Virus record (IMG/VR): IMGVR_UViG_3300044641_009589
Location: 18,895 to 82,894 of that record
Direction: 5' to 3' (one strand)
Source of the DNA: a virus
DNA length: 64,000 bases
The number at the start of each line of letters is the position of its first letter. Within the stretch, counting starts at the first letter, position 1. Positions 1 through 64,000 of the stretch are shown in pieces. The notes under the pieces were generated by a model that worked only from the letters and a program-made list of their open reading frames with translations, was not told the origin of the DNA and ran no database searches. The position numbers and the translations under genes are program-made.

Positions 1-58
1 TTAAAGTACGCAAAGCTTGCGCATCACAAGAAAAAGTTTTTCACACTAAAAGATTAGC

Positions 59-72
59 GTGTATTACGCTAT
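59..72 (+). promoter_or_regulatory. GTGTAT promoter, leaderless spacing
   Basis: GTG-TATTAC followed by 5 nt (gctat) and the ATG at 73. Expected transcription start coincides with the start codon. Confidence 0.65.
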
Positions 73-1038
73 ATGGAAAACTTTCGTTTTATAAAAACGC
101 TTAATCAAATTGCTTTAGCAATAGAGGACCAGACTCAACTAGCCACTGGTGTTCCTGGCGAGGCTAAGGAAGGTGGTTCTTTTTTAGGTCTTGGCGAATC
201 AGACTGGTGGGCCATCAGTATTTTGGGCGGAATGGGAGTATTTGCTGGCTTAAATAAGATCGTTGACAAAGTTTTAGAATATCTAGGAAAGAACAAAGAA
301 TGCCTTAAGCTTTTCGGTAGATATCTCAAAGGTCCTTTCCTTCAACTACTAAACGGAATGGTTCAAGGCGTTTTTGGTGGCACCATAGGAAGCTACTTAA
401 GCAGAGATCCATCTACTGGTGATACCTTGATGAAGGCTAGAGAGCTTTGGCAAAAATGGCAATCATCAAACTACAGAGACACTTTAAATAGGGCAGTAGA
501 CAATCTTTATTCTTCTGATCCAAATATTGAGGACGTTAAGCGGCAATTAAGAAGATGCATTGCTGATGGAACCCTAGACAAATTCATAAAAGATCTAATG
601 TACGCCACATTTGTATCAAAGTTCCCGAATCTACCAAAAGAGCTACTTGAAGCAATTAAGCGTTTCTGGGATTCGTTTTTAAACAATGGGGATTTGTATG
701 CATTTGGTGCTGCGATTGCAGCAGCTGTCTATCAATTTGGTGCTGGAGCAGGAGAGGCAGCGTATGTTCTGGCTGCAGAAGTGCTTGGTCAGGGTTTTGT
801 AGCAGAGTATGGCGTTGGTTATACTGTAATTGTTGGTGTTCTAACCGCAGTTTTTATTGGTCTCAGTGCGTTTTTCTTAGCTGGTGGCACTTTAGCTGGT
901 ATTGCTGCTTGGCTTAGCTCCACAGCTAGCGGGATAATATCTACTGCTGCTGCTGGCGCTGGTTTGAGTTCAGCAGCTATTCAGAGAATAAATGAAATAA
1001 TTCAGCAAATAGCTAGACAAGTATTGCCAGCCACATGA
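73..1038 (+). CDS. Leader-bearing membrane protein, paralogue 1
   Basis: 321 residues, no recognised enzymatic domain. Residues 1-18 form a short amphipathic helix (MENFRFIKTLNQIALAIE) of the kind shared by about 14 proteins here. The middle is helical and charged; from about residue 210 the chain is Ala/Gly-rich and hydrophobic, with at least two likely membrane segments. The same plan recurs in the proteins at 1035, 58225 and 59059, so this is one of four paralogues. It overlaps the next gene by 4 nt. The start follows a GTGTATTAC promoter-like box by 5 nt with no Shine-Dalgarno site, implying a leaderless mRNA. I infer a virion-internal or membrane-inserting late protein; a cytoplasmic-membrane lysis role is an alternative. 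Confidence 0.8.
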   Translation: MENFRFIKTLNQIALAIEDQTQLATGVPGEAKEGGSFLGLGESDWWAISILGGMGVFAGLNKIVDKVLEYLGKNKECLKLFGRYLKGPFLQLLNGMVQGVFGGTIGSYLSRDPSTGDTLMKARELWQKWQSSNYRDTLNRAVDNLYSSDPNIEDVKRQLRRCIADGTLDKFIKDLMYATFVSKFPNLPKELLEAIKRFWDSFLNNGDLYAFGAAIAAAVYQFGAGAGEAAYVLAAEVLGQGFVAEYGVGYTVIVGVLTAVFIGLSAFFLAGGTLAGIAAWLSSTASGIISTAAAGAGLSSAAIQRINEIIQQIARQVLPAT

Positions 1039-1841
1039 ACAGTAAAGACGTAAAGCTTTTTAATTACATAGCAAAAGTCGCAGCAAAAAGAGGCGATACT
1101 GTTTTAGCGCCAGGCCAGACCCAAACATTTGAAGACATAGGTCCTGTTAGCGAACCAGCAGAAAAACCAGATAAAGAAACCGAAATAGCCTGGGAAAAAT
1201 GGATTACTGGGCTTTCGCTTGCCCCAATTCTAGTTTGGGCATTGAGATCTCTTTGGAAATACCTTGATCCGTTCTGCAAAAGAAGACTAGCTGGAGTTCT
1301 TGAGTCTTTAAGCGCAGCGATGAAAAAATTAAATGAAGCGGCTGGCCAAAATGAGTTTGCTGCGGCAGCAGAGGCTCTACGGCAAATATTTCAATCATTA
1401 CCTAAAAACTGCAGAGATGGAGTTTTGGAAAATCCAGAGTTTGTTGCCGAGCTTAGAAGAATCTCAGACGGTATGGCTATAACCATTGAGGACTTGATTG
1501 GCAAATACATTATGCAAAAAAATCAGGACGACGCCCTGAGATGGCTAGTAAACTACGGAACCTCTGCGGCAACAGTAGCAGCCGTTTATCTTTGGGCTTT
1601 AAATCAGCCCGGCTCAAGTCCTAGTATTGCGGCAGAAATAGCAGCGTGGGCAGAAACAAATAGAACTGTGCTTTGGGTAATCGCTAGTGCTGCTGTGTTA
1701 TTCGGTCTCGCTGCTGCACTTAGCGGCGTTGGACTTCCAGTCGGAATTGCATCTGGAGCTACTGGAGTTATACTTATGGCCCTATTGGCTTGGCTAAATC
1801 AAGATCCCCCGCAAGATGCTGGTGGCGGGATGGAAGCCTAA
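1035..1841 (+). CDS. Leader-bearing membrane protein, paralogue 2
   Basis: 268 residues. The N-terminus (MNSKDVKLFNYIAKVAAKRG) is a lysine-containing amphipathic leader, followed by an acidic linker, helical segments near residues 55-75 and 85-150, and a C-terminal pair of hydrophobic segments (about 200-255) joined by a Gly-rich turn and ending in an acidic, Gly-rich tail. The architecture matches the genes at 73, 58225 and 59059. The start codon lies inside the end of the upstream gene, suggesting translational coupling. Its stop overlaps the convergent gene on the other strand by 4 nt. No catalytic motif is visible; membrane insertion is inferred only from hydropathy by eye. Confidence 0.8.
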   Translation: MNSKDVKLFNYIAKVAAKRGDTVLAPGQTQTFEDIGPVSEPAEKPDKETEIAWEKWITGLSLAPILVWALRSLWKYLDPFCKRRLAGVLESLSAAMKKLNEAAGQNEFAAAAEALRQIFQSLPKNCRDGVLENPEFVAELRRISDGMAITIEDLIGKYIMQKNQDDALRWLVNYGTSAATVAAVYLWALNQPGSSPSIAAEIAAWAETNRTVLWVIASAAVLFGLAAALSGVGLPVGIASGATGVILMALLAWLNQDPPQDAGGGMEA

Positions 1842-2227
1842 ATAGAAGCTTCGTTTATTGCTTTAATAAAAGAAGAAATTACTGAGCTGCTTGTGTAGTC
1901 AGTAACAGACTTCTTAGCTTCCCACATCTTACAAGACCAGTAGTTAGCCTTCCATTTTGGACCAGGATTACTGCACCCGTGACGTGATCTGTAATTTTTT
2001 CTTCTTTTTGGGTCGTCACGACGTATTTCCATGTTTGGATCACCGAACATTACGCGGACAACATTTCCACGATCGTTCTTGACGTAAACGTAGAATTTCT
2101 TCTTCCCGTAGCCAGGATCGCCCTTACCTATTCGTCTTGGTTGATTTAGGGTTACTTTTTTACCCTGATACTCAACTGCCTGGGCTTTCTCTGAAGCAAA
2201 AATTACGTCAAGTTCCGAGTCGGTCAT
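1838..2227 (-). CDS. DUF5872-like phage protein
   Basis: 129 residues. A basic, aromatic-rich core contains the string FGDPNMEIRRDDP followed by RRKNYRSRHGC and WKANYWSCKMW. This segment recurs in many tailed-phage proteins, which I associate with DUF5872, whose function is unknown. Two conserved Cys and one His in the core could bind a metal, but this is not established. It is the last gene of a three-gene minus-strand run (2735 to 1838) whose starts and stops overlap by 4 nt, so it is probably cotranscribed from the promoter before 2735. A virion or accessory late role is inferred from position only. Confidence 0.75.
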   Translation of the reverse strand: MTDSELDVIFASEKAQAVEYQGKKVTLNQPRRIGKGDPGYGKKKFYVYVKNDRGNVVRVMFGDPNMEIRRDDPKRRKNYRSRHGCSNPGPKWKANYWSCKMWEAKKSVTDYTSSSVISSFIKAINEASI

Positions 2228-2457
2228 AGCTTCTCCAGACCCTCGACGCGCTCCGTTACGCTCCAGCCGGTATTGTGCGGAAACTCTGGATTCATTATTT
2301 TAATTGACGCAACACCAGAATTAATTTCTAAAACTTCGCCCCAAACACCAAAGTTAACCGAGTCCTTGTTTCCGCAGCTAACTATGTCGCCAGCTGAAAT
2401 GCTAGCCTCTTCTGGCTGCTGTGGTGTGTAATCGTAATCGTTTTCTTCTTCGTTCAT
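2224..2457 (-). CDS. Small KOW/SH3-like protein
   Basis: 77 residues with an acidic N-terminus and a small beta-rich domain. The segment AGDIVSCGNKDSVNFGVWGEV matches the pattern of the neighbouring protein at 2454 (VGDRVKDVNQQCMHYGSVGVV), so the two share a domain. The spacing of Gly and Val residues resembles KOW/SH3-like barrels. Unlike its neighbour it lacks the N-terminal leader. Start and stop overlap the flanking genes by 4 nt each. Function is unknown. Confidence 0.7.
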   Translation of the reverse strand: MNEEENDYDYTPQQPEEASISAGDIVSCGNKDSVNFGVWGEVLEINSGVASIKIMNPEFPHNTGWSVTERVEGLEKL

Positions 2458-2735
2458 GATAGTTTTTCCAATTGATCTTCTGTCTTTTTGAGCACTGTTC
2501 CTGGGCCATACGAAGGTCCGTCATTTTCTACGGTATAATGAATAAGGTATCCGCTGTTTTCTGGCAGGGCCTCAATCATAGTAACGACCCCTACGCTGCC
2601 GTAATGCATGCACTGCTGATTTACGTCTTTTACGCGATCGCCAACCTTTATACCTTTGTACGAGGTTATTTCTGTCCCCATTGCTATTTGCAATTTTCTC
2701 AGTGCACTCTTGATCTTATTATTGGCTAAGCCCAT
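2454..2735 (-). CDS. Leader-bearing KOW/SH3-like protein
   Basis: 93 residues. Residues 1-22 (MGLANNKIKSALRKLQIAMG) form a basic amphipathic helix like the shared leader. The rest is a small beta domain with VGDRVKDVNQQCMHYGSVGVV and a C-terminal GTVLKKTEDQLEKL, related to the protein encoded just downstream. The start codon follows GTGTATAAT by exactly 5 nt with no Shine-Dalgarno site. It is first in a three-gene overlapping run. Because the leader precedes an independent small domain, I infer a cargo-type virion protein rather than a conventional enzyme. Confidence 0.75.
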   Translation of the reverse strand: MGLANNKIKSALRKLQIAMGTEITSYKGIKVGDRVKDVNQQCMHYGSVGVVTMIEALPENSGYLIHYTVENDGPSYGPGTVLKKTEDQLEKLS

Positions 2736-2749
2736 GTATTATTATACAC
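2736..2749 (-). promoter_or_regulatory. GTGTAT promoter, leaderless spacing
   Basis: On the minus strand GTG-TATAAT, 5 nt, then ATG at 2735; no ribosome site. Confidence 0.65.
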
Positions 2750-2754
2750 AAATT

Positions 2755-3411
2755 TTAAGGCTCCTCATCATCAGGAATAACTGGAGGAACTAGACTCACT
2801 GGATTTGCCGAAATCACCCCTGTTATTATTCCAGGAGAAACAATTGACTCAAATAGCGCAATATCCTCTGCGTAATACTCCTCCAAAACAGCTGTCTGCT
2901 CGGCCGTAAAAGTTGGCTTTGGATAAGACGCTGCGTTTATTTGAGGCAATGGTAGCATAAAACCTATCTCTGCAGAGGCCTCGTTTATGTGTTCTGGGAA
3001 CTTGTAAAGCTTTGTGTTTACATCAACCCACAGAATCTGTGGCATGAAGTGTTGATTCTTTGAAATATTTATTTCACGATGGCGTCTTGTGTTAGAGACA
3101 ATTGTAGATTCATTTACAAGCGCCTCAATAACGTAATCAACATCCGAAAGCTTAAATTGAGCGACTGCTGATCTAAATCTTTCAATTGGGTCTCGTATCA
3201 TAGCAAGTATTGGCTTCGATGGATACTTCTCTCTTTTTACAAAGCTCTGCCACATTGAGTTATCAGCCGTTTTTCCGTTTGGGTACGCTGCGCCTGTTAT
3301 AAGCGCTTCTTCTTCTGGCTGAAATGCCTTTATCACGCACCTAGACAGTGTTGAGCATCCAGATTTAGGAATAAAGGCTAGACTGTAGTTTGGTGTTACA
3401 AAATATCCCAT
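2755..3411 (-). CDS. Sulfotransferase-family protein
   Basis: 218 residues from the ATG at 3411, which sits 2 nt after the upstream stop and removes an unconvincing 27-residue extension. Near the N-terminus FIPKSGCSTLSR resembles the PAPS 5'-phosphosulfate loop, and near residue 70 AMIRDPIERFRSAV resembles the 3'-phosphate binding motif (RDPxxRxxSxY) of carbohydrate sulfotransferases. Known members move sulfate from PAPS onto glycans or proteins. The C-terminus ends in a Pro/acid-rich tail. It follows the tail fibre and the LRR-like protein in one operon, so sulfation of a host glycan, or of the phage's own surface, is plausible but inferred. Confidence 0.72.
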   Translation of the reverse strand: MGYFVTPNYSLAFIPKSGCSTLSRCVIKAFQPEEEALITGAAYPNGKTADNSMWQSFVKREKYPSKPILAMIRDPIERFRSAVAQFKLSDVDYVIEALVNESTIVSNTRRHREINISKNQHFMPQILWVDVNTKLYKFPEHINEASAEIGFMLPLPQINAASYPKPTFTAEQTAVLEEYYAEDIALFESIVSPGIITGVISANPVSLVPPVIPDDEEP

Positions 3412-3413
3412 TT

Positions 3414-4319
3414 TTAGCACGGTGTGTTGCCAATAACCGTATACCCCTTGTTTGTTGCTATTGAATCGTTTACTGGAACCCCCGACGCACAAGTAATATT
3501 TATATATCCATTTCCGTTTCCAAGATCTGTAAAAAATTGCTCTATTGCTGCTGTTCCTAGTCCACAGGATTGTAGGCTCGCGCCACCCTTGAAAAGACTG
3601 TATGTTGAATAATAGTCAGAGTATAAAATACAACCAACAGCCCGTAAAGACGTTAAAGAGGCGCAGTTACTAACATTTATATTATAGAGATACGGATTAT
3701 TAGCAGCTGAAAACTCAAGAGATGTAACAGATGTTATTCTACAATCAAAATTTAAAATATTTCGTAAACTAGACACTCCTGTAATTGAAGCCAGGACAGT
3801 GCTATATGCTAGGTTCAATTCAATCAATCTAAAGCCATTAGATAGATCAAGACTCGTTAATCCAGTATTAGTTAAGGCAAGAGTTCCTATTCTTCCGTTG
3901 TGTTTATAAGAAGTAAGCCCAGACCCAGAATCGCACGCAAAAATACCTAGCTGTGATAAAGAGTAAATATCTACAAAGTTTATCTGCGATCTCGTGTAGT
4001 TTCCAAACCCGATTGTGGTTATGTGGCCAATTATTTTTCCTGTTGAATCGCAGGCATACATAGAAAATTCTTTTTCGGCGGATGTATTGTATGGTGCTGC
4101 AACCAATTTTGTAATATACTGAATACTGATTGGAATGCCATTTCCGTAAACCGTAGTAACGCCGTCCCACCATTTTACAGCGACGTATCCAGTTGTCGTA
4201 TAAACGTAGGCGGTATTAAGAGCACCAAACGTTCCGCTCGATTTCGGTGTTGTAAACCTAGCTATTTCAGCAACACTAGGTACCGAAGAAAAATATTTAG
4301 CGCTTGGTAAAACAATCAT
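3414..4319 (-). CDS. Leucine-rich-repeat-like tail tip or receptor-binding protein
   Basis: 301 residues from the ATG at 4319, which overlaps the fibre stop as ATGA. The second half has irregular repeats of the form LTSLDLSNGFRLIELNLAYS, SITGVSSLRNILNFDC and SLTSLRAVGC, resembling BspA-like leucine-rich repeats that form a solenoid. Such modules occur in adhesion proteins. The position directly after the fibre gene suggests a fibre-associated adhesin or receptor-binding tip. No chaperone-type cleavage motif is seen. Function is inferred from repeat type and context. Confidence 0.7.
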   Translation of the reverse strand: MIVLPSAKYFSSVPSVAEIARFTTPKSSGTFGALNTAYVYTTTGYVAVKWWDGVTTVYGNGIPISIQYITKLVAAPYNTSAEKEFSMYACDSTGKIIGHITTIGFGNYTRSQINFVDIYSLSQLGIFACDSGSGLTSYKHNGRIGTLALTNTGLTSLDLSNGFRLIELNLAYSTVLASITGVSSLRNILNFDCRITSVTSLEFSAANNPYLYNINVSNCASLTSLRAVGCILYSDYYSTYSLFKGGASLQSCGLGTAAIEQFFTDLGNGNGYINITCASGVPVNDSIATNKGYTVIGNTPC

Positions 4320-6826
4320 ACTGTGAGTGTTCCTGCCAAATTGTATGTGTCTGTAGTGTAGCAAATTATACTCGCAGCACCAAACTGACCGCTTATCTTG
4401 TTTCCAGACGCGTAGCAGTTTAATGTTGCGCCAGAAAGACCAGTGCAGGTTACCTGTCCAGTTCCTAGCTGAATTATTGTCGCATTGAAACCAACGTCAA
4501 GGCCAGTTGGTATTCGCAGCGTGTGGCTTGCTGCGCTGTTAAAAGTTATTACTCTTCCATTGTCCGATGCCTGTAGTGTGTAGCCAGTTGCTGTTTGTGC
4601 GTTTATTGCGTTTGATGTTATTCTGTAGCCGCTTGCAGCTAGCATATGCCCAGTTGACTGAACGCTTGACCAGCCAATAGCCGCACCAGTCGCTCTAACA
4701 TCAGAGCTTGTTAGTATTGACTGACCTATTGCTCTTAGTGGGCCGGAATCAAGTATCACTCCGCTTGCCGAAGATCCTTTAAGGACAAGCCCACCTAGAG
4801 TGTTTCCGATTGTTATTTGGCTGTTACCGAAAGATCCGTTTGTACCAATATTTATTATCTTATGACCGCCAACAATCGAATTCGTTCCAATGTCTATGAA
4901 TCCAGTGCTGCTGCCAACAGTAGTGTCTAGTGTTAGGCCACCGATTGTTATACCTGTTGCGGTTGACCCTATTACGTTTGTTCTTCCGTTTATTGTTATT
5001 GTGCCTGTAGAGGCTGTGCTTGGACCTATCGTTATGTTTGTTGTTGCTGAACCAACAGAGGCCCCCGTTCCTATGTTTATTGTTTTTGTTACACCTGCTC
5101 CGTTTGCGCCAGTACCAATGTTTAAAGTGCTTGCTGATGTGGCGCCACCAATAGTCATTGTTGTAGCGGCCCCGCCCATTGAAAGTGTAGTGGCTGTTGT
5201 ATTAAATACAGTTACAGATGCCGCGGTTGTTGTTATAGTTCCATCATTAACCGCGATATCACCAACTGTGACGACGCCAGTCGGATGACCGATCTGCACA
5301 CCGCTTGCACCACCGCCAATATTAACACGGGCAGCTGTAGTGTTAAATATGTTTGCACTTGTAGCGGTTGTTGAAATGGTTCCGCTGTTCGCTGCAATGT
5401 TGCCCATCACAACGGTTCCAGTTGGATGCCCAATCTGTACACCACTAGCGCCACCGCCAATATTAACACGGGCAGCTGTTGTATTAAAAATTGTAGCTGA
5501 AGAGTTTGACGTTGTTATATCACCACCGTTTACAGCAATGTCTCCCCCCAAAACAGTTGATGGACTGTTTATTGTGGTTGTTCCAGCAGAGGAAGAACCC
5601 AGGCTTATTGTAACAGTTCCATCACCCCCAGCAGTTGTTCCTATTTTAATTATTTTCTGCTGCGGATCAAAAATATTTCCTGTTGCAATGTTAACGTTAC
5701 TCGCTGACGTAAATGCGTTTGCTGTTACTATGTTAGTATCAAAAACGCTTGCAGTACCAGCAAGAGGCGTAATTATGTCAGGGGTTCCTAGAGTGAGTGT
5801 TCCAGACGCCAAAATGTTGTTTGGAACATCGTTTGTTCTGCCTGGACCAAGTACTATGATTTGCCCATTGTTTGAGTTAACTCTTCCAACACGACCAATG
5901 TTTTGCACCAAAATGCTTGCGCCAGTCGGTCTGACATTTGTTACCCATCCAGTTGAATTAACGTAAACGCTATTACCAACAGTAAACGCCGATGTGTCAG
6001 TATCACTTAAAACACCAACTATTACGATATAACCAGTTGCGTTTACGGCCAAAGACTGGGCACACAACCCAACCGCTGGCATTTTTGCAGTGGTATCAGC
6101 ACGAGCAAGCTGAATTTCAATAACATCACTAGCCCCAACGTTTCCTGATATGAAAACTGGATCACCTTTACGTAGCGTTACTGAGTCTGTGTTTTTGCAT
6201 GCTTTTAAAACAGCGCCGTCCATGTCACCTGTAATGTGGTCTACAGTTAGCGCCTTTGTGATTGTTACGTTTCCAGGGAAGGTTGTGGTTGTGTTGCTGT
6301 TTCCGATACGAACATCATTTGGCGTTGGGTAAAGGTATCCTGTCGAAGCAGCAAGTGTATCAAGAGTAACAGCAAGAGATCCAGTAGGCTCAATTCTTAT
6401 GGTGTTTGAGTCTGTTCTAAAGACCAAGTCACCGCCGTCTGTTCCAGCAACTTCTGAATAAAGACCATTGTATGTTTTTGCGTTTATCCAATGACTCCAC
6501 GAAGTTGTTGGATCTTCTGATGCAAAAATGTTTAATGCTGAAGTAGTATCAGTTAATACGCCACTAACGTGCATCGATCCGCTTACGTAAATGTCTGGAT
6601 CAAGTCCTATTGTTGTTGATCCTGTTGCTTGCGTAACGTAAATACCGCTTGTTGAGCCGTATACAGCGGTAACGCCCTGGTTTGTGATTTCTACTGGATT
6701 TCCCGATGCATTACCAACAAAAAGTCTTTTGTCTGTTATGTTTACCGCAAGCTCGCCCTGCAGCAACGATCCGCTTGTTGGCGTTGACGTAGATGTTGTG
6801 GAGTTTTTTGTCTTTATTCTTGGCAT
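4316..6826 (-). CDS. Tail fibre protein with repeats
   Basis: 836 residues, rich in Thr, Ser, Gly and Ile. The N-terminus has LLQGELAVNITDKRLFVGNASGNPV, a common opening of phage fibre proteins. Residues about 430-650 contain tandem units of the type NTTAARVNIGGGASGVQIGHPTG and TLNIGTGANGAG, typical of trimeric beta-structured shafts. The C-terminal part resembles a small beta-rich tip domain. The start follows GTGTATATT by 7 nt. It overlaps the LRR-like gene by 4 nt, and the sulfotransferase follows. It is probably a host-recognition fibre; the location far from the tail-tip block suggests a side-fibre role. Confidence 0.85.
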   Translation of the reverse strand: MPRIKTKNSTTSTSTPTSGSLLQGELAVNITDKRLFVGNASGNPVEITNQGVTAVYGSTSGIYVTQATGSTTIGLDPDIYVSGSMHVSGVLTDTTSALNIFASEDPTTSWSHWINAKTYNGLYSEVAGTDGGDLVFRTDSNTIRIEPTGSLAVTLDTLAASTGYLYPTPNDVRIGNSNTTTTFPGNVTITKALTVDHITGDMDGAVLKACKNTDSVTLRKGDPVFISGNVGASDVIEIQLARADTTAKMPAVGLCAQSLAVNATGYIVIVGVLSDTDTSAFTVGNSVYVNSTGWVTNVRPTGASILVQNIGRVGRVNSNNGQIIVLGPGRTNDVPNNILASGTLTLGTPDIITPLAGTASVFDTNIVTANAFTSASNVNIATGNIFDPQQKIIKIGTTAGGDGTVTISLGSSSAGTTTINSPSTVLGGDIAVNGGDITTSNSSATIFNTTAARVNIGGGASGVQIGHPTGTVVMGNIAANSGTISTTATSANIFNTTAARVNIGGGASGVQIGHPTGVVTVGDIAVNDGTITTTAASVTVFNTTATTLSMGGAATTMTIGGATSASTLNIGTGANGAGVTKTINIGTGASVGSATTNITIGPSTASTGTITINGRTNVIGSTATGITIGGLTLDTTVGSSTGFIDIGTNSIVGGHKIINIGTNGSFGNSQITIGNTLGGLVLKGSSASGVILDSGPLRAIGQSILTSSDVRATGAAIGWSSVQSTGHMLAASGYRITSNAINAQTATGYTLQASDNGRVITFNSAASHTLRIPTGLDVGFNATIIQLGTGQVTCTGLSGATLNCYASGNKISGQFGAASIICYTTDTYNLAGTLTV
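5283..5488 (-). repeat. Tandem repeat in tail fibre gene
   Basis: Two copies of a unit about 65 nt long begin at 5283 and 5424, offset by 141 nt (47 codons), with only scattered mismatches. They encode the VQIGHPTG / NTTAARVNIGGG units. A third, more diverged unit lies near 5143-5206. The offset keeps the reading frame. Confidence 0.8.
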
Positions 6827-6842
6827 TACATTAAATATACAC
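6827..6842 (-). promoter_or_regulatory. GTGTAT promoter, short leader
   Basis: GTG-TATATT, 7 nt, then the fibre gene ATG at 6826; a leader of about 2 nt is predicted. Confidence 0.6.
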
Positions 6843-6886
6843 GAAATTACCGCTGAGCACTTTACAGATCTACAAGATCCGTCTAA

Positions 6887-6900
6887 GTGTATTATAGCAT
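6887..6900 (+). promoter_or_regulatory. GTGTAT promoter, leaderless spacing
   Basis: GTG-TATTAT, 5 nt (agcat), then ATG 6901 of the peptidase gene. Confidence 0.65.
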
Positions 6901-7539
6901 ATGGGGAGCAATGAAAGCAGGGTTAAAGATTTTATCGCTCACGTTAAGGCTGTGGCAAAAGAGCACGGAGTAGTTGTAAAAATAAAAAATAGCAACAACG
7001 TCAGGGAGCCTGCTGGTAACACCCTTTGCTGTGGATACTTTTTAGATTCTGATAACGAAAAAACCATAGTGGTTGCCAGGGGCGACAGGCCGCTTCACGA
7101 ATGGCTTGGGTTTCTTGTGCACGAGTACTGCCACATGATGCAGTGGATAGAGCGATCTCCGGCTTACACGAACACGTTTCTTAAAGGCGGTGAGGACGCA
7201 ACTTACAAGCTTTCCCTTCTTGAAAACGGCGAAGCAAACTACAACAAGCGTTTACGCCGTGTCTACACTAAAAAAACTATTGCCTGCGAGCTTGACTGCG
7301 AAAGGCGAGCCGTTAAAACTATAAGAAAATTTGGACTGCCGATAAATGTTGAAAATTACAAAAGATCTGCGGCAATAACCCTCTACAAATACTGGGTTCT
7401 TTGTAATACTGGTAAGTGGATTGGTGATTCTTTTGAGAGAAAAAGATCGCTCATAAATAAAGTAAAACCGTCCCTAAAGGGGCGGTTTAATTGTGTGCCG
7501 AAAGAAATAGAGGTGGCTTTTTCACACATCAGCACATAA
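6901..7539 (+). CDS. Zinc metallopeptidase-like protein (HExxH)
   Basis: 212 residues. The motif VHEYCHMMQW at about residue 78 is an HExxH zinc site, and ELDCERRAVKTI about 55 residues later supplies a plausible third ligand, as in gluzincin-type peptidases. The C-terminal third is basic. The start codon follows GTGTATTAT by 5 nt without a Shine-Dalgarno site. The gene converges with 7529-8086 and overlaps it by 11 nt, with a hairpin inside its own 3' end. The substrate is unknown; virion maturation or host-protein cleavage are both possible. Confidence 0.72.
   Translation: MGSNESRVKDFIAHVKAVAKEHGVVVKIKNSNNVREPAGNTLCCGYFLDSDNEKTIVVARGDRPLHEWLGFLVHEYCHMMQWIERSPAYTNTFLKGGEDATYKLSLLENGEANYNKRLRRVYTKKTIACELDCERRAVKTIRKFGLPINVENYKRSAAITLYKYWVLCNTGKWIGDSFERKRSLINKVKPSLKGRFNCVPKEIEVAFSHIST
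7464..7488 (-). terminator. Hairpin terminator for minus-strand genes
   Basis: AAACCGTCCC, loop TAAA, GGGGCGGTTT; read on the minus strand it is followed by a T-rich stretch. It lies just beyond the end of 7529-8086 and within the convergent peptidase gene. Confidence 0.6.
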
Positions 7540-8086
7540 GATGCTGTAAGCCTTTTCTATCGATAACCTTTTGTCTCTCTCCACACACGGTACTAATCCA
7601 AGTATAAGAGCATCCGTCTGTATAAAAATCTAAAATTTGCTGGCCCATTACGGCTTGACTGAAGCCTAAATTGTTTACACTTGGCGTGCCTGAAATAGCA
7701 TTGTTCAAACAGTCGCATTCGGCTTTTCTTGAGGCTTCTGCTCTTTGCGCTGGGGTTGCGTTTTGTGGCAATGCTGCAACCACAGAGTTTGCATACGATT
7801 GGCATTTTGCAATTATTATGTCACCCTTCGTAAACTTTTTTGTTGAGCAAGGGTTGTTATTATTCCTTTTAATGTCTTTTGCGCACTGATTAGATCCAGG
7901 GCTTCCAACAGATCCAGACAGTTGTTTAACAGCCTCACATATTTTAGTTATACTTAGTTGATTTGTGCCTTCTATGCAGCAGTTGCACGAAAGACTAGTT
8001 GGTGATTTTGTACCTGGCGCAATTTGCGTGTCTTGCCGCGCAAACAACATAATGTGTTTTTTAATTAATCTTTCTAGTTTACTCAT
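7529..8086 (-). CDS. Leader-bearing Cys-rich protein
   Basis: 185 residues. The leader is MSKLERLIKKHIMLFARQDT, then a Pro/Thr/Ser linker, then a domain with ten or more cysteines including CNCC and CDC. No known family is recognised. Many Cys in a phage protein suggest metal binding or a protein that functions outside the reducing cytoplasm. The start overlaps the stop of 8079-8741 by 8 nt, so the two are coexpressed. I infer a virion-associated or envelope-directed late protein. Confidence 0.72.
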   Translation of the reverse strand: MSKLERLIKKHIMLFARQDTQIAPGTKSPTSLSCNCCIEGTNQLSITKICEAVKQLSGSVGSPGSNQCAKDIKRNNNNPCSTKKFTKGDIIIAKCQSYANSVVAALPQNATPAQRAEASRKAECDCLNNAISGTPSVNNLGFSQAVMGQQILDFYTDGCSYTWISTVCGERQKVIDRKGLQHLMC

Positions 8087-8741
8087 TTTCTAGCCCCGCC
8101 TCGCTGTTTTCTCTGTCTTCTTCTTCTCTTTCCCGTATTTCGTATTCAGCTTCTAACCAAGTGTCAGGCCAGTGATAGTAAGTACCACCACGGCTTAGAT
8201 GCTGCATCCAGCTTAGTATCTGCTGCAAAGTCCATCCTCGTTGTAAAGCAGCACAAACCTCTCCAACAACAGTTGGTGTCCATAAGTTTTCTGTTAGGCC
8301 ATCTTGTATAGAAATTGCGACTCTTACAACAAGCTGCTCTGCGTCAGACCCAAGTGGAAGATTAAGAGCATTTACAAAACTCCATATTATTGACCTGACA
8401 ATCTCTGAGACTACATCTGTTTGTCTTCCCAAATAAAACCATACAGACAGATCCCACAAGATGTTTTCAACAAGCGTAAGATGCACAACAAGCATTTCTG
8501 CCAATGGTCGTGTAAATCCAAGGTGGTACATCAAAAAATAAACGATTGCATCATTTATACCACCAAACCTTCGAATTATTGAATCAAGTATATCCGACAT
8601 CCACGTATCAAATTTTGATGGTGCTGACAAAGAGTGGGTTGGTGTTCCCTCTATTGGCACACTTGGCTCATCAAAACGCGTAGGAAAATCCGCAGCTGCC
8701 GCGTTAATGTGTTTTATTATGCCCAACCGCATTTGATCCAT
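8079..8741 (-). CDS. Leader-bearing amphipathic protein with RFDEP box
   Basis: 220 residues. The leader MDQMRLGIIKHINAAAADFP is followed by RFDEPSVPIEGTP, a box nearly repeated in the protein at 56008 (RFDEPNMPLESTP). The rest is a long series of amphipathic or hydrophobic helices rich in Trp (residues about 45-190) with a strongly acidic C-terminus. No catalytic motif is seen. The start follows GTGTATTTA by 5 nt with no Shine-Dalgarno site. The helix-rich character would suit a membrane-interacting ejected protein, but this is inference. Confidence 0.75.
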   Translation of the reverse strand: MDQMRLGIIKHINAAAADFPTRFDEPSVPIEGTPTHSLSAPSKFDTWMSDILDSIIRRFGGINDAIVYFLMYHLGFTRPLAEMLVVHLTLVENILWDLSVWFYLGRQTDVVSEIVRSIIWSFVNALNLPLGSDAEQLVVRVAISIQDGLTENLWTPTVVGEVCAALQRGWTLQQILSWMQHLSRGGTYYHWPDTWLEAEYEIREREEEDRENSEAGLENE

Positions 8742-8755
8742 AAAATTAAATACAC
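8742..8755 (-). promoter_or_regulatory. GTGTAT promoter, leaderless spacing
   Basis: GTG-TATTTA, 5 nt (ATTTT), then ATG 8741. Confidence 0.65.
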
Positions 8756-8761
8756 GAACAC

Positions 8762-8772
8762 TACAATCCTAC
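8762..8772 (+). promoter_or_regulatory. TACAAT box, leaderless spacing
   Basis: TACAAT, 5 nt (cctac), then the exonuclease ATG at 8773. It lacks the GTG extension and may belong to an earlier expression class. Confidence 0.45.
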
Positions 8773-9411
8773 ATGAACAAGAGGAATTTCGTTGTTTACG
8801 ATATTGAAACCACTGGTCTAGATTATGAAAACGGTGCCGAGATAGTTCAAATAGCTGCAGTAACACTTAATTACTCGGATTACGAAATATCAAAAACAAT
8901 TCCAGAATTTTGCATTACCGTTCAACCACAAAGTCCTGAAAAGGCTGATGCCAAAGCAATACAAGTAATTGGCCAAGATCTTTGGACAAAAGCGCAAACC
9001 GATGGAATGCATCCAAAGACTGCTCTTAGAAAGTTTAAAGAGTATCTCTCTATATCAAATCCTTCTGAAAATCCATGGGAATACCCCATAATTGTTGGTT
9101 ATAACAATTGTAATTTTGACGATAGATTTGTTGAATACTGGATGCGCAAATACAAGATAATTAATGGCAAAAATGATTGCCCGTGGTCAAACATAAAACT
9201 CGATATGATGCCCATGATGTTTTCTATTTTTGGCAGGGATAACCTTAAAAATAACAGACTAGACACTTACGCTGGTTTACTTGGTATGAAAAGGACATCT
9301 GAGACTCACGACGCACTTGAGGACGTGAAGATTACGGCGGAAATGTTTAAACGGTATATGTCGTTTATGAACTTTAAGATACGTCCTAAGATCAAGATAA
9401 CAGCTGAGTAA
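8773..9411 (+). CDS. DEDDh 3'-5' exonuclease (DnaQ-like)
   Basis: 212 residues with all three exonuclease motifs: YDIETTGLD at residues 9-17 (catalytic Asp and Glu), GYNNCNFDDRF near residue 115, and THDALEDVK near residue 182, where the His-x4-Asp marks the DEDDh class. These enzymes remove mismatched 3' nucleotides. It ends 3 nt before the polymerase III alpha-like gene, so it probably acts as the proofreading subunit. The start follows TACAAT by 5 nt with no Shine-Dalgarno site, in a 31-nt divergent promoter region shared with 8741. Confidence 0.92.
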   Translation: MNKRNFVVYDIETTGLDYENGAEIVQIAAVTLNYSDYEISKTIPEFCITVQPQSPEKADAKAIQVIGQDLWTKAQTDGMHPKTALRKFKEYLSISNPSENPWEYPIIVGYNNCNFDDRFVEYWMRKYKIINGKNDCPWSNIKLDMMPMMFSIFGRDNLKNNRLDTYAGLLGMKRTSETHDALEDVKITAEMFKRYMSFMNFKIRPKIKITAE

Positions 9412-9414
9412 AGT

Positions 9415-10959
9415 ATGTTCAACATCGAAGAAGTAAATTTTAAAAACGACAAAACATGGCGCTTAATTCAAAGTGGAAACACTGGCGGTGTTTTTCAACT
9501 CGAAAGCGAGCTTGGAAAGCAGTGGGCCTCCAAGATAAAGCCTAAAAACATAAATGAACTTAGCGCGGTTCTTGCACTTATTAGACCGGCGTGTCTTGAG
9601 TCTGGAATGACTGAAAAATACGCGAGAGTAAAGAACGGGCTTGATGTCGCCCACAAGTTTGGAGATGAGGACGTTGACCGTATTCTGCAGCCAACAAGCG
9701 GAGTTCTCATTTATCAGGAACAGCTAATGAAATTTGGTGGCGAGATCGCATGGAAGGAAATGCCTTATATTGACCGTCTAGTTATTGTTGATAAGCTAAG
9801 AAAGGGCATTGGAAAGAAGGATTATAAAGTAATCAGTGATCTTCGTGAAAAGTTTGTTTCTGGCTGTGTAAAAAATGGAAAGTCAAAAGACTTGGCAGAG
9901 CAGCTGTTTTCAATGATTGAAAGCGCTGGAAGATACGCCTTTAATGATGCTCACGCGAAAAAATATGCAGTGTGGTCTTACAGAACTGCGTATATGAAGG
10001 CGAACTTTCCGCATGAGTTTTATTGCACATACCTAACATACTCCAAGGCTAGACAAAAATCAAGAGAAGAGCTTCACGATATGATTAATGAGGCGAAGCT
10101 TTGTGGTATAAAAATACTTCCACCAACAATCACGGAGTCGTCAAAAGACTTTAAAATTGTCAACGATAATAACTCAAAGAGTATTATATTTGGTCTTAGC
10201 CACATCAAGCAGTTTGGAGAGAAGGACTGGGAAACAATAAAGACGAATAGACCAAAGCACTTTTCTGAATTCATAAACCTTGCCTATAGGGAAAAGGATT
10301 CTTTGCGATCTCTTGGTGTAGAATCCCTAATAAAAAGTGGGGCTTGTGATTTGTATGGAATTGGAAGAAAAACAATGCTTGATGTCGTTGGTGCCATGAA
10401 CGAACTAACACCAAGAGAGGTTAAGTACGTTGTGGACGAAATTTGTAAAAATGAACCGAACAACTCGGTATCATTAATTAAGCAAAAAATGATTGAGTGT
10501 TCTGAGACTATTAGTACTAAAAAGAGAAAGCCAATAGTCAAATCTGAGGCTGATGCAATAGATGAAAACGCAAAGGACACAACTGACTGGAAGGCCTCTA
10601 GTGAACAAGAACTTTTGTCTATTGCAATGACTTGCAGCGCAGTAGATGAGTACAAAGATATAGCTGACTTTACATGCAAGGATTGCCACAGGATGCTGCG
10701 AAACAACAAAGGTATCACAAAAAGGGTTATTGCATCAATTGTAGACACAACGTTTACAGTCACGAAGAAGGGTGAAAATCCTGGCCAGGAAATGTGTCAA
10801 ATAAACATTACTGACTCAAGTGGCAGCATAAGAATCGTTATTTTCCCAAATGCATACGCAAAACACAAATCAAAAATTAGAAAGGACGGCAAATATGAGT
10901 TTACCATAAGAGGAACTGGAAGCGGATGGTCAGTAGAGTCTTTAACAGAAATAAGTTAA
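9415..10959 (+). CDS. DNA polymerase III alpha-like protein, C-terminal half (fingers to OB fold)
   Basis: 514 residues that align with bacterial DnaE from the start of the fingers domain: GVFQLES, LIRPACLESGM, SGVLIYQEQLMKFG, KLRKGIGKKD and FNDAHAKKYAVWSYRTAYMKA are recognisable. Further on are a helix-hairpin-helix region (LIKSGACDLYGIG) and an OB fold (residues about 435-510). The PHP, palm and thumb domains that precede these in DnaE, including the catalytic aspartates, are missing. The ORF has its own start after the exonuclease stop, so this looks like a split polymerase subunit, with the N-terminal part probably encoded elsewhere in the genome. A non-catalytic remnant is less likely given how well the rest is kept. 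Confidence 0.88.
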   Translation: MFNIEEVNFKNDKTWRLIQSGNTGGVFQLESELGKQWASKIKPKNINELSAVLALIRPACLESGMTEKYARVKNGLDVAHKFGDEDVDRILQPTSGVLIYQEQLMKFGGEIAWKEMPYIDRLVIVDKLRKGIGKKDYKVISDLREKFVSGCVKNGKSKDLAEQLFSMIESAGRYAFNDAHAKKYAVWSYRTAYMKANFPHEFYCTYLTYSKARQKSREELHDMINEAKLCGIKILPPTITESSKDFKIVNDNNSKSIIFGLSHIKQFGEKDWETIKTNRPKHFSEFINLAYREKDSLRSLGVESLIKSGACDLYGIGRKTMLDVVGAMNELTPREVKYVVDEICKNEPNNSVSLIKQKMIECSETISTKKRKPIVKSEADAIDENAKDTTDWKASSEQELLSIAMTCSAVDEYKDIADFTCKDCHRMLRNNKGITKRVIASIVDTTFTVTKKGENPGQEMCQINITDSSGSIRIVIFPNAYAKHKSKIRKDGKYEFTIRGTGSGWSVESLTEIS

Positions 10960-10987
10960 TTTTATATTGAAAACAGAGTTAGATAAC

Positions 10988-10993
10988 TACAAT
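10988..10993 (+). promoter_or_regulatory. TACAAT box upstream of ssb
   Basis: TACAAT lies 16 nt before the ssb start and the gap contains AAGG, so an ordinary short leader is predicted. Weak on its own; listed because the exonuclease gene has the same hexamer. Confidence 0.3.
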
Positions 10994-11009
10994 AAGGCAC
11001 AGGTACAAC

Positions 11010-11438
11010 ATGTCAAATTTTAACAAAGTCGTTTTGGTAGGTAACTTGGTTAGTGATCCCGAGCTAAAGGAAATTGGCGATAACAACAGTGTTGTTCGAT
11101 TCAGAATGGCAATTAATCGCCGCTACACCACGAAGTCTGGTGAAAAGAAGGAAGAAACCACATACATTGATTGTGAGATGTGGGGTTCTAGAGCTGGTGT
11201 AATTTCCGAGTATCTAAAGAAGTCGGACCCGATTCTTGTAGAGGGACATCTAAAGCAAGAAAACTGGGAAAACAAGGATGGCGAAAAGAGAAGCAAGATC
11301 CTTGTTAGCATTGAAGACTTTGAGTTTCTTTCAAAGCGAGGCTCGGGCGATTCACAGCAAAGCGAATCAAAGCCATCGCAAAAGATCACAAAAAAGTCTA
11401 CTCAAAAGCAGTCTGATCTTCAGGACATCCCATTCTAA
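11010..11438 (+). CDS. ssb: Single-stranded DNA-binding protein
   Basis: 142 residues. Residues 1-107 form the SSB OB fold: FNKVVLVGNLVSDPELKEI, then VVRFRMAINRRY, TYIDCEMWG and KKSDPILVEGHLKQENWENKDG. A low-complexity Ser/Lys/Gln linker follows and the protein ends in DLQDIPF, the acidic tip through which SSBs recruit replication partners. It belongs to the replication cluster. The 51-nt upstream gap holds a TACAAT box at 10988 that gives a short leader. Confidence 0.95.
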   Translation: MSNFNKVVLVGNLVSDPELKEIGDNNSVVRFRMAINRRYTTKSGEKKEETTYIDCEMWGSRAGVISEYLKKSDPILVEGHLKQENWENKDGEKRSKILVSIEDFEFLSKRGSGDSQQSESKPSQKITKKSTQKQSDLQDIPF

Positions 11439-11614
11439 TGTCTTCAATTAAGATTGTCAAAATTCTTGAGATCTTGCAGGCCAGGGGTTTACTCAAAGCC
11501 CCTGGCCAGCTTGATTTACTTGCTGAAGAAATTGAAAAAGAGCTTAACCTTTCATCGAAGGCCAGCACTAAAAACTTAGGAAAGTTTAAAGGGTTTACTA
11601 CAGGTGAGCGATAA
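11438..11614 (+). CDS. Small protein of 58 residues between ssb and the glycosyltransferases
   Basis: Starts on ATG at 11438, sharing one base with the ssb stop (TAATG), and ends at 11614, overlapping the next gene by 11 nt. The N-terminus (MSSIKIVKILEILQARGLL) resembles a short helix, followed by a charged helical stretch and a basic C-terminus. The tight coupling on both sides supports translation. No family is recognised; a helical adapter is a guess. Confidence 0.6.
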   Translation: MSSIKIVKILEILQARGLLKAPGQLDLLAEEIEKELNLSSKASTKNLGKFKGFTTGER

Positions 11615-13271
11615 AAAAAGAATTCTGCTAGTTAGTGAATTTAGCCTGCTAAACACAGGCTTTTCTGTTATGGCATATGACGTCCTTTCAAGACTTCACA
11701 AGAGCGGAAAGTACGAGGTTGCGGAGCTGGCATCTTATGTTTCAGATGACGATCCAAGAATAAATCAGTTGCCTTGGAAGGTTTATCCAGTAATACCATC
11801 GCAGTCGAAAAAAGACGAGATGGAAAGATTCCATCGCGAATATCAAACCTCGCAGTTCGGCTCGTTAAGATTTGAAAGTGCGGTAAATCATTTTAAGCCA
11901 GATATTGTTTTTTCCTATCGGGATTACTGGCATGATGAGTTTATAACAAAATCGCCGTCAAGACCGTATTATACTTACATATGGTCAGCGTGTGTTGACT
12001 CAGAGCCACCAAGAGATGAATGGCTATCAACATTTTCAACTGTTGATTTGCTAACATCATATACGCAATGGGGGCTTAATGTTCTTAGAAAATACGGTGG
12101 CGGAAAGCTAAACGTATCTCAAATAGATACTATGCCAGGCGTTGACATAGATGTCTTCAAGCCTATGGATAAAGTAAAGATTAGAGAAGAGTACGGAATA
12201 CCAAAAGACGCAAATATCATAATGACCGTAATGAGAAATCAGCCAAGAAAGCTCTTTCCAAATATTATGAGCGCTTTCGCAAATGCGCTTGATAATTTGT
12301 ACAAGCTTGGGCTTGGAGATATCGCTGATAAGACCTATCTATATCTGCACACAGGAAACCCAGATTGCGGATTTGATATCCCAAAAGAGATAATCAGATA
12401 CGGTGTTGGTAATAGAGTAATAGTTACTTATTATTGCCAGACGTGCAAGCAGTCCACTCCTGGTTTTTATTCTGGAGATAGAAAGTATTGCCCAAAGTGC
12501 AGAGCCAAAGCCTGCGCAATGGCAAATACATCTAACGGATCAACAAGAGAGGAGCTTGCAAAAATCTACAACCTTGCTGATCTATATATTCAGTATAGCG
12601 TAGCTGGCGCACTTGAGATTCCAATAATTGAAGCAAAGGCTTGTGGTGTCCCAGTAGTTTCTGTGGATTACGCAGCTCCGTATGAGCTAGCTAGACTTGG
12701 CGGTGGATACGGACAGGTAAGAATGGCTGGTTGGAAGCAAGAGTCTGTCAGAGAGACTAGTCAGATTCGTGGCGTTCCAGACGATAAGCACTTGGAGGAA
12801 ATATTGACTAGCTTCCTGCAAGAGGGAGAAGAAAAAAGAATGCTGATGCGATCTCTTGCTAGAGAAACGGCTGAGCATTATCACTCAAGTGATGGTTTTG
12901 CTAAAAAATGGGACGATATATTCTCGTCCATACCAGCAAAAAATCCGTTTAGATGGTTTGCCCCGCCGAATATTTCTAGCTACATTAATCTGCAGAGTAA
13001 TGGATCTTATGATGCCTTTAATGCTTGTTCTATAGCTTCTCACGCATTCACTAGGGGGTGTATGCAGGGGACACCGTTTCAAATGGCGGCAATATCCGAT
13101 GTTATGAACAACAACTCCGCTTTCACTGGAAACGACATAAATCTTGAGAAACTAAACAACATTGCAAATAAGGAAGTGTTTGAAAGGAACAATTTCGAGC
13201 AAAATCGATATTTCAGCAATGTTAATAAAAAGAGCGCAGTCCAAAATAAAGGGAATGTGAAATTAATATGA
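11604..13271 (+). CDS. GT-B glycosyltransferase with zinc-ribbon insertion
   Basis: 555 residues starting on GTG at 11604. The first 25 residues (ILLVSEFSLLNTGFSVMAYDV) and the later LYIQYSVAGALEIPIIEAKACGVPVVSVDY are typical of family-4 transferases, which move a sugar from a nucleotide-sugar donor. Near residues 275-310 an insertion with CQTCKQ and CPKCRAKAC looks like a zinc ribbon, unusual in this family. About 130 residues follow the catalytic domain and have no recognised function. First gene of a seven-gene overlapping glycan operon. Confidence 0.88.
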   Translation: MSDKKRILLVSEFSLLNTGFSVMAYDVLSRLHKSGKYEVAELASYVSDDDPRINQLPWKVYPVIPSQSKKDEMERFHREYQTSQFGSLRFESAVNHFKPDIVFSYRDYWHDEFITKSPSRPYYTYIWSACVDSEPPRDEWLSTFSTVDLLTSYTQWGLNVLRKYGGGKLNVSQIDTMPGVDIDVFKPMDKVKIREEYGIPKDANIIMTVMRNQPRKLFPNIMSAFANALDNLYKLGLGDIADKTYLYLHTGNPDCGFDIPKEIIRYGVGNRVIVTYYCQTCKQSTPGFYSGDRKYCPKCRAKACAMANTSNGSTREELAKIYNLADLYIQYSVAGALEIPIIEAKACGVPVVSVDYAAPYELARLGGGYGQVRMAGWKQESVRETSQIRGVPDDKHLEEILTSFLQEGEEKRMLMRSLARETAEHYHSSDGFAKKWDDIFSSIPAKNPFRWFAPPNISSYINLQSNGSYDAFNACSIASHAFTRGCMQGTPFQMAAISDVMNNNSAFTGNDINLEKLNNIANKEVFERNNFEQNRYFSNVNKKSAVQNKGNVKLI

Positions 13272-14377
13272 GAGTAGCATACATATCTGTTTACCGTGAT
13301 GGCACCGGTTATGGAAACTCGTCTAGAGATTTTATTAAGTGCCTACAGGGTCAAGGAGTAGACGTAACACCAATTTGGTTTAGTTTAAATCAAAGACCAA
13401 ACTTTATTGACGCCCAAATAAAAGAGGGTGGCTCGCTTGATGGCGTGGATGTTGTAATTCAGCAAACGATTCCAAACACATTTGTTAGAACTGAAGGCGT
13501 AAAAAACATCGGTCTTTTTTATTGGGAAACTTCTTCGTTTTCTGACTCTGGCTGGCAGTACTCTTGCAATTTGATGGACGAGATATGGATGACTACGCCA
13601 GAGCAAATTGAGGCTGCTGTAGATTCTGGTGTTACTGCTCCGATTGGTATGGTAACAAGACCAGCTGATTTTTCAAAATATAATAGTTGGTGTAACCAAA
13701 AGCTAGATCTTCCAGAAGAAATACAAGACACGTATAAGTTTTACACTATCTCAGATTACTCGTACAGGAAGAATATTTCTGGTACAATTGCGGCGTTTTT
13801 GTCTGAGTTTACATCTAGAGATAACGTTTCTCTTGTTATAAAAACATATATTGACGGTAAAAATCCATCGGAATCACTAGACGCAGTAAAGGCGTCTATA
13901 GAATCTCTAAAGTCTGAAATTAAAAGACCAGAAAGATTGCACCCTAAAATATACCTTATCACTGATGTTTTGCCTGAAAATGAATTAGCTGCTATTCACG
14001 GCAGCTGTGATTGCTTTGTCAGTGCTTCTCGTGGAGAGGGCGAGTGCATTCCAGCTTTTGATGCAGCAGCAATGGGCAAACCAGTAATAGCAACTCACTT
14101 CAATGGTATAAAAAGAATGTTTCCTGCAGACTACGAGCCAACAGTGAAGGATATGATAAGCAAGCCGGTTTTTGCCATGTCAAAGGGTGCGATAGTTCCA
14201 GGGCTGTATTCTCACAGAGGGGAATGGATGGAGGGATCTCTTTCCGAAATGATGTTCAAGATGAGAAGGGCTGCAAATGGGCACTACGAAAAAATCGCAA
14301 AAGAAAACGTAAGACACATGCACAATACCTTTTCGTATGAAGTGGTTGGTCCAAAGATAGTATCAATGCTGAGATAA
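13268..14377 (+). CDS. Family-4-like glycosyltransferase
   Basis: 369 residues. The N-terminus (MRVAYISVYRDGTGYGNSSRDF) matches the donor-independent half of GT-B enzymes, and the C-terminal half carries CFVSASRGEGECIPAFDAAAMGKPVIATHFNG, the glutamate-rich nucleotide-sugar site. The start overlaps the preceding stop by 4 nt, so it is translated with the upstream transferase. Its acceptor is unknown; modification of virion proteins, phage DNA or host surface glycans are all possible. Confidence 0.88.
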   Translation: MRVAYISVYRDGTGYGNSSRDFIKCLQGQGVDVTPIWFSLNQRPNFIDAQIKEGGSLDGVDVVIQQTIPNTFVRTEGVKNIGLFYWETSSFSDSGWQYSCNLMDEIWMTTPEQIEAAVDSGVTAPIGMVTRPADFSKYNSWCNQKLDLPEEIQDTYKFYTISDYSYRKNISGTIAAFLSEFTSRDNVSLVIKTYIDGKNPSESLDAVKASIESLKSEIKRPERLHPKIYLITDVLPENELAAIHGSCDCFVSASRGEGECIPAFDAAAMGKPVIATHFNGIKRMFPADYEPTVKDMISKPVFAMSKGAIVPGLYSHRGEWMEGSLSEMMFKMRRAANGHYEKIAKENVRHMHNTFSYEVVGPKIVSMLR

Positions 14378-14379
14378 AA

Positions 14380-15402
14380 ATGAATCCAATAGTATCAATA
14401 CTCAATCGGGTAAATTTGCCTAAAAAGGAAAAGTATCGTATTTTGACTTTTCCAACACACGAATCTTATCAAACAAACCTTGCTGAGACTAGGCACGAAT
14501 TTTTGCTCTTTAATCGCGGCGGTAACTCAAAAATATGGGAGACAAAATATAAACCACTCCCAAAAAACACACACGTATACAATTCAATAACAGATACTGA
14601 ATACGACATTGATTTTATTTTATCGCAAGAGCGTTTTGGCCAAATACAGTTTGCTCAAGAGGTTTCTAAAAGCCTTCGCTTGCCAATAATACATCTTGAG
14701 CACATAGAGCCACAATTAAACAATTGGCCAAAAGAACAACTTGATTACATGAAGTCCTTTAAGGCCGACATAAATGTCTTTATAACAGAGCATAATAGAA
14801 AATCATGGGGAATTGATAACTCTAGTGTTGTTAAGCACGGCATAAGAACGGATGATTTTATTGGGTGGTCTGGCCCATCTGATGGTGAAGTTAAGTATGT
14901 TCTGTACATAGTAAACGGTCTTGAGTCACGAGATCAGTTTTGCGGATTCACCGAGTGGCTATCAGTAAAAGAAAAAGTTTTTCAAATCGATCCGTCAATA
15001 AAGTTTGCGCTGATCGGTGAAAATCCGGGTATAAGTCAACCAATTGCAAACGAAAAGTCTCTTATTTCTTCAATAAATAAATGTGCTTGCTATATTAACA
15101 CCTCTAGACTTTCTCCTGTGCCAATGTCTTTGATGGAGGCAATGTCGTGTGGTGCCCCATGCGTCTCAACAGCTAAGCAAGAAATACCAAACATAATGCG
15201 CAACGATGAAATTTGCACCAATGATATTGACAAAATAGCCGATCAAATTGTTCGTATTTGTAACAGTAAAGAATATGCCAATAAGATCGGCTCTCATTGT
15301 CGCAATAGAATTGTTCAAGACTACAATATAAAAGACTTTATCAGCTCTTGGAATGAAATTTTTGACAGGGCTTATTCAATTAGAATTGGCGAAACAATAT
15401 GA
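14380..15402 (+). CDS. Glycosyltransferase (GT-B, divergent)
   Basis: 340 residues. The C-terminal domain has the family-4 pattern CACYINTSRLSPVPMSLMEAMSCGAPCVSTAKQEIPNIM, and the N-terminal half has alternating strands and helices as expected for the acceptor domain. It is shorter and more diverged than its two upstream neighbours. It starts 2 nt after the previous stop and overlaps the next gene by 4 nt. The donor sugar cannot be deduced. Confidence 0.82.
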   Translation: MNPIVSILNRVNLPKKEKYRILTFPTHESYQTNLAETRHEFLLFNRGGNSKIWETKYKPLPKNTHVYNSITDTEYDIDFILSQERFGQIQFAQEVSKSLRLPIIHLEHIEPQLNNWPKEQLDYMKSFKADINVFITEHNRKSWGIDNSSVVKHGIRTDDFIGWSGPSDGEVKYVLYIVNGLESRDQFCGFTEWLSVKEKVFQIDPSIKFALIGENPGISQPIANEKSLISSINKCACYINTSRLSPVPMSLMEAMSCGAPCVSTAKQEIPNIMRNDEICTNDIDKIADQIVRICNSKEYANKIGSHCRNRIVQDYNIKDFISSWNEIFDRAYSIRIGETI

Positions 15403-15845
15403 AAATAAATATTAATCACAACGAAAACTATCTTGATGGCTACGTTAATCTTGAAAAAAATGGTTCTTTTAAAACAGATCACGTTGTTGAAGACTACGTA
15501 ATAAACAGCGTAAGCGGAACAGAATCTATACAGGAAATTATTTGTCACCCAGGCGCTCTAGAAAAAAGCAAGGCTGGATACGCTGAAATTTTAAAGTCTT
15601 GGGCTAATTTTTCATCAAGCTCATGTACCTTAAAAGCAAAATGCATAGACATTGATGCGCTTGCAAACGCCCTATCATCTGAAGTAATAGACTCAGAAAT
15701 GTTTAACTCTATGGTTAGTGGCTATTTTGTGTTTTTTGATAGACATTCATTTACACAAGCACTCTCGTCTGCTGGTTTTAAACCAACGAAAACATGGTAT
15801 GGGCCACATCAGTGGGTATTAAACGTAGAGGCGAAAAAGCAATGA
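15399..15845 (+). CDS. Degenerate methyltransferase-like protein
   Basis: 148 residues. The start (MKININHNENYLDGYVNLE) lines up with the opening of SAM-dependent methyltransferases of the LNLGCGNxYLxGYVNVD type, and the end (HSFTQALSSAGFKPTKTWYG) resembles their C-terminal strand-helix. The glycine loop that holds SAM is replaced by residues without the G-x-G pattern, and the chain is short. A pseudo-enzyme or non-catalytic partner of the adjacent transferases is possible. The assignment rests on N-terminal resemblance and context. Confidence 0.6.
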   Translation: MKININHNENYLDGYVNLEKNGSFKTDHVVEDYVINSVSGTESIQEIICHPGALEKSKAGYAEILKSWANFSSSSCTLKAKCIDIDALANALSSEVIDSEMFNSMVSGYFVFFDRHSFTQALSSAGFKPTKTWYGPHQWVLNVEAKKQ

Positions 15846-16369
15846 AGCCAGTAATTTGCATATTTTTGATGGAAAACAGAAACGGGCCATTATTCTTTGG
15901 AACGGCTTCTGAATGCAAAAATGAGCTAGAAATAAACCCTGATTACCAATACATTTTTGTTGACATTGGCATATCTGGTGACGAGCTAAACTGCAAGAGA
16001 TCAATCTACGGAAGCCTACAAAATGTAAGATTCGTAAAGATACTTGAGTCTTTCTTTGAAGACACAAAAATGCTTTCTGAAAAAGAGCGGCTTGAATCTA
16101 GCATATTCTTAATTTGGAATGATTATTTGAAAAATCAAAAAATGCCTTACAAAAAGGCTGGGTTTGATTATTGCGTTTGGTCAAACGAAAAATACTCGCA
16201 CAAAATTTCAGATCTTATCTCTGCTGCCTTAAAAAACACAAAGCCAGTGCTATACAGATCAGAAGACGACGGTTTTTCTCAATACGGCGCTTTTAACATT
16301 TATAGGTACGAGGATATAAGCGAAGACGAGCTTTTTAATCGTGAAAAAGAAAGGCTAGAATTCGTATGA
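15842..16369 (+). CDS. Uncharacterised protein of the glycan operon
   Basis: 175 residues from the ATG at 15842, which overlaps the previous stop as ATGA; the longer reading from 15794 would overlap it by 52 nt and is less likely. The sequence alternates strands and helices (MKPVICIFLMENRNG, YIFVDIGISG) as in glycosyltransferase-like folds, but no donor-binding signature is present. Its stop overlaps the next gene by 4 nt. Function unknown; context suggests a role in the same glycan pathway. Confidence 0.65.
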   Translation: MKPVICIFLMENRNGPLFFGTASECKNELEINPDYQYIFVDIGISGDELNCKRSIYGSLQNVRFVKILESFFEDTKMLSEKERLESSIFLIWNDYLKNQKMPYKKAGFDYCVWSNEKYSHKISDLISAALKNTKPVLYRSEDDGFSQYGAFNIYRYEDISEDELFNREKERLEFV

Positions 16370-17040
16370 AGTGCTCGATAATAATACCCAATTACAACCA
16401 GGGTCATTTTTTATGGCGTTCTGTAGAGAGCGCGATAAAACAAACACTAGACCCATCAGAATACGAGATTATAATAGTTGATGACGGCAGCAAAGACAAC
16501 TCATTGCTTATAGCCCAGGACATTATATCCAAAAATAAATCCCATAATATAAAGCTAGTAAAAAAGAAGAACGGTGGTACGGCAAGCGCACGAAATGCTG
16601 GTCTTGTAAACTCAACTGGTGAATACATAGGATTTCTAGATGCTGATGATGAGTACTCTCCTGAAAAGACGGCTATGAGCATCAAGTATCTTGAATTTGG
16701 TTCAGAGGTTGGTCTTGTGTACTCTGATTATTTTGAGGTTCACGGATCAAAACTTTTCTACTCCGCAAAAAGAGATTTTGATCCGCAAATCTTAAAGCGG
16801 GACTGCATAGTTTCAACAAATTCGTTCATTAAACGAGAGGTCCTCTCCACAGTTGGTTACCTTAACGAGTCTATAAAAATAATAGAGGATTACGATTTTT
16901 GGATGCGGATATCTGCCGCAAATTACATGTGTTTGCGGATTCCAATGCCTCTGTTTACGTACTACGTCCACGGACAAAATAAAACAATCGTATCTAGCAA
17001 TGAAGACATTTCTAGAGAGTACATGATGCTTAGGAGATAA
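16366..17040 (+). CDS. Family-2 glycosyltransferase
   Basis: 224 residues with the GT-A hallmarks: CSIIIPNYNQGHFLWRSVESA at the start, EIIIVDDGSKDNS near residue 40, TASARNAGL and the metal-binding FLDADDEYS near residue 90, then DFWMRIS near residue 185. It should transfer one sugar from a nucleotide-sugar donor with inversion. It is the only GT-A enzyme in this operon and could start or branch the glycan. Start overlaps the previous stop. Confidence 0.92.
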   Translation: MKCSIIIPNYNQGHFLWRSVESAIKQTLDPSEYEIIIVDDGSKDNSLLIAQDIISKNKSHNIKLVKKKNGGTASARNAGLVNSTGEYIGFLDADDEYSPEKTAMSIKYLEFGSEVGLVYSDYFEVHGSKLFYSAKRDFDPQILKRDCIVSTNSFIKREVLSTVGYLNESIKIIEDYDFWMRISAANYMCLRIPMPLFTYYVHGQNKTIVSSNEDISREYMMLRR

Positions 17041-17041
17041 A

Positions 17042-17575
17042 ATGACAGCAGTAATGAATGAAAACTGTATAGATGACACATTTTTTATAGGTTCGCTCTA
17101 CAAGCGGGCAAATCTAAACTTTGTTATTGATGGCTGCATGACACAAAAATATTACGAGATAAATAAATTTATTTCAGAGTTTACATCAAAAAGAGTTTCT
17201 TTTAATTTATTTACTCTTGGTGACACAGCCACAATATCGGTTCCTTCTTTTCCTGTTTTTTCGGCTTCTTATATCTCTTCAATATATGGCCCAACTCTTT
17301 GCTTTTCTGCCCAAGCTTTTTCAGCTGTTACTTCAAGCGTAAATCTAGCAAAGCCAGTTATTGCTATGGTAATGGATATTGAAGATTGGTCTAATAATAC
17401 TGCCAATTTTGGTCGGGCTGATCTAGTTGCTTTCCCAAACGAATACATCAAAAATGTATTTGATTCAAGATACGGCGGTTCTTATGGAAAAGCAGCCATC
17501 ATACTCCCACAATCTGCAGAGGACTACATAAGGATAGCACAATATGCCACGAAAGAGCAAAAAAGCACTAATTAA
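17042..17575 (+). CDS. Uncharacterised GT-B-like protein, short
   Basis: 177 residues. The order of strands and helices, with FNLFTLGD, VIAMVMDIEDW and LVAFPNEYIKNVFDSRYGG, resembles the N-terminal acceptor domain of GT-B transferases, but the donor half is absent. It may be a truncated relative or a two-subunit partner. It begins 1 nt after the GT2 stop and its 3' end overlaps the recombination gene by 32 nt. Confidence 0.55.
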   Translation: MTAVMNENCIDDTFFIGSLYKRANLNFVIDGCMTQKYYEINKFISEFTSKRVSFNLFTLGDTATISVPSFPVFSASYISSIYGPTLCFSAQAFSAVTSSVNLAKPVIAMVMDIEDWSNNTANFGRADLVAFPNEYIKNVFDSRYGGSYGKAAIILPQSAEDYIRIAQYATKEQKSTN

Positions 17576-18365
17576 AAAACTGGTTGAGCTTGGTAAGGCC
17601 GAGGTTCTGATTTCTGATTTGCCAATTCCTGATCTTGAGGACATGCTAGCTGAAGCGGAGCCAACAAAAGTTCCAGAGGAGCTAAAGACAGAATCTGGTG
17701 TAATTGATGACACAGATCCAAAGTGGTCTGATTTTGTGATGTCTCAACTCACAGAAAGAGAATGCAAAGACGGAATGCCAACGTGTGATGGGCTTCGGAG
17801 GATTTTTAAGAAGCTCGTAGGTAAAATTACATCTGTTGATGTTGAGGTTCTCAAGTCACCAACTATATCGGATAGAACAGCGACAGTCAGATGCTCTATT
17901 ACATTCCGTAGACACGGTGTTGTTGGTTTTAATTCAGAGTACGTAAGTGACGTATTTGACGTAAATCCAGACAACACACCATTCCCCTACTGCAATGCTG
18001 CTGTTGCCACAGCCGCAACGAAGGCTGAAGCTCGCGCCCTACGCAAGGCGATTGGTCTAGTAAAGGTTTATACTCTTGAGGAAGTAAATCAAAGCGCATC
18101 AAAGGACGAGATGGACCCCATGATGATTGATGACAATAAGCCAATTTCTGATAGCGCGAAAATTGCGATTAACACAATGTGCAACCGAATGGGAATCGAT
18201 CAGAATAAGCTAATAAAGTTCTGTGGCCTTTCAGCTGAAAGCATTCACGCTTTGACTTACAAGGAATCACACGAAGTAATCAATGTTCTAAACGGCTTTA
18301 GCAGAGGTCCTGAAAATGGCGGTCAGACCGTTCCGGATCAAATCAAGGGCGAGGTAATTTTCTAA
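17544..18365 (+). CDS. Putative ssDNA-annealing or recombination protein
   Basis: 273 residues. The centre has GMPTCDGLRRIFKKLVG, a beta-rich region and NAAVATAATKAEARALRKAIGL, a pattern I associate with phage single-strand annealing proteins of the Rad52-like supergroup. The C-terminal 60 residues (SDSAKIAINTMCNRMGIDQ) resemble the small helical tail of ERF/RecT-type proteins. A Whirly-like ssDNA-binding candidate follows directly. I could not check a profile, so the family is tentative. The long overlap with the upstream gene makes the ATG at 17544 the only clear early start. Confidence 0.5.
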   Translation: MPRKSKKALIKKLVELGKAEVLISDLPIPDLEDMLAEAEPTKVPEELKTESGVIDDTDPKWSDFVMSQLTERECKDGMPTCDGLRRIFKKLVGKITSVDVEVLKSPTISDRTATVRCSITFRRHGVVGFNSEYVSDVFDVNPDNTPFPYCNAAVATAATKAEARALRKAIGLVKVYTLEEVNQSASKDEMDPMMIDDNKPISDSAKIAINTMCNRMGIDQNKLIKFCGLSAESIHALTYKESHEVINVLNGFSRGPENGGQTVPDQIKGEVIF

Positions 18366-18844
18366 TGCAATACAACTCATCTTATCGTATCTATAAACCA
18401 AACACTAAAGATCACACAAAGGGGTGTGCGTCTTCGTGGGAGTGGAATCACAAGACATGCAACTTTTTTCTGACTGTTGCGAAGCAAGAAGCACAAAAAG
18501 ACGGTGAGGGCAACAATCGTTTTTCATGGAAAGAGGATTCGGAAACAGTAAAGCTTGATATAGAAGAGGCTGCTGAAATTGCTTGTGTTATTTCAGGGAG
18601 AAAGGCGTTTCTTGGGGCTGCAGACGAGTCTGGAAAGGGCAAGGGCTTCTTTCATCAAAATAAAAGCGGCAATGTTATACTGAAGCTTTATAAGCTTGAC
18701 GACGGATTTGCTTTTGAGGTAAGCTCAAAAAAAGGAGACCAGCGTTTTTGGGCTGGTCACCGAATAACCGTATCGGAAGCTTTTGTTATTGAGACAATTT
18801 GTAAAAATATAATTTCAAGCACATTTGCTGGTTGTGGAGATTAA
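18365..18844 (+). CDS. Whirly/PC4-like ssDNA-binding protein candidate
   Basis: 159 residues. Two blocks of strands followed by a helix can be traced: NFFLTVAKQE...FSWKEDSETVKLDIEEAAEIACVISG and GNVILKLYKLDDGFAFEVSSKKGDQRFWAGHRITVSEAFVIETI. This beta-beta-helix duplication is typical of Whirly and PC4 folds, which bind single-stranded DNA. The start shares its first base with the preceding stop, linking it to the annealing candidate. Fold assignment is by eye; function is inferred. Confidence 0.5.
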   Translation: MQYNSSYRIYKPNTKDHTKGCASSWEWNHKTCNFFLTVAKQEAQKDGEGNNRFSWKEDSETVKLDIEEAAEIACVISGRKAFLGAADESGKGKGFFHQNKSGNVILKLYKLDDGFAFEVSSKKGDQRFWAGHRITVSEAFVIETICKNIISSTFAGCGD

Positions 18845-19410
18845 ACAACGTATGTGTTGATTATTTCTAATATCTTATCTCTTGATGTCTTGTTATCTGA
18901 AATTCTATAACGTCGATAGCATTCTCTTATAGCCCTTACAGCTATCTCTTCTTGATTTTTAAGCACGTCAGTCAATGCTCTTCTTGATTTGTCATTCCAT
19001 TGGTTTTGAAGCAAAGCGGCATTAAAAGTCCCCTTGAAAGACGCAATAAGTGCCATAAATGCAGAACACAAACACGCTGTGCCGTCTTGATATGGCGCTA
19101 TATTTCCAGCTTGTGATGTTGAGCAGCCCCCAATAAGCGCACACATATCACCAAGAGCTTCTTTTGCCTTTCTTAGCCGATCTCTTATAACGGTGTCTGA
19201 TATATTTCCAAGAGAGGCTGTTATTCCAGCAAGTTCGTCACAAGCAGAGCAAGACTCTTTATTTGCGTCTGGAGAACCACAAAGATTCACCCCTGGAAGA
19301 TAAGGTCTAATTACTGGTGGGGTAATTGGGCCAGTTGGTGATGGTGTAACCTGTGTCGGTGCTGATTGGGATATTACAAACTTCAGTTTGTTTAAAGATC
19401 TGTATTCCAT
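18841..19410 (-). CDS. Leader-bearing helical protein
   Basis: 189 residues. The leader is MEYRSLNKLKFVISQSAPTQ, followed by a Pro/Thr-rich linker (residues 20-45), a Cys-rich turn, and helices rich in Arg and Asp. It is the last gene of the tail-tip run and lies behind a holin-like gene. No known domain is seen. It converges with the Whirly-like gene, overlapping it by 4 nt. I infer a minor virion component on the basis of the leader and context. Confidence 0.7.
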   Translation of the reverse strand: MEYRSLNKLKFVISQSAPTQVTPSPTGPITPPVIRPYLPGVNLCGSPDANKESCSACDELAGITASLGNISDTVIRDRLRKAKEALGDMCALIGGCSTSQAGNIAPYQDGTACLCSAFMALIASFKGTFNAALLQNQWNDKSRRALTDVLKNQEEIAVRAIRECYRRYRISDNKTSRDKILEIINTYVV

Positions 19411-19411
19411 T

Positions 19412-19621
19412 TTATGCTTTCATTGTCGTTGTAAAAAATGCTACTACTGTTGAGATCAAAAACGCAAGCGTGCTTGATGTAAAATAAACTTTTGTCTGAA
19501 GAACCGCAAGCTTTTCCTTTATTTCACCTATGTCGTTTTCTATACGAGTAAGGCGATCATTAGAGCGCTGAAGCTCGTTTAAAACTAATTTTCGATACTC
19601 CATCCACCCACTATCTTCCAT
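19412..19621 (-). CDS. XhlA-like holin or membrane anchor
   Basis: 69 residues: a coiled-coil segment with regular Leu/Ile spacing (NELQRSNDRLTRIENDIGEIKEK) followed by one hydrophobic C-terminal segment (STLAFLISTVVAFFTTT). This is the architecture of XhlA-type holin accessory proteins, which bring endolysin activity to the membrane. A GTGTATTAT box lies 20 nt upstream, inside the end of the previous gene, with a GAGG Shine-Dalgarno site. A structural anchor is an alternative. Confidence 0.55.
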   Translation of the reverse strand: MEDSGWMEYRKLVLNELQRSNDRLTRIENDIGEIKEKLAVLQTKVYFTSSTLAFLISTVVAFFTTTMKA

Positions 19622-19650
19622 TTTAACCTCACACGTAGTCTATAATACAC
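19622..19650 (-). promoter_or_regulatory. GTGTAT promoter with ribosome site
   Basis: GTG-TATTAT lies in the last codons of the upstream gene, followed by a GAGG ribosome site and ATG 19621 of the holin-like gene. Confidence 0.5.
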
Positions 19651-20300
19651 GAAAGGTTCATAGTTGATTGTTGAAAAGTTTTAGCTGGAGTAAGACTCAG
19701 GCAAATATACCAGTCATGTCTAGTTGAATACGACAAGCTTCCTGTAGGATTTGAACCACTTACTCCTGGGCTTGTTCTGAGTACTATAGACCCAGTAGAC
19801 CCTGCTGGCATTGAAGACCAAGAAGCTGCTCCAGACCCTGGTGCTGTTTCGTCGGTGCTTGTGTGTACGCACTCGTACCACTTGAAGTCGTAAAATGAAG
19901 TTGATGTTCCAGTCGAAGAACCGTCATTTATATACATTCTGCAGCTAGAGACTCGTATGGATGATAAATCAGAAACCCTTAGATTTAGTGGCGCAGCTCT
20001 ATTTGGTATATAGTTTACATTTATATCCTTATACGAACCAAGCTCTGGGCTTATTACGTCTGCCGTTGATGACGTTTCGTACACCGAGTTATTTATTTCT
20101 TCAGCGACAGCCGTTTTGTCACCAGGAGAAATAAATGTTTTTCCCTGGTACTCTCCAACTTTTTGGAAAATTATTGAATTTTTGGCATCAACTGCGCCAA
20201 AACCAAGAGCCGTTGAAAATGAAGAAAAGTACTTGCTTGACGATCCAATAAGTACATTTTTTGCGCTGCCAAATTGTCCATAAAGACCAATAATTGGCAT
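19629..20300 (-). CDS. Tail-tip or decoration protein, tandem copy 1
   Basis: 223 residues from the ATG at 20300, which shares its first base with the upstream stop; the longer in-frame reading to 20375 is rejected. It is Ser/Gly-rich and beta-structured, with VGEYQGKTFIS near residue 45 and SLSYSTRHDWYICLSL near the end. The same landmarks, IGEYQDRTFVC and TTEAQHDWYVCISA, occur in the upstream neighbour, so this is a tandem duplicate. It sits in the tail-tip block. A trimeric decoration or tip knob is plausible. Confidence 0.75.
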   Translation of the reverse strand: MPIIGLYGQFGSAKNVLIGSSSKYFSSFSTALGFGAVDAKNSIIFQKVGEYQGKTFISPGDKTAVAEEINNSVYETSSTADVISPELGSYKDINVNYIPNRAAPLNLRVSDLSSIRVSSCRMYINDGSSTGTSTSFYDFKWYECVHTSTDETAPGSGAASWSSMPAGSTGSIVLRTSPGVSGSNPTGSLSYSTRHDWYICLSLTPAKTFQQSTMNLSCIIDYV

Positions 20301-20944
20301 TATAGGTACTCTGTTGTAAAGTATATTCCAAACTGGGTGTGCGAACCTATTCCTGTTGGTGAAGCTGAAATACAAACGTACCAGTCGTGTTGCGCTTCTG
20401 TTGTATTTGATCCAGATACTCTTATGCCACTTATTCCTGGGCTTGCTATTAAGTCAACGTATGGTGTTGATCCACTGCAGGAAATCCAAGACGAGTCGCC
20501 TGAGCCAACAACTGCTTGGGAGACCTCTGGATGAACTATCTCGGCTACTTGGCATATTACACCAGATGGCCCATTATTAACATTTGATCTATCGTAAATC
20601 TGAACTTTCGCATTTTGTGTACGAACAGCAGAACCATGATCAAATCTAATGTTCAGTGTTGATTTGTAGTTTGGTATATTTACAAGTGGCAAAGAAGCAT
20701 CTGTAGTGCCACCTCTGCTTATTAGAGCGCCTGTAGCGTTTACATATTTTACGTTATCTATTTCTGCACCAACAGCAGTGCCGTTTGCGTCGCATACAAA
20801 TGTTCTGTCTTGGTATTCACCAATCCTGACGCTAGCAAAAGCGCCACCATTTCCAAAAAAACCTATTCCAGAGCCATTTAAATTTTGGCTTCCGCTATTT
20901 ATTGCGCCTATGCCTTCGTTAGCGTAAAAAGTGACTGTTGCCAT
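20300..20944 (-). CDS. Tail-tip or decoration protein, tandem copy 2
   Basis: 214 residues, Gly/Ser/Asn-rich and likely all-beta. It aligns with 19629-20300 over most of its length (IGEYQDRTFVCDANGTAVGAEIDNVKY against VGEYQGKTFISPGDKTAVAEEINNSVY). Its start follows GTGTATAAT by 5 nt with no Shine-Dalgarno site, and that promoter box lies at the 3' end of the upstream gene. Two diverged copies side by side suggest specialisation of a tail-tip or decoration subunit. The exact role is unknown. Confidence 0.75.
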   Translation of the reverse strand: MATVTFYANEGIGAINSGSQNLNGSGIGFFGNGGAFASVRIGEYQDRTFVCDANGTAVGAEIDNVKYVNATGALISRGGTTDASLPLVNIPNYKSTLNIRFDHGSAVRTQNAKVQIYDRSNVNNGPSGVICQVAEIVHPEVSQAVVGSGDSSWISCSGSTPYVDLIASPGISGIRVSGSNTTEAQHDWYVCISASPTGIGSHTQFGIYFTTEYL

Positions 20945-20958
20945 ACTGTATTATACAC
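20945..20958 (-). promoter_or_regulatory. GTGTAT promoter, leaderless spacing
   Basis: GTG-TATAAT, 5 nt (ACAGT), then ATG 20944; the box overlaps the last codons and stop of the upstream gene. Confidence 0.65.
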
Positions 20959-22327
20959 CAGGTCTTGGAGTATTAGCAGATCCGTATTCCATTGGTGATT
21001 GAGTTGTGTGTCCGTAGAAAGGCCAAACTCCGCTTGCGCACCCGCCATCGTGAGCGTTTTCTACTTGAAAATAGTATATTGGTCCGTATGTGCTTGTGCC
21101 GTTTGGTGAGGGGAGTCTTCGGGCTTCCACAATCGTACCACTACAGACTGGCTGAACTGCAAAACCTTTAGGATATGCGGACTTTGTACCTCCTGTGAAT
21201 GCTATCCCCCCAGGAACTCCATCCGGCCAAACGTTTGCTGCTGTTATTGTGTTTCCAGTGGCGGTAACAATTCCCGGACATACCAAGCCTCGTTTACCAG
21301 GCGGATTACCAATTTCTATAAGATTTATGCATTGAACTTTTCTGTATTGAATTGGTATGGTTTCGTCTTCAACAAAAGAACCAAAGGGGGTTGAGAATCT
21401 TCTATCTGACGGAATGTCTCTACCACCGCTAAACTGAACTATAACTCCTTGATAAATCCATCTAGTCGGCATTCGCGCCGCCTGATTGTAGTTTGGTTCG
21501 TTACCAAGCGGAGACGCATCACCCTCAGAAAGTGGTCCGGGATAAGTTCCATCGTACCCTAGTATTTTTATAAAGACACTATTGTATCCAGCCTGTTCAA
21601 AAATATAAAGCGGCTGATAATCATTAAGAGATGGATCATCACCGTTGTCTGCTTTAAGAACATTAATAGATCTCATCTGCACAATTGTGCCAGACGGAAT
21701 TTTATGATGAATTCTATCGTGTTGATTTGCGGAAGACTCAGCTAGATTTATTGCATAATTATTTATTTCGTTGCCAGACACATACGATCTTGCTGGGTAT
21801 GGAAAATCAATTGTGTCTACTGGCATATTTTTTGTTGTTGGATCTGGAAGATTGATTTCATGTATTTCTATTTCTCTCCAGCCATATCTGTTGCAAAAAA
21901 TACTATTGCCTGTCGAAACAACTCCAGTTATCTCTGCTAGGAAAAAATGATTTGTTCTCCAAAGCCCGTGTCTTGGGTCATATCTTACATCAAGCATTCC
22001 AGCCACGTGATGCGTTGGAAGAGACTCTCCACCGAGCGGAAACTTTGCGCCTCCTGCGTTTTTTGTTATAAACTTTGTCTGGCTGTAGTTTTTAGGGCTG
22101 CTTTCAACACCATTAAGTTCAGCTAGATTTACAGCCCCAGGAACAGGCCTTCCAAAAATATCGTATCCCCATCCAGCAATAGCTACTGGTCCAGCAAGGC
22201 CTATAAATCTTGCTGTAAATGGGTTTATTGTTCCAGGCTCACCACCTTGTGGAACTGGTCTGTTTCTTAAATTTGAAAGAGACGTATCTCCTGGTACTAG
22301 ACCGTGTGTGTCCTTTGGTATTTCCAT
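20951..22327 (-). CDS. Tail-tip structural protein
   Basis: 458 residues with no transmembrane segment. Residues about 110-130 contain AGMLDVRYDPRHGLW, and the C-terminal half has Pro/Gly-rich beta stretches, a combination I associate with tail-tip or tail-fibre-associated proteins of environmental phages. It starts 1 nt after the 1066-residue hub gene ends. Exact function unknown. Confidence 0.65.
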   Translation of the reverse strand: MEIPKDTHGLVPGDTSLSNLRNRPVPQGGEPGTINPFTARFIGLAGPVAIAGWGYDIFGRPVPGAVNLAELNGVESSPKNYSQTKFITKNAGGAKFPLGGESLPTHHVAGMLDVRYDPRHGLWRTNHFFLAEITGVVSTGNSIFCNRYGWREIEIHEINLPDPTTKNMPVDTIDFPYPARSYVSGNEINNYAINLAESSANQHDRIHHKIPSGTIVQMRSINVLKADNGDDPSLNDYQPLYIFEQAGYNSVFIKILGYDGTYPGPLSEGDASPLGNEPNYNQAARMPTRWIYQGVIVQFSGGRDIPSDRRFSTPFGSFVEDETIPIQYRKVQCINLIEIGNPPGKRGLVCPGIVTATGNTITAANVWPDGVPGGIAFTGGTKSAYPKGFAVQPVCSGTIVEARRLPSPNGTSTYGPIYYFQVENAHDGGCASGVWPFYGHTTQSPMEYGSANTPRPGV

Positions 22328-22328
22328 T

Positions 22329-25300
22329 TTAAGTTTCCGGCAGTGCTACTTTCTGATCAAATTCCTTCAATTCAAACACTGGTATGTACTTGCTCTCTGT
22401 TTCTTTCGGCGCCGCTGTTGAAGTAAACGCTACGCTACCACCAATTGGTATGCCGTGTATACTAGGTATTATAGTTTCAGAAGCTCGTAGGGTTTCTGGA
22501 TAAGCGCCACCAACAGGTGTAAAAATTTCACTCAATCCAGCGTATGCAGATGCGGTGTAAGTGCCGTAAACGTCAGCGTTTACCATCTCTTTTATTGCGC
22601 CGCCCGAAATAATCGAAACATTTGGTTTTTCGCTACCAGGAGACGTACTACACATCAGGAAGCTGCTGTCAACAGACGTGTTTTTGTCTTGACCAGAGGT
22701 TATTACTGTGGCTGGTGTTGATCGTGATCTGTCGATGTATATGAATTTTTTACCAGATTCTGGCTCGTAATCTTTTACGATTGAGTCTAGTTTTATGAAC
22801 TCTTTCTTTGCGTCTGCAAGCCTAAATGTATTTGATCTTTCAGAGTCTATCTCTTGCTTTCTCCTGAAGCCGGTTGGACCAAAGAATGTCTTAAACCTAT
22901 ATGTTGTAGTAAAGCCGCTAGTTCCATAAGAAAGTGAAATGTCTGCAAGATTTGATATCACCGCGCCATTGGCCGATATTTCGTATCCTATTGAATACTC
23001 TGGAAGACCAGCAACTGTTATCGATGCGTATCCAACAGTCGAAACCTGGCCAGAAGAGTTGTCTGCAAGTATATTGCCTGCTACATTCATGTTGCCAACA
23101 TTTCCATAATTCCATGGCGTAAGACTAGTATCGTCTATTACCTGCGTTGGTCGTAGATTGTAATTTATATTAGTGTTGGTTCCAATAAATGGTCCGTACT
23201 TAAGGAATCTCCATTTTAATGGAACGGCAACTTTGAATCCAGCGTCCATTGCTGGGGTATATCTTCTCTCGGCTAATCCTATTTTTTCTTGCCAAATCTT
23301 TGAAGAGCTGTTTATCATCTCCATGTATTTTTTGGCTGAAATTTGTTTTGATGCTGGAACTATATCATCAGTTCCGGCAACTATCTCGTAGTCGCTGTAA
23401 ATCCAGGATAAAAACTCTCTAGCGCCCTCGCTTTTGTCTTTTTTAGTTGTGAGAAGTGCTGGAACTGTAGTCACAGCATCAACTGTTTTTGTTGCACCAA
23501 GAAGTCTTGGGTCTGATTCTATAGCACTTTGATCAGATGAGTATGAGTATACAGTATATGTTGCGATCCTAATATCATCGAATCCAACATTGAACGGTTC
23601 ATTTATTGTAGCTAAGAAATATCTTGGGTCAAATTTATATTGCTCTATGGAGACATCAGATCTAAGAAGGTAACAGTCAGAGCTTGATGATGGAAGTGTT
23701 GTATTTGATTTGCTTACTTTCAAGTAAGACGCTGGGTCGAAGTTATCTAGTCTTGTACCTGGCCTATTTGAAGAAAGGGTTCCGAAGTCTATTTCACAGT
23801 ACGGCCTAAATAAGCCCTGCTCACTTCTGAAAGCACCCGAGTCTGTATTCAAGTGCAGACCATATAAATTATGTACAAGGTTATCATTTTGTGGATCGCT
23901 TAAATCTGGGGCTGAATCAGTTATCTCGTAAGTCATTGGTATTTTTTTACCAGAGTACACATACGAGCCAATATTGCCAGAAGAATCAGCCCCGGTTATT
24001 GAGCTAAACGATGGATCGTTAAAAATAAAGCCAACAAACACCTTGCCGTAATATTCTTGTGCGACACGAAGAGTGGCTTGATAACAAGCCTCTTTTAATG
24101 CTTCTGTCTGTGGTGTTGGAATATATCCACTTAGAAATGTTGTTGGTACATCAGAAAATGACGGGCTTTCTCGGTTGAATGGTGGTGAATATATACCCAT
24201 TTTCATCGGTATACCATTTAGTGCACCAAATGTTATAGTTTGCGTTGATCCAGAATGAGAGCCGGCTATGAACTTATTTTGATGAAAACCACTGTAGGTT
24301 GTATATGTTATTCCGTTTACGTAAAGCTCTCTAAAAGCATACCAGATCGCAGTGGCCCAAGCTTCTTTGCTGTGCAGTGCTGCTCTGAGTATTCTTTCTG
24401 TTGCAATGTAGCCCTTCTTAGTAAGCTGTGATTTGCTTTTATTTGTGGTTGGGTTACCAACGGAAGAAGCATTTGCCGCACCAGCAGATTTAGTCGATCT
24501 TATTCCACCAAGAGTGACAGTGGGTAAATTAGATACTAGTGATGGATCATCGGAATGTATTGATGAAAGATCAATGAATGGCTGATCGCAAATGTATCCG
24601 TCACCGTCTATGTGGTAGACCTGGGTTAGATCTGTGTTTATGTGTAATGTTCTTTTGTTGTCACCAATAAATATTGCTTTTGTGGGATCGGTTCTTAGTT
24701 CTCTACCAATCTCATATGATGAGAGCTTGTTAGATAGGGAGCTTATAAAGGTATTTATTGAATCATTTGTGAGAGCGTACTGATTTACTCTACTAATGCC
24801 ACGAATCGATATAGTTTTTGTGCTGTCTGCTTCTAGTGACTCGCAAACAGCGTACCAGTCAATATTATTGTCTTTGGCGACTCTGTTGATGAAGTCTTCA
24901 ATACTAGCGTTTTGTATTTGAACTCTGTAGTTAAGTGGTATGCGTAATGTGAAAGTTCCATCAAATGAAACTTTATATTGCTTTCCGTAAAAATTGTACG
25001 TTGGTTGCTGTAGTCTAGTATCAAGAATACCGCGCCAAATCATTCCATCAACCGTCCAGTTTGCTGCAATAGCATTGGCAAATGTGTTTAGTGGCGTAAC
25101 AACATTATATCCGTCCCACTGAGTGGCGCCACCATTAAAGGACGGACAGTGGTCTGTAATAACTGGAATGTCTTTGAGTATTGCTCTTGGATCAGTAAGC
25201 TGAACGTTAATGAGTCTTCCAGAAGACGAATGCGTTCGACGCCAGCTAGTAACAACGCCACCAAACTTAAAACTACCATTTTGAAAAAGATGATAACTTC

Positions 25301-25529
25301 CTGGGTTTCCAGCTAAAAACTCAGAGCCTCCTTTTATAGAGGCAATGAGCGCCTGCTCATCTGTGGCGTAATCAAGAGTTCCGTGTCCAGTGAAATTTTC
25401 TCCGTTGTCCTCGACTAGCTGGACATCTAAGGTTGATGGAGAGCCATTAAAGCCTAAATTACAGCTAAAGCTTACAACGGAGCCACCAAGAAACTTTATT
25501 GGGGACCCTATTATTGAATCTGCTGGCAT
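22329..25529 (-). CDS. Tail hub/tip protein (gp27-like opening)
   Basis: 1066 residues. The first 150 residues (NGSPSTLDVQLVEDN, SYHLFQNGSFKFGGVVTSW, LINVQLTDPRAILKD) resemble the N-terminal barrels of phage tail hub proteins of the T4 gp27 / siphovirus Tal kind. The middle is large and without recognised motifs, and the C-terminal 150 residues are beta-rich. In siphoviruses such a protein closes the tail end and organises the receptor-binding complex. It overlaps its upstream neighbour by 1 nt. No peptidase motif is seen, so its contact with the cell wall is not clear. Confidence 0.7.
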   Translation of the reverse strand: MPADSIIGSPIKFLGGSVVSFSCNLGFNGSPSTLDVQLVEDNGENFTGHGTLDYATDEQALIASIKGGSEFLAGNPGSYHLFQNGSFKFGGVVTSWRRTHSSSGRLINVQLTDPRAILKDIPVITDHCPSFNGGATQWDGYNVVTPLNTFANAIAANWTVDGMIWRGILDTRLQQPTYNFYGKQYKVSFDGTFTLRIPLNYRVQIQNASIEDFINRVAKDNNIDWYAVCESLEADSTKTISIRGISRVNQYALTNDSINTFISSLSNKLSSYEIGRELRTDPTKAIFIGDNKRTLHINTDLTQVYHIDGDGYICDQPFIDLSSIHSDDPSLVSNLPTVTLGGIRSTKSAGAANASSVGNPTTNKSKSQLTKKGYIATERILRAALHSKEAWATAIWYAFRELYVNGITYTTYSGFHQNKFIAGSHSGSTQTITFGALNGIPMKMGIYSPPFNRESPSFSDVPTTFLSGYIPTPQTEALKEACYQATLRVAQEYYGKVFVGFIFNDPSFSSITGADSSGNIGSYVYSGKKIPMTYEITDSAPDLSDPQNDNLVHNLYGLHLNTDSGAFRSEQGLFRPYCEIDFGTLSSNRPGTRLDNFDPASYLKVSKSNTTLPSSSSDCYLLRSDVSIEQYKFDPRYFLATINEPFNVGFDDIRIATYTVYSYSSDQSAIESDPRLLGATKTVDAVTTVPALLTTKKDKSEGAREFLSWIYSDYEIVAGTDDIVPASKQISAKKYMEMINSSSKIWQEKIGLAERRYTPAMDAGFKVAVPLKWRFLKYGPFIGTNTNINYNLRPTQVIDDTSLTPWNYGNVGNMNVAGNILADNSSGQVSTVGYASITVAGLPEYSIGYEISANGAVISNLADISLSYGTSGFTTTYRFKTFFGPTGFRRKQEIDSERSNTFRLADAKKEFIKLDSIVKDYEPESGKKFIYIDRSRSTPATVITSGQDKNTSVDSSFLMCSTSPGSEKPNVSIISGGAIKEMVNADVYGTYTASAYAGLSEIFTPVGGAYPETLRASETIIPSIHGIPIGGSVAFTSTAAPKETESKYIPVFELKEFDQKVALPET

Positions 25530-27112
25530 TATAAAGTACCACCCTGTCCTGGAGTTAGTATAGTTGCATTAAAAGAATAAGTTCCTTTAAATATATCAAG
25601 TGACTCGCTAAAAGAAGTAAGCCAAAAATTTGATCCTTGGTTTCCAGTAGGGTAGACATCTATTTCGCTTAAAACTGTTTTTGCGTTACTTCTATAGGTG
25701 CCGATGGTTTCAAAGTCGGCTTTAAGGCCAGTTCCTATGACAAAATTGGCTGAAATATTTCTCTTTGTTGTGTTTGTTGTTTTTATGTCCTGAATAACGG
25801 GACCTGTTGTTCTACCTGGGACTGGTATTTCAGCAACAAAATTTTCTTTTGTATTTTGGCTAACATTAACATCAAAATCTATAAAATTTGTACCCGTTAA
25901 ATCTACTGCTTTTTCCTTGAACTCAGCTTCGTAATTTACAGTCGCAGAACGTCTATTTTCAGAAATAGTCATTCCATATGGGCCGTAAATATATGAAGAT
26001 CCTGTTATGTACGGATTTGTTAGTGATCCAGTTTCTGTTATTCTTGTTTTTAGTATTCCAAAATTATTTGCAGCTATTATATTTGTAAAGTAATCTTTTG
26101 CTTTTTTGTGTCCAGTTGGTCCTGGAGCAAAACCTTTTATTGCGCCAGAAACTCTAAAAGATTTATCGTAACCGTGGGTGTTGCTTATTGCGTTTGGTCC
26201 GCTAGCCCTAGACGTCATTGATATGTTAAAATCGTCTTGAACTCCGCTTGTAGTTGTTTTAATAAACTTCCATGTCTGTTGTATAGAATAAGATCCGGCG
26301 TATTGGTCTGACTGTTCAGAAGATTGATGTCCGACGTATTCGTATCCTGACTTCGGTGCATATAAACTGTAAATAGTTATTGGATTAACTAGTCCAGCTT
26401 CTGTCACCTTTTTTTCAACCCAGTTTTTTGCTTTTACAAATGGGCCATTGTTTCCAGTAGCTGCATATTCTGTGGCAAACGCTTTATAGCTTTGTGCTGA
26501 GACCGTTCTTGTAACAGTATAAGAATTTTCAAAATCGTTATCGGAAGAAACAGTGATTGAGTCAGAAGCTGATTTTAAGTTAAAACCACCAAACTCAGAT
26601 TGCGCAAAAGTAGGATTTACTGGAGTGTATCCGTCAATAAGTATTTCATTTGTAAGTATTGTTATTGTGTAATCTGTTTTTACAACGTGAATAGCGTCTG
26701 CAAATGAAATGTTAGAAATTTGCGGCTTACATTTAAGCACACTGGTAGTTCCATCGTCAGTTTTTATTTCGAGTAAATATTCAGTTGATACTTTATTTGT
26801 AGCGGAGCCAGTATTCGGCTCTCCTGGATTGATTGTAAAAAGATCACGAAGCGCTCTTTGCTTTTTAAGAAGAGAGCCAAATTTTTTGTCATCAGTATTA
26901 ATAGCTGGATCTACGGCCTCAGCAGTTGCCAAACTTGTAAAAAATTGACCAGTGGGGCCTGGTGATCCACGATCAGGAAGCAGCGTTCCATTTAATGTGA
27001 GTTCAAACTGAGAAGATAGAACTGTACCATCAGTGGTTCTGACGTAATTCTCAGATAGACTGTAAAGCGGTGCTGGGCTAATATATTTGCCGTTATATAG
27101 TACTATTGCCAT
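25529..27112 (-). CDS. Distal tail / tail-tip protein
   Basis: 527 residues, rich in Thr, Asn and Ser. The sequence opens AIVLYNGKYISPAPLYSLSENYVRTTDGT and includes several predicted Ig-like or barrel strands (VRTTDGTVLSSQFELTLNGT, NISFADAIHVVKTDYTITIL). It follows the tape measure and two small structural genes, the usual place of a distal tail protein, though it is longer than the typical 250-300 residues. It starts after a short gap and abuts the hub gene. Function is inferred from order. Confidence 0.6.
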   Translation of the reverse strand: MAIVLYNGKYISPAPLYSLSENYVRTTDGTVLSSQFELTLNGTLLPDRGSPGPTGQFFTSLATAEAVDPAINTDDKKFGSLLKKQRALRDLFTINPGEPNTGSATNKVSTEYLLEIKTDDGTTSVLKCKPQISNISFADAIHVVKTDYTITILTNEILIDGYTPVNPTFAQSEFGGFNLKSASDSITVSSDNDFENSYTVTRTVSAQSYKAFATEYAATGNNGPFVKAKNWVEKKVTEAGLVNPITIYSLYAPKSGYEYVGHQSSEQSDQYAGSYSIQQTWKFIKTTTSGVQDDFNISMTSRASGPNAISNTHGYDKSFRVSGAIKGFAPGPTGHKKAKDYFTNIIAANNFGILKTRITETGSLTNPYITGSSYIYGPYGMTISENRRSATVNYEAEFKEKAVDLTGTNFIDFDVNVSQNTKENFVAEIPVPGRTTGPVIQDIKTTNTTKRNISANFVIGTGLKADFETIGTYRSNAKTVLSEIDVYPTGNQGSNFWLTSFSESLDIFKGTYSFNATILTPGQGGTL

Positions 27113-27124
27113 GTTTTCCTCAAA

Positions 27125-27964
27125 TCAATATGTGCCGCCATCAATTATAGAATCAAGCGGTCCAGCACTTGAAGATGCAATTGAAGAAGCTATCCTATTT
27201 CCGTACCAAGTAACGCCATAATCAAAACTATAAAACTCAAATCCGTCAATTTGTGTTCCAGTCGCAGTAACTGGAGAATTTAATCTTGGCTTAGAGTAAC
27301 CGCTAGCCCATTGCTCGCGTGGCCAAATAATAGACGCATTAAAATCAACCTCTCTGTTACCAGCAGCATCCTGAACGGTAAATAAAGTTACCCTATAATC
27401 GCGCATGTACGTTGATGGAAGACCCGTCGTTCCGCTCGCGTCTTGATCTTGAAAAGGTGATTTTGCAATTGATATTTGAGTTAGCGGCTGATTAAGAGTG
27501 ACTTTTTGCGTAGTTCCGCTAGCTGGATAAATCACAAATACTCCAGTTGATGTTGATCCAGTTGCGCTTACTTGATAACCACCAAATGAAAAGCTTTCAA
27601 TGGCCATATTTCTAATTGTTCCGTTTTGTAACAATCCAGAACCGGCCATGCTAATAATACCGCCATTAAATGTTATGTCTCTGTTAGAACCAGCAACTAT
27701 TGCCTTATTTGACTCAACATCCCCATCAGAGCCAGCTCTGTCAATTTTATTAATTTCTAAAGCTGTCGCTGTGAGCCTGGTTCCGCTTATTAGCAATACG
27801 CCATTTATGTCAACCCCAGTTGTGCATATTCTAAGGGCAGAGTCAGTTCCATTTCCACCAGCAACCGCCAGAAGAGTTGTGGGCATACCGTTGTTCGAAT
27901 TAGATATTTGTAAAATATCTTTATATGTCTGGCTTGGCGTTTGTCCTAAAAATGAAGTTCCCAT
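27125..27964 (-). CDS. Tail-tip structural protein with fibre-like opening
   Basis: 279 residues. It opens FLGQTPSQTYKDILQISNSNNG, a common start of phage fibre or collar proteins, and contains GGIISMAGSGLLQNGT and a Ser/Gly-rich C-terminus. The start follows GTGTATAAA by 5 nt without a Shine-Dalgarno site, so although it lies in the tail block it has its own promoter-like site. Role in the tip or as a baseplate-associated fibre is inferred. Confidence 0.65.
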   Translation of the reverse strand: MGTSFLGQTPSQTYKDILQISNSNNGMPTTLLAVAGGNGTDSALRICTTGVDINGVLLISGTRLTATALEINKIDRAGSDGDVESNKAIVAGSNRDITFNGGIISMAGSGLLQNGTIRNMAIESFSFGGYQVSATGSTSTGVFVIYPASGTTQKVTLNQPLTQISIAKSPFQDQDASGTTGLPSTYMRDYRVTLFTVQDAAGNREVDFNASIIWPREQWASGYSKPRLNSPVTATGTQIDGFEFYSFDYGVTWYGNRIASSIASSSAGPLDSIIDGGTY

Positions 27965-27978
27965 ATTGTTTTATACAC
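27965..27978 (-). promoter_or_regulatory. GTGTAT promoter, leaderless spacing
   Basis: GTG-TATAAA, 5 nt (ACAAT), then ATG 27964. Confidence 0.65.
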
Positions 27979-27979
27979 C

Positions 27980-28582
27980 TCATTCTATACCAGAAATATA
28001 AAGTTCGACCTCAAGACTTGAAACATCAAAAGCCCCTATAAAAGCTGTGGAGGTGCCAGATGAATCTGCATAAGCACCAGATATTGCTATTGTTGTAGTT
28101 CCTGTCGATGAACCAAAGCCCTTAATAAATATTGTGCCTGTTGAACTTTCAAAGGCTTGTGCATACACAAATGCGGTTGTTGATCCATTAATTATACCAT
28201 CACCGCTTGCGTACAGGAAAAGAGGCATTTGCGCATTATAATTTCCAGTGCTAGCGCCAGACATAAAAACAGATGTGTACTTTGTTATGTAGGCCCCCTG
28301 AACACAGCTTGACGGTATTACTTGCCATTGCTCAAGAGCGCTGCTAGTGTAAGTTTGCCATCTTTGATTTAGGCCGACATCCCATTGTCCGCACTGATCC
28401 ATTGCGGATAAAATAAGTGGCACAGTTCCAGTGGCTGGAGTTTCTACCGTGCCTATGTACATAGGCATAGCGCCTATCGTTAGGCCTGGCGCACCAGTAG
28501 CAAATATTGTTGCAGTACCACTTGAGACGCCGTAGGCGCCATAAGTCAAAATATTGCTAATTATTTGGTACTGGGATGGCAT
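27980..28582 (-). CDS. Small tail structural protein
   Basis: 200 residues, Gly/Ser/Thr/Ala-rich with repeated beta-like stretches (FATGAPGLTIGAMPMYIGTV, GTIFIKGFGSSTGTTTIAI). It begins 1 nt after the tape measure ends. Composition and position suggest a tail-tip or distal-tail subunit; no family is recognised. Confidence 0.6.
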   Translation of the reverse strand: MPSQYQIISNILTYGAYGVSSGTATIFATGAPGLTIGAMPMYIGTVETPATGTVPLILSAMDQCGQWDVGLNQRWQTYTSSALEQWQVIPSSCVQGAYITKYTSVFMSGASTGNYNAQMPLFLYASGDGIINGSTTAFVYAQAFESSTGTIFIKGFGSSTGTTTIAISGAYADSSGTSTAFIGAFDVSSLEVELYISGIE

Positions 28583-28583
28583 T

Positions 28584-31500
28584 TTATGGTGTTGGTCGTC
28601 CTACTGGAAAGGTAAATGAAGATATGCTAAAGCCAGCTGTGTTCAATGCGTTTTTAATATATTCAGACACTTGTGTAGCAACTTCGTTTTTAATGTTCTG
28701 TATGTCTTCTTCTGCTGAAGTAAGATTGAATTTCAGATTTATGTCTTGGAGGCCCTCTATTTTGAATGTAATTGTTTCTGGGAAGCCCTCAAGTGCCTTC
28801 GCTAAATTTTGTGCAGTTTTTGTTGCTAAAGCGTTTTGTCCATCTATTATGTCCTTTGCCTCTTTTTGAAGCTTTATTTGCGTGTTAGCAATTGCCTCAA
28901 GCTCAGTTTTAAGCTTATTTATTTCACTAAAACTATTTGATAGTCCAGTGTTAAAACCAGTCAAGCTTGGAACAATTGCCTGTCCTAGATTTATTAGATC
29001 GCTTAGTTGCGTACCAGTAAATCCAAATCCTTGAAGTGTTGCGCCACCAGCGCTTTGTGCAAGGCCAGTAGCACCAAGGAAATCTCCAGTTGCGCCTATT
29101 CTTCTTGCAAAATCTTCTGCTATGGCTTGCAGGGCTGGGCTATTTACTATTTTTTCAGGGGTTAGATCCTCTGGCTTGAAACCAGCCGCCTGAAGCTCAG
29201 AAGCAAGTCTTCGCAGATTATCTCTGTTTTTCTCTATTTCTTGACGTGCCAAGGCTTGCTCGTCTGGCGTCCCGCCAAATGCCTTGCTTACAATGTCTTT
29301 AGTAAAACCTAGGCTTGCTTGTAGCTGGCCTTGTATAATTTGAATCTGCTCAAGAACGCCCTGTCTTGATGCGTCTAGGTAATTTCCAAACTCATCAAAA
29401 AGTCTTGGTATAAGAGACTTTGTTTCGTTGAAGGCTCTAGTGACATCGGCTATGAGTTTATTTGGGTCTGTTTCGGCTAGATTTACTTGCCCAACGGCTA
29501 ACTGTCTTGACTGTATTATGTTATTTATAAAGGAGCCGAATGCCGCTGGTGAGGATTGTTGGTCTACTATAGCGCCTGGGGCAAAAAGACCCTTAGATAT
29601 ATTTTGAGAAAATATAGCAAAGCCTCTTTGGACATCTGCCAACGCAGCACCAAGACCAGCAAATCCACCACGGCCACCAGTCAATAGACCAGTTGCGACG
29701 CCTGGAAGCTGTGGCTTTATTGCGCCAACGCCACTCCTAAATTGAGCGTCGCTTATATTTCCACTAGCGCGATCTATTTCTAAAAGCTGTCTTCTAAGAG
29801 AGTCTTGTATACTTACTATTTGTTTTTGAACGTCAAGCTGCTGGAATCGCTTCTGTGTGGCTAAATCAGATAGGGCTACAGCATCTTTTAAATACTCGTT
29901 TTGCTCTTTAATAAGTTCATTAATTGAGGCTATTCTAGCCTCTCTTAGCTTATCGATCCCTAGAAGAGCCTCTCCTACATTTACCTCTCCAGATTTAGCC
30001 AGCTGTTCAAATCTTTTTTGAAGTTCTGACTCTCTGCCTCTCAAGTCTCTCTCGTTGTCGTCCTCACCAACAGCTGCTCGTGCAGCCTGCCTTCCTACGA
30101 ATAGGGGTGGGGCGCCAGAAAAAGAACCAGACCTAAACTGCTCAGCTAGTGTGTTTATTTGATTTATTCTTTGCTGAAGATCTGGCGTTATTAATGGCGT
30201 TGCTCCAAAACGAGAAAAGAGCTGGGCCTCTGATGTAAACTGCGAAAGCTCTGTTGTCCTTGGAGTGAACGCTCCTGTTCCAAATATAGATGAAAGGGCG
30301 TCAGCACCTAAAACGTTTCTATTTCTGACATTTTGTCTTAGCTGCGAGCTTTGGCTGACTCTTCCAAGCGACGCAAATATTCTTGCGGATGAAAGCTCAA
30401 GAGTTTGAGCGTAATCATTTAAAACCTCATCAAGGCTTAGTGATGCTCTTCCAACTTTACCGAATTGCTTGACAAGGGAATTGAATACCTTTTCAATTTC
30501 TTTTCCTTGCACCACAACGCCTGCTGAGGGTCTTGAAAGAAGGGTTTGCAGTTCTTTTTTAACAAATGCATCAGCTTTAGCACCAGTAAGACCAAGATTT
30601 TGCGCTCTTACGAACGCGTTCTTAAGTGACTGCCTCAGAATCTCAAGCGCTTGCGTTCCGCCTCCTTCTGGGCTTGTGAGATCCTTTACCGCTTCAGCTA
30701 TTTGTTCTGAAGTCAGATTTGGGTCAGACCTTCTGACAAGATTTTCTAGCGATCCTTTTACATTGCCCTCTCTTTTAATAATTAAAGAAACAAGAGCGTC
30801 TATTCTTTGAGGCAAGGCGTTTTTATCAAGGAAGAATCTTTCTATGTTTGGTCCAAGTGTCGGGACGCCGCCTTGTGCTATTCTTCCGCTTGATACAAAT
30901 TCTGCAGTTATGTTCTGCCTAGCAGAAAGCTGTTCTTGCTGTCTTTGCTGTTCTGCTATTCTTTGATCTTCTCTTCTTTGATTTATTACTTTAAAAGTCT
31001 CTAGCCCAGCGCCAGCAATAACACCAGCTGCTGTGCCACGAAGACCAAACCCTAAAAGTCTTGCAAATCCAGCCCCTCCAAGTCCGCCACCTAAAACATT
31101 TATTGCAGATGAAGCGGCTCCTGCGACATTTCTTTCTCTTTCATTTGTACCAAGCCTAGAAACAAAATCAGACAATATTGAAGTTAGGCCAGAGGCTAAG
31201 AAAAGACCAGTTCCCTGTCCAAGCGGAGAAAATATAGCATTCTTTAAAAACCCACCACCTCTACCACCTCCTGCGCCACCACCACCACCTGGTGGTCCTC
31301 CTGGTATCGAAGTGCCTCTTCCGCTAAGCGCTGTAATGTTGTTGTTAAGAATGGAAATTGTTCTATTAACCGAATCGAGTCCAGTTGTAAGTCTTTGGCT
31401 GCTTGTGATTAGTGCTCGGTACGTAACAATAGAAGACTTTATGATGTTTACTAGAGCATAAATTGCTACTGCAAAACCTGCAGGCGCAGCAACAGGCGCT

Positions 31501-34295
31501 ATTGCGCCAAGAGTTGGCGCTATTGCTCCGCTAACTAGATTTGCGCCAGACTTAAATACTTCTCTTATAAACGGGTTATCAACAAGACCAACTGCAGCTT
31601 CTTGCAGAGAAATTCTAGCTCTCTCTATCGACTTTCCAACAGTTTCTAGCTGCGTCTGAGCATCACGAAGAACTGATCCAGCGGCTTTCTCTGTTGTTTG
31701 TCTTAAGTTTTCAGCCTGTGAGTTTAGAGCCTCAAAAAGAGCAAGTACCCTTGATGCGTTTCTTACGTCTACAAATTGCGCTATAGCAGAGACTTTTTCA
31801 GACTCTGTTCCAAATCTAGTCTGGAAAAGCTTTGCTACAGACTGAAGTCTTCTTGACGGGTTAAGCTCTTGAAGTATTTTTGGGTCGATACCGCCTATGA
31901 ATTTTTCAAACTTTGGCTTGAATAAAGACGTTGTTATTGTCTTTAGCGATGTACCGATAACAGAGGCGGATTCTCTGGTCTGCTGCCTAAGCGCAGAGGA
32001 TATGCCGAGAAACTCTTGGAAGTTTCCGCCAAGCTCAGCAAATGCAGAACCGCCACGCTTAACTATTTCAAAAAGATCTTGTGACTCTACTGCATAGTCT
32101 TTAGAGAACTGGTTTACAAGATCTAATATGTTTTTAGTATCCGAAAGCGTTAAGTTAAATTGCCTATAAACGGCAATAAGACCGTCAACTGTTTGCTCTT
32201 GGGAACCAAACGATGGGCCAAGTCTAGCCTGGGATATTGCTTCTATGGCTCCTTTAAGCTCTGATACGTTTGTGAAGCCAGCCTGAGCAAGCAATGCGAC
32301 ACCACTAGCGATTTCACTAGGGGCTATTCCAAGAGATGTGCCTAGGTTCTTTATGAAGCCTGAAAGCTCTTTTATCTTTCCGTTATTTTCTGTCGTGTCA
32401 CCAAGCACCTGCCGTACTTTAGTAAGCTGCTGCTCAAGTTTAAAGAATTCACTAGTGGAGTTTCTTATGAAAGAAACTGTACCATATATTCCAGACGCGC
32501 CTATTACATAGGCTGCAATTCTTTGAGTAGCAATTGTTACTTGTGCCCCGAGTCTCTCAAAGCTGTTTCCAAATCTAGCCGTGAATTGAAGAACGCTTTG
32601 TCTTCCACCCTCAACATCTCTAAGCGCTTGATTAAATTCACGAAGCGCGTTTTTTGCGTCTTTTGACGCTTTTGTGGTTCTTCCAAGCGCACCCTCAAGT
32701 GAAGCCCCAGTTAGGCTTGAAATATTGACACCAGTAAGCTTGTTTACCTCAAGCGCTTGTTTTGCAAGCTCAGCATTGCTTAATTTTGTGTATCCAGGAC
32801 CAGCTTTTCTAGCAACCTCGTTGTTTAGTTTTACAAGAGCGTCGTAAGTTTCACGAACACGATCTCTTATTTTTTGTCTCTTTTTAGCCTCTTCTTCAAG
32901 AACTGCCTGTCTTTGTGAAATTTCTTTACTGACAAGCTTTTCGCGCTCGGCTTGACTTCTTGCAAATGTTGCTCTTTCCGCGTTTGCCGTTATTATGTCT
33001 GCCTGGGTGGCTGGAGCAGCCCCAGGCGCAATAATTCCAAATCGCCCTTCAACGCTTGCAGCTATATCAGCTCTTGATCTCGAAGCCCTACTTCTGCCCT
33101 TTAACTTGTCAAGCTCAACAAGCTTTTGCTCAAGCGCAATTTCTTTTTCGATCAATCCTCTTAGGGATTCACGAAATCTTAACTGGTCAAGTATCGCCTT
33201 GCTTCGTTCTTTTTCTTTTGCTGTTAATTTGTCTGTAAGGTCTTTGGCTTCCTTTTTAGCAGCAACACCTTCTGCTTTTATTGTGTCTTCAACCCGCCTT
33301 CTGTCTAGCGGCGCTATTTTACCGCCACCAGACAGCAATGCTGCGACTTCTGGTCTAGACCTTATGTCTCTCTCTATTTCTGAGGCAGATCTTGCTTTGT
33401 AAAATGTTCCTGATTTTGCCGCTGTTGCAGCCTTAGCCGCTTCTGCTTTGACCTGCTCATCTACTGTTTTCTTGATGGCCTGCTCTACGCTATAAATCTT
33501 GTTTGCGTTCGCCTCTCTTATCTTGTAAGCAGCGTTTGCGTCTTTAACAGCCTTTGATGTGTTAAAGTTTTCTGCAGATATTTTTTGCGTTTCACCACGA
33601 ACTTTATTTATCAGATCATTTGCTTCACGCAGCGTGTTTACTGAGCCTGGATCAAATAGGCTTAAAGCTTCAGATCTTATATCCTGTCTTGTTTTTGCGA
33701 CATAAGAAGGGTCTAGCTGTGCGCGCTGCTCTTCCTGAGCAGAGCGCGCTCTAATAAATTGCCCTATTGAAGAACCAAGAACCTGTTGTCTAGTTGCTAG
33801 TCTTGTTTTTAGGGTTTCTGTTTTTTCCAAGGCCTTGTCTATTGCTTCTGTGTCAAACTCAAGCTTTATTGCCCGCTTTGCATCGCGCTGCAATACTTTT
33901 ATTTCTTCGCTTAAAAACTGAAAAAGAGTAACAAGATCCTGAGAATCCTTGAAGGTCTTTGGGTTTAGCTGAATTAATCTTATCGCTTCTCTTGCGCCAG
34001 CAGAAGCGCCCTTAAGGGCGTTAACTGATTTGAAAAGACCCTCTACGTCCCTTGAACCAGCTGCGCCAACTTTCAGTTTCGGATCATTTATGATCTTTCT
34101 TGCCTGGTCTGCTACTTTTGATATCTGGCCAAAAAGCTCGGTTGCGTCTCCTGGGCTAAAATTTACAGCAACATCAACAGCAGCCCTTTGATTAAGGGCG
34201 CTCTGTATAGCCTTTGCCGCTTGCGAAACAGCAGACTTATTTACATTAATTGTGTTGACAAGCGCGCCAAACCTTAAAAAGAAGTCCTCTGCCAC
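28584..34295 (-). CDS. Tape measure protein
   Basis: 1903 residues, starting on GTG at 34295 with an AGAGG Shine-Dalgarno site 7 nt upstream and a GTGTATTTA box before that. It is almost entirely helical and coiled-coil in the first 560 residues, with repeated Lys/Glu/Ala/Gln heptads. A hydrophobic part near residues 930-965 (APAGFAVAIYALVNIIKSSIV) is followed by a Gly/Pro-rich segment, and the C-terminal third is again helical. This matches tape measures, which set tail length and are ejected with DNA. By the usual 0.15 nm per residue it predicts a tail near 285 nm. Confidence 0.92.
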   Translation of the reverse strand: MAEDFFLRFGALVNTINVNKSAVSQAAKAIQSALNQRAAVDVAVNFSPGDATELFGQISKVADQARKIINDPKLKVGAAGSRDVEGLFKSVNALKGASAGAREAIRLIQLNPKTFKDSQDLVTLFQFLSEEIKVLQRDAKRAIKLEFDTEAIDKALEKTETLKTRLATRQQVLGSSIGQFIRARSAQEEQRAQLDPSYVAKTRQDIRSEALSLFDPGSVNTLREANDLINKVRGETQKISAENFNTSKAVKDANAAYKIREANANKIYSVEQAIKKTVDEQVKAEAAKAATAAKSGTFYKARSASEIERDIRSRPEVAALLSGGGKIAPLDRRRVEDTIKAEGVAAKKEAKDLTDKLTAKEKERSKAILDQLRFRESLRGLIEKEIALEQKLVELDKLKGRSRASRSRADIAASVEGRFGIIAPGAAPATQADIITANAERATFARSQAEREKLVSKEISQRQAVLEEEAKKRQKIRDRVRETYDALVKLNNEVARKAGPGYTKLSNAELAKQALEVNKLTGVNISSLTGASLEGALGRTTKASKDAKNALREFNQALRDVEGGRQSVLQFTARFGNSFERLGAQVTIATQRIAAYVIGASGIYGTVSFIRNSTSEFFKLEQQLTKVRQVLGDTTENNGKIKELSGFIKNLGTSLGIAPSEIASGVALLAQAGFTNVSELKGAIEAISQARLGPSFGSQEQTVDGLIAVYRQFNLTLSDTKNILDLVNQFSKDYAVESQDLFEIVKRGGSAFAELGGNFQEFLGISSALRQQTRESASVIGTSLKTITTSLFKPKFEKFIGGIDPKILQELNPSRRLQSVAKLFQTRFGTESEKVSAIAQFVDVRNASRVLALFEALNSQAENLRQTTEKAAGSVLRDAQTQLETVGKSIERARISLQEAAVGLVDNPFIREVFKSGANLVSGAIAPTLGAIAPVAAPAGFAVAIYALVNIIKSSIVTYRALITSSQRLTTGLDSVNRTISILNNNITALSGRGTSIPGGPPGGGGGAGGGRGGGFLKNAIFSPLGQGTGLFLASGLTSILSDFVSRLGTNERERNVAGAASSAINVLGGGLGGAGFARLLGFGLRGTAAGVIAGAGLETFKVINQRREDQRIAEQQRQQEQLSARQNITAEFVSSGRIAQGGVPTLGPNIERFFLDKNALPQRIDALVSLIIKREGNVKGSLENLVRRSDPNLTSEQIAEAVKDLTSPEGGGTQALEILRQSLKNAFVRAQNLGLTGAKADAFVKKELQTLLSRPSAGVVVQGKEIEKVFNSLVKQFGKVGRASLSLDEVLNDYAQTLELSSARIFASLGRVSQSSQLRQNVRNRNVLGADALSSIFGTGAFTPRTTELSQFTSEAQLFSRFGATPLITPDLQQRINQINTLAEQFRSGSFSGAPPLFVGRQAARAAVGEDDNERDLRGRESELQKRFEQLAKSGEVNVGEALLGIDKLREARIASINELIKEQNEYLKDAVALSDLATQKRFQQLDVQKQIVSIQDSLRRQLLEIDRASGNISDAQFRSGVGAIKPQLPGVATGLLTGGRGGFAGLGAALADVQRGFAIFSQNISKGLFAPGAIVDQQSSPAAFGSFINNIIQSRQLAVGQVNLAETDPNKLIADVTRAFNETKSLIPRLFDEFGNYLDASRQGVLEQIQIIQGQLQASLGFTKDIVSKAFGGTPDEQALARQEIEKNRDNLRRLASELQAAGFKPEDLTPEKIVNSPALQAIAEDFARRIGATGDFLGATGLAQSAGGATLQGFGFTGTQLSDLINLGQAIVPSLTGFNTGLSNSFSEINKLKTELEAIANTQIKLQKEAKDIIDGQNALATKTAQNLAKALEGFPETITFKIEGLQDINLKFNLTSAEEDIQNIKNEVATQVSEYIKNALNTAGFSISSFTFPVGRPTP

Positions 34296-34320
34296 TTTGC
34301 GTCCTCTAGATTAAATACAC
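34296..34320 (-). promoter_or_regulatory. GTGTAT promoter with ribosome site
   Basis: GTG-TATTTA, then AGAGG 7 nt before the GTG start of the tape measure at 34295. Confidence 0.55.
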
Positions 34321-34330
34321 TAGAGTCGCC

Positions 34331-34996
34331 TTATTTTACTGAGGTCTTTTTCTTCTTTGGTTTTTCTTCGCTAGTGGCCTTATCTACAACTGGTGGATTT
34401 TGTGTTTCTTCACCGTGTTTTTCTAGCCATTCATTTTCAGGTCTAAGCTTTTCAATCTGTCTCAGGATTTCTTGTGTACCCTCATAGATAAAGGACATTA
34501 TTTCAGAGGCGGCTCTGTTTGCGAGCGGCGAATCATCGTCCTCAAACTCCTTGAAGGATGACCATATTTTTGTGCCGTCTTCTCTAGAGCAGCAGGCAAA
34601 AGCATAGTAGTTAAATCTTCTGTTTTCAGCGAACAGTGTCGCGGATTGTGAGTTTAACTCATATCTTGCGCTGTCAACTTCGTCCATAGCCTTACGCTCT
34701 GATCGTATTTCTTCTACGATCTTCATTCCATCGGATTTCTTTTCAGTTTTTTCAAGCTTATCCAGAAGTCTATCTATTTTCGCTTGGGATTCTTTTCTCT
34801 CGCCTTCACGAGAATATCTGTCAAGCCCACGCTCTTTAAGTATTTTTTCAACTTCTGCCTCTAAAAAAAGACCGTTTGCGATTGCTTCACGATAAGCTCT
34901 CGCGTATATCGCATCGCTTTCTCTTCTTATTTTGTTGGTAGGCTTAATTATTCTGTAATGCGCGCCTTCAAATTCAAATTTTCTTACTTCTTCCAT
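34331..34996 (-). CDS. Tail assembly chaperone candidate, downstream ORF
   Basis: 221 residues, strongly charged and helical, ending in a Lys-rich tail. It lies between tail tube and tape measure, where siphoviruses carry tail assembly chaperones. The start overlaps the upstream ORF by 23 nt but has its own TTAGGAC ribosome site 7 nt away, so independent initiation is more likely than frameshifting. No family motif can be named. The Cys pair CACC near residue 130 is unusual. Confidence 0.6.
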   Translation of the reverse strand: MEEVRKFEFEGAHYRIIKPTNKIRRESDAIYARAYREAIANGLFLEAEVEKILKERGLDRYSREGERKESQAKIDRLLDKLEKTEKKSDGMKIVEEIRSERKAMDEVDSARYELNSQSATLFAENRRFNYYAFACCSREDGTKIWSSFKEFEDDDSPLANRAASEIMSFIYEGTQEILRQIEKLRPENEWLEKHGEETQNPPVVDKATSEEKPKKKKTSVK

Positions 34997-35351
34997 TTTG
35001 TTGTCCTAATTGTATTTTAGTTTCTTTTAGAGAAATTTTAAAGTTATTAATGTCTTTTGTTATTCTGTTTTTTTCAGTATTGCCTTGGTCAAATATTGCC
35101 TCTCGTAGATCAAGAAATTTATTAAACCACTTTTTCTGATCTGATGTCATCTTAGATTCGTCTACGCCTTCTAGCTCACCCCAAAGAGAACCAAAGAAAT
35201 GCTCTATTTTTGAAACAGCACCAACAAAAACGGTTTCCATTCTTGAGCAAGCAATTTTTTGCAGTATTTCTGAACACTTTTGCTCGTTTACCTCTTGTAG
35301 CTTTTGCTGTTGTATTAAGCGAAGCCGTTCACGAGCCTCTTTGTAATTCAT
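34974..35351 (-). CDS. Tail assembly chaperone candidate, upstream ORF
   Basis: 125 residues, nearly all helical (MNYKEARERLRLIQQQKLQEVNEQ, ITKDINNFKISLKETKIQLG). Size and place between the tube gene and the tape measure fit the shorter partner of a chaperone pair. It overlaps both neighbours (4 nt upstream, 23 nt downstream), so the three are probably translated from one message. I looked for a slippery heptamer in the overlap and did not find a canonical one. Confidence 0.58.
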   Translation of the reverse strand: MNYKEARERLRLIQQQKLQEVNEQKCSEILQKIACSRMETVFVGAVSKIEHFFGSLWGELEGVDESKMTSDQKKWFNKFLDLREAIFDQGNTEKNRITKDINNFKISLKETKIQLGQQNGRSKKI

Positions 35352-36385
35352 TTTTTAACCTTCAAGTTGTTTTGTTGAATTTGAATATCAACCTGCACAT
35401 CGGGCAGCTCATGTTCCTTTATTGCCCCCTTCGTCTCTAATTTCCTGTTTCTGCTTTGTATACTAGCGAGACCAAGAGGGGTATTCATTGATGAATACAC
35501 TTTTTGTGCGTCTTGGGGTGTTTGTGCAACTATAAATACTTCTTTTGCTGCTGCTATTTTTGGGTTTGTTGTAAATGCAGTCTTCTTTTTGTTTGTTTTG
35601 TTGTACTGTTCTTCAAACCACTTGTCTAGTGCCTCATCGTCGTCTATTACTGACCAATCTGGTCTTTCGTGACTTTCAAATACATTATCGTATATGTTTG
35701 ACCAGTAAGTCAAGTCTCTTTGCGACTTAGCCATGTCTGCAAGTGGTCTACCAAATAAATCGCCACCAGAATTACTATATGTTTTCCATATTGATCTCCA
35801 TGGCTCGGATCTAGCAATTTTTCGTATTTCTTTCTCTGAGTAGAAGTCTTTAAGGATTTCGCCAGTAAGGCAATTAATTAAATCTGCACTCATTTCTTCA
35901 TCAAATTCTTTTTGGTCTTTCCACAAAAGCGCACCATTAAAGTATATTGAATATGGCAAAATAGAAGAGGCTTGATATTTTTTAAGTTGATAATCTATGG
36001 TCTGCGTAAAGAAAGACATCTTTAATTCAAGAAGCTCTTTAAGCTTTGTCTCTGCCATTTTTTTTCTAGAGACAAGCATGTTTTTCTCTATAGTCTTGTA
36101 CTCAAATTCTGGTAGTGATTTAGTTATTTCTCTTATTATTGTTTTTGTGTTTTCAAACTCTTTTTCTAGATCGTCACTCCAAAGGCCGTGCCTGTAGAGC
36201 AGCTCCTTTTCTTCTTCGCTAGATAAAAAACCGTCTTTCTTGAAGCGGTTTTCATTTATATTGGATGAGTTATAAATTCTTGAAGAAGTAATTATTCCAG
36301 GCTGTCTAAATACGTATTGTTTGTCACCGCAATGAATACAAAATTCACCAGATATTATTGAGTAAACCAAGGAGTCGGATATCAC
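35348..36385 (-). CDS. Uncharacterised protein between tail tube and chaperones
   Basis: The open frame extends to 36445 but that would read through the strong terminator at 36399-36422, so a start downstream of it is preferred; GTG at 36385 is the first candidate, though no clear ribosome site precedes it. The resulting ~345-residue protein has FCIHCGDKQYVFRQPG near residue 15 (a CxxC pair), a long helical middle and a basic, Gln/Asn-rich C-terminus. A helper in tail assembly is inferred from position. The start is uncertain. Confidence 0.55.
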   Translation of the reverse strand: MISDSLVYSIISGEFCIHCGDKQYVFRQPGIITSSRIYNSSNINENRFKKDGFLSSEEEKELLYRHGLWSDDLEKEFENTKTIIREITKSLPEFEYKTIEKNMLVSRKKMAETKLKELLELKMSFFTQTIDYQLKKYQASSILPYSIYFNGALLWKDQKEFDEEMSADLINCLTGEILKDFYSEKEIRKIARSEPWRSIWKTYSNSGGDLFGRPLADMAKSQRDLTYWSNIYDNVFESHERPDWSVIDDDEALDKWFEEQYNKTNKKKTAFTTNPKIAAAKEVFIVAQTPQDAQKVYSSMNTPLGLASIQSRNRKLETKGAIKEHELPDVQVDIQIQQNNLKVKK

Positions 36386-36398
36386 TAGTATAGTATAG

Positions 36399-36422
36399 AA
36401 AAAACCCGGCCTTTCGGTCGGG
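36399..36422 (-). terminator. Rho-independent terminator after tail tube gene
   Basis: Stem CCCGGCC / GGTCGGG with a four-base loop (TTTC), one mismatch, followed on the minus strand by six T. It separates the tube gene from 35348-36385. Confidence 0.85.
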
Positions 36423-36447
36423 TCTTTCTTTAGGACTAAAACCAAGA

Positions 36448-37605
36448 TTAGGTTGGTGGGCCAGAGAACGTACCTGCCACGCCAACGTTTGCTCCACCGG
36501 TCGAAAGAAGCTGGCCTGTAATTGCTGCGCCAGCAATGTCTTTGGGGTCTCTAATGTAGAGTGTGTTGTAGCTAGTGTAGGTATAAGTTGTTGTTCTATT
36601 ACCACCACCAGTGTCGCCACCAGTATCAGAAACTGAGGTAAGCTTATTCTTAAGACCCATATCAAAAAGAGTGCCGTCATTGAGACCAATGATAATTGGC
36701 TCGTTTGTCAAGTTTGCGGTGTTATCTAGCGCAGATACCTTATCGCCAGCGCGGTTGATAATTTCAAAGGTTGTAGTTACTTCAACTGGGAAGTCAATGT
36801 AACGCGCATATGGAGCACGACGACCGAGCTGGAAGATCTCTGGGCGACCAAAGTCTGTAGAAATCTGTATGGACTGTATTCTTGGCAAGTATCCACCGTC
36901 TTCACCAGTTGCGCTTTGGCCAGAAGCTGGTAGTGTTCCAGTCGCTGCTGCTATTGGTCTTACACCAGCAAGACTTCGTGGAAGAATTGATCCAGTTGGG
37001 TTCCAGTTGTATCTTCTGCGAACTCCAGTGGAGTCGATATCAGTGCCAAAGTTGTTTGGATTGAAAAATCCGGTTGCTGCCCCACCAGATACACCTGTTC
37101 CGTATACCCAAAGCTTGTTGTTTCCTACGAATGTAACGCTGTGAGTAAAGTTTCCGTCAACGGGCATATTAAAGTTGATGGAGTTTACGTACATGCCGCT
37201 CATGATGCATGTTCCGCTTGGTGGGCCGCCATAAGCTGTGCCAGTTCCCATTACAGTAACTGTGTCTTCCCAGAAACCAACGGCGATGTTGCACTGCTCG
37301 TTAGAGAAGCGGCCAACTAGAGTGCCGGTTGTCGCACCCTGTGTTCCAAGAGAGGAAAGCAGGGTTGCTCCGCAAAGAACCTGCTCCATAGTGCACTCTA
37401 CTGATGGAAGATTTTCTGGTTGATCAAAAAGCTCGAGTTCACCAAGCTGGAATACGGTATCTAGGTTAAAGCTTGTGTCTATACCAACACTTTGAAGGCC
37501 GCTTACAGGAATCCAGCCAGTTGTATAGCCAACTGTGCCAGCTGTAGTATTTTTTGCAATACCAACCCCGTATGCTGCGTAATATAGTCTTTTGTTGTCA
37601 GCCAT
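36448..37605 (-). CDS. Major tail tube protein (candidate)
   Basis: 385 residues, beta-rich, Gly/Thr-rich, without Cys clusters. RIQSIQISTDFGRPEIFQLGRR and YIDFPVEVTTTFEI near residues 240-290 resemble the barrel strands of tail tube subunits. The position upstream of chaperone-like genes and the tape measure is canonical, and the strong terminator just after it fits a highly expressed gene. A GTGTATTAT box and GGAG ribosome site precede it. At 385 residues it is larger than most tubes, so extra domains are likely. Confidence 0.72.
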   Translation of the reverse strand: MADNKRLYYAAYGVGIAKNTTAGTVGYTTGWIPVSGLQSVGIDTSFNLDTVFQLGELELFDQPENLPSVECTMEQVLCGATLLSSLGTQGATTGTLVGRFSNEQCNIAVGFWEDTVTVMGTGTAYGGPPSGTCIMSGMYVNSINFNMPVDGNFTHSVTFVGNNKLWVYGTGVSGGAATGFFNPNNFGTDIDSTGVRRRYNWNPTGSILPRSLAGVRPIAAATGTLPASGQSATGEDGGYLPRIQSIQISTDFGRPEIFQLGRRAPYARYIDFPVEVTTTFEIINRAGDKVSALDNTANLTNEPIIIGLNDGTLFDMGLKNKLTSVSDTGGDTGGGNRTTTYTYTSYNTLYIRDPKDIAGAAITGQLLSTGGANVGVAGTFSGPPT

Positions 37606-37635
37606 TTAAGTTTTAGTCTCCGTTTGATAATACAC
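37606..37635 (-). promoter_or_regulatory. GTGTAT promoter with ribosome site
   Basis: GTG-TATTAT followed by GGAG and the ATG of the tail tube gene at 37605. Confidence 0.55.
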
Positions 37636-37637
37636 AA

Positions 37638-38576
37638 TTAAGTAACTATTTCAAAATCAAACACAACAGTAGATTTGTAAATAGGAAGAGCGGTATAACC
37701 CTCTATTTCAGTTGGATTATAATCAAATCTTCCAGTTTTCCATGGATACAGTGCGTACATTTGATCAGCACTTATTCTATTTTCAACTTGACCCTTGTGA
37801 TCAAGAGGGTATTTTCTGTTTTCTATTGCTTTATTTACGTCAAACATCTTTGTGCCCTGTCCAGCTAGGGCTAGTGTTGCATCAACAATAGTGTCGTGAA
37901 GACCGGGGTCTTCAGAAACAATATCAAGAGAAATGCTGAAGTTTTGCAGTTTATTTATGTCACCAAGCTGGAAAGGATCCCCGTTTGATTGCGAGACATC
38001 TATAAATACAGCTGGCATAAAAGATCTAAGCTCGTTTGGAACAGAATCAACACCCGATCCTGGAGTATAATTTTCAAATCTCTTTAGGTGTTCTGTGAAC
38101 AGCATCTTATACTGACTAGACTTTGTTGGATATACAAATATTGCCCTTTCAGATCTATTGCAGTAGATTACGTTTCCACTTTCTGTAAGTGCGTTAGCAA
38201 AAACTATACCGCCTCTTGCGTAATCAACATAATACTGATAAGTTCCTGTGGTTCCTGTGGGGTAAAAAACATCATTAATAAATATACCGCTTACTTGTAT
38301 AGGGTTTACGCCACCGGTATAAGTTGGAGAAGCGTTTTCCCAAACCCAATCGGAGCTTAGTCCCTGCCAAAATTTAAATCCAGAAGAGTTGTGAAGCTCA
38401 GGTCTGTACGATGGCTTTAAAACAGCCATTTCACTGCCATCAAAAGATTTTGTTCCAGACTCTATATTGTAATAAGCACCAATGTTTATAAAAGCCTCAC
38501 GTAATCTCCATGTAAGATTTTCTCGTATCTGTGCACGATTACTGTATTGGCCGAGATATGTTAAGTTTCTAAACAT
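37638..38576 (-). CDS. Neck or tail completion protein
   Basis: 312 residues, mixed alpha/beta. It contains YVDYARGGIVFANAL and NFSISLDIVSEDPGLHDTIVDATL, and ends in strand-rich VVFDFEIVT. It lies between connector-like genes and the tail tube, where tail terminators or neck proteins are usually encoded. It ends in the promoter box that serves the tail tube. The specific role cannot be decided from sequence. Confidence 0.6.
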   Translation of the reverse strand: MFRNLTYLGQYSNRAQIRENLTWRLREAFINIGAYYNIESGTKSFDGSEMAVLKPSYRPELHNSSGFKFWQGLSSDWVWENASPTYTGGVNPIQVSGIFINDVFYPTGTTGTYQYYVDYARGGIVFANALTESGNVIYCNRSERAIFVYPTKSSQYKMLFTEHLKRFENYTPGSGVDSVPNELRSFMPAVFIDVSQSNGDPFQLGDINKLQNFSISLDIVSEDPGLHDTIVDATLALAGQGTKMFDVNKAIENRKYPLDHKGQVENRISADQMYALYPWKTGRFDYNPTEIEGYTALPIYKSTVVFDFEIVT

Positions 38577-39559
38577 TAAATTCTCAAGCCCCCTATCTGA
38601 CTAACTATCTTTAAAAGATCCTGTATTGGTTTACCCATAAATGTTTTTTCTCCCCTTTGCGCAGCTTCTACTATTTTCTCTGCAAGCTCCCTTGCTGAAG
38701 CCTTAGCCTCTGGGCTGGCTTCTTTTGATGCTCTTTGGGAGATTGGGCCAGCGCGACCTTCTGAAATCTCTCCCTTTTTATAGGCTCCGTATTTTAGCAC
38801 TTGCTCGCGTAAAGCAACACGAAAATAATCACGAGCATCATCATTAATTGTTCTAATAAACTCTTTATCGATATCTACGTCTTTTTTTCTTTTTACCCAA
38901 GACTTTATAGAAAAAGAACCACCAAAAAGCATTGTGTGCGTTCCGCTCCTAGAGCGCTTTGCTATATTTGCCTTGATTGTGTCTTTAAGCGGTTCTAGTT
39001 TCGGATTTAGTTTTTCATTTCCGTTTACACCAGGCCAAACACTAAAGCCCTGAATGTTACCAGTTGATGGCCTTAATAGCCACTCAAACCAATTAATTTT
39101 TTGTGAAGTTGATTTTTTAACCTTTGTGTCTGAATACGGGTTTAAGAATGTTTTTTTCGAGATGTAAAATATAGAAGACGCTATCTTGTCGAGATCTGTT
39201 TGGTTTTTGAATCTTACTGTGCCATCTGATCCGTTTTGGTTTATTTCGACTTTAAAAAAGGCTCTAGATCTTTTAAAGATCAAATCTTCAATCTTAGTAT
39301 CTTTTCTCAAACCAAGAGCACCTCTAAGCTCTAAGTCAGTCATTGCTTGTTTTATATTTGGGTCATTAATAACGTGTTGACGAAATCTATCTGCTAAAAA
39401 CGCAGCTGTTTTCTTTGCGGCTACACTAACTGCCCTCTTCATCAATCTTGATATTGCACCAAGGCCCTTTAAGTCTTTTTCGAGCTGCTTGATTGCAGAA
39501 GAGTACTCAGTTTGATCAAGTATTAGAAATGTAGTGCTGACTTTGGCGGGTTTAGCCAT
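38576..39559 (-). CDS. Connector-region structural protein
   Basis: 327 residues from ATG at 39559, chosen over the upstream ATG because a GGTGGAG ribosome site lies 7 nt before it. The chain is basic and helical at the N-terminus (SAIKQLEKDLKGLGAISRLMKRA) with a mixed core and an Arg/Lys/Ala-rich C-terminus. HK97 gp10-like tail-completion proteins have this basic N-terminal helix, so a head-tail joining role is possible. No decisive motif. Confidence 0.6.
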   Translation of the reverse strand: MAKPAKVSTTFLILDQTEYSSAIKQLEKDLKGLGAISRLMKRAVSVAAKKTAAFLADRFRQHVINDPNIKQAMTDLELRGALGLRKDTKIEDLIFKRSRAFFKVEINQNGSDGTVRFKNQTDLDKIASSIFYISKKTFLNPYSDTKVKKSTSQKINWFEWLLRPSTGNIQGFSVWPGVNGNEKLNPKLEPLKDTIKANIAKRSRSGTHTMLFGGSFSIKSWVKRKKDVDIDKEFIRTINDDARDYFRVALREQVLKYGAYKKGEISEGRAGPISQRASKEASPEAKASARELAEKIVEAAQRGEKTFMGKPIQDLLKIVSQIGGLRI

Positions 39560-40082
39560 TTGATGTCTCCACCCAGTATGTCTTAACTTGATGATATCCA
39601 CCAAGGCCATACGGGACAGGAGCCATAATTAGTTTTACTTTTATTTCTCTGCCCTTAAAAGAGGCGTCAAATACAGCGTCTGTGCACCTTAGTAGGTCTG
39701 GGGAATACTCTTTTGCGCATATCATTTTCCAGACGTTTTCAGATATGCCAGCTGCTGGATTTAGCTCTTTAAACTCTTTGTTGGCTCCATAAACTCTAGC
39801 GGTTATTGTTTTTGTGTTTTCCTGTATCTTCAAACCAGTTGGAGAAACAGGAAGGTTGGCTAAACCAATACCAGGCACAAGTCTTGGGTTCGATCTTCCA
39901 CCAAAGGACGGCATGTAGGCTTCTTTTTTGCCAATGGGATCTTGTGAAACAGCTGGCGTGGCCTCAACCGCATGTGCAAAAATAAGCTTGCAAGAAAGAC
40001 CAAAGCTGTCAGTCAAGTCAGTTGCTATACTGCGCCATTCTGATTTTATTGCGCTTAATTCTGAGCTTGACAGGGTTCCCAT
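39552..40082 (-). CDS. Head-tail connector region protein
   Basis: 176 residues with an N-terminal helix and a mixed C-terminal portion (KGREIKVKLIMAPVPYGLGGYHQVKTYWV). It overlaps the following gene by 8 nt and begins after a 2-nt gap. The place, four genes downstream of the capsid gene, suggests a head-closure or tail-terminator subunit. Low sequence information. Confidence 0.55.
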   Translation of the reverse strand: MGTLSSSELSAIKSEWRSIATDLTDSFGLSCKLIFAHAVEATPAVSQDPIGKKEAYMPSFGGRSNPRLVPGIGLANLPVSPTGLKIQENTKTITARVYGANKEFKELNPAAGISENVWKMICAKEYSPDLLRCTDAVFDASFKGREIKVKLIMAPVPYGLGGYHQVKTYWVETSNG

Positions 40083-40084
40083 TT

Positions 40085-40612
40085 TTATCTCCTATGAACT
40101 GTTGGCCAGTAGAAATCGACGCTTGTTTGACCAATATTTGCGCTTTCGTATGCGCCAAATATAGCCTTGAGTGTTGCTCTGTTTCCTCTTTCCCAAGCCC
40201 ATCGTGCCTTTTCGTAATTTTCAAGATAAAATTTGTACGAATCGCCACGAACTTTTAACGCAGCAGTTCCATCATAAGAAGTAACGTCATCACGAATTTT
40301 TACACCGTATTTGGCAGCGTCTCTTCTTACTTCAGACATTGCAAGAATTGCGCCTGCCTTAAAAACAAAAAGCGCTGGAATGCCAGGATCTACATCACCG
40401 CTAATTATTGGATCTGGTGATATTGTATTGTTTGCTGTATCTATAGTAAAAGTGTTGTTTATTAGCTGGACTTCTGTGACTACGGCTGCTGCAGCGAGAG
40501 TAATAAAACTTTCAAGTATTGCGTCAGTGTATCGCTGTGGCGAATCTAAGTCGCCTATATAATAGCGCAATCTTTCTGGCAAAACGTCTGTCCAGCTGTT
40601 TACTGTTGGCAT
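40085..40612 (-). CDS. Head-tail adaptor (gp6-like)
   Basis: 175 residues. LPERLRYYIGDLDSPQRYTDAILESFITLAAAAV at the N-terminus gives two helices in the arrangement of adaptor proteins that bind the portal, followed by RRDAAKYGVKIRDDVTSYDG. It follows the capsid gene and the 160-residue virion protein. Family assignment is by helix pattern and place, so moderate. Confidence 0.6.
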   Translation of the reverse strand: MPTVNSWTDVLPERLRYYIGDLDSPQRYTDAILESFITLAAAAVVTEVQLINNTFTIDTANNTISPDPIISGDVDPGIPALFVFKAGAILAMSEVRRDAAKYGVKIRDDVTSYDGTAALKVRGDSYKFYLENYEKARWAWERGNRATLKAIFGAYESANIGQTSVDFYWPTVHRR

Positions 40613-40615
40613 TTT

Positions 40616-41098
40616 TTAGACCCAGTGATCTTTTGGATATGTTTGTACGTAAATGACTTGACCAGCACCAGAGTCGCCAGATACTGTTTTTGCCCAAGCA
40701 TTTCTTACGGTTCCTATATTTTGACCACCGAACTGTATGCTGTCACCAGAACCAAGAGGAAAGCCAGGCTCAGAGGACCAGCTGCCAGAAAATGGTATGT
40801 TGTAACCAACACGAATTGCTGTTGGTCCTGGGTTGTATATTAGAACCGACTCAACCGGCTCTCCGTGATGGCCGCTTTCTGAAGCAAAAATGTATCTTCC
40901 GGTTGAATCTATTGATGGCCAGCCTGTTGCGAATGGCTTGATTGTTTTATCGTAGACAAACTGGTTAGCTACTATATTTTCTGAAACAAGACCTATTATA
41001 CCATAAGTAATACTCTGCTGAACAGTTGGATTTTGATAAACAATAGCGCGATTTGTTACACCGCTAACATTGCTTGGGTTTGTTGGGGCTAATGGCAT
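40616..41098 (-). CDS. Small virion protein downstream of capsid gene
   Basis: 160 residues, beta-rich with Gly/Ser/Pro turns (GEPVESVLIYNPGPTAIRVGYNIPFSG, GDSIQFGGQNIGTV). A GTGTATCTA box and GAGG ribosome site precede it, just after the capsid terminator, so it starts a new transcription unit. The pattern of strands resembles a decoration or fibre-base domain. Function not established. Confidence 0.6.
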   Translation of the reverse strand: MPLAPTNPSNVSGVTNRAIVYQNPTVQQSITYGIIGLVSENIVANQFVYDKTIKPFATGWPSIDSTGRYIFASESGHHGEPVESVLIYNPGPTAIRVGYNIPFSGSWSSEPGFPLGSGDSIQFGGQNIGTVRNAWAKTVSGDSGAGQVIYVQTYPKDHWV

Positions 41099-41121
41099 TT
41101 TTTCCTCTATTTTAGATACAC
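41099..41121 (-). promoter_or_regulatory. GTGTAT promoter with ribosome site
   Basis: GTG-TATCTA, GAGG, then ATG 41098; the capsid terminator lies directly upstream, so a new transcript starts here. Confidence 0.6.
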
Positions 41122-41126
41122 AAATA

Positions 41127-41154
41127 AAAATCCCGCCCCAAACGGAGCGGGATT
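41127..41154 (-). terminator. Rho-independent terminator after major capsid gene
   Basis: Stem based on ATCCCGC / GCGGGAT extended by G/C pairs, loop AAAC, followed on the minus strand by a T tract. A promoter for the next gene follows at once. Confidence 0.85.
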
Positions 41155-41177
41155 CTTAGTATTTGCGTTACTGTAAA

Positions 41178-42242
41178 TCAGAAGGAACCAGCGAGGATGT
41201 ATCTGACGTCTAGGCAAGCCCATCCGCCTTCCATCGATCCGTAGAAGCCAACGAGACCGTGTCTGTGGAGATTCTCATCTTCAGTGATCTCAATCTTCTG
41301 AGATACTGGGTGGATGAAAGACTTGTCTGGCTGAGTTAGGTCAAGACCGATTACAAGCTCTTCGTCGGAAGCAGCGAGTGAGCCGCTTAGTACGCCTGTG
41401 TAGTAGAGCTGATACTCTTGACCAACACCAAGCTCATCAAGGTCGTGGAAGTTTACGCCGTACATACCACGGACAGCGCCTTCTTCACTTCTTTGAATTG
41501 AGGTTCTGATGTCATCAGAGACTAAGCCTAGACCCCACGCGCTCATGTCTTCAAATGCCTCTGGGGACATGTAAAGATCGGTGAGCTTGCGACGATTGGT
41601 GCTAGTGGAGTTACCGCCACCGTTTCTACGAACGATGGTCTTCATGAGGCTAACGAGCTTTGGTGTGAAAGAACCAGCTGGTGCGTCAGCATCATAAGCA
41701 GCGATACCACGACCGTAGGCTGCAGCGAGAAGTGTCTGCCAACCGTCGTCGTTGTTCTTCTTTACGAAGGACATGTTGAGAACTTCGATCATTCTACGAA
41801 GAACGTCGAATCTAGCGTTCTTGAGGAATTTTCTTGTGCAATCAATTGAGCTGCCTATCATGTAGGTGTTCAATTGAATGTAGTCAGCCTCAACTCTACG
41901 CATTGGTATCTTACCGTGATCTGGGATAACGTAGGCAACGTGATCCTTTTCAGTGCCTGGGGCAAGGAGATCAAGAGGAATGCGAAGGTCATTGGTTGTG
42001 CTGAAGTCTTCGGTTACGAAGATATCAGAAACAACGTCACCCTTGAGCACGCCTTCTCTGATTGGGCCTTCAACGGCCTCAGAGTAGTTGAACTCGTTTA
42101 GTGCGGAAGCAATGCCTTTTGCAATTTGAGCCTGCGCTCTCATGGAGACCGCTTTGTCATTACTGCCAGCATCGGAAAGCAGCTGCTTTGCTGCGTCGGT
42201 TAATTCTTGTGTTTCTACGCTGTCTTTGATTTCGTTGTTCAT
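41178..42242 (-). CDS. Major capsid protein
   Basis: 354 residues. After a 60-residue N-terminal helical arm come LRIPLDLLAPGTEKDHVAYVIPDHGKIPMRRVEADYIQLNTY, a spine helix (FDVLRRMIEVLNMSFVKKNNDDGW), and a C-terminal A-domain (DLYMSPEAFEDMSAWGLG...), matching HK97-fold capsid proteins. It follows protease-scaffold and a decoration-like gene and is closed by a strong hairpin terminator, as expected for the most expressed gene. Codon choice is more GC-rich than its neighbours. A prohead protease site near residue 60 is plausible but not proven. Confidence 0.88.
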   Translation of the reverse strand: MNNEIKDSVETQELTDAAKQLLSDAGSNDKAVSMRAQAQIAKGIASALNEFNYSEAVEGPIREGVLKGDVVSDIFVTEDFSTTNDLRIPLDLLAPGTEKDHVAYVIPDHGKIPMRRVEADYIQLNTYMIGSSIDCTRKFLKNARFDVLRRMIEVLNMSFVKKNNDDGWQTLLAAAYGRGIAAYDADAPAGSFTPKLVSLMKTIVRRNGGGNSTSTNRRKLTDLYMSPEAFEDMSAWGLGLVSDDIRTSIQRSEEGAVRGMYGVNFHDLDELGVGQEYQLYYTGVLSGSLAASDEELVIGLDLTQPDKSFIHPVSQKIEITEDENLHRHGLVGFYGSMEGGWACLDVRYILAGSF

Positions 42243-42284
42243 TTTATACCTATTTCTTTTGTTTTTATTCAGCTTTTAACTCAA

Positions 42285-42836
42285 TCATAGATCAACGTAA
42301 ACCTTGGCGTAACCGTCCTCGTCAACCTTGGAGAGGAACTTACCGATTACGTAAGAGCCAGAAGCGCTGTTAAGCATTGAGCGTGAAAGCGCGTCGCCAG
42401 CTCCAGGAGCCATATGGAGAGTACCAGATGCAACGCTAGTAATGAAGCCGCTTGGCCCAGTGAAAGCTGGGGCGCCAGGAACTACAGTTACGCTGTTTGC
42501 GCCCATAGTAGTTACGACTCTGTTGGTGACTACATAGCCCTTCTTAAGGACTGTAATCTTGTCACCTACCTGAACCTCGCTCTTGTATGGGTTGAGGATC
42601 TGTCTGGTAAGGTCGATGTTTACTACGTCGTTTAGAAGAATGCCTAGCGGACGAACGCCTGTCGCGTTTAGGCCGTACCAAACTTGGTTAGCGGCTTGGT
42701 CCATAGCGGCACCAGAAGCAACGGTTGAGCCAGTTGCGCTGACCCAGCCGCCACGCTCGCTACCATAACCAATACCAGTAGCCCAGAAATAAGAGATGTC
42801 TACGTCGAGTTCGTTTCTATCAGGTTTTAATGCCAT
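42285..42836 (-). CDS. Head decoration-like protein
   Basis: 183 residues, Gly/Ala/Val-rich, with SEVQVGDKITVLKKGYVVTNRVV and a C-terminal SGSYVIGKFLSKVDEDGYAKVYVDL. The strand pattern is that of small head decoration proteins. It sits between protease-scaffold and capsid genes, the usual position. A GTGTATAAC box and AAGGG site precede it. Its codon use matches the capsid gene, suggesting high expression. Confidence 0.7.
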   Translation of the reverse strand: MALKPDRNELDVDISYFWATGIGYGSERGGWVSATGSTVASGAAMDQAANQVWYGLNATGVRPLGILLNDVVNIDLTRQILNPYKSEVQVGDKITVLKKGYVVTNRVVTTMGANSVTVVPGAPAFTGPSGFITSVASGTLHMAPGAGDALSRSMLNSASGSYVIGKFLSKVDEDGYAKVYVDL

Positions 42837-42862
42837 TTTTTTACCCTTGTTATGTTATACAC
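42837..42862 (-). promoter_or_regulatory. GTGTAT promoter with ribosome site
   Basis: GTG-TATAAC, AAGGG, then ATG 42836 of the decoration-like gene. Confidence 0.55.
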
Positions 42863-42882
42863 AAATTAAAAATTTGCTTTAA

Positions 42883-43380
42883 TTATTTTCTACGTAGCGC
42901 ATGAGCTATGAGATTTTTCGCCACGTCGGCCTTGTTTTCACGCTTGGTCGCTACTACAAAATTCGGAGTTTGGGACTGTTGTTTCTTTGCTGCCGCAATT
43001 GCCTGTGAAGCCTTTGCGACGATTTCTTGCTCTGTGATTACCTTTTCAATCTTGTTGCTTACTTTGCTTACAGCCTTTCTTAGCTCAGCAAACGCCTCTT
43101 CTGACATGGCCTTAAGCTCTGGAAGGTCTTCTTCTGTGTAGCTTTCACCAACCATCTCTCGCATTTCGGCAAGTCTGTCAGCGCCTACTTTGTTTTCGTA
43201 GGCTTGATCAATAAGTTGTTCTGCTTGTGTCTTGAAGTCTTCTAGTTCTTCTAGACGGGCAAGCTTAAGGTTCATGTTTTCAATATGAGTTGTAGCCAAA
43301 GCAATTGCTTGTTCGGCGTAAACTAATTGTTCTTTAAGATCAAGAACCTCGTTATCGTTTTTTGTATTAGTGTCTGACAT
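42883..43380 (-). CDS. Nested scaffold protein
   Basis: In-frame start at ATG 43380 within the protease-scaffold gene, giving 165 residues of coiled coil with a basic tail. A GAGG ribosome site lies 6 nt before it and a GTGTATAAA box 16-24 nt before it, so both promoter and ribosome-site signals are present. Nested scaffold genes of this type are known (lambda Nu3 inside C), and separate expression lets the phage make more scaffold than protease. Confidence 0.75.
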   Translation of the reverse strand: MSDTNTKNDNEVLDLKEQLVYAEQAIALATTHIENMNLKLARLEELEDFKTQAEQLIDQAYENKVGADRLAEMREMVGESYTEEDLPELKAMSEEAFAELRKAVSKVSNKIEKVITEQEIVAKASQAIAAAKKQQSQTPNFVVATKRENKADVAKNLIAHALRRK

Positions 43381-44805
43381 TTTTTCCTCTTTGTTTTTAT
43401 ACACAAAATTATTTTTATTTTCTAAACTACTGTCTTTTTTGTTTGCTTGGCTTAAAGCGTTCTCACCAGCAGATCCTGGAGCTGGTGCTGATTGCTCAGA
43501 TGATGGCCCACTTTGGTCTTGTTGTGGATTAAAAGTGCCCTCTTGAATATCGCCAGAATCGCCCTCTGGTTTGTCTATATAATAGGAAGTTTCGGATTCT
43601 TGGGAAATGCCAAGTTCTTTTAGAACAAAACGAAGCTCGCGCTCGTCCTCGCATGGCCGATACTGTGGTATTGCCATCTGCTTTTCAAGATCTGTTGGGT
43701 CAGCCATTAAAGCAGAGTAAAGAAGCGGCTTATCGCCGTGTCTGTCTTCCTGATAAAGGTGGTATCCAGTGCAGCCAAGCTTTATTTTGCCAACGCTTTC
43801 GGCTTCTTTTGCTGTAAAAAACAAGAATCCATCAGCTGGTGGCTTAAATGAAGTTGGCATTTCTCTTTTATTTTTTAAATCTTGAGGGGTGTCTGTTCTA
43901 GAAACGTTCGAAGTATCGTCTGGCATTTCTGCTGGATTTAGTATTGAACCAGGCTCCTGAACGGTTGATATTGGCGAGTTTGCATTCATAATATCCTGTG
44001 GTGTTTGGGCAAAAATTATGCTGTATATTTTGTTCTTCTTTTTATTTGCTGGCTCGTAAACGACGCCCTGTCCAGAAAAAGTTATGTTTTTTAGCCATCT
44101 TCCAATCTGATATCTTTGGCCTTTGTATTGGGTTGTGCCCTTGCCGCCAAAGGCTAGAAGGTCTTTTGACATTTTTGAGTTTGCGTCAGATCTGTCAAGG
44201 AATATTATTTCGGAATCTTCGTCTTTTCTTAGAGCGTATCCAAAATCTTCAAAGAAACATTCCATTGAAACGAAAAGCTTGCCGTCTTGAATGCCCTTTT
44301 TGATTTTTTCAGCGTATGTTGGAAAATAGCCAGACCAAATTATACCGTCTTGTTTAACGTGTATTTTCCCGCTGCAAGAGCGTGGGTTTTTGCAAGACGA
44401 TTCGTCGGCTTTAATTATGTTAACTTCTGGAACGTCTCCTTCAACAAGTGTGGTCTCAAGCATAACCCCTATGTTTTCATTTTCGGTGTCCTCGGAACCC
44501 TTGTGCATCCAATTGATTGGTTTAAATTTCGCTGTTGAGTATCTTGAGAGTATTTCTTCGGATGTAAAAACGTCGTCGTTTGCGTTCCATATGTCGCTAA
44601 CAAGTATTGATGATAGAGTTGTTACATCATCGGTTGGCTTATAGCCATTTGGTGCAATTGAGGCGATTGCGCAAGCGTTGCCCTTGCAGACATTATTAAG
44701 AGAATCTGTTTTTACAGAAATGTCTGTGACCAGAGTTGAGTCACACTTTGTTTTGTTATTAACTAAAAGTGAAGCTATTTCTTTTTCGCCTTCAAAGACT
44801 TTCAT
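42883..44805 (-). CDS. Prohead protease-scaffold fusion
   Basis: 640 residues. The first half has the protease signature: KPINWMHKGSED near residue 93 supplies the catalytic His, and KLFVSMECFF near residue 180 the likely Ser, with GVVYEPANKKKN closing the domain. A Pro/Gln/Ser-rich linker follows (about 400-470), then a coiled-coil scaffold from residue 476 (EVLDLKEQLVYAEQAIALATTHIENM) to a basic C-terminus. It should cleave itself, scaffold and other head proteins. The start follows GTGTATATT by 5 nt. A second start inside the gene can make the scaffold alone. Confidence 0.82.
   Translation of the reverse strand: MKVFEGEKEIASLLVNNKTKCDSTLVTDISVKTDSLNNVCKGNACAIASIAPNGYKPTDDVTTLSSILVSDIWNANDDVFTSEEILSRYSTAKFKPINWMHKGSEDTENENIGVMLETTLVEGDVPEVNIIKADESSCKNPRSCSGKIHVKQDGIIWSGYFPTYAEKIKKGIQDGKLFVSMECFFEDFGYALRKDEDSEIIFLDRSDANSKMSKDLLAFGGKGTTQYKGQRYQIGRWLKNITFSGQGVVYEPANKKKNKIYSIIFAQTPQDIMNANSPISTVQEPGSILNPAEMPDDTSNVSRTDTPQDLKNKREMPTSFKPPADGFLFFTAKEAESVGKIKLGCTGYHLYQEDRHGDKPLLYSALMADPTDLEKQMAIPQYRPCEDERELRFVLKELGISQESETSYYIDKPEGDSGDIQEGTFNPQQDQSGPSSEQSAPAPGSAGENALSQANKKDSSLENKNNFVYKNKEEKMSDTNTKNDNEVLDLKEQLVYAEQAIALATTHIENMNLKLARLEELEDFKTQAEQLIDQAYENKVGADRLAEMREMVGESYTEEDLPELKAMSEEAFAELRKAVSKVSNKIEKVITEQEIVAKASQAIAAAKKQQSQTPNFVVATKRENKADVAKNLIAHALRRK
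43381..43404 (-). promoter_or_regulatory. Internal GTGTAT promoter for nested scaffold
   Basis: GTG-TATAAA then AAAGAGG and ATG 43380, all inside the protease-scaffold coding region. Confidence 0.65.
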
Positions 44806-44819
44806 GTTTTAATATACAC
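44806..44819 (-). promoter_or_regulatory. GTGTAT promoter, leaderless spacing
   Basis: GTG-TATATT, 5 nt (AAAAC), then ATG 44805 of the protease-scaffold gene. Confidence 0.65.
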
Positions 44820-44843
44820 ATTAGTTTTAAAGAGTAAAAGTTC

Positions 44844-44854
44844 TATAATATTTC
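44844..44854 (+). promoter_or_regulatory. TATAAT box, leaderless spacing
   Basis: TATAAT, 5 nt (atttc), then ATG 44855. No GTG extension. Confidence 0.5.
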
Positions 44855-45508
44855 ATGCACGCAAACTCGCCAGTTATAAAAGTTTTCATAAAAAACGATT
44901 TCTTGTACGACATGGAAGAAAAGGAAGGCTTTACTGAAGGTCATGTTTTTGGTGTTAGGTCAATGCGAGCAAGAAGTTTGCTTTTTCATGTAATGCTTAA
45001 AACTGGAGCGCACTGGCGTGGTCTTCCACTTCATTCAATGTGGTGGTACGAGCCAGAAGAAGGCTCCGAGCACTACAGCCTTGAGAATTTGCAGCTATGG
45101 GATTGCTTTACTGAAAAAATACAAATAATACAGTGGGACTATTTGCTTGGTCACCAGTGCGACTGTTTTTTAAGAAACAGAAAGGTGGTACAAGGAGAGT
45201 ATTGGTTTACGGTTGAATGGCTAAAAGACGAAAACCCAGATACATCATTTGTTTACACTCCCGATCAAGATAAATGTGCTCATATAATAAAATTAGATAA
45301 CGGTCAAATTGCCGCCCTTCCAACAAATAGAATAGCCTTTAAGGATGCCTATTTCATTGGAAACAAACCAAATCCTGGGGCTAAGGGGTATAGGGTATCT
45401 TCTAAGGTGTGGAGTGCCGAAACTTGTGATAGGTGGTCTGTTTCAGAGGAAAATGGTGTATTTTATTTAGATGAAGAAGAAAAAGAATGCAATCCGCAAC
45501 AAGAATAA
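44855..45508 (+). CDS. Uncharacterised plus-strand protein near head genes
   Basis: 217 residues, rich in Trp and aromatic residues (HWRGLPLHSMWWYEPEEG), with many acidic residues and no membrane segment. The start follows TATAAT by 5 nt with no ribosome site, as in several other genes. It points away from the protease gene across a 49-nt divergent gap. No family is recognised. A regulatory or host-takeover role is possible but unsupported. Confidence 0.65.
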   Translation: MHANSPVIKVFIKNDFLYDMEEKEGFTEGHVFGVRSMRARSLLFHVMLKTGAHWRGLPLHSMWWYEPEEGSEHYSLENLQLWDCFTEKIQIIQWDYLLGHQCDCFLRNRKVVQGEYWFTVEWLKDENPDTSFVYTPDQDKCAHIIKLDNGQIAALPTNRIAFKDAYFIGNKPNPGAKGYRVSSKVWSAETCDRWSVSEENGVFYLDEEEKECNPQQE

Positions 45509-45719
45509 AAAACCTACTGAGGCTGAGTTTTATTACTTTTGCGCGTTTTTGGAATCAGACGGAGACGTTTATCCGCTTCTTTTGACTAGAAACGAGCTAA
45601 AAAGAGCAAAATCAAGAGCTGTGAAAAATAAAGAAGACGTGCCTTCTGAGTTTTTGGTTTTTCAGTACTCTGGCGGAACATTGAAGAAATTAAACAGTGA
45701 AAGCTTGAATAAGTCATAA
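45471..45719 (+). CDS. Small basic protein overlapping the previous gene
   Basis: 82 residues with a Lys-rich N-terminus (MKKKKNAIRNKNKKPTEAE) and a mixed C-terminal part. It overlaps the upstream gene by 38 nt in another frame, so it is probably cotranslated. The basic end could bind nucleic acid. Function unknown. Confidence 0.55.
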   Translation: MKKKKNAIRNKNKKPTEAEFYYFCAFLESDGDVYPLLLTRNELKRAKSRAVKNKEDVPSEFLVFQYSGGTLKKLNSESLNKS

Positions 45720-45764
45720 AAGCAGGCGCGTACATCCTAGGCCCGCCGAATACTAATCAAGCTC

Positions 45765-46064
45765 TCACGTGTTGTCTTCCTTTTTGTCTTCTAGTTCGTC
45801 TTTTACGTCACCATCATCACAAAGGAGTGGCTTTCTTATAAACTCTCTATACGCCCAAAGCAAGGCTATTAGTGCAACTGGCGCGTACCAAAAAAGCCAA
45901 CCGTAGCCAGTTGTGTCTGTAGACTGGTGCTCTATAGATTTTTTAATAGAGAGCATAACGGCACTATCTCCAGTTGTGTCTGGAATAATCTTTGGTGTTG
46001 TGTCGCAGCCAAAAAGAGAAACCGTAAAAAACAATGGCCATATTATTTTAGACATAAATTTCAT
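45765..46064 (-). CDS. Lipoprotein with internal membrane segment (u-spanin-like)
   Basis: 99 residues. Residues 1-20 (MKFMSKIIWPLFFTVSLFGC) are a signal peptide with a lipobox ending at Cys20. A 33-residue polar stretch follows, then a membrane helix at about 54-72 (YGWLFWYAPVALIALLWAY) and an acidic C-terminus. A lipid anchor plus a C-terminal membrane helix is the plan of unimolecular spanins that fuse the two membranes of Gram-negative hosts, though the span between anchors is shorter than in known examples. It overlaps a holin-like gene by 4 nt. Confidence 0.6.
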   Translation of the reverse strand: MKFMSKIIWPLFFTVSLFGCDTTPKIIPDTTGDSAVMLSIKKSIEHQSTDTTGYGWLFWYAPVALIALLWAYREFIRKPLLCDDGDVKDELEDKKEDNT

Positions 46065-46495
46065 GACTTCCTCGCTGCTGCAGATGTGCCAAAGTAAAAT
46101 CCAACTATGCTGAGTAATATTTGTCGATTTTCTGATGAGTATAAAAACCCGTTTACCTCAACAAAAAATTTCTTGCTAGTTTCTGGAATTATGCCAAAAA
46201 GACCCTCTGGATTTGTTGCGTCAACTTCAACAAATGTTGGTACTCCAAAAAATGGAAGTATAAAAGGTGCTGCTATAGAACCAAAAAGAACAGTTAAGAC
46301 AATAAGCTGTCTAACGCCCTTTCCTACGTCTATTGGAACTCTTTTAGCGGCCTGGTCTTGATTTGAGGTTGTTTGCTTGTTCGCCTCAATTACTCTTTCA
46401 AAGAGTTCTTTTTCGTCCTGCCTTTTTTCGGCTAGGTAGCGAAAAATAAACCCCAAAGTGCTACCACCAATCATTGATAAAAGCTCAATTGGCAT
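46061..46495 (-). CDS. Membrane protein, holin-like
   Basis: 144 residues. An N-terminal hydrophobic segment (PIELLSMIGGSTLGFIFRYL) is followed by an amphipathic charged helix, and two further hydrophobic segments occur at about 67-87 (LIVLTVLFGSIAAPFILPFF) and 125-140 (ILLSIVGFYFGTSAA). It resembles a three-helix membrane protein I associate with marine and freshwater phages near lysis genes. The next gene is the u-spanin-like lipoprotein. No endolysin is adjacent, so the lysis role is inferred. Confidence 0.6.
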   Translation of the reverse strand: MPIELLSMIGGSTLGFIFRYLAEKRQDEKELFERVIEANKQTTSNQDQAAKRVPIDVGKGVRQLIVLTVLFGSIAAPFILPFFGVPTFVEVDATNPEGLFGIIPETSKKFFVEVNGFLYSSENRQILLSIVGFYFGTSAAARKS

Positions 46496-46518
46496 ATTTA
46501 CCTCATGAGCTAATACAC
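46496..46518 (-). promoter_or_regulatory. GTGTAT promoter with ribosome site
   Basis: GTG-TATTAG, GAGG, then ATG 46495 of the holin-like gene. Confidence 0.5.
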
Positions 46519-46538
46519 ATTTTTTAATAGCTATTTAT

Positions 46539-48176
46539 TTAAGTGCTCTTTTTGTTATCAGCACGAGTTCTTTTCTTAACTTTTCTCGTAACAGTATCCT
46601 TTGCACCATCTGGCCTTCCAGCTTTGCCTGGAGGTTCTTGCGATCCAGGCGTTTGTTCTCGCAGCTGCTGCAATTCTTTTGCTTTTTTATGGTTGCTTTC
46701 AGGTATAATAGTTTGAATGAATGGGCTAAGCTTATCAAGAACCTCACCATCTTTTCTCATCTCGCTTTCGTTCTTTACTCTTGCCTTTTCAATATTCCAC
46801 ATTTCCCCGATTTTCTCTAGAATGGTTTGATTAGAAATGATGTTTCTATCTGCAAGCTCAATAAGTAGCTTAAAGTAGCTTGGTTGATCAAATAGATTGT
46901 CGTTATTGAATCTGACCTTTGGTCTTTCTTGAAAGCCCATGTCGTCACAAATTTGATTCACCTCATGCATGATCCAATCAGACATCGCTCTTCTTACGCA
47001 ATCTATTCTTTTCATAAGATTTCTAAGCCCTATGAATGAGTCCGAGCTTCCTGGAACATTGCTGTCGCCACCTATCAAGCTCTTGTGGACACCAAGACCA
47101 AGAAGCATTGATTCGTAGTTTTCTTCAAAGTTTTGTAGCTTCTCTATTGGTGGGAAAAACTGTTCGTAATCTAACATTGAATCCCAGATTACATCTAACG
47201 TTCCACCAGTGTGGTTTTCGAGTATTTTAGCAAGCTTTACAATAGAGCCTGTATCTGGCAAAATTTCAGCTTTGTGATCACCAAGCTTCCAAAGACGAAC
47301 AGAGTTGTACCAGCTGTCAAGGGCGCTTATTTTTGCCATTCGCAGCTTTTCATTGTAGATTACGTCGTGTAAAATGCTAAAAATAAAACTTTTAGCCCAT
47401 ATTTCGCTGTCTTTTTTCTTGTAGTGTGCTACGTACACCTCATCTTCTGGAATCGGTATTACGGTTTCTCCAACGCTAGTTTTTTCACCAATTAGTTTTT
47501 TAATTTCTTCTGGAACACTTTTAAGTATGCTCTTGTCTTGAGCGTAAGCGTCTTTAAGATCTTGAACCTGCGCAGAGCTTACTTTAATTCCCCAGCGCTT
47601 GACTCCAGAAAAAATAGCTAGCTCACCACCGAGAAGTCTTATTGTTTGTGGATCATAAAAAACGTATTCAGTTGGTATGTCTATTTTTTCAACAGCGTTA
47701 GCTCTTTTCATTCTTCTTACTGTTGGAGTATCGATTTGCGATGTTTTTCTTCTTACAACTACATTGCCTTCAACGACAAAATAATTCGCAAATCTTTCAC
47801 TTCTTTCTTTGAGCGCCACATTGCTTGACCAAACCTTGAAAAAGTTTGTTATGTTTTCGTTTTCGCTTACTATCTCAAGGCCTTCAACCGCTGTTTCTGT
47901 GATCAAATCAACAACAGATCTAATAACGCCAACGCTTTGATAAGCGTTCCTGCAAGACGTCATTATGTCATTGTCTTTATCTGGAATCCGCTCGTGCGGT
48001 CTGAATCTTTCGTATGTTGTTCTTGTGAAAGGGGGCCGAACAGATATATTTTCTTCTAGATTTGAATAGAATCCAGCGACTGCCATATCCTGGCTAGCCA
48101 TAGCTCGACCAAGTTTATTTAGTCCTTCTTGCCTGCCCTGATCTGGCGATATATAAAAGTTCTGTTCCTCTGACAT
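46539..48176 (-). CDS. Portal protein
   Basis: 545 residues, mainly helical with a central domain bearing FAWSS-like wing helices (GVHKSLIGGDSNVPGSSDSFIGLRNLMKRIDCVRRAMSDWI). It follows the large terminase and precedes the protease and capsid genes, the canonical order. The C-terminus is Lys/Arg-rich. It forms the 12-fold ring at the packaging vertex. The start has an AGGTT ribosome site and an upstream GTGTATTGA box overlapping the terL stop. Confidence 0.85.
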   Translation of the reverse strand: MSEEQNFYISPDQGRQEGLNKLGRAMASQDMAVAGFYSNLEENISVRPPFTRTTYERFRPHERIPDKDNDIMTSCRNAYQSVGVIRSVVDLITETAVEGLEIVSENENITNFFKVWSSNVALKERSERFANYFVVEGNVVVRRKTSQIDTPTVRRMKRANAVEKIDIPTEYVFYDPQTIRLLGGELAIFSGVKRWGIKVSSAQVQDLKDAYAQDKSILKSVPEEIKKLIGEKTSVGETVIPIPEDEVYVAHYKKKDSEIWAKSFIFSILHDVIYNEKLRMAKISALDSWYNSVRLWKLGDHKAEILPDTGSIVKLAKILENHTGGTLDVIWDSMLDYEQFFPPIEKLQNFEENYESMLLGLGVHKSLIGGDSNVPGSSDSFIGLRNLMKRIDCVRRAMSDWIMHEVNQICDDMGFQERPKVRFNNDNLFDQPSYFKLLIELADRNIISNQTILEKIGEMWNIEKARVKNESEMRKDGEVLDKLSPFIQTIIPESNHKKAKELQQLREQTPGSQEPPGKAGRPDGAKDTVTRKVKKRTRADNKKST

Positions 48177-48208
48177 GTTAACCTATTCTAGCTATAAGGT
48201 CAATACAC
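48177..48208 (-). promoter_or_regulatory. GTGTAT promoter upstream of portal gene
   Basis: GTG-TATTGA overlaps the terL stop; AGGTT precedes ATG 48176. Confidence 0.45.
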
Positions 48209-50178
48209 TAATACGCTATGTTCCCCTGTCTTCCTTCTTCCATCGATATATTTGAAGATCTTTGGGCGCCCTTCATTTTTCTCATGCCCTTGCCCTGATA
48301 CATTGAGTCAGATCTTATGTTGTTTTGCACAATGTATTTTGAGGAGTAGCCGCCAAATGTAGATATGCCTTGCTGCTGCTGATTGTCTAAGTTTCTTGCT
48401 GCGTCATTTGCCAATAACAGACTTGTGAAATGGTCTTTCTTAAGCCGAAGTTTTATACCCTCTGTTACAACGCCTTTTATTTTTGGCAAGTCCCATCTTT
48501 TTTGACCCTTTGCTGTAGTCTGCTCTTGTATCAAAGTTGTTTGATATTTACACTCTTCTATTTCGGATAGAATATTGTCGTGATTGTAATCGTCATCTGA
48601 TTCAAGGCCTAGTATTTTAGACTGCTCTATTCCTACAGCGTCGTATTCTGGAAATAATATTTTCATCGTGGTGATGTCTTTGAGTAAGTTAAAGTGAGAT
48701 GACTCGTACCACTCACGAGATGAAAATTCAATTACTTTTATTACGTGAAGTCCTACTTTGTCAGAGCAATCTTCGTCGTCCATATCGTACAGACAATACT
48801 CTCCGTCTTTCAGTTTCGTATGATCTTTTAAGCCTTCAATTATTGATCTACCACCGCCACCAGAGTCAAGATGCATTCGAACAATATTGAATCTAGCGAA
48901 AAGATCATGTATTTTTCTGAGAATAAAGGTGTTGTAATCTGGGATCTCTTTGTATCTATCTGGATACTTCTTTTTATCCGCCTCGAATCGTTTTCTGTTT
49001 GTGCTCCAGCAAAAAACTAGCTGTCTACTGCTTTCTGTAACCTTTATGATGCTTATGGCAAGATTGTCTCTTTCTGATGCTGGGTCTATTCCAAGAACGT
49101 ACTTTGCGGTCTTATCTCCGTAAGACTCAACAGTAAAAGAAACCTCTCCATCTGGTGTTTTAATTGGGCTTGTAGCTGCGTATATGGCTGAGGCTGGATA
49201 GAAACCCTCTGAGTCTTTTGCAAAAACGCAACCGTATTCCATTTTGAAAATTACTGAATCCATCGTTGCCCTACCTTGATTCAATATTGTTTCATCCATA
49301 ATACCTGGCGGCATTTGATCAAAAGGTATTCGTACTATTGCGTATTCGCTTGGGTCAACACCGCCTTTTCCTTCAGCTGATATGATATTGGCGTAGTCTT
49401 GATAGTACTTGTAGAAGTGATTGAATTGGTAGCTAACAGTACCGGCAAGTATTATTTGGTTGCCTTTGTTTTTTAGATTGTCATCAATCGCGTCTTCCCC
49501 AAGCGTTTCTTTTAAGGCTCTTCTTATGTACTCCTGCTTTACTTTTTCAAAGGTGTTTTGGCTCTGTACAGCAGCAAAGCCTCTGATTACAACCTCAAAT
49601 ATGTCTGGGTTAACTGAAGCAAACTCGTCAACGATAATTACGTTTGCTCTAAGACCTCTGATTTTTTCACCAGTTCCTATAGGAATGCCCATGATCTTGC
49701 TGTCACCAAGATCCCAATTGAAACCAAGAACGCTTCTTTTTGGTCCGTTGTTTGGTCCGCATATGTCCTGCAAGACAGGCGCGTTCTTCCATATGTTTTC
49801 CATAGACTCAAATACTAGGCCAGACTGTCTTAAACCAGCACCAGCAATTACTATTTTTGAGCCTTGGTTAAACATTGCCTTTAGTATTGCTGTAATACCA
49901 AGCATTGTTGTTTTTGCGCCACCTCTAGTCGCAATAAGTATTGGAAGTCTTTTGTTCCATATTTCATTTAATACGGCCATCTGATACGGGAACAAATTAA
50001 CGCCAAGAAAATGCTTAGCGGTAAATCCAACGTATCTTGGGTCCATTCCAATTTTTATAAGCTCTTCTGCCGTTTTTTCTTTTGGCGAATAAATATCAAT
50101 TGGGTTTTTGATATCAAAGGCGCTTGTATCACCAAGCTCAAGATAAAGATTTTCAAGATACTCTTGGCTCAGTGTCAT
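48208..50178 (-). CDS. Terminase large subunit
   Basis: 656 residues. Walker A is ATRGGAKTTM at residues 83-92 and Walker B is VIIVDEFAS at 180-188, with the catalytic Glu. The nuclease domain carries VLGIDPASERDNLAI near residue 370, HLDSGGGG near 448 and YDAVGIEQ further on, the acidic residues needed for metal-dependent cleavage. It powers DNA packaging and cuts the concatemer. It overlaps the nuclease gene upstream by 26 nt. Confidence 0.95.
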   Translation of the reverse strand: MTLSQEYLENLYLELGDTSAFDIKNPIDIYSPKEKTAEELIKIGMDPRYVGFTAKHFLGVNLFPYQMAVLNEIWNKRLPILIATRGGAKTTMLGITAILKAMFNQGSKIVIAGAGLRQSGLVFESMENIWKNAPVLQDICGPNNGPKRSVLGFNWDLGDSKIMGIPIGTGEKIRGLRANVIIVDEFASVNPDIFEVVIRGFAAVQSQNTFEKVKQEYIRRALKETLGEDAIDDNLKNKGNQIILAGTVSYQFNHFYKYYQDYANIISAEGKGGVDPSEYAIVRIPFDQMPPGIMDETILNQGRATMDSVIFKMEYGCVFAKDSEGFYPASAIYAATSPIKTPDGEVSFTVESYGDKTAKYVLGIDPASERDNLAISIIKVTESSRQLVFCWSTNRKRFEADKKKYPDRYKEIPDYNTFILRKIHDLFARFNIVRMHLDSGGGGRSIIEGLKDHTKLKDGEYCLYDMDDEDCSDKVGLHVIKVIEFSSREWYESSHFNLLKDITTMKILFPEYDAVGIEQSKILGLESDDDYNHDNILSEIEECKYQTTLIQEQTTAKGQKRWDLPKIKGVVTEGIKLRLKKDHFTSLLLANDAARNLDNQQQQGISTFGGYSSKYIVQNNIRSDSMYQGKGMRKMKGAQRSSNISMEEGRQGNIAY

Positions 50179-50722
50179 TTTTAACCTCTCCTAGAATTGA
50201 TCTAAAGATGTTGCACGCGTATCTTCTTGCAAAATATTTATTGCTTAGAAAAAGCGTTTTGATTCCCCACTTATGATCAATCTCTGAAATCCTTGAAAGA
50301 ACAAAATCTGGAGGCAGCGTAAAATACATTCCTTTTTTAGGGTTTCTTCCCATGTACTTTGCGTAAGCGTCATGTAGGTCGTCTTCAACTATTATGAGTG
50401 GCTTTGCATACTTTTGTAGTCCATCTAGTTCTCTTTGAAATCTCTCCCAGTTTTTTCCTATATTTCCTAGAAGCTCCTCAACAGACGCTTTTCTTTCAAT
50501 AATTATACTGTTTTTGAACTCGGGCATATCATAGCCCTCTAGCGTATAATCACCGTACTCTAGATTTTTAACCAAAACGTTTTTTACAAAGAATTTAGAT
50601 GGCAGCTTTTCTGAAAAATCCCACGGTTTTTTTTCTTGGTTGTCAATGATAACGCTTGCGTATATAGCGCTCTCTACTGTTTTTTTGGCCTTCTTTAAGG
50701 AACCCTTGTTTCCTGAGTTCAT
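50153..50722 (-). CDS. ERCC4/XPF-type nuclease
   Basis: 189 residues with the ERCC4 motif set: VIIDNQEKKPW near residue 25, GDYTLEG near residue 58 and IIIERKASVEELLGNI near residues 72-90. Such nucleases cut branched or flap DNA. An AGAGGATAA ribosome site supports the ATG at 50722. It overlaps HNH and terL on either side, and is therefore in the packaging operon, where a branch-resolving nuclease could clear DNA before packaging. Confidence 0.85.
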   Translation of the reverse strand: MNSGNKGSLKKAKKTVESAIYASVIIDNQEKKPWDFSEKLPSKFFVKNVLVKNLEYGDYTLEGYDMPEFKNSIIIERKASVEELLGNIGKNWERFQRELDGLQKYAKPLIIVEDDLHDAYAKYMGRNPKKGMYFTLPPDFVLSRISEIDHKWGIKTLFLSNKYFARRYACNIFRSILGEVKNDTEPRVS

Positions 50723-51041
50723 TTATCCTCTGTATTTCTTCGGTGTTTTTTTGACAAATAATTTTGAAAAACTCCGATTCAAACTGCTCTTCTTTCCCTG
50801 TTACTAGCTCATGATGTTTTTTGCAAAGAGTTATTCCATTGAATTTCTCTGTTCTTAGCCTTGCCGAGTTTGCATATTTTTTTATATGATGTACCTCAAG
50901 TCCTCTTTTTTCGCAACATCCTGGAAATTGGCATGAAAACTCATCTCTTTTTAGAACCTCTTTTCTGAAACGCCAATACTCTGGTGAGTATCTACCGTCT
51001 CTACGCCTGAACTTTGGTTTCCTCAGCCTTTTCTTTGCCAC
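50643..51041 (-). CDS. HNH endonuclease
   Basis: 132 residues starting on GTG at 51041. CQFPGCCEKRGLEVHHIKKYANS near residue 38 gives the HH of the catalytic motif and a Cys pair, and GITLCKKHHEL completes the second Cys pair and the H. The HNH fold with adjacent terminase genes recurs in many phages and is thought to help cutting during packaging. A GTGTATTAA box ends 6 nt before the start. Confidence 0.9.
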   Translation of the reverse strand: MAKKRLRKPKFRRRDGRYSPEYWRFRKEVLKRDEFSCQFPGCCEKRGLEVHHIKKYANSARLRTEKFNGITLCKKHHELVTGKEEQFESEFFKIICQKNTEEIQRINELRKQGFLKEGQKNSRERYIRKRYH

Positions 51042-52023
51042 CGTTATTTAATACACTTTGGGCATAATTAATACTGTAATCGTGCTTGTACATCTCGTAA
51101 AGAAGGTCTCTCCACGTGTACTCTGGTTGCCATCCAAGCTCTCTTTTAATCTTTGATGGATCGCCACAAAGAACGTTTACCTCTAGCGGACGATTAAATG
51201 ATGGGTTTATTTTGCAAGCATCTTCTGGGTTAATATCTGCTAATCCGCAAACATAATGAAGTGCGTCTTTAATTGATATAGTTTCTCCAGTCGCAACAAC
51301 ATAATCGCTTGGCGTTTGCGCCTGAAGCATCATCCACATCGCCTTAACATAATCTTTCGCATGACCCCAGTCTCTTTTGGCGGCAAGATTTCCAAGCTCA
51401 ATTGGACCAGAAAGGCCAAGTTTATATCTAGCTATGCCGTTTGTTATCTTTCTAGTAACAAAATCAAAGCCTCTTCTTGGGCTTTCGTGATTGAATAGTA
51501 TTCCGCAGCACGCATAAATGCCATAAGACTTTCGGTAAATATCAACCATGTTGTGTGCGTACATTTTTGCTGCTGAATAAGGGCTACGTGGAACGAAAGG
51601 CGTATTTTCAGATTGATTTTCAGTTACGCCACCAAACATCTCAGATGTAGATGCTTGGTAAAATCTTGTGTGTGGCGAGTGCTTTGCTATTGCTTCTAAA
51701 ACTATTGTTACAGCAGTACCATTAACGTATGCACAAGATATTGGTTCTTTAAAGCTTTGACCAACGTGAGACATTGCTGCGAGGTTGTAATACTCGTCTG
51801 GTCTTATATGAGATATAATGCTAAATATCCCAGAAGCGTCTGTGATGTCTAGATTTATTTGATGGAAGTTTGAGTTTTTTTCTGCCTCAACCATATTAGA
51901 GGCGTTTTTCTCGGTTGAGCTTCTTCTGTATATTCCGTATACTTTGTATCCTTTGCTTAGCAAAAGCTCTGTCAAATATGAGGCGTCTTGACCTGGGCAA
52001 CCTGTTACTATTGCTGTTTTCAT
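51001..52023 (-). CDS. gmd: GDP-mannose 4,6-dehydratase
   Basis: 340 residues. The N-terminus has the NAD(P) loop (TGCPGQDASYLTELLLSKGYKVYGIYRR), then AAMSHVGQSF, the catalytic STSEMFGG and YSAAKMYAHNMV (Tyr/Lys), and a C-terminal half with IELGNLAAKRDWGHAKDYV. This enzyme converts GDP-mannose to GDP-4-keto-6-deoxymannose, precursor of fucose, rhamnose and colitose. It sits inside the terminase operon, away from the glycosyltransferases at 11.6-17.6 kb that it probably serves. Its end overlaps HNH and its start overlaps the TerS candidate. Confidence 0.93.
   Translation of the reverse strand: MKTAIVTGCPGQDASYLTELLLSKGYKVYGIYRRSSTEKNASNMVEAEKNSNFHQINLDITDASGIFSIISHIRPDEYYNLAAMSHVGQSFKEPISCAYVNGTAVTIVLEAIAKHSPHTRFYQASTSEMFGGVTENQSENTPFVPRSPYSAAKMYAHNMVDIYRKSYGIYACCGILFNHESPRRGFDFVTRKITNGIARYKLGLSGPIELGNLAAKRDWGHAKDYVKAMWMMLQAQTPSDYVVATGETISIKDALHYVCGLADINPEDACKINPSFNRPLEVNVLCGDPSKIKRELGWQPEYTWRDLLYEMYKHDYSINYAQSVLNNGGKEKAEETKVQA
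51042..51056 (-). promoter_or_regulatory. GTGTAT promoter, near-leaderless
   Basis: GTG-TATTAA, 6 nt, then GTG 51041 of the HNH gene; the box lies inside the gmd coding region. Confidence 0.5.
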
Positions 52024-52862
52024 TGTTGTTCTCTTGTTTTCTTTACTGTTTCCGAATCTAGTAATTGCGGAGCTAGTTCCCCGTCCATATATTCTATGGC
52101 GTTACGCATGCTGTCTTGTTTCTTTTCCATAGAAAGCCGAAGTAGTTCTGCCATGCGACCCTCTTTTTCCCTTGTCTGCATAGATTCAAACTTTTTACAA
52201 AGGGAGAAGAAGGTGTCCCCACCCACTTTTCCTTTTTCTTCTCTTTGGCGTCTAGTTGCATTAAGTGTTTCGTTTAGCTTTGTAGATTTTTCTAATAAAT
52301 CTTTGTACTCTTTATTTAAGTCTGTTGCCCGCATAGACGCATTGAATATTTTTTGATATAGCTCAGCCTGTTTTGGGTCTGACAGATCTAAATCCTTGAC
52401 ATCAACAATGTCATTGTTTGCCATAAGAGAGTCACGTATTCTCATGGCGTCATAATAGTCTTTTTGGTTTTTATCTATTCTTAGCTTTAAAAAAATTAGC
52501 TGCTCAACAGTGTTTTGCTCTGTGTGGGTGAGATCTTCGAGCTGAATTTTATAATTTGCCCATTCTTCGGAGAATAAAATCCAGTCTTCTTCCGGTAGTT
52601 GTTTTTTTATTCTTGACCCTCTTGGGCTTGTTTCAAATGAACGAACGTGAAAATCAAATATATCTCTGTTTTGATAATCTTTTCTTTGTTCTATCATCAC
52701 AACCGGATCTTTGGTTGTGTTTTTCATCATGCCAATACTTTTTCTGTAGCGCTCCACAGTTTTTATTGAACAGCCGATATGTTTTGCTATATCAGCGTCT
52801 GTTTTGTATTTGCAGTTATTTTCTATGTATATCTTGTCAGCTTCTTCAATTCGTTTTGCCAT
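52020..52862 (-). CDS. Terminase small subunit candidate
   Basis: 280 residues. A helix-turn-helix (TDADIAKHIGCSIKTVERYRKS) occupies residues 20-42, followed by a long helical and coiled-coil region (LEKSTKLNETLNATRRQREE). This is the layout of small terminases, which bind viral DNA and recruit the large subunit. It precedes gmd, HNH, nuclease and terL. A transcription regulator is an alternative. It overlaps the sigma gene by 17 nt. Confidence 0.65.
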   Translation of the reverse strand: MAKRIEEADKIYIENNCKYKTDADIAKHIGCSIKTVERYRKSIGMMKNTTKDPVVMIEQRKDYQNRDIFDFHVRSFETSPRGSRIKKQLPEEDWILFSEEWANYKIQLEDLTHTEQNTVEQLIFLKLRIDKNQKDYYDAMRIRDSLMANNDIVDVKDLDLSDPKQAELYQKIFNASMRATDLNKEYKDLLEKSTKLNETLNATRRQREEKGKVGGDTFFSLCKKFESMQTREKEGRMAELLRLSMEKKQDSMRNAIEYMDGELAPQLLDSETVKKTREQQ

Positions 52863-53442
52863 CTCGCCACTCCCCCATTATTTGTGTTATTTCTAAACGA
52901 AGCTTATTTTTATAATATGAATTCACTGGTTCTTCGGAAAGACAAGCCCTGTATATTTCAAGCCCCTCCTCAGATAGCCTAGCCTCAACAAAGTCTTTCA
53001 GCTCCCCAAAAACAACTGAGTTTTCTGTTTCGTTTTTACAAGTCGCTGGCTCGTATGCAACAGAGTCGTCTTTTGAGTTTCTTGCTTTTGCGCTAAGCGA
53101 AACTCTAGCCTTTTTGTGTTGTTCATTTAAACTACCACAATGGTCTCTATAAAAGTTTTTAAGTCTATTTTTGACAACCCTGTTGAGCCAACGCTCAAGC
53201 GAATTTATGTCGTCCCAACCAATGCCTTTTTCTGGTTCGTAAAACTTTAACTGCTGCATGCAAATAAGACGGGCTTGTGAAGCTATATCTTCTACTGTCA
53301 TGTAAGCAAACGTTTTGCCCATGTGGGTTTGGGCTATTTTTTCAACTAATGACAAAACCTCGTCTCTTGAGATTTTCGCCCCAGATGTTTTTGATATTTT
53401 TTTCAAAAAGATTGCGACTGCGTCTTTCTGAGGTCTTTTCAC
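52846..53442 (-). CDS. Sigma-70-like factor
   Basis: 198 residues starting on GTG at 53442. YMTVEDIASQARLICMQQLKFYEPEKGIGWDD and SLERWLNRVVKNRLKNFYRDHCGS resemble region 2 (promoter -10 melting) of sigma factors, with the YEPEKG and RVVKNRLKNFYRD signature. Region 4, if present, is much reduced. The start follows TATAAT by 5 nt with no ribosome site. A phage sigma with a -10-only mode of recognition, as in T4 gp55, would suit the GTGTAT promoters found here. Confidence 0.75.
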   Translation of the reverse strand: MKRPQKDAVAIFLKKISKTSGAKISRDEVLSLVEKIAQTHMGKTFAYMTVEDIASQARLICMQQLKFYEPEKGIGWDDINSLERWLNRVVKNRLKNFYRDHCGSLNEQHKKARVSLSAKARNSKDDSVAYEPATCKNETENSVVFGELKDFVEARLSEEGLEIYRACLSEEPVNSYYKNKLRLEITQIMGEWRDGKTN

Positions 53443-53453
53443 GTTCTATTATA
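53443..53453 (-). promoter_or_regulatory. TATAAT box, leaderless spacing, sigma gene
   Basis: TATAAT, 5 nt (AGAAC), then GTG 53442 of the sigma-like gene. No GTG extension, so it may be read by host polymerase. Confidence 0.5.
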
Positions 53454-53463
53454 GACTAGAAAG

Positions 53464-53487
53464 GTGTATTAATTACAGGAGAATATT
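53464..53487 (+). promoter_or_regulatory. GTGTAT promoter with ribosome site
   Basis: GTG-TATTAA, AGGAGA, then ATG 53488 of the HTH gene; it shares a 45-nt gap with the sigma promoter. Confidence 0.6.
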
Positions 53488-53691
53488 ATGCAGGACAAAA
53501 AAGAAAGATGGAGTGCGGAACACAAGAATTTTTTAAAGCTTGAGGCTGGAAAAATGAGAGACTGTGAAATAGCTTCAACCCTTGGAAGAACTCTTAAGTC
53601 GGTAAGGGAGATGAGAAGACGAATGGGTCTTGTTAAAATGTGTGGTCGTGGACGAGTAGAGCTAAGACCAATACAACAAGCGGGGGCATAA
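53488..53691 (+). CDS. GcrA/Myb-like small HTH protein
   Basis: 67 residues. WSAEHKNFLKLEAGKMRDCEIASTLGRTLKSVREMRRRMGL forms a three-helix unit like the N-terminal domain of GcrA and Myb/SANT proteins, which bind DNA. GcrA proteins act with sigma-70. It is transcribed divergently from the sigma gene across 45 nt, and has a GTGTATTAA box and an AGGAGA ribosome site. A transcription cofactor for the phage sigma is inferred. Confidence 0.65.
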   Translation: MQDKKERWSAEHKNFLKLEAGKMRDCEIASTLGRTLKSVREMRRRMGLVKMCGRGRVELRPIQQAGA

Positions 53692-53692
53692 A

Positions 53693-54151
53693 ATGGCAGA
53701 TAAACCACCAGGTGAAGTGAGTCCTGGCTCTACAGAAATTCTTTTGTACAGGGTTTCAAGAAATGAGGCATCTAGCACTATTGAGTGCTATTTAGGAGAC
53801 TCTATTTGTTGTGATGGCGAAGGAATGCTTTCTTATGCTCTTTTTTATAAACAATTTGGGTCTCCTTCTTTTACGCAGATATTAAGTTATCAAGGTGGTG
53901 TTGGCGGTGGTGGCGAAACTAATTCATTTTTGAAAAATAAGGCCTGGACTTACACTCATCTGCATGGATCATCAGAGTCTGGACAGTACTATGTTGTTGT
54001 AAGTAATGCTCTTGAAATAGGTGAAATTTACATGTCTTCTACTGTTTCTTTTCCAAAGTTTTACGGATTTGGAAAAAAGAAAACTAGAGTCTCGGCAAAT
54101 GATTCATTAAAATCCCAAGCTAAAACAAGAAATGTGATTCCAAAGTTCTAA
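53693..54151 (+). CDS. Uncharacterised beta-rich protein
   Basis: 152 residues; YYVVVSNALEIGEIYMSSTVSF resembles an Ig-like strand. The start comes 1 nt after the stop of the HTH gene. The C-terminal 25 residues are basic. No family is recognised. Expression with the HTH gene and the following ORF is likely. Confidence 0.6.
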   Translation: MADKPPGEVSPGSTEILLYRVSRNEASSTIECYLGDSICCDGEGMLSYALFYKQFGSPSFTQILSYQGGVGGGGETNSFLKNKAWTYTHLHGSSESGQYYVVVSNALEIGEIYMSSTVSFPKFYGFGKKKTRVSANDSLKSQAKTRNVIPKF

Positions 54152-54152
54152 A

Positions 54153-54527
54153 ATGCCTATTACTTTATCAAACAGAACCGCAACGACAGTAACACTAACA
54201 GCCTCTGGCTTTAGTGGGCTAGGCACGGGGGCGTACATAAGAACTGGTGCTTTAGATGTTTTGACGGAACAGACAAACCCGTCTTTGCTTGCAAGCTCAT
54301 GGACTGTAATATTAAGCGTCTCCTCTTCTGGTGGAAATTATATTTTTGCGACTTACACAACAAGTAAGGGCGGTGTTGTAAGCATTTTGGAAACTGAGTC
54401 GTTTAGTGTAAGTGCTTATTTAGAAGCATCAGCAAAGCAAAAAAGATTAACTATTAATAGTCTTTCAAGATCTGGATCTTCTCTTAAGTTAAGATCTAGT
54501 TTAAGAAAGAACTTCCCAAGTATATAG
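54153..54527 (+). CDS. Uncharacterised Thr/Ser-rich beta protein
   Basis: 124 residues beginning MPITLSNRTATTVTLTASGF; strand-like and Ser/Thr-rich, with a basic C-terminus similar in feel to the gene before it. It begins 1 nt after the previous stop. It may be a small structural domain. Function unknown. Confidence 0.55.
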   Translation: MPITLSNRTATTVTLTASGFSGLGTGAYIRTGALDVLTEQTNPSLLASSWTVILSVSSSGGNYIFATYTTSKGGVVSILETESFSVSAYLEASAKQKRLTINSLSRSGSSLKLRSSLRKNFPSI

Positions 54528-54533
54528 TTCTTG

Positions 54534-54547
54534 GTGTATAAGATTAC
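54534..54547 (+). promoter_or_regulatory. GTGTAT promoter, leaderless spacing
   Basis: GTG-TATAAG, 5 nt (attac), then GTG 54548 of the SleB-like gene. Confidence 0.65.
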
Positions 54548-55639
54548 GTGCGACCAATTGATAAATTAAAATTTATTCTAAAGGCTTATGATCAAGGTGG
54601 GCAGCTAGGATCTGAGCCGGCAAGAAACGAAGCCGAAGGACCGGGCTTTACTTGCTATATGTTTGCTTGGTTTACTGGAGCTGATTACTCCAATATATAT
54701 ATGGTAACTAGAGTTGTGACTGGACCTGATGGTATGCCAGTAAACGTAACAACCCCTGTCCACGCTTACGACATGGACGGTAACAACCAAATCAACTATC
54801 CCACAACGCCACCTCCAATAGGTGTCCCTTCCACTGGTAAATGGAGGCTTATAAGACTAGGAAACAACACGCCAATTGATACTGTTGTCGGTGAGCCTGG
54901 AAGAGAGATTATTGTTCCGCCACAAGGCGTAAGTACACCAGCTTGCCCGCCGCCCACAACGCTGAACTCTCCACAAATACCACCTCTGCTCGATCAAGAT
55001 GTAAAACCAGCGCCAAGACCAAAGCCAGAAGCAATAACAGAGGCCTACATTATAGACGCTACTTTATGCGGAGAGGCATCAACGGAAGGGTTGGTTGGCC
55101 AGTCTTTAGTTTGGGCAATAGCTGACAATAGAGCTAGATGGAGAGCGTCTAGAACACCTCTTAATATAACTTTGCCAGCTGGAATACCTAGCACGCCGAT
55201 CGTTAAAGAGTTTTTAAAATTAAATGCTTTTAGCTGTTGGAACAACACTTACCCAAGTAAAAATCAGGCTATCAGAGATAGGGCTGGATCTAATCCGCGA
55301 TCAAGCGAAAGCGCCTTTAGAAAAAGAGCAGAATATTTAAAATCTCTTTGTGGCGCGGGCGGCGCACATGAAGACGCTAGCGCGGCACAGGGAAGAACTG
55401 CTCTTGTTGGTGCTGGGATGACACAAGAAGAAGCGGCAAATACATTTCTGTATCTAAATCCTAACGCCTCTGGAAGCAAAGACAACTGGGTTGTAGACAC
55501 GGTAAGATCAGCAAAAAACCACCCTGGAAAAGTTAAATGGGTAGACACAATTCGTGATTCTAAAGGAAAGGGCCACACTGCCACTCTCGTTAGAATAGGC
55601 AGACACGTATTTGTGTCAGGCCCTGGTTTAAATCCATAA
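54548..55639 (+). CDS. SleB-like cell-wall hydrolase with N-terminal leader
   Basis: 363 residues starting on GTG at 54548, 5 nt after GTGTATAAG. Residues 1-18 (MRPIDKLKFILKAYDQGG) are a leader of the shared type. A Pro-rich linker (about 90-160) leads to a C-terminal domain with YIIDATLCGEASTEGLVGQSLVWAIADNR and AFSCWNNTYP, then a terminal IGRHVFVSGPG, matching the SleB/hydrolase_2 family, which cuts peptidoglycan. The Glu in CGEA is the likely catalytic residue. With the leader it is more likely a virion-carried wall hydrolase for entry than a cytoplasmic endolysin. Confidence 0.8.
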   Translation: MRPIDKLKFILKAYDQGGQLGSEPARNEAEGPGFTCYMFAWFTGADYSNIYMVTRVVTGPDGMPVNVTTPVHAYDMDGNNQINYPTTPPPIGVPSTGKWRLIRLGNNTPIDTVVGEPGREIIVPPQGVSTPACPPPTTLNSPQIPPLLDQDVKPAPRPKPEAITEAYIIDATLCGEASTEGLVGQSLVWAIADNRARWRASRTPLNITLPAGIPSTPIVKEFLKLNAFSCWNNTYPSKNQAIRDRAGSNPRSSESAFRKRAEYLKSLCGAGGAHEDASAAQGRTALVGAGMTQEEAANTFLYLNPNASGSKDNWVVDTVRSAKNHPGKVKWVDTIRDSKGKGHTATLVRIGRHVFVSGPGLNP

Positions 55640-55661
55640 AAATAAATATTAAACAAAAGAA

Positions 55662-55691
55662 TAACCCGCCATCACTAGCGGGTTACTTTTT
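55662..55691 (+). terminator. Terminator after SleB-like gene
   Basis: Perfect stem TAACCCGC / GCGGGTTA, loop CATCACTA, then five T. It lies between convergent genes and can serve both. Nearly the same sequence recurs at 56043. Confidence 0.85.
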
Positions 55692-55705
55692 AATTTAACA
55701 AAATA

Positions 55706-56008
55706 TCAGGCCGGTGTGGAATAGATTTCGTCAAGAACCCTAGTGTAGCAATATTGCGTATGTGGAATAGGTGTGCTAGGATCATGACAGCAACGCGATA
55801 GAATGCTTGGGTCTTCTTCCATCGCTTGGAGCGCCCAGTGACAATTCCAACCATAGTGACCAAACCTGTTTGTTGGGACTGGTGCTGGTTTATATTTTTT
55901 TCTTGGGGTTGATTCAAGTGGCATATTAGGTTCATCAAATCGCGTAAATTGTTGATTAGCCGCTTGAATTACCTGGGTTAGTTTTTGAATTGATTTTTCT
56001 AATGACAT
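55706..56008 (-). CDS. Leader-bearing small protein with RFDEP box
   Basis: 100 residues. Leader MSLEKSIQKLTQVIQAANQQ, then RFDEPNMPLESTP, almost the same box as in the protein at 8741. A basic linker is followed by a domain with NCHWALQAM and CCHDPSTPIPHTQYCY, Cys/His rich. A GTGTATAAT box and AGGAAAG ribosome site precede it, directly after the terminator of the gene upstream. Function unknown; virion cargo inferred. Confidence 0.72.
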   Translation of the reverse strand: MSLEKSIQKLTQVIQAANQQFTRFDEPNMPLESTPRKKYKPAPVPTNRFGHYGWNCHWALQAMEEDPSILSRCCHDPSTPIPHTQYCYTRVLDEIYSTPA

Positions 56009-56035
56009 AATTCTTTCCTACTTTTTATTATACAC
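56009..56035 (-). promoter_or_regulatory. GTGTAT promoter with ribosome site
   Basis: GTG-TATAAT, AGGAAAG, then ATG 56008; the terminator of the upstream gene ends about 8 nt before it. Confidence 0.6.
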
Positions 56036-56042
56036 AAATAAT

Positions 56043-56067
56043 AACCCGCCATCACTGGCGGGTTTTT
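56043..56067 (-). terminator. Terminator after Cys-rich leader gene
   Basis: Perfect stem AACCCGCC / GGCGGGTT, loop ATCACT. On the minus strand it is followed by a T-rich stretch and then the promoter of 56008. A near copy of the terminator at 55662. Confidence 0.75.
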
Positions 56068-56085
56068 AAAAATCTTTTATCCCTT

Positions 56086-56409
56086 TTACATTTGGCCTGG
56101 TGTTTGTTGGCCCGGCCCGCCTTGACATGGCGCGTTAAATGGGACAGTTGTTTCAAACCCTTCCTGAAACATACATGGGCCTTCAATGGTTTCTACTACG
56201 CAATTGTTATCGCCCTTCATCTTTGATCTGCAAACACAAATAGCTTTATTATCTGGCCAAGTACCTACATATTCTGTTTTGCAGAGAACTCTCTTCGGTG
56301 GAAGACCAACTGGGCCTGATGGCCTTGACGGATCAACTACTGGACCCATTGGTTGTCTAGCTGCAGTAATCGCGCTTGTGAGTTTTTGTATTGCTTTTTC
56401 TAGTGACAT
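56086..56409 (-). CDS. Leader-bearing Cys-rich protein
   Basis: 107 residues from the ATG at 56409. Its leader (MSLEKAIQKLTSAITAARQP) differs at few positions from that of the protein at 56008, so the two are duplicates at this end. The remainder is unlike it: Pro-rich, then a domain with six cysteines (KTEYVG...CVCRSKMKGDNNC) ending in GPGQQTPGQM. A GTGTATAAA box and AAGGAA ribosome site precede it, and a terminator follows. Confidence 0.72.
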   Translation of the reverse strand: MSLEKAIQKLTSAITAARQPMGPVVDPSRPSGPVGLPPKRVLCKTEYVGTWPDNKAICVCRSKMKGDNNCVVETIEGPCMFQEGFETTVPFNAPCQGGPGQQTPGQM

Positions 56410-56433
56410 AGTTGTTCCTTGTTTTTTATACAC
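56410..56433 (-). promoter_or_regulatory. GTGTAT promoter with ribosome site
   Basis: GTG-TATAAA, AAGGAA, then ATG 56409. Confidence 0.6.
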
Positions 56434-56436
56434 TAA

Positions 56437-56880
56437 TTATCTAAATGGATCAAGATTCGGTGACCAAACCATCCTTTCAATGTTTGGTCTGTCTGGAATA
56501 ATAAGCCCTGGTTTTACGTAAGTTGGCTTTATTGATGGCTTAGTTGTTTTTGTGTTTAATTTAATTATACCGCGTCTAGTTAGCTCCATTCGTAAAGCTT
56601 TATAAACACCTGAGTACATTCCCGTCCCTGGGTTTCCGCACTTTTGATTGACAAGGTCAGAAAAAGATCGGATTATTTGTTCCGCGCACTCAGAGGAAAG
56701 ATGTTGGGTCTTTACCTTTATTGCTATGTCTGATGCTATTTTAGAAATATCAGTCGGTTTCCATTTGCACGGCAGTGCGCGCTTTGAGGGGCTTATTTTT
56801 AAATACGAGCACGGAACAGCGTTTTGCTGATCAACAGCAAGAGAAAGTCTTTTAATTGCGATAATTATTTTTTCTTGCAC
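56437..56880 (-). CDS. Leader-bearing protein, helical
   Basis: 147 residues starting on GTG at 56880. Leader MQEKIIIAIKRLSLAVDQQN, then CSYLKISPSKRALPCKW and a helical part (ISKIASDIAIKVKTQHLSSECAEQIIRSF), and a Pro/Lys-rich C-terminus. It overlaps the previous gene by 16 nt. No family is recognised; late virion cargo inferred from the leader and neighbours. Confidence 0.68.
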   Translation of the reverse strand: MQEKIIIAIKRLSLAVDQQNAVPCSYLKISPSKRALPCKWKPTDISKIASDIAIKVKTQHLSSECAEQIIRSFSDLVNQKCGNPGTGMYSGVYKALRMELTRRGIIKLNTKTTKPSIKPTYVKPGLIIPDRPNIERMVWSPNLDPFR

Positions 56881-57494
56881 GGCTTATTTCTCGCTATTCT
56901 TGCAGCCTTTTCTAAATAGCTATTTCTTATGTCTTCTTTCTTTTTATCAAATTTCTTTTTTCTGTCTGTAACTGTTGCTCCGTATGGGCTGCACTGAGCA
57001 TTGTAAAGCTCTGTCTCTCGCTCCACCTCAAGAGAATACATTATTTCATTATGCTTTTTTAGAATCTTGCATTTCTCTTCGTTCTGTTTAGCGTCTAGCC
57101 TGTCTCTATTAGTTGGCGCTTTGTCTCCAGGCTCCATAGAGTTAGGGGTCAAAACTGTTGGCATAACCGCGCTTCTTCCACGTCCTGGTCTCATTGATCC
57201 GCCGTCTTGGTCTGGGCCAACCGCACCAGCCTGTGGAAGTTTGTGTCTTTCGCCTTCTGGCAAGAAAGACGTCTCTCCTTCTGGAGCACAGCTTTCCCAT
57301 TTCCAGCTAAATGGCGTCATTCCGTTTTCGGGGTGCGTGTTATCTATCCAGGTTATACGATCAGCAGCTCGTGTACCATCACTTTTACAGCTGTTTGCGC
57401 TGCTGATTTTTTTGTCGTATTTTGATCTTATTGTTTGACACTCTGTGGGAGCTGCACCCAAAACGTAAATTAATTTTGAAATTGAGTCATTCAT
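56865..57494 (-). CDS. Leader-bearing Cys/Lys-rich protein
   Basis: 209 residues from the ATG at 57494, which overlaps the preceding stop as ATGA; the longer frame adds 14 Ser/Thr-rich residues and is not favoured. Leader MNDSISKLIYVLGAAPTEC. Acidic middle with a Gly/Pro-rich stretch, then a Lys/Glu-rich helical C-terminus (EVERETELYNAQC) ending in CKKK. Function unknown. Confidence 0.65.
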   Translation of the reverse strand: MNDSISKLIYVLGAAPTECQTIRSKYDKKISSANSCKSDGTRAADRITWIDNTHPENGMTPFSWKWESCAPEGETSFLPEGERHKLPQAGAVGPDQDGGSMRPGRGRSAVMPTVLTPNSMEPGDKAPTNRDRLDAKQNEEKCKILKKHNEIMYSLEVERETELYNAQCSPYGATVTDRKKKFDKKKEDIRNSYLEKAARIARNKPCKKK

Positions 57495-58174
57495 TGTGGA
57501 TTTACTCCTGCTGGAGCTGTTTGTGTTGGTTGGCATGGTTTACATGGCGCGCCAAGCGCAGAGCGAACACCTTCTGTTATTGAATTAATTTGAGCTTTAA
57601 AAAATTCTTTCTTTTGCTTATTTGTTGGGTTTCTACCAATACCGCCAGCAGAAGAGTACGGCTCGCAGCCTTTTCTTGCCAATTCTATAGCTTCTAGAAT
57701 TGCTGCAGCGTATAACATATCCCATTTTCCGCGTATGTACTTGCCTGATCTCGGGTCTTTATATCCCCGTAGAAGCGCGCACTTTCTTAGTGTTTTTATA
57801 CACGCAAGAAGTTTTTCCTTTTTTGCTAAATTTGGGTCGTTTTGAACGCTTGGAGCGCCCAATTGAGGCTCCTGCATTGCAGCAGCTGGAGGATATTGAT
57901 TTGTTGGAACATACGGGGCGTCGTTAACAGAAAACTTAAAAATTTCTGGTGGAAGCGGATTTCCGTTTTGGCTGTTCCATGTTTCAAATTCCCAAACCTG
58001 TCCAAGCGTGCCGTATGTAAGTCCGTCAATCTGCTGTCGTCCAGCTTCGTAGGCTGTGTTTATTGCCCCACGAAACCGCTCCCACCTTGCTGTTATTTCT
58101 TTGCATCTTGGGGGTGTAGACGGTGGTGCTGCGCTTACGGCCAAATGTTTTGCTATGACTGTTTTCAGGTTCAT
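57491..58174 (-). CDS. Leader-bearing protein, Pro-rich middle
   Basis: 227 residues. Leader MNLKTVIAKHLAVSAAPPST, an alpha/beta segment (WERFRGAINTAYEAGRQQIDG), a Pro/Gln/Asn-rich middle and a second helical part (AKKEKLLACIKTLRKCALL), with CKPCQP near the end. A GTGTATTAA box ends 7 nt before the start. It begins a minus-strand run of five leader-bearing genes (58174 to 55706). Confidence 0.68.
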   Translation of the reverse strand: MNLKTVIAKHLAVSAAPPSTPPRCKEITARWERFRGAINTAYEAGRQQIDGLTYGTLGQVWEFETWNSQNGNPLPPEIFKFSVNDAPYVPTNQYPPAAAMQEPQLGAPSVQNDPNLAKKEKLLACIKTLRKCALLRGYKDPRSGKYIRGKWDMLYAAAILEAIELARKGCEPYSSAGGIGRNPTNKQKKEFFKAQINSITEGVRSALGAPCKPCQPTQTAPAGVNPQ

Positions 58175-58190
58175 ACAGGTATTAATACAC
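58175..58190 (-). promoter_or_regulatory. GTGTAT promoter, short leader
   Basis: GTG-TATTAA, 7 nt, then ATG 58174. Confidence 0.6.
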
Positions 58191-58210
58191 TGAATATTTT
58201 TTATTTTAAA

Positions 58211-58224
58211 GTGTATCTTAAGCC
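58211..58224 (+). promoter_or_regulatory. GTGTAT promoter, leaderless spacing
   Basis: GTG-TATCTT, 5 nt (aagcc), then ATG 58225. Confidence 0.65.
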
Positions 58225-59055
58225 ATGGACGCGTACCGTTTGTTTGTGGCTGCTATTAATAAACAGGTAGAGGTTTTAGGTCTAGATGACCAGCCTAAAA
58301 AAACTGATATTGAATCATGTCCAGAAATATCAATTGCAAAAACAATAGAAGATCTGGTTTCTAGTGTTCGATCTTGTTTTACTGCAGGTGGTGGCGTTAT
58401 AAGCTCCGCTATTGTCGTTGGAATGATCGTTACTAAACTGGGTGAGCTTGCAATAGGAATGATAAGATCTGGATCAGTATCAAACTGGAAAGATTTTTTT
58501 AGTATGCTGTGTTCTTTTCTAGAAACAATAATAAAAACACTCCGTGATATTGGGGTGATGTCTCAATTTTTGGCAAATCCAGCGCTAGTTCAAATACTGG
58601 TTAGTCAAATTGTTGGCAAGTTGGGCTTTCTTCTTGGCGAAACTTTCTACGGTATGAACAGTGCTGTTTTTGGAAGTCAAAACTTTAAGAATTTTTTACG
58701 CGATCTTTTGGTTGGTGGACCAAACAACATTTCTGCTTTTTGCAGAACGGTAGCCCAAATGACGGAGGAAGAGGTTGGTGAATTAATTAATACGATTATG
58801 GCGAATTTTGAATCTTTTTCAGCTGCTCTAAATTCCGCTTACAGTGTTCTGTCTCGCGGATTGTCCCAAATTGATTTGCGACCTGCTTTGGTGCTAGCAA
58901 TAGTTGCTGCTCTTGGAATAACTCTTGCGAGCGGGGGAACTAGCACACCGATAACAGCGCCAGCGCTTGCGGTATTGGTTGCTGTTTTTATAATGTTAGG
59001 TATGGAGCCTCCTTCAGAAGAAGAGCTTTCGGGGTACGGAATAACCATTGGATAA
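58225..59055 (+). CDS. Leader-bearing membrane protein, paralogue 3
   Basis: 276 residues. Leader MDAYRLFVAAINKQVEVLG, a helical middle, and a C-terminal hydrophobic pair (PALVLAIVAALGITLASGG... ALAVLVAVFIMLG) with an acidic tail. It follows GTGTATCTT by 5 nt without a ribosome site. Architecture and length match the genes at 73 and 1035, although sequence identity beyond the pattern is low. Divergent from the leader run at 58174. Confidence 0.78.
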   Translation: MDAYRLFVAAINKQVEVLGLDDQPKKTDIESCPEISIAKTIEDLVSSVRSCFTAGGGVISSAIVVGMIVTKLGELAIGMIRSGSVSNWKDFFSMLCSFLETIIKTLRDIGVMSQFLANPALVQILVSQIVGKLGFLLGETFYGMNSAVFGSQNFKNFLRDLLVGGPNNISAFCRTVAQMTEEEVGELINTIMANFESFSAALNSAYSVLSRGLSQIDLRPALVLAIVAALGITLASGGTSTPITAPALAVLVAVFIMLGMEPPSEEELSGYGITIG

Positions 59056-59058
59056 AAA

Positions 59059-60084
59059 ATGAAAAAAGAACTAAATTACAGATTTATATCCGCTTTAAAC
59101 AAACAAGCTGAGGTTTACGAGCAAGCGGATCCATCTGCAAAAGAGTCTGTTGTTGTAACAGAAAAAGACTGTGTGCGCAGAATTGAATCAAGCACAACAT
59201 GGCAGCAGGCCCTTACTTCTTTTATGGAATGCGTGCCAACAATAAATGACCAGACTAAAGCTAGCGCAGAAATACCTAAAGACATATTTAGATTTATGAG
59301 CGCTCTTCAGTCGCTTCAAAGAGTAATAACTAGATCTGCTATTGGTTGGATTTCAGATGCGGTCGCATTAATAACAGCTGGACAGAGGGTTGTTGATAAC
59401 AGTGGCCCCTGGTCTATGTTTATAAACGTATTATGTAGCGACGCCCTTCAAAGTTTTTTCCGTGAGGTTGATGAACTCCTTAGAAGGTATAGATGGCTTA
59501 GTAATTTTTGGGCGTCAAATATGGAGAGCTTTATAAATCATTTTGGTACTATTTTGGCTAATGCTCTTTCTGAAGCCCTTTCCTCTTTGGGTATTGCGCC
59601 AGTTAACAACATTAGTTTTGAGGAGCAGTTAGTTCGTTTTATGAAAATACGACTTGGTGGTTTTAGTGATGCTGCGCTAGTTGACTTGTGTGCAACGTGG
59701 GGTGAGCTGAATCAATTACTTAACACCATAAACGCGACACCAGAACAGCGAGAAAAGGCTTGTGAGGAACTGTGGGATCGGCTTTCAACCTACGTGCTAG
59801 GAATTGGCGGCATTGTGATAGACAGCGTAGGTGGGGCAAGAAACGCCATTTCATCCTTTGTGTCTTCTGTAAGCGCTTTCATAAGAGAAAATGAAGAAAC
59901 AATAAAAATAACTGTTCTTATAAGCTTGGCCATAGCTGCAGCGGTTGCGGCAGCTGCTTCTGGTGGAACAGCAGCGCCAGCTCTAGCTGTTGCTGTTTTG
60001 GCTCTAGCGGGAGCGCTTGGCATACAGACTGAGGGCTGGACACGTGAATCAATAGAAAGGGCAATACAGAACGGCTCTGTTTAA
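59059..60084 (+). CDS. Leader-bearing membrane protein, paralogue 4
   Basis: 341 residues, the largest of the four. Leader MKKELNYRFISALNKQAEVY, a long helical middle, and a C-terminal hydrophobic hairpin (VLISLAIAAAVAAAASGG... ALAVAVLALAGALG) ending in a polar tail. It starts 3 nt after the previous gene. Repeated Ala/Gly in the hairpin is consistent with tight helix packing and possible pore formation, which is inferred. Confidence 0.78.
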   Translation: MKKELNYRFISALNKQAEVYEQADPSAKESVVVTEKDCVRRIESSTTWQQALTSFMECVPTINDQTKASAEIPKDIFRFMSALQSLQRVITRSAIGWISDAVALITAGQRVVDNSGPWSMFINVLCSDALQSFFREVDELLRRYRWLSNFWASNMESFINHFGTILANALSEALSSLGIAPVNNISFEEQLVRFMKIRLGGFSDAALVDLCATWGELNQLLNTINATPEQREKACEELWDRLSTYVLGIGGIVIDSVGGARNAISSFVSSVSAFIRENEETIKITVLISLAIAAAVAAAASGGTAAPALAVAVLALAGALGIQTEGWTRESIERAIQNGSV

Positions 60085-60090
60085 GGGCTT

Positions 60091-60104
60091 GTGTATTTAC
60101 AAAT
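60091..60104 (+). promoter_or_regulatory. GTGTAT promoter, leaderless spacing
   Basis: GTG-TATTTA, 5 nt (caaat), then ATG 60105. Confidence 0.65.
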
Positions 60105-60752
60105 ATGGAAAACTTCTCGCAAGGTGCAGAGTGGACAACGCGTTATAAAAATGATCTCCCTGACAGTGCTTTTCTTTATATTGAGGCTGGCGGCAAAAGG
60201 GACTCCGAGGGGAAAATCAAGCCTCGTTCGCTGCGACACTTTCCGTACAAGGACGCGGACGGCAAAGTTGACCGCGCGCACATTCTTAATGCGATTTCGC
60301 GAATCCCACAGGCTAAATTCCTGTCTCAGGCTCAAAAGGACAGACTGCAAGCACGGGCAAGGAAAATATATCTTAAGTTTGTAAAGTACAACAGCAAAAA
60401 GGCAAACTCGTTTATTGATATTTTAAACAAGCTGTCCGCCGCCGTTGGCGCTTCTGAAAGAATGCAGCTTCGAATGGATGGGCCAGCAGGAAAAATGGAC
60501 TCGTATGCCGTAGAGGTTTACGATAACATGATTATGGTGTACTCTGACAACGAGTGTGTCATGAAAAAGATAGGTAAAAGAGGAGACTTGAAGCCGGATT
60601 TTTTACGTTATTTAAATGCCCAAGTGGCGGACCTCCGAAAAAACAACCCAATTTGGGGCGAGTGGGAAATTAAAACAGCATTACAGTCTTTGGCACACCA
60701 GTGGATTGAGCGTTATGCACGAGACTGCTTTGGTGGTACTGTATTAGCATAA
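60105..60752 (+). CDS. Phage protein with PRSLRHFPYKDADGKVD domain and internal leader-like helix
   Basis: 215 residues. Residues about 17-90 carry FLYIEAGGKRDSEGK and PRSLRHFPYKDADGKVDRAHILNAISRIPQA, a module known in many phage proteins, often next to head-maturation genes (I associate it with DUF6582). At about residue 102 FIDILNKLSAAVGASERMQ resembles the shared leader but lies inside the chain, after the domain. The C-terminal part is helical with aromatic residues. The first 11 coding nt are identical to those of the gene at 73. The start follows GTGTATTTA by 5 nt. Confidence 0.72.
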   Translation: MENFSQGAEWTTRYKNDLPDSAFLYIEAGGKRDSEGKIKPRSLRHFPYKDADGKVDRAHILNAISRIPQAKFLSQAQKDRLQARARKIYLKFVKYNSKKANSFIDILNKLSAAVGASERMQLRMDGPAGKMDSYAVEVYDNMIMVYSDNECVMKKIGKRGDLKPDFLRYLNAQVADLRKNNPIWGEWEIKTALQSLAHQWIERYARDCFGGTVLA

Positions 60753-60757
60753 AAGCC

Positions 60758-60768
60758 TATAATAATGG
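60758..60768 (+). promoter_or_regulatory. TATAAT box, leaderless spacing
   Basis: TATAAT, 5 nt (aatgg), then GTG 60769 of the homing endonuclease. The ATG inside the gap is out of frame. Confidence 0.45.
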
Positions 60769-61290
60769 GTGGAAACCTGGAAGCCCCTAGCTAGAAACCC
60801 TAACTACGAAGTCAGCACCGAAGGTCGCGTCCGTGAAAAGGCGCGGCCTGTTTTTAACCGTGGCAGAATTCACTCAAAGCCCCCTAGAACTATTGAACCT
60901 TTTATCGACACAGAAGGCTACGCTTTTGTTGTTTTGAGAAAGCCCATGGGAACAGGAGCAGAAAAGATATTTGTGCACAGACTGGTTATGGAGGTTTACC
61001 AGGGAGAGTGTCCAGACGAAATGAGTGTTGACCACATTGACAGAGTACGAACAAATAATGCACTCTCCAATTTACGGTACGCAACAAAGGCCGAGCAGAC
61101 AGAAAACAGAGATTTAAGCAGAATATCGGGGGAAAACTCGCGTTTCAGCAAATTAACCCAGGCAGACGTGGACGAAATACGAAAAATGATAGAGATTGGA
61201 TTCCTGGACAGTGTAATTGCCGACAGATTTGGTGTTGGCGCAGGCGCAATACGTAACATACGAAACGGAAAAAGCTGGGCAAAGTCCTGA
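60769..61290 (+). CDS. HNH homing endonuclease (NUMOD4-HNH)
   Basis: 173 residues from GTG at 60769, 5 nt after TATAAT. WKPLARNPNYEVSTEGRVREKARP is a NUMOD4 opening, DHIDRVRTNNALSNLRYAT is an HNH core, and the C-terminal LTQADVDEIRKMIEIGFLDSVIADRFGVGAGAIRNIRNGKSW is a NUMOD/IENR-like DNA-binding segment. Such enzymes cut at specific sites and spread between genomes. It is the last clear gene of the AT-leaning region. Confidence 0.9.
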   Translation: METWKPLARNPNYEVSTEGRVREKARPVFNRGRIHSKPPRTIEPFIDTEGYAFVVLRKPMGTGAEKIFVHRLVMEVYQGECPDEMSVDHIDRVRTNNALSNLRYATKAEQTENRDLSRISGENSRFSKLTQADVDEIRKMIEIGFLDSVIADRFGVGAGAIRNIRNGKSWAKS

Positions 61291-61463
61291 TTTATAGCGG
61301 GCGCCCAGCCTTTTCAAAAACGATTCGCTGGTGTAATAAGTCCTCATATTGGTTTTTTCGCCTGTGAAATTGGGTGAAACCCCGCGCCCTCCGGAGCACC
61401 CATTGGTGTCGGGCGCGTGCCCGACAATCACCCCCCAGTGCGCTAACGCGCAGGAGTTATGTC
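61291..61463. other. Composition switch, no gene
   Basis: The segment starts AT-leaning, with text like the phage, and becomes strongly GC-rich from about 61375. It holds the hairpin at 61407 and no supported gene. Confidence 0.6.
61407..61426. other. Perfect hairpin upstream of GC-rich gene
   Basis: TGTCGGGC, loop GCGT, GCCCGACA. No T tract, so not a standard terminator. It is about 40 nt upstream of ATG 61464 and could be a leader structure of that gene. Confidence 0.6.
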
Positions 61464-61940
61464 ATGTCCACCAAGTCTTCCGCCCGCACCGCCCCCGCCT
61501 CGCCCGCTGCCGTCCTGCGGCTCGCGGCCTCGACCGTCACCACCGAGGTGGCCGATTGGAACGCCGACCGCGTGCTGGCCGCGCCGGCCACGTTCGGCAA
61601 GGCCGTCCTCGGCGACCTGACCGACCGCCGCAAGGCCCGCCGCCTGCCGGCCCAGGCCATGCGCGACGCGACCAAGGCCGCCGGCGTGTACGCCCGCACC
61701 CCGTGCCCGACGACCCAGGCCCCGTGGCTGCAGGCCCAGGCTCGGACCGCCGAGGCCATGGCATGGTTCGCGGGCGCGGTCGACCTCCTCGCGGCCATCC
61801 CGAATCCGCATGGGGTTACCATCGGCCGCATCCCGGGCGTGGCCGCCGACCGGGCCTTGACCGTCCGCGACCTGATCGACGGCCTGACGCTGCCCCCCTC
61901 GAAGTCCGAGGTGGCCGCGTGGTTGGCCTCCGCCGAGTGA
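61464..61940 (+). CDS. GC-rich gene of unknown function
   Basis: 158 residues from ATG 61464 with an AGGAG ribosome site 8 nt upstream. Third codon positions are almost all G or C, unlike every gene before 61.3 kb, so the gene belongs to a GC-rich genome. The sequence is Ala/Arg/Asp-rich, with RRLPAQAMRDATKAAGVYAR and WLASAE at the end, but no family is recognised. A terminator-like hairpin follows at 61955. Confidence 0.65.
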   Translation: MSTKSSARTAPASPAAVLRLAASTVTTEVADWNADRVLAAPATFGKAVLGDLTDRRKARRLPAQAMRDATKAAGVYARTPCPTTQAPWLQAQARTAEAMAWFAGAVDLLAAIPNPHGVTIGRIPGVAADRALTVRDLIDGLTLPPSKSEVAAWLASAE

Positions 61941-63251
61941 CCCCCCCCTCCGGCCCCGCCTAACGGCGGGCGCCGGGGATTACATAGTACCGCGCACTAG
62001 TAGCGACCTACGCCCCGTGCGCGCGGCTTGCCGCTCGGCCCCGAGCCGAAACCGGAATCCGCGTGGCGGGAACGAAAGAGGCGCCTGGTGAGGCCCCGCC
62101 GCCCGGAACACGGGCAATCGAAGCGCGGGAGTCGCGGAACCCCTGGTTTCCATGATCGGGAACGGTGCGCTAGGGCGCGCCGAGCCGGCCCGACCGAGAC
62201 GCGCAAGCGTAGCGGTCCCCTCAACGGAGGTCGGTTATCCTGGATGCTTCGCTGCCGATAGCGCGTAGTGCGCTAGCGGAGCGGGACGGACAGCGTGTGG
62301 ACGCTGTACCCTGCAGGGCAAGTAGTGGCGTCATGGATGGCGCCGCGAAGTACAGTACCCATATGATACAGCGAGTAGCGCTAGGCCATGCTCGCCAACG
62401 GTCGAAGGGTACGATAGGCTAGTTCCACCGACAGATACCGTAGGGCGGCTGTCGCGTGCTCCCCGGCTAGGCCGGCAGGTGCGCGGCGGTCCTACTGTGG
62501 TGATACGTGGGTGCGTTCGCTATCGCGTCACGGCGTGATAGTGTGCGTGCCAGGCGGTCTGATATCTACGCAACGGCTGCGAAGTTTCCTAACGGATTCG
62601 CTACGGCTGGGGTGCTCGTGACCCTGATAAGTAGCCAGCGAGGATATGCCACGGTCGATGATGCCCACGACCTAGATCCAATACTGCGGCGACTGATCCG
62701 ATCATCCGGACATATTCCCAAGTGACGCGCTTGCGCTGATGGGATGGCTTCCCGATGATGATCACTAACCTGCAGGGCGGTCAGCCTCCGGGCTGACGAC
62801 AACGGTGCGCTATGTCCGGTAGCCAGCGGCTACGGGGTTGCATACGCGCGGCATGCGCACCAGGGAGTCGATCATGCGGGGTTGCTTAGCGACCAGCCAC
62901 GCATGACACGGCGGTATCTGTAGGCTACACAGTAGTGGGGTAAGCGGACGATTCTACTGCAGTAGCCGAGTCACAGTCACCAGTAACCCGCAGCCGCACG
63001 CATGGCTGCAGATGGGCGGGGCTAGCGTGCTATCACGCCCCGTTTCCCTACCCCAGCACGGCGGAAACGCTGTGCTGTGGGTTTCCCGGATCTACCGGAA
63101 AGACCCTGGCGGTCAAACATCCGCTATGGGCACACAGTCTCACCCAGCCTTGACTGGCTGTGGTGGGCATTCACTTATGGGACCGCAGCGTGCGGTTTCA
63201 AAGTCCTCATGTTACTTGCACTCGTAAAGTGCAGAAAGGTGGGATCTTGGT
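61941..63251. other. Long stretch without a supported gene
   Basis: About 1.3 kb, GC-rich. Frames of 70-80 codons exist on both strands but none has a ribosome site, sensible composition or a recognisable protein. Short inverted repeats are frequent, for example ACCGCA-GCG-TGCGGT near 63182 and TGCACT...AGTGCA near 63219. I see no tRNA cloverleaf by eye. Confidence 0.5.
61955..61970 (+). terminator. Hairpin after GC-rich gene
   Basis: CCCGCC, loop TAAC, GGCGGG, extendable through further C/G pairs on both sides; no T tract. It follows the stop of 61464-61940. Confidence 0.5.
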
Positions 63252-63581
63252 ATGAAGATTTCAATTGTTGGTGGGCGCACAAGGTTCGAGTTCCCTGACT
63301 GCGACTGCCGGATGGATGTGGAGCAGTGGGGGGAAGGGCAGAGGCTGTGGATCGTGTGGGGGAAGGAGTCGTACGTGTTCATGATGGTCGGGGAGTCGTG
63401 GGACATGCGGTTGTGCGATGAGCCGACAGCGACGTACTGCAGCAGCGCGCAGGTGCTGATCGCTGCCCTAGAGTACTTGGAGGGAATGAACAACTGCTCG
63501 CTGTGGGAGAAGCACGTGTCCCCGAAGATTGGCGCAGCTGACCTGGTGCGCGACAACGTTCACAACGCCATGCAGTCCTAA
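63252..63581 (+). CDS. Small uncharacterised protein, GC-rich segment
   Basis: 109 residues, starting 11 nt after an AAAGGTGGG ribosome-site-like stretch. It has an N-terminal beta portion (ISIVGGRTRFEFPD, RLWIVWGKESYVFMMVG) and a C-terminal helical one. The frame is coherent and the next ORF starts 21 nt later in tandem, so it is likely real. No family is recognised; the context is reminiscent of actinophage small genes, which is only an impression. Confidence 0.6.
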   Translation: MKISIVGGRTRFEFPDCDCRMDVEQWGEGQRLWIVWGKESYVFMMVGESWDMRLCDEPTATYCSSAQVLIAALEYLEGMNNCSLWEKHVSPKIGAADLVRDNVHNAMQS

Positions 63582-63582
63582 A

Positions 63583-63600
63583 GTCCTGAAAGGAGGACTC
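63583..63600 (+). promoter_or_regulatory. Hairpin overlapping a ribosome site
   Basis: AGTCCT, loop GAAAGG, AGGACT. The stem and loop contain the AAAGGAGG ribosome site of the ORF at 63603, so folding could limit its translation. Confidence 0.4.
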
Positions 63601-63602
63601 AC

Positions 63603-64000
63603 ATGAACCAGAAATGGCAGTTCCGAGGTCACTACCGCACCAACGAGTGGAGCGGTGGTTTGACCATGAACCGGTTCCCGAAGCCCAAGACCCCAGGGCG
63701 CACACTCATGCGCTCTGCAGCCAAGGGCTTCCAGGTGGACCAGCAGGGTGGTAATCGCATCCCGAAGGTGGGGCTAGAGCGCAGGGCAATCGCGCTCGGT
63801 CACACAGTGGTGCGACCCACTGAACCACTACCACTTCCTGGTCGTCTGCCAAGAGAAGTGAAGGCTCGCAATTGCCACGTGAAGCTGCGCGACGCTGCGC
63901 AGCAGTGGCGTCCGCTTCCCTCTCGTAGAGTGGAGGCGGCAGCACGCAGGGCAAGCGCTGCTCTGGTGCATGACTTCAAGGCGGCACTCGCCGCAAGAGG
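63603..64000 (+). CDS. Partial basic ORF running off the window
   Basis: At least 132 codons with no stop before the window ends, starting on ATG 63603 with AAAGGAGG 7 nt upstream. The protein is Arg/Ala-rich and opens MNQKWQFRGHYRTNEWSGG. No domain is recognised. Because the 3' end is missing, length and product are unknown. Confidence 0.55.
   Translation, partial: MNQKWQFRGHYRTNEWSGGLTMNRFPKPKTPGRTLMRSAAKGFQVDQQGGNRIPKVGLERRAIALGHTVVRPTEPLPLPGRLPREVKARNCHVKLRDAAQQWRPLPSRRVEAAARRASAALVHDFKAALAAR

What the first reader, a model, noticed from the sequence alone, without database searches (positions are those of the whole stretch)
54548..55639. SleB-like hydrolase with a virion leader
SleB-type enzymes are mainly known from spore cortex lysis. 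Here the domain follows a leader and a Pro-rich linker and has its own leaderless promoter. It could be packaged in the head or tail to open the wall during entry.
Basis: partly seen in the sequence, partly recalled or inferred. Interest (0 to 1): 0.5.

Follow-up and report, generated by a model that had tools for sequence, protein, structure and literature searches.

The report
Tagged phage wall-cutting enzyme
A little-known group of phages makes a bacterial wall-cutting enzyme that starts with a short tag also seen on other, unrelated proteins of the same phages, and related phages put the same kind of tag on a quite different wall-cutter, which suggests, but does not prove, that the tag loads the enzyme into the virus particle for use at entry.

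Summary
The gene is real. P0001 alone hits no Pfam family, but five of seven distant relatives hit Hydrolase_2 (E 1.3e-5 to 1.4e-4, just under cut-off), and an 11-member profile hits only the two solved SleB proteins in the PDB. Glu176, presumed catalytic, is invariant. Relatives come in three architectures, all with the leader. Five related records carry, at the same place, leader, Pro-rich linker and T4-type lysozyme. Of 23 records 13 have SleB, 5 the lysozyme, none both. A leader pattern from SleB recurs at the start of 8 of 148 other families versus 5 of 1037 internal chunks; broader tests are weaker. GTGTAT-N8-start precedes this gene and nine others (10 found, 0.65 expected), consistent with leaderless mRNA. 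Packaging in the virion is inferred, not shown. Against it: no other wall enzyme was found with the families tried, and holin- and spanin-like genes exist, so this may be, or also be, the endolysin. New variant of a known kind.

The parts
54534..54539 (+). GTGTAT promoter-like element, 8 nt before the start codon
   Evidence: GTGTAT-N8-RTG: 10 in window vs 0.65 expected; exact GTGTAT 7-11 nt before the start in 12 of 16 wall-enzyme genes compared
54548..54592 (+). N-terminal leader (residues 1-15, MRPIDKLKFILKAYD)
   Evidence: Same kind of leader on all 20 SleB-family ORFs listed; pattern in 8 of 148 other families' N-termini vs 5 of 1037 internal chunks
54638..54922 (+). Conserved middle domain (residues ~31-125), function unknown
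   Evidence: Residues 1-132 have 81% mean column identity in 4 sequences; no Pfam match; its profile finds only the long relatives
54917..55030 (+). Pro-rich linker (residues 124-161, 13 Pro of 38)
55031..55636 (+). SleB-like (Hydrolase_2-related) catalytic domain
   Evidence: Model of residues 161-363: pLDDT 90.8, pTM 0.86; BFVD matches mostly SleB-type, best E 4.3e-3; five of seven distant relatives hit PF07486 below cut-off; profile hits only 4f55/4fet in PDB
55073..55075 (+). Glu176, presumed catalytic Glu of the GE motif
   Evidence: Invariant in 11 sequences; aligns with the GE motif of solved SleB; that this particular Glu is SleB's catalytic one is recalled
55706..56008 (-). Small leader-bearing protein (MSLEKSIQKLTQVIQAA)
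56086..56409 (-). Leader-bearing protein (MSLEKAIQKLTSAITAA), start taken at an ATG inside the listed ORF
56437..56880 (-). Leader-bearing protein (MQEKIIIAIKRLSLAV)
   Evidence: matches the looser pattern
56865..57494 (-). Leader-bearing protein (MNDSISKLIYVLGAA), start taken at an ATG inside the listed ORF
58225..59055 (+). Leader-like N-terminus (by eye) plus predicted membrane segments; GTGTAT-N8-ATG
59059..60084 (+). Leader-like N-terminus (by eye) plus C-terminal membrane segments
46061..46495 (-). Holin-like small membrane protein (by eye)
   Evidence: one predicted membrane segment; no Pfam match over cut-off
45765..46064 (-). Small protein with a lipobox-like start, spanin-like (by eye)
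   Evidence: sequence of its relatives; no Pfam match over cut-off; the hydropathy scan did not flag a membrane segment in it
42883..44805 (-). Candidate prohead protease fused to scaffold, between portal and major capsid genes
   Evidence: invariant H101 and S180 among others in 18 sequences; no Pfam match over cut-off, PDB profile matches only coiled coils; the protease reading is by recall of motif shape

Best explanation
The gene encodes a modular wall enzyme. A ~15-residue N-terminal helix acts as a packaging tag shared by a set of phage proteins; behind it sit a middle domain, a flexible Pro-rich linker and a SleB-type catalytic domain that cuts peptidoglycan glycan strands. The tag is thought to bring the enzyme, with other tagged proteins (several with membrane segments), into the maturing head, as capsid targeting sequences do in T4 and P1, so that it is released at infection to open the wall for DNA entry. 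Shown by sequence: the modules, the shared leader pattern, the swap of SleB for a lysozyme behind the same leader type, and the promoter-like element. Inferred: packaging, release at entry, any cleavage of the leader, leaderless mRNA and enzyme activity. The same protein may also serve as endolysin.
For: Leader present on all 20 SleB-family ORFs found, also on the short ones that have no middle domain or linker. Pattern built from SleB leaders: 8 of 148 other families' N-termini vs 5 of 1037 internal chunks, Fisher p=4e-5; looser pattern 12 of 148 vs 17 of 1037, p=7e-5. Sibling phages carry leader + Pro-rich linker + T4-type lysozyme at the same place; of 23 records 13 have SleB, 5 the lysozyme, 0 both. 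Of the 7 window/L008 proteins flagged with a membrane segment, 4 are leader-like (the 13 leader candidates were picked by eye). Precedents: T4 internal proteins have in common only a capsid targeting sequence (PMC3012670, passages); 30 N-terminal residues of P1 DarB direct a reporter into the capsid (PMC9024508, passages).
Against: No protein-level data. Unsupervised motif searches hardly separate N-termini from controls (score 314.7 vs 286.0-300.0; 246.8 vs 219.7-243.1). A weight matrix from outgroup leaders, some of them SleB relatives, put 4 of 88 window/L008 N-termini above the 99th percentile of internal chunks, rank test p=0.03. The pattern was fixed after I had seen other leaders. No other wall enzyme was found with the families tried, which points to a lysis role. 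No sequence link to a known capsid targeting sequence was tested. No family match supports the prohead protease.
Confidence: 0.5

Rival explanations
1. It is the phage endolysin only: made late, held in the cytoplasm, let out by the holin to lyse the cell. The leader then serves something else, such as membrane or partner binding.
For: No GH24, Amidase_2, M15_4, SLT or M15_3 match in G000, and none besides the leader-lysozyme in the three 122-125 kb siblings. Pfam scans of most G000 ORFs of 80 aa or more show no other wall enzyme over cut-off. Holin-like and spanin-like genes at 46061-46495 and 45765-46064 (by eye). No record has both SleB and lysozyme. A SleB-like homologue in Cronobacter phage CR3 is said to be implicated in lysis (PMC7344957, passages).
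Against: The leader pattern is on proteins with no recognised wall-enzyme domain. The gene is ~8 kb from the holin-like gene. G000 is a fragment; an endolysin of an unlisted family could exist; the GH19 control rang nowhere and the GH108 control only weakly.
Confidence: 0.3
2. It is a tail or baseplate enzyme, and the leader docks it to the tail.
For: The phage has a long tail by its 1903-aa tape measure; tail-borne wall enzymes are common (recalled).
Against: Coded apart from the tail genes, on the other strand; leader-like N-termini are also on proteins with C-terminal membrane segments, unusual for tail parts.
Confidence: 0.08
3. The leader is not a signal but chance amphipathic N-termini or a by-product of leaderless translation.
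For: Unsupervised motif tests are weak; many genes have the GTGTAT-N8 start.
Against: Leaders also occur on genes whose ATG lies 18 and 21 nt after GTGTAT (56086-56409 and 55706-56008). The leader is kept across relatives whose domains share only 26-31% identity with P0001.
Confidence: 0.1

Closest known systems
SleB/CwlJ-type enzymes (Pfam PF07486 Hydrolase_2; PDB 4f55, 4fet)
   Same: GE, NR and NP motifs; profile match E 1.6e-4 and 3.4e-4; five of seven distant relatives hit PF07486
   Different: P0001 itself has no PF07486 match; relatives stay under the cut-off; leader and linker in place of SleB's own N-terminal parts (SleB layout recalled)
Phage SleB-like hydrolases: Vequintavirinae (CB7_83), PhiW-14, Goslar
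   Same: SleB-like domain in phages of Gram-negative bacteria; BFVD matches include PhiW-14 and Goslar proteins (E 0.17 and 0.23)
   Different: CB7_83 is reported with a signal peptide and a holin candidate overlapping it (PMC7344957, passages); here a leader without a membrane segment, shared with other phage proteins
T4 internal proteins and P1 DarB with capsid targeting sequences
   Same: Short N-terminal tag on otherwise unrelated cargo; the P1 tag is longer than 9 and shorter than 30 residues (PMC9024508, passages)
   Different: No sequence link tested; cargo here includes a wall enzyme; packaging untested
T4 lysozyme (GH24, PF00959)
   Same: Cargo behind the same leader type in sibling phages (best E 8.7e-10 to T4 lysozyme chains)
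   Different: Replaces, and is unrelated to, the SleB domain of the window phage

Membership tests
SleB/Hydrolase_2 (PF07486) | Curated Pfam score (27 bits) | tested here: not met
   P0001: no match; five of seven distant relatives 22.9-26.1 bits, two none; L005 domain 13.4 bits. Hence called SleB-like, not a formal member
SleB/Hydrolase_2 (PF07486) | Conserved Glu in the GE motif | tested here: met
   Invariant in 11 of 11; aligns with the GE motif of 4f55 and 4fet
SleB/Hydrolase_2 (PF07486) | SleB fold | tested here: inconclusive
   BFVD named top matches mostly SleB-type, best E 4.3e-3, TM-scores under 0.4 to the query; PDB searches did not list SleB
SleB/Hydrolase_2 (PF07486) | Lytic transglycosylase activity | not testable with these tools
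   needs an assay
Capsid-targeted internal protein (T4/P1 type) | Short N-terminal tag shared with unrelated cargo | tested here: met
   weaker
Capsid-targeted internal protein (T4/P1 type) | Presence in the head | not testable with these tools
   needs proteomics
Capsid-targeted internal protein (T4/P1 type) | Prohead protease encoded; tag cleaved | tested here: inconclusive
   Candidate gene 42883-44805 with invariant His and Ser, no family match; cleavage not testable
Canonical holin-dependent endolysin | Only wall enzyme of the genome | tested here: inconclusive
   None other over cut-off in G000 (a fragment) or siblings with the families tried
Canonical holin-dependent endolysin | No hydrophobic membrane segment | tested here: met
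   None in P0001 by a hydropathy scan; no signal-peptide predictor was run
Canonical holin-dependent endolysin | Releases progeny at lysis | not testable with these tools
   needs a lysis test

The most novel reading that the evidence does not exclude
One N-terminal tag defines a whole ejected protein kit in a new long-tailed phage group, made largely from leaderless mRNAs; the wall-cutting module behind the tag is a swappable cassette (SleB or T4-type lysozyme), and the same single enzyme serves both at entry, from the virion, and at exit, as endolysin.
Probability: 0.2. Interest if true: 0.75.

Novelty: new variant of a known kind. Interest (0 to 1): 0.47.

Why it matters
If the leader is a packaging tag, it gives a sequence handle to predict which proteins a phage injects, in a group with no close relative in the isolate collection searched, and it offers a natural case of one tag type carrying two unrelated wall enzymes. 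It would also make it possible to test whether one enzyme can serve both entry and exit.

Tried and rejected
Direct matches of P0001: PHROGs gave one hit of unknown function at E 0.077; PDB by sequence one chance hit at 0.72; INPHARED phages none; Pfam none. The L005 domain gave four chance phage hits at E 2-3. PF07486 searched on G000 in six frames: no match. NCBIfam and PADLOC were not searched (the one NCBIfam call, 29, failed on input and was not repeated). A profile of 4 close relatives gave one unrelated PDB hit at E 0.63; the 11-member profile was needed. The full-length model was poor (pLDDT 43.3) and its PDB search meaningless. PDB searches with the good domain model gave no hit at E <= 0.001 (best 0.39) and partial PAS- and roadblock-like alignments with Z at most 4.1; SleB was not listed.

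Pattern-based scans of viral contigs with P0001, A1, A3 and the L005 protein found only the same six records or three of them; the distant relatives came only through the terminase. Genome-contig scans with A3 and A4 found no relative, so no host was identified. Terminase matches to isolates: 37 records, 23.9-26.5% identity over at most 60% in the 15 listed. Rfam: nothing over threshold.

The unsupervised leader searches were too weak to use alone; that was swamped by the initiator Met. Hydrophobic moment: 10 of 13 leader candidates lie at or above the 88th percentile of internal 13-mers, but I took the best of three registers for the leaders and not for the background, and 57491-58174 is at the 30th. 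PF01374 hit (E 0.008, 16.2 bits vs 27) on 34974-35351 judged chance. GH108 hit in G013 (E 0.017, 12.3 bits, stops inside) judged chance. PF20573 hit (E 0.027) on 6901-7539 below cut-off.

Limits of the wall-enzyme search: not scanned with Pfam were 9415-10959, 11010-11438, 45471-45719, 50643-51041, 51001-52023, 52020-52862, 52846-53442 and ORFs under 80 aa. One search matched 39 families and showed 25; 18 of its 34 members were scanned again.

Rows dropped: 19 of 149 families (ORFs I judged spurious) were dropped by hand before the motif search. Of 31 terminase loci, 22 records plus G000 were used; L023, L024, L025, L035, L039, L041, L042, L043, L052 were left out as short or close to others. 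Window ORFs starting beyond 61300 were left out of the family set. In one search a family counts as a hit if at least half its members match, while the internal control uses one member per family.

Full report
What is there. The window is bases 18895-82894 of an 82,894-base virus record. The ORF 54548-55639 (+) is intact, 363 aa, GTG start. It reads as a leader (residues 1-15), a conserved domain (~31-125), a Pro-rich linker (124-161, 13 Pro of 38) and a C-terminal domain (~162-363). Six IMG/VR loci encode relatives at 49-100% identity, L001 being the window sequence itself over 19,453 bases.

The enzyme. P0001 alone has no Pfam match. A scan with the terminase gave 31 loci; a profile of the C-terminal domain then found distant relatives in 11 further loci. 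Seven of these were scanned: five hit Hydrolase_2 (PF07486) at E 1.3e-5 to 1.4e-4, 22.9-26.1 bits against a cut-off of 27; the two of 240-242 aa (L037, L038) hit nothing. A profile of 11 domains has only two PDB matches up to E 10, both solved SleB, 4f55 (1.6e-4) and 4fet (3.4e-4), aligned over the GE...NR motif and, weakly, the NP motif. Glu176 is invariant in all 11. The domain model has pLDDT 90.8 and pTM 0.86. BFVD's named top matches are mostly SleB-type or cell-wall enzymes, but the best E is 4.3e-3 and none reaches 0.001; PDB structure searches did not list SleB. That SleB's catalytic Glu is essential to its lytic transglycosylase activity is from PMC12331253 (passages); a SleB-like T6SS effector loses toxicity when its matching Glu is changed (PMC11148199, passages).

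The leader. All 20 SleB-family ORFs found begin with the same kind of short leader, whether the protein is long (338-363 aa), mid (240-242) or short (197-198, without middle domain and linker); several of the 20 are the same or nearly the same sequence. A pattern taken from SleB leaders, [IL].KL..[AIV], occurs in residues 2-30 of 8 of 148 other families and in 5 of 1037 internal chunks (p=4e-5); a looser one in 12 of 148 and 17 of 1037 (p=7e-5). I had seen other leaders before fixing the pattern, so this is not blind. Broader tests are weaker: a matrix from outgroup leaders put 4 of 88 N-termini above the 99th percentile, rank p=0.03, and unsupervised motifs scored only slightly above controls. 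Thirteen leader-like window proteins, picked by eye, include 4 of the 7 proteins flagged with a membrane segment.

The swap. In L028, L029, L030, L045 and L031 the place of the SleB gene holds an ORF on the opposite strand with leader, Pro-rich linker and a Phage_lysozyme domain (PF00959: 23.3 and 23.5 bits, over the 22.3 cut-off, in L030 and L045; 20.8, 21.1 and 18.5 in L029, L028 and L031). Their profile matches T4 lysozyme chains at up to 8.7e-10. Across 23 records 13 have SleB, 5 the lysozyme, none both and 5 neither (fragments of 20-47 kb); some records are near-copies of one another. The three records of 122-125 kb have only the lysozyme.

The promoter. GTGTAT-N8-RTG occurs 10 times in the window, each directly before a listed ORF; 0.65 expected, 0 of 100 shuffles reaching 10. 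Among 16 wall-enzyme genes compared, 12 have exact GTGTAT 7-11 nt before the start (for four lysozyme genes a downstream ATG is taken as start), two have GGGTAT at 8 nt, one has GTGTAT at 14 nt and one (L038) has none; several are near-identical. The same element also precedes genes with starts 17-24 nt on. Leaderless or near-leaderless mRNA is therefore likely, but inferred; phage transcripts are said to be often leaderless anyway (PMC5312081, passages).

How it most likely works. One tag on varied cargo is the pattern of T4 internal proteins (PMC3012670, passages) and of P1 DarB's targeting sequence (PMC9024508, passages). A gene between portal and capsid genes, 42883-44805, has invariant His101 and Ser180 in 18 sequences and looks, by recall, like a prohead protease fused to scaffold; no family match supports this. 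I infer that the enzyme is packaged with other tagged proteins and acts at entry. The strongest rival is that it is the endolysin: no other wall enzyme over cut-off was found in G000 or siblings with the families tried, holin- and spanin-like genes are present (by eye), and a SleB-like homologue in Cronobacter phage CR3 is said to be implicated in lysis (PMC7344957, passages). Both may be true.

Novelty. SleB-like enzymes in phages and packaging tags in phages are each known. The combination, with the swap behind the tag, was not seen in the listings of searches (titles and starts of abstracts, with passages of a few of these papers). I rate it a new variant of a known kind.

Noticed in passing
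window 53693-54151 and 54153-54527 (+); L004, L005, L039, L034 counterparts: Small proteins upstream of the SleB gene share a C-terminal tail such as RKKFPTI: pattern [FIYV]P[TSNK][ILFV] at the very end in 4 of 149 families, 0.08 expected. May be a C-terminal targeting or attachment signal.
   Followed up: partly
window 52846-53442 (-): A 198-aa protein conserved across the group looks by eye like a sigma-factor region 2 and might read the GTGTAT promoters; a PDB profile search gave no sigma match.
   Followed up: partly
window 43380-43404 (-), inside 42883-44805: An internal GTGTAT with an ATG 18 nt on could give a separate scaffold product of about 165 aa from the candidate protease-scaffold gene.
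   Followed up: no
window 61200-64000: GC jumps from 0.45-0.47 to 0.57-0.76 with no convincing genes; the same stretch is in contig IMGVR_UViG_3300042507_007364 at 100% identity; no plasmid match. Possible assembly artefact or foreign DNA.
   Followed up: partly
window 60105-60752 (+): A protein with a leader-like stretch (NSFIDILNKLSAAVGASE) at an internal position, after a ~100-aa domain that its relative in L004 shares.
   Followed up: no
window 8079-8741 (-) and 55706-56008 (-): Two otherwise different leader-bearing proteins share a similar stretch just after the leader (TRFDEP...TP), as if recombined behind the tag.
   Followed up: no
window 11604-17040 and 51001-52023: Glycosyltransferases (Pfam tally; which ORFs is by eye) and a nucleotide-sugar epimerase in a phage genome, suggesting glycan-modifying functions.
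   Followed up: no
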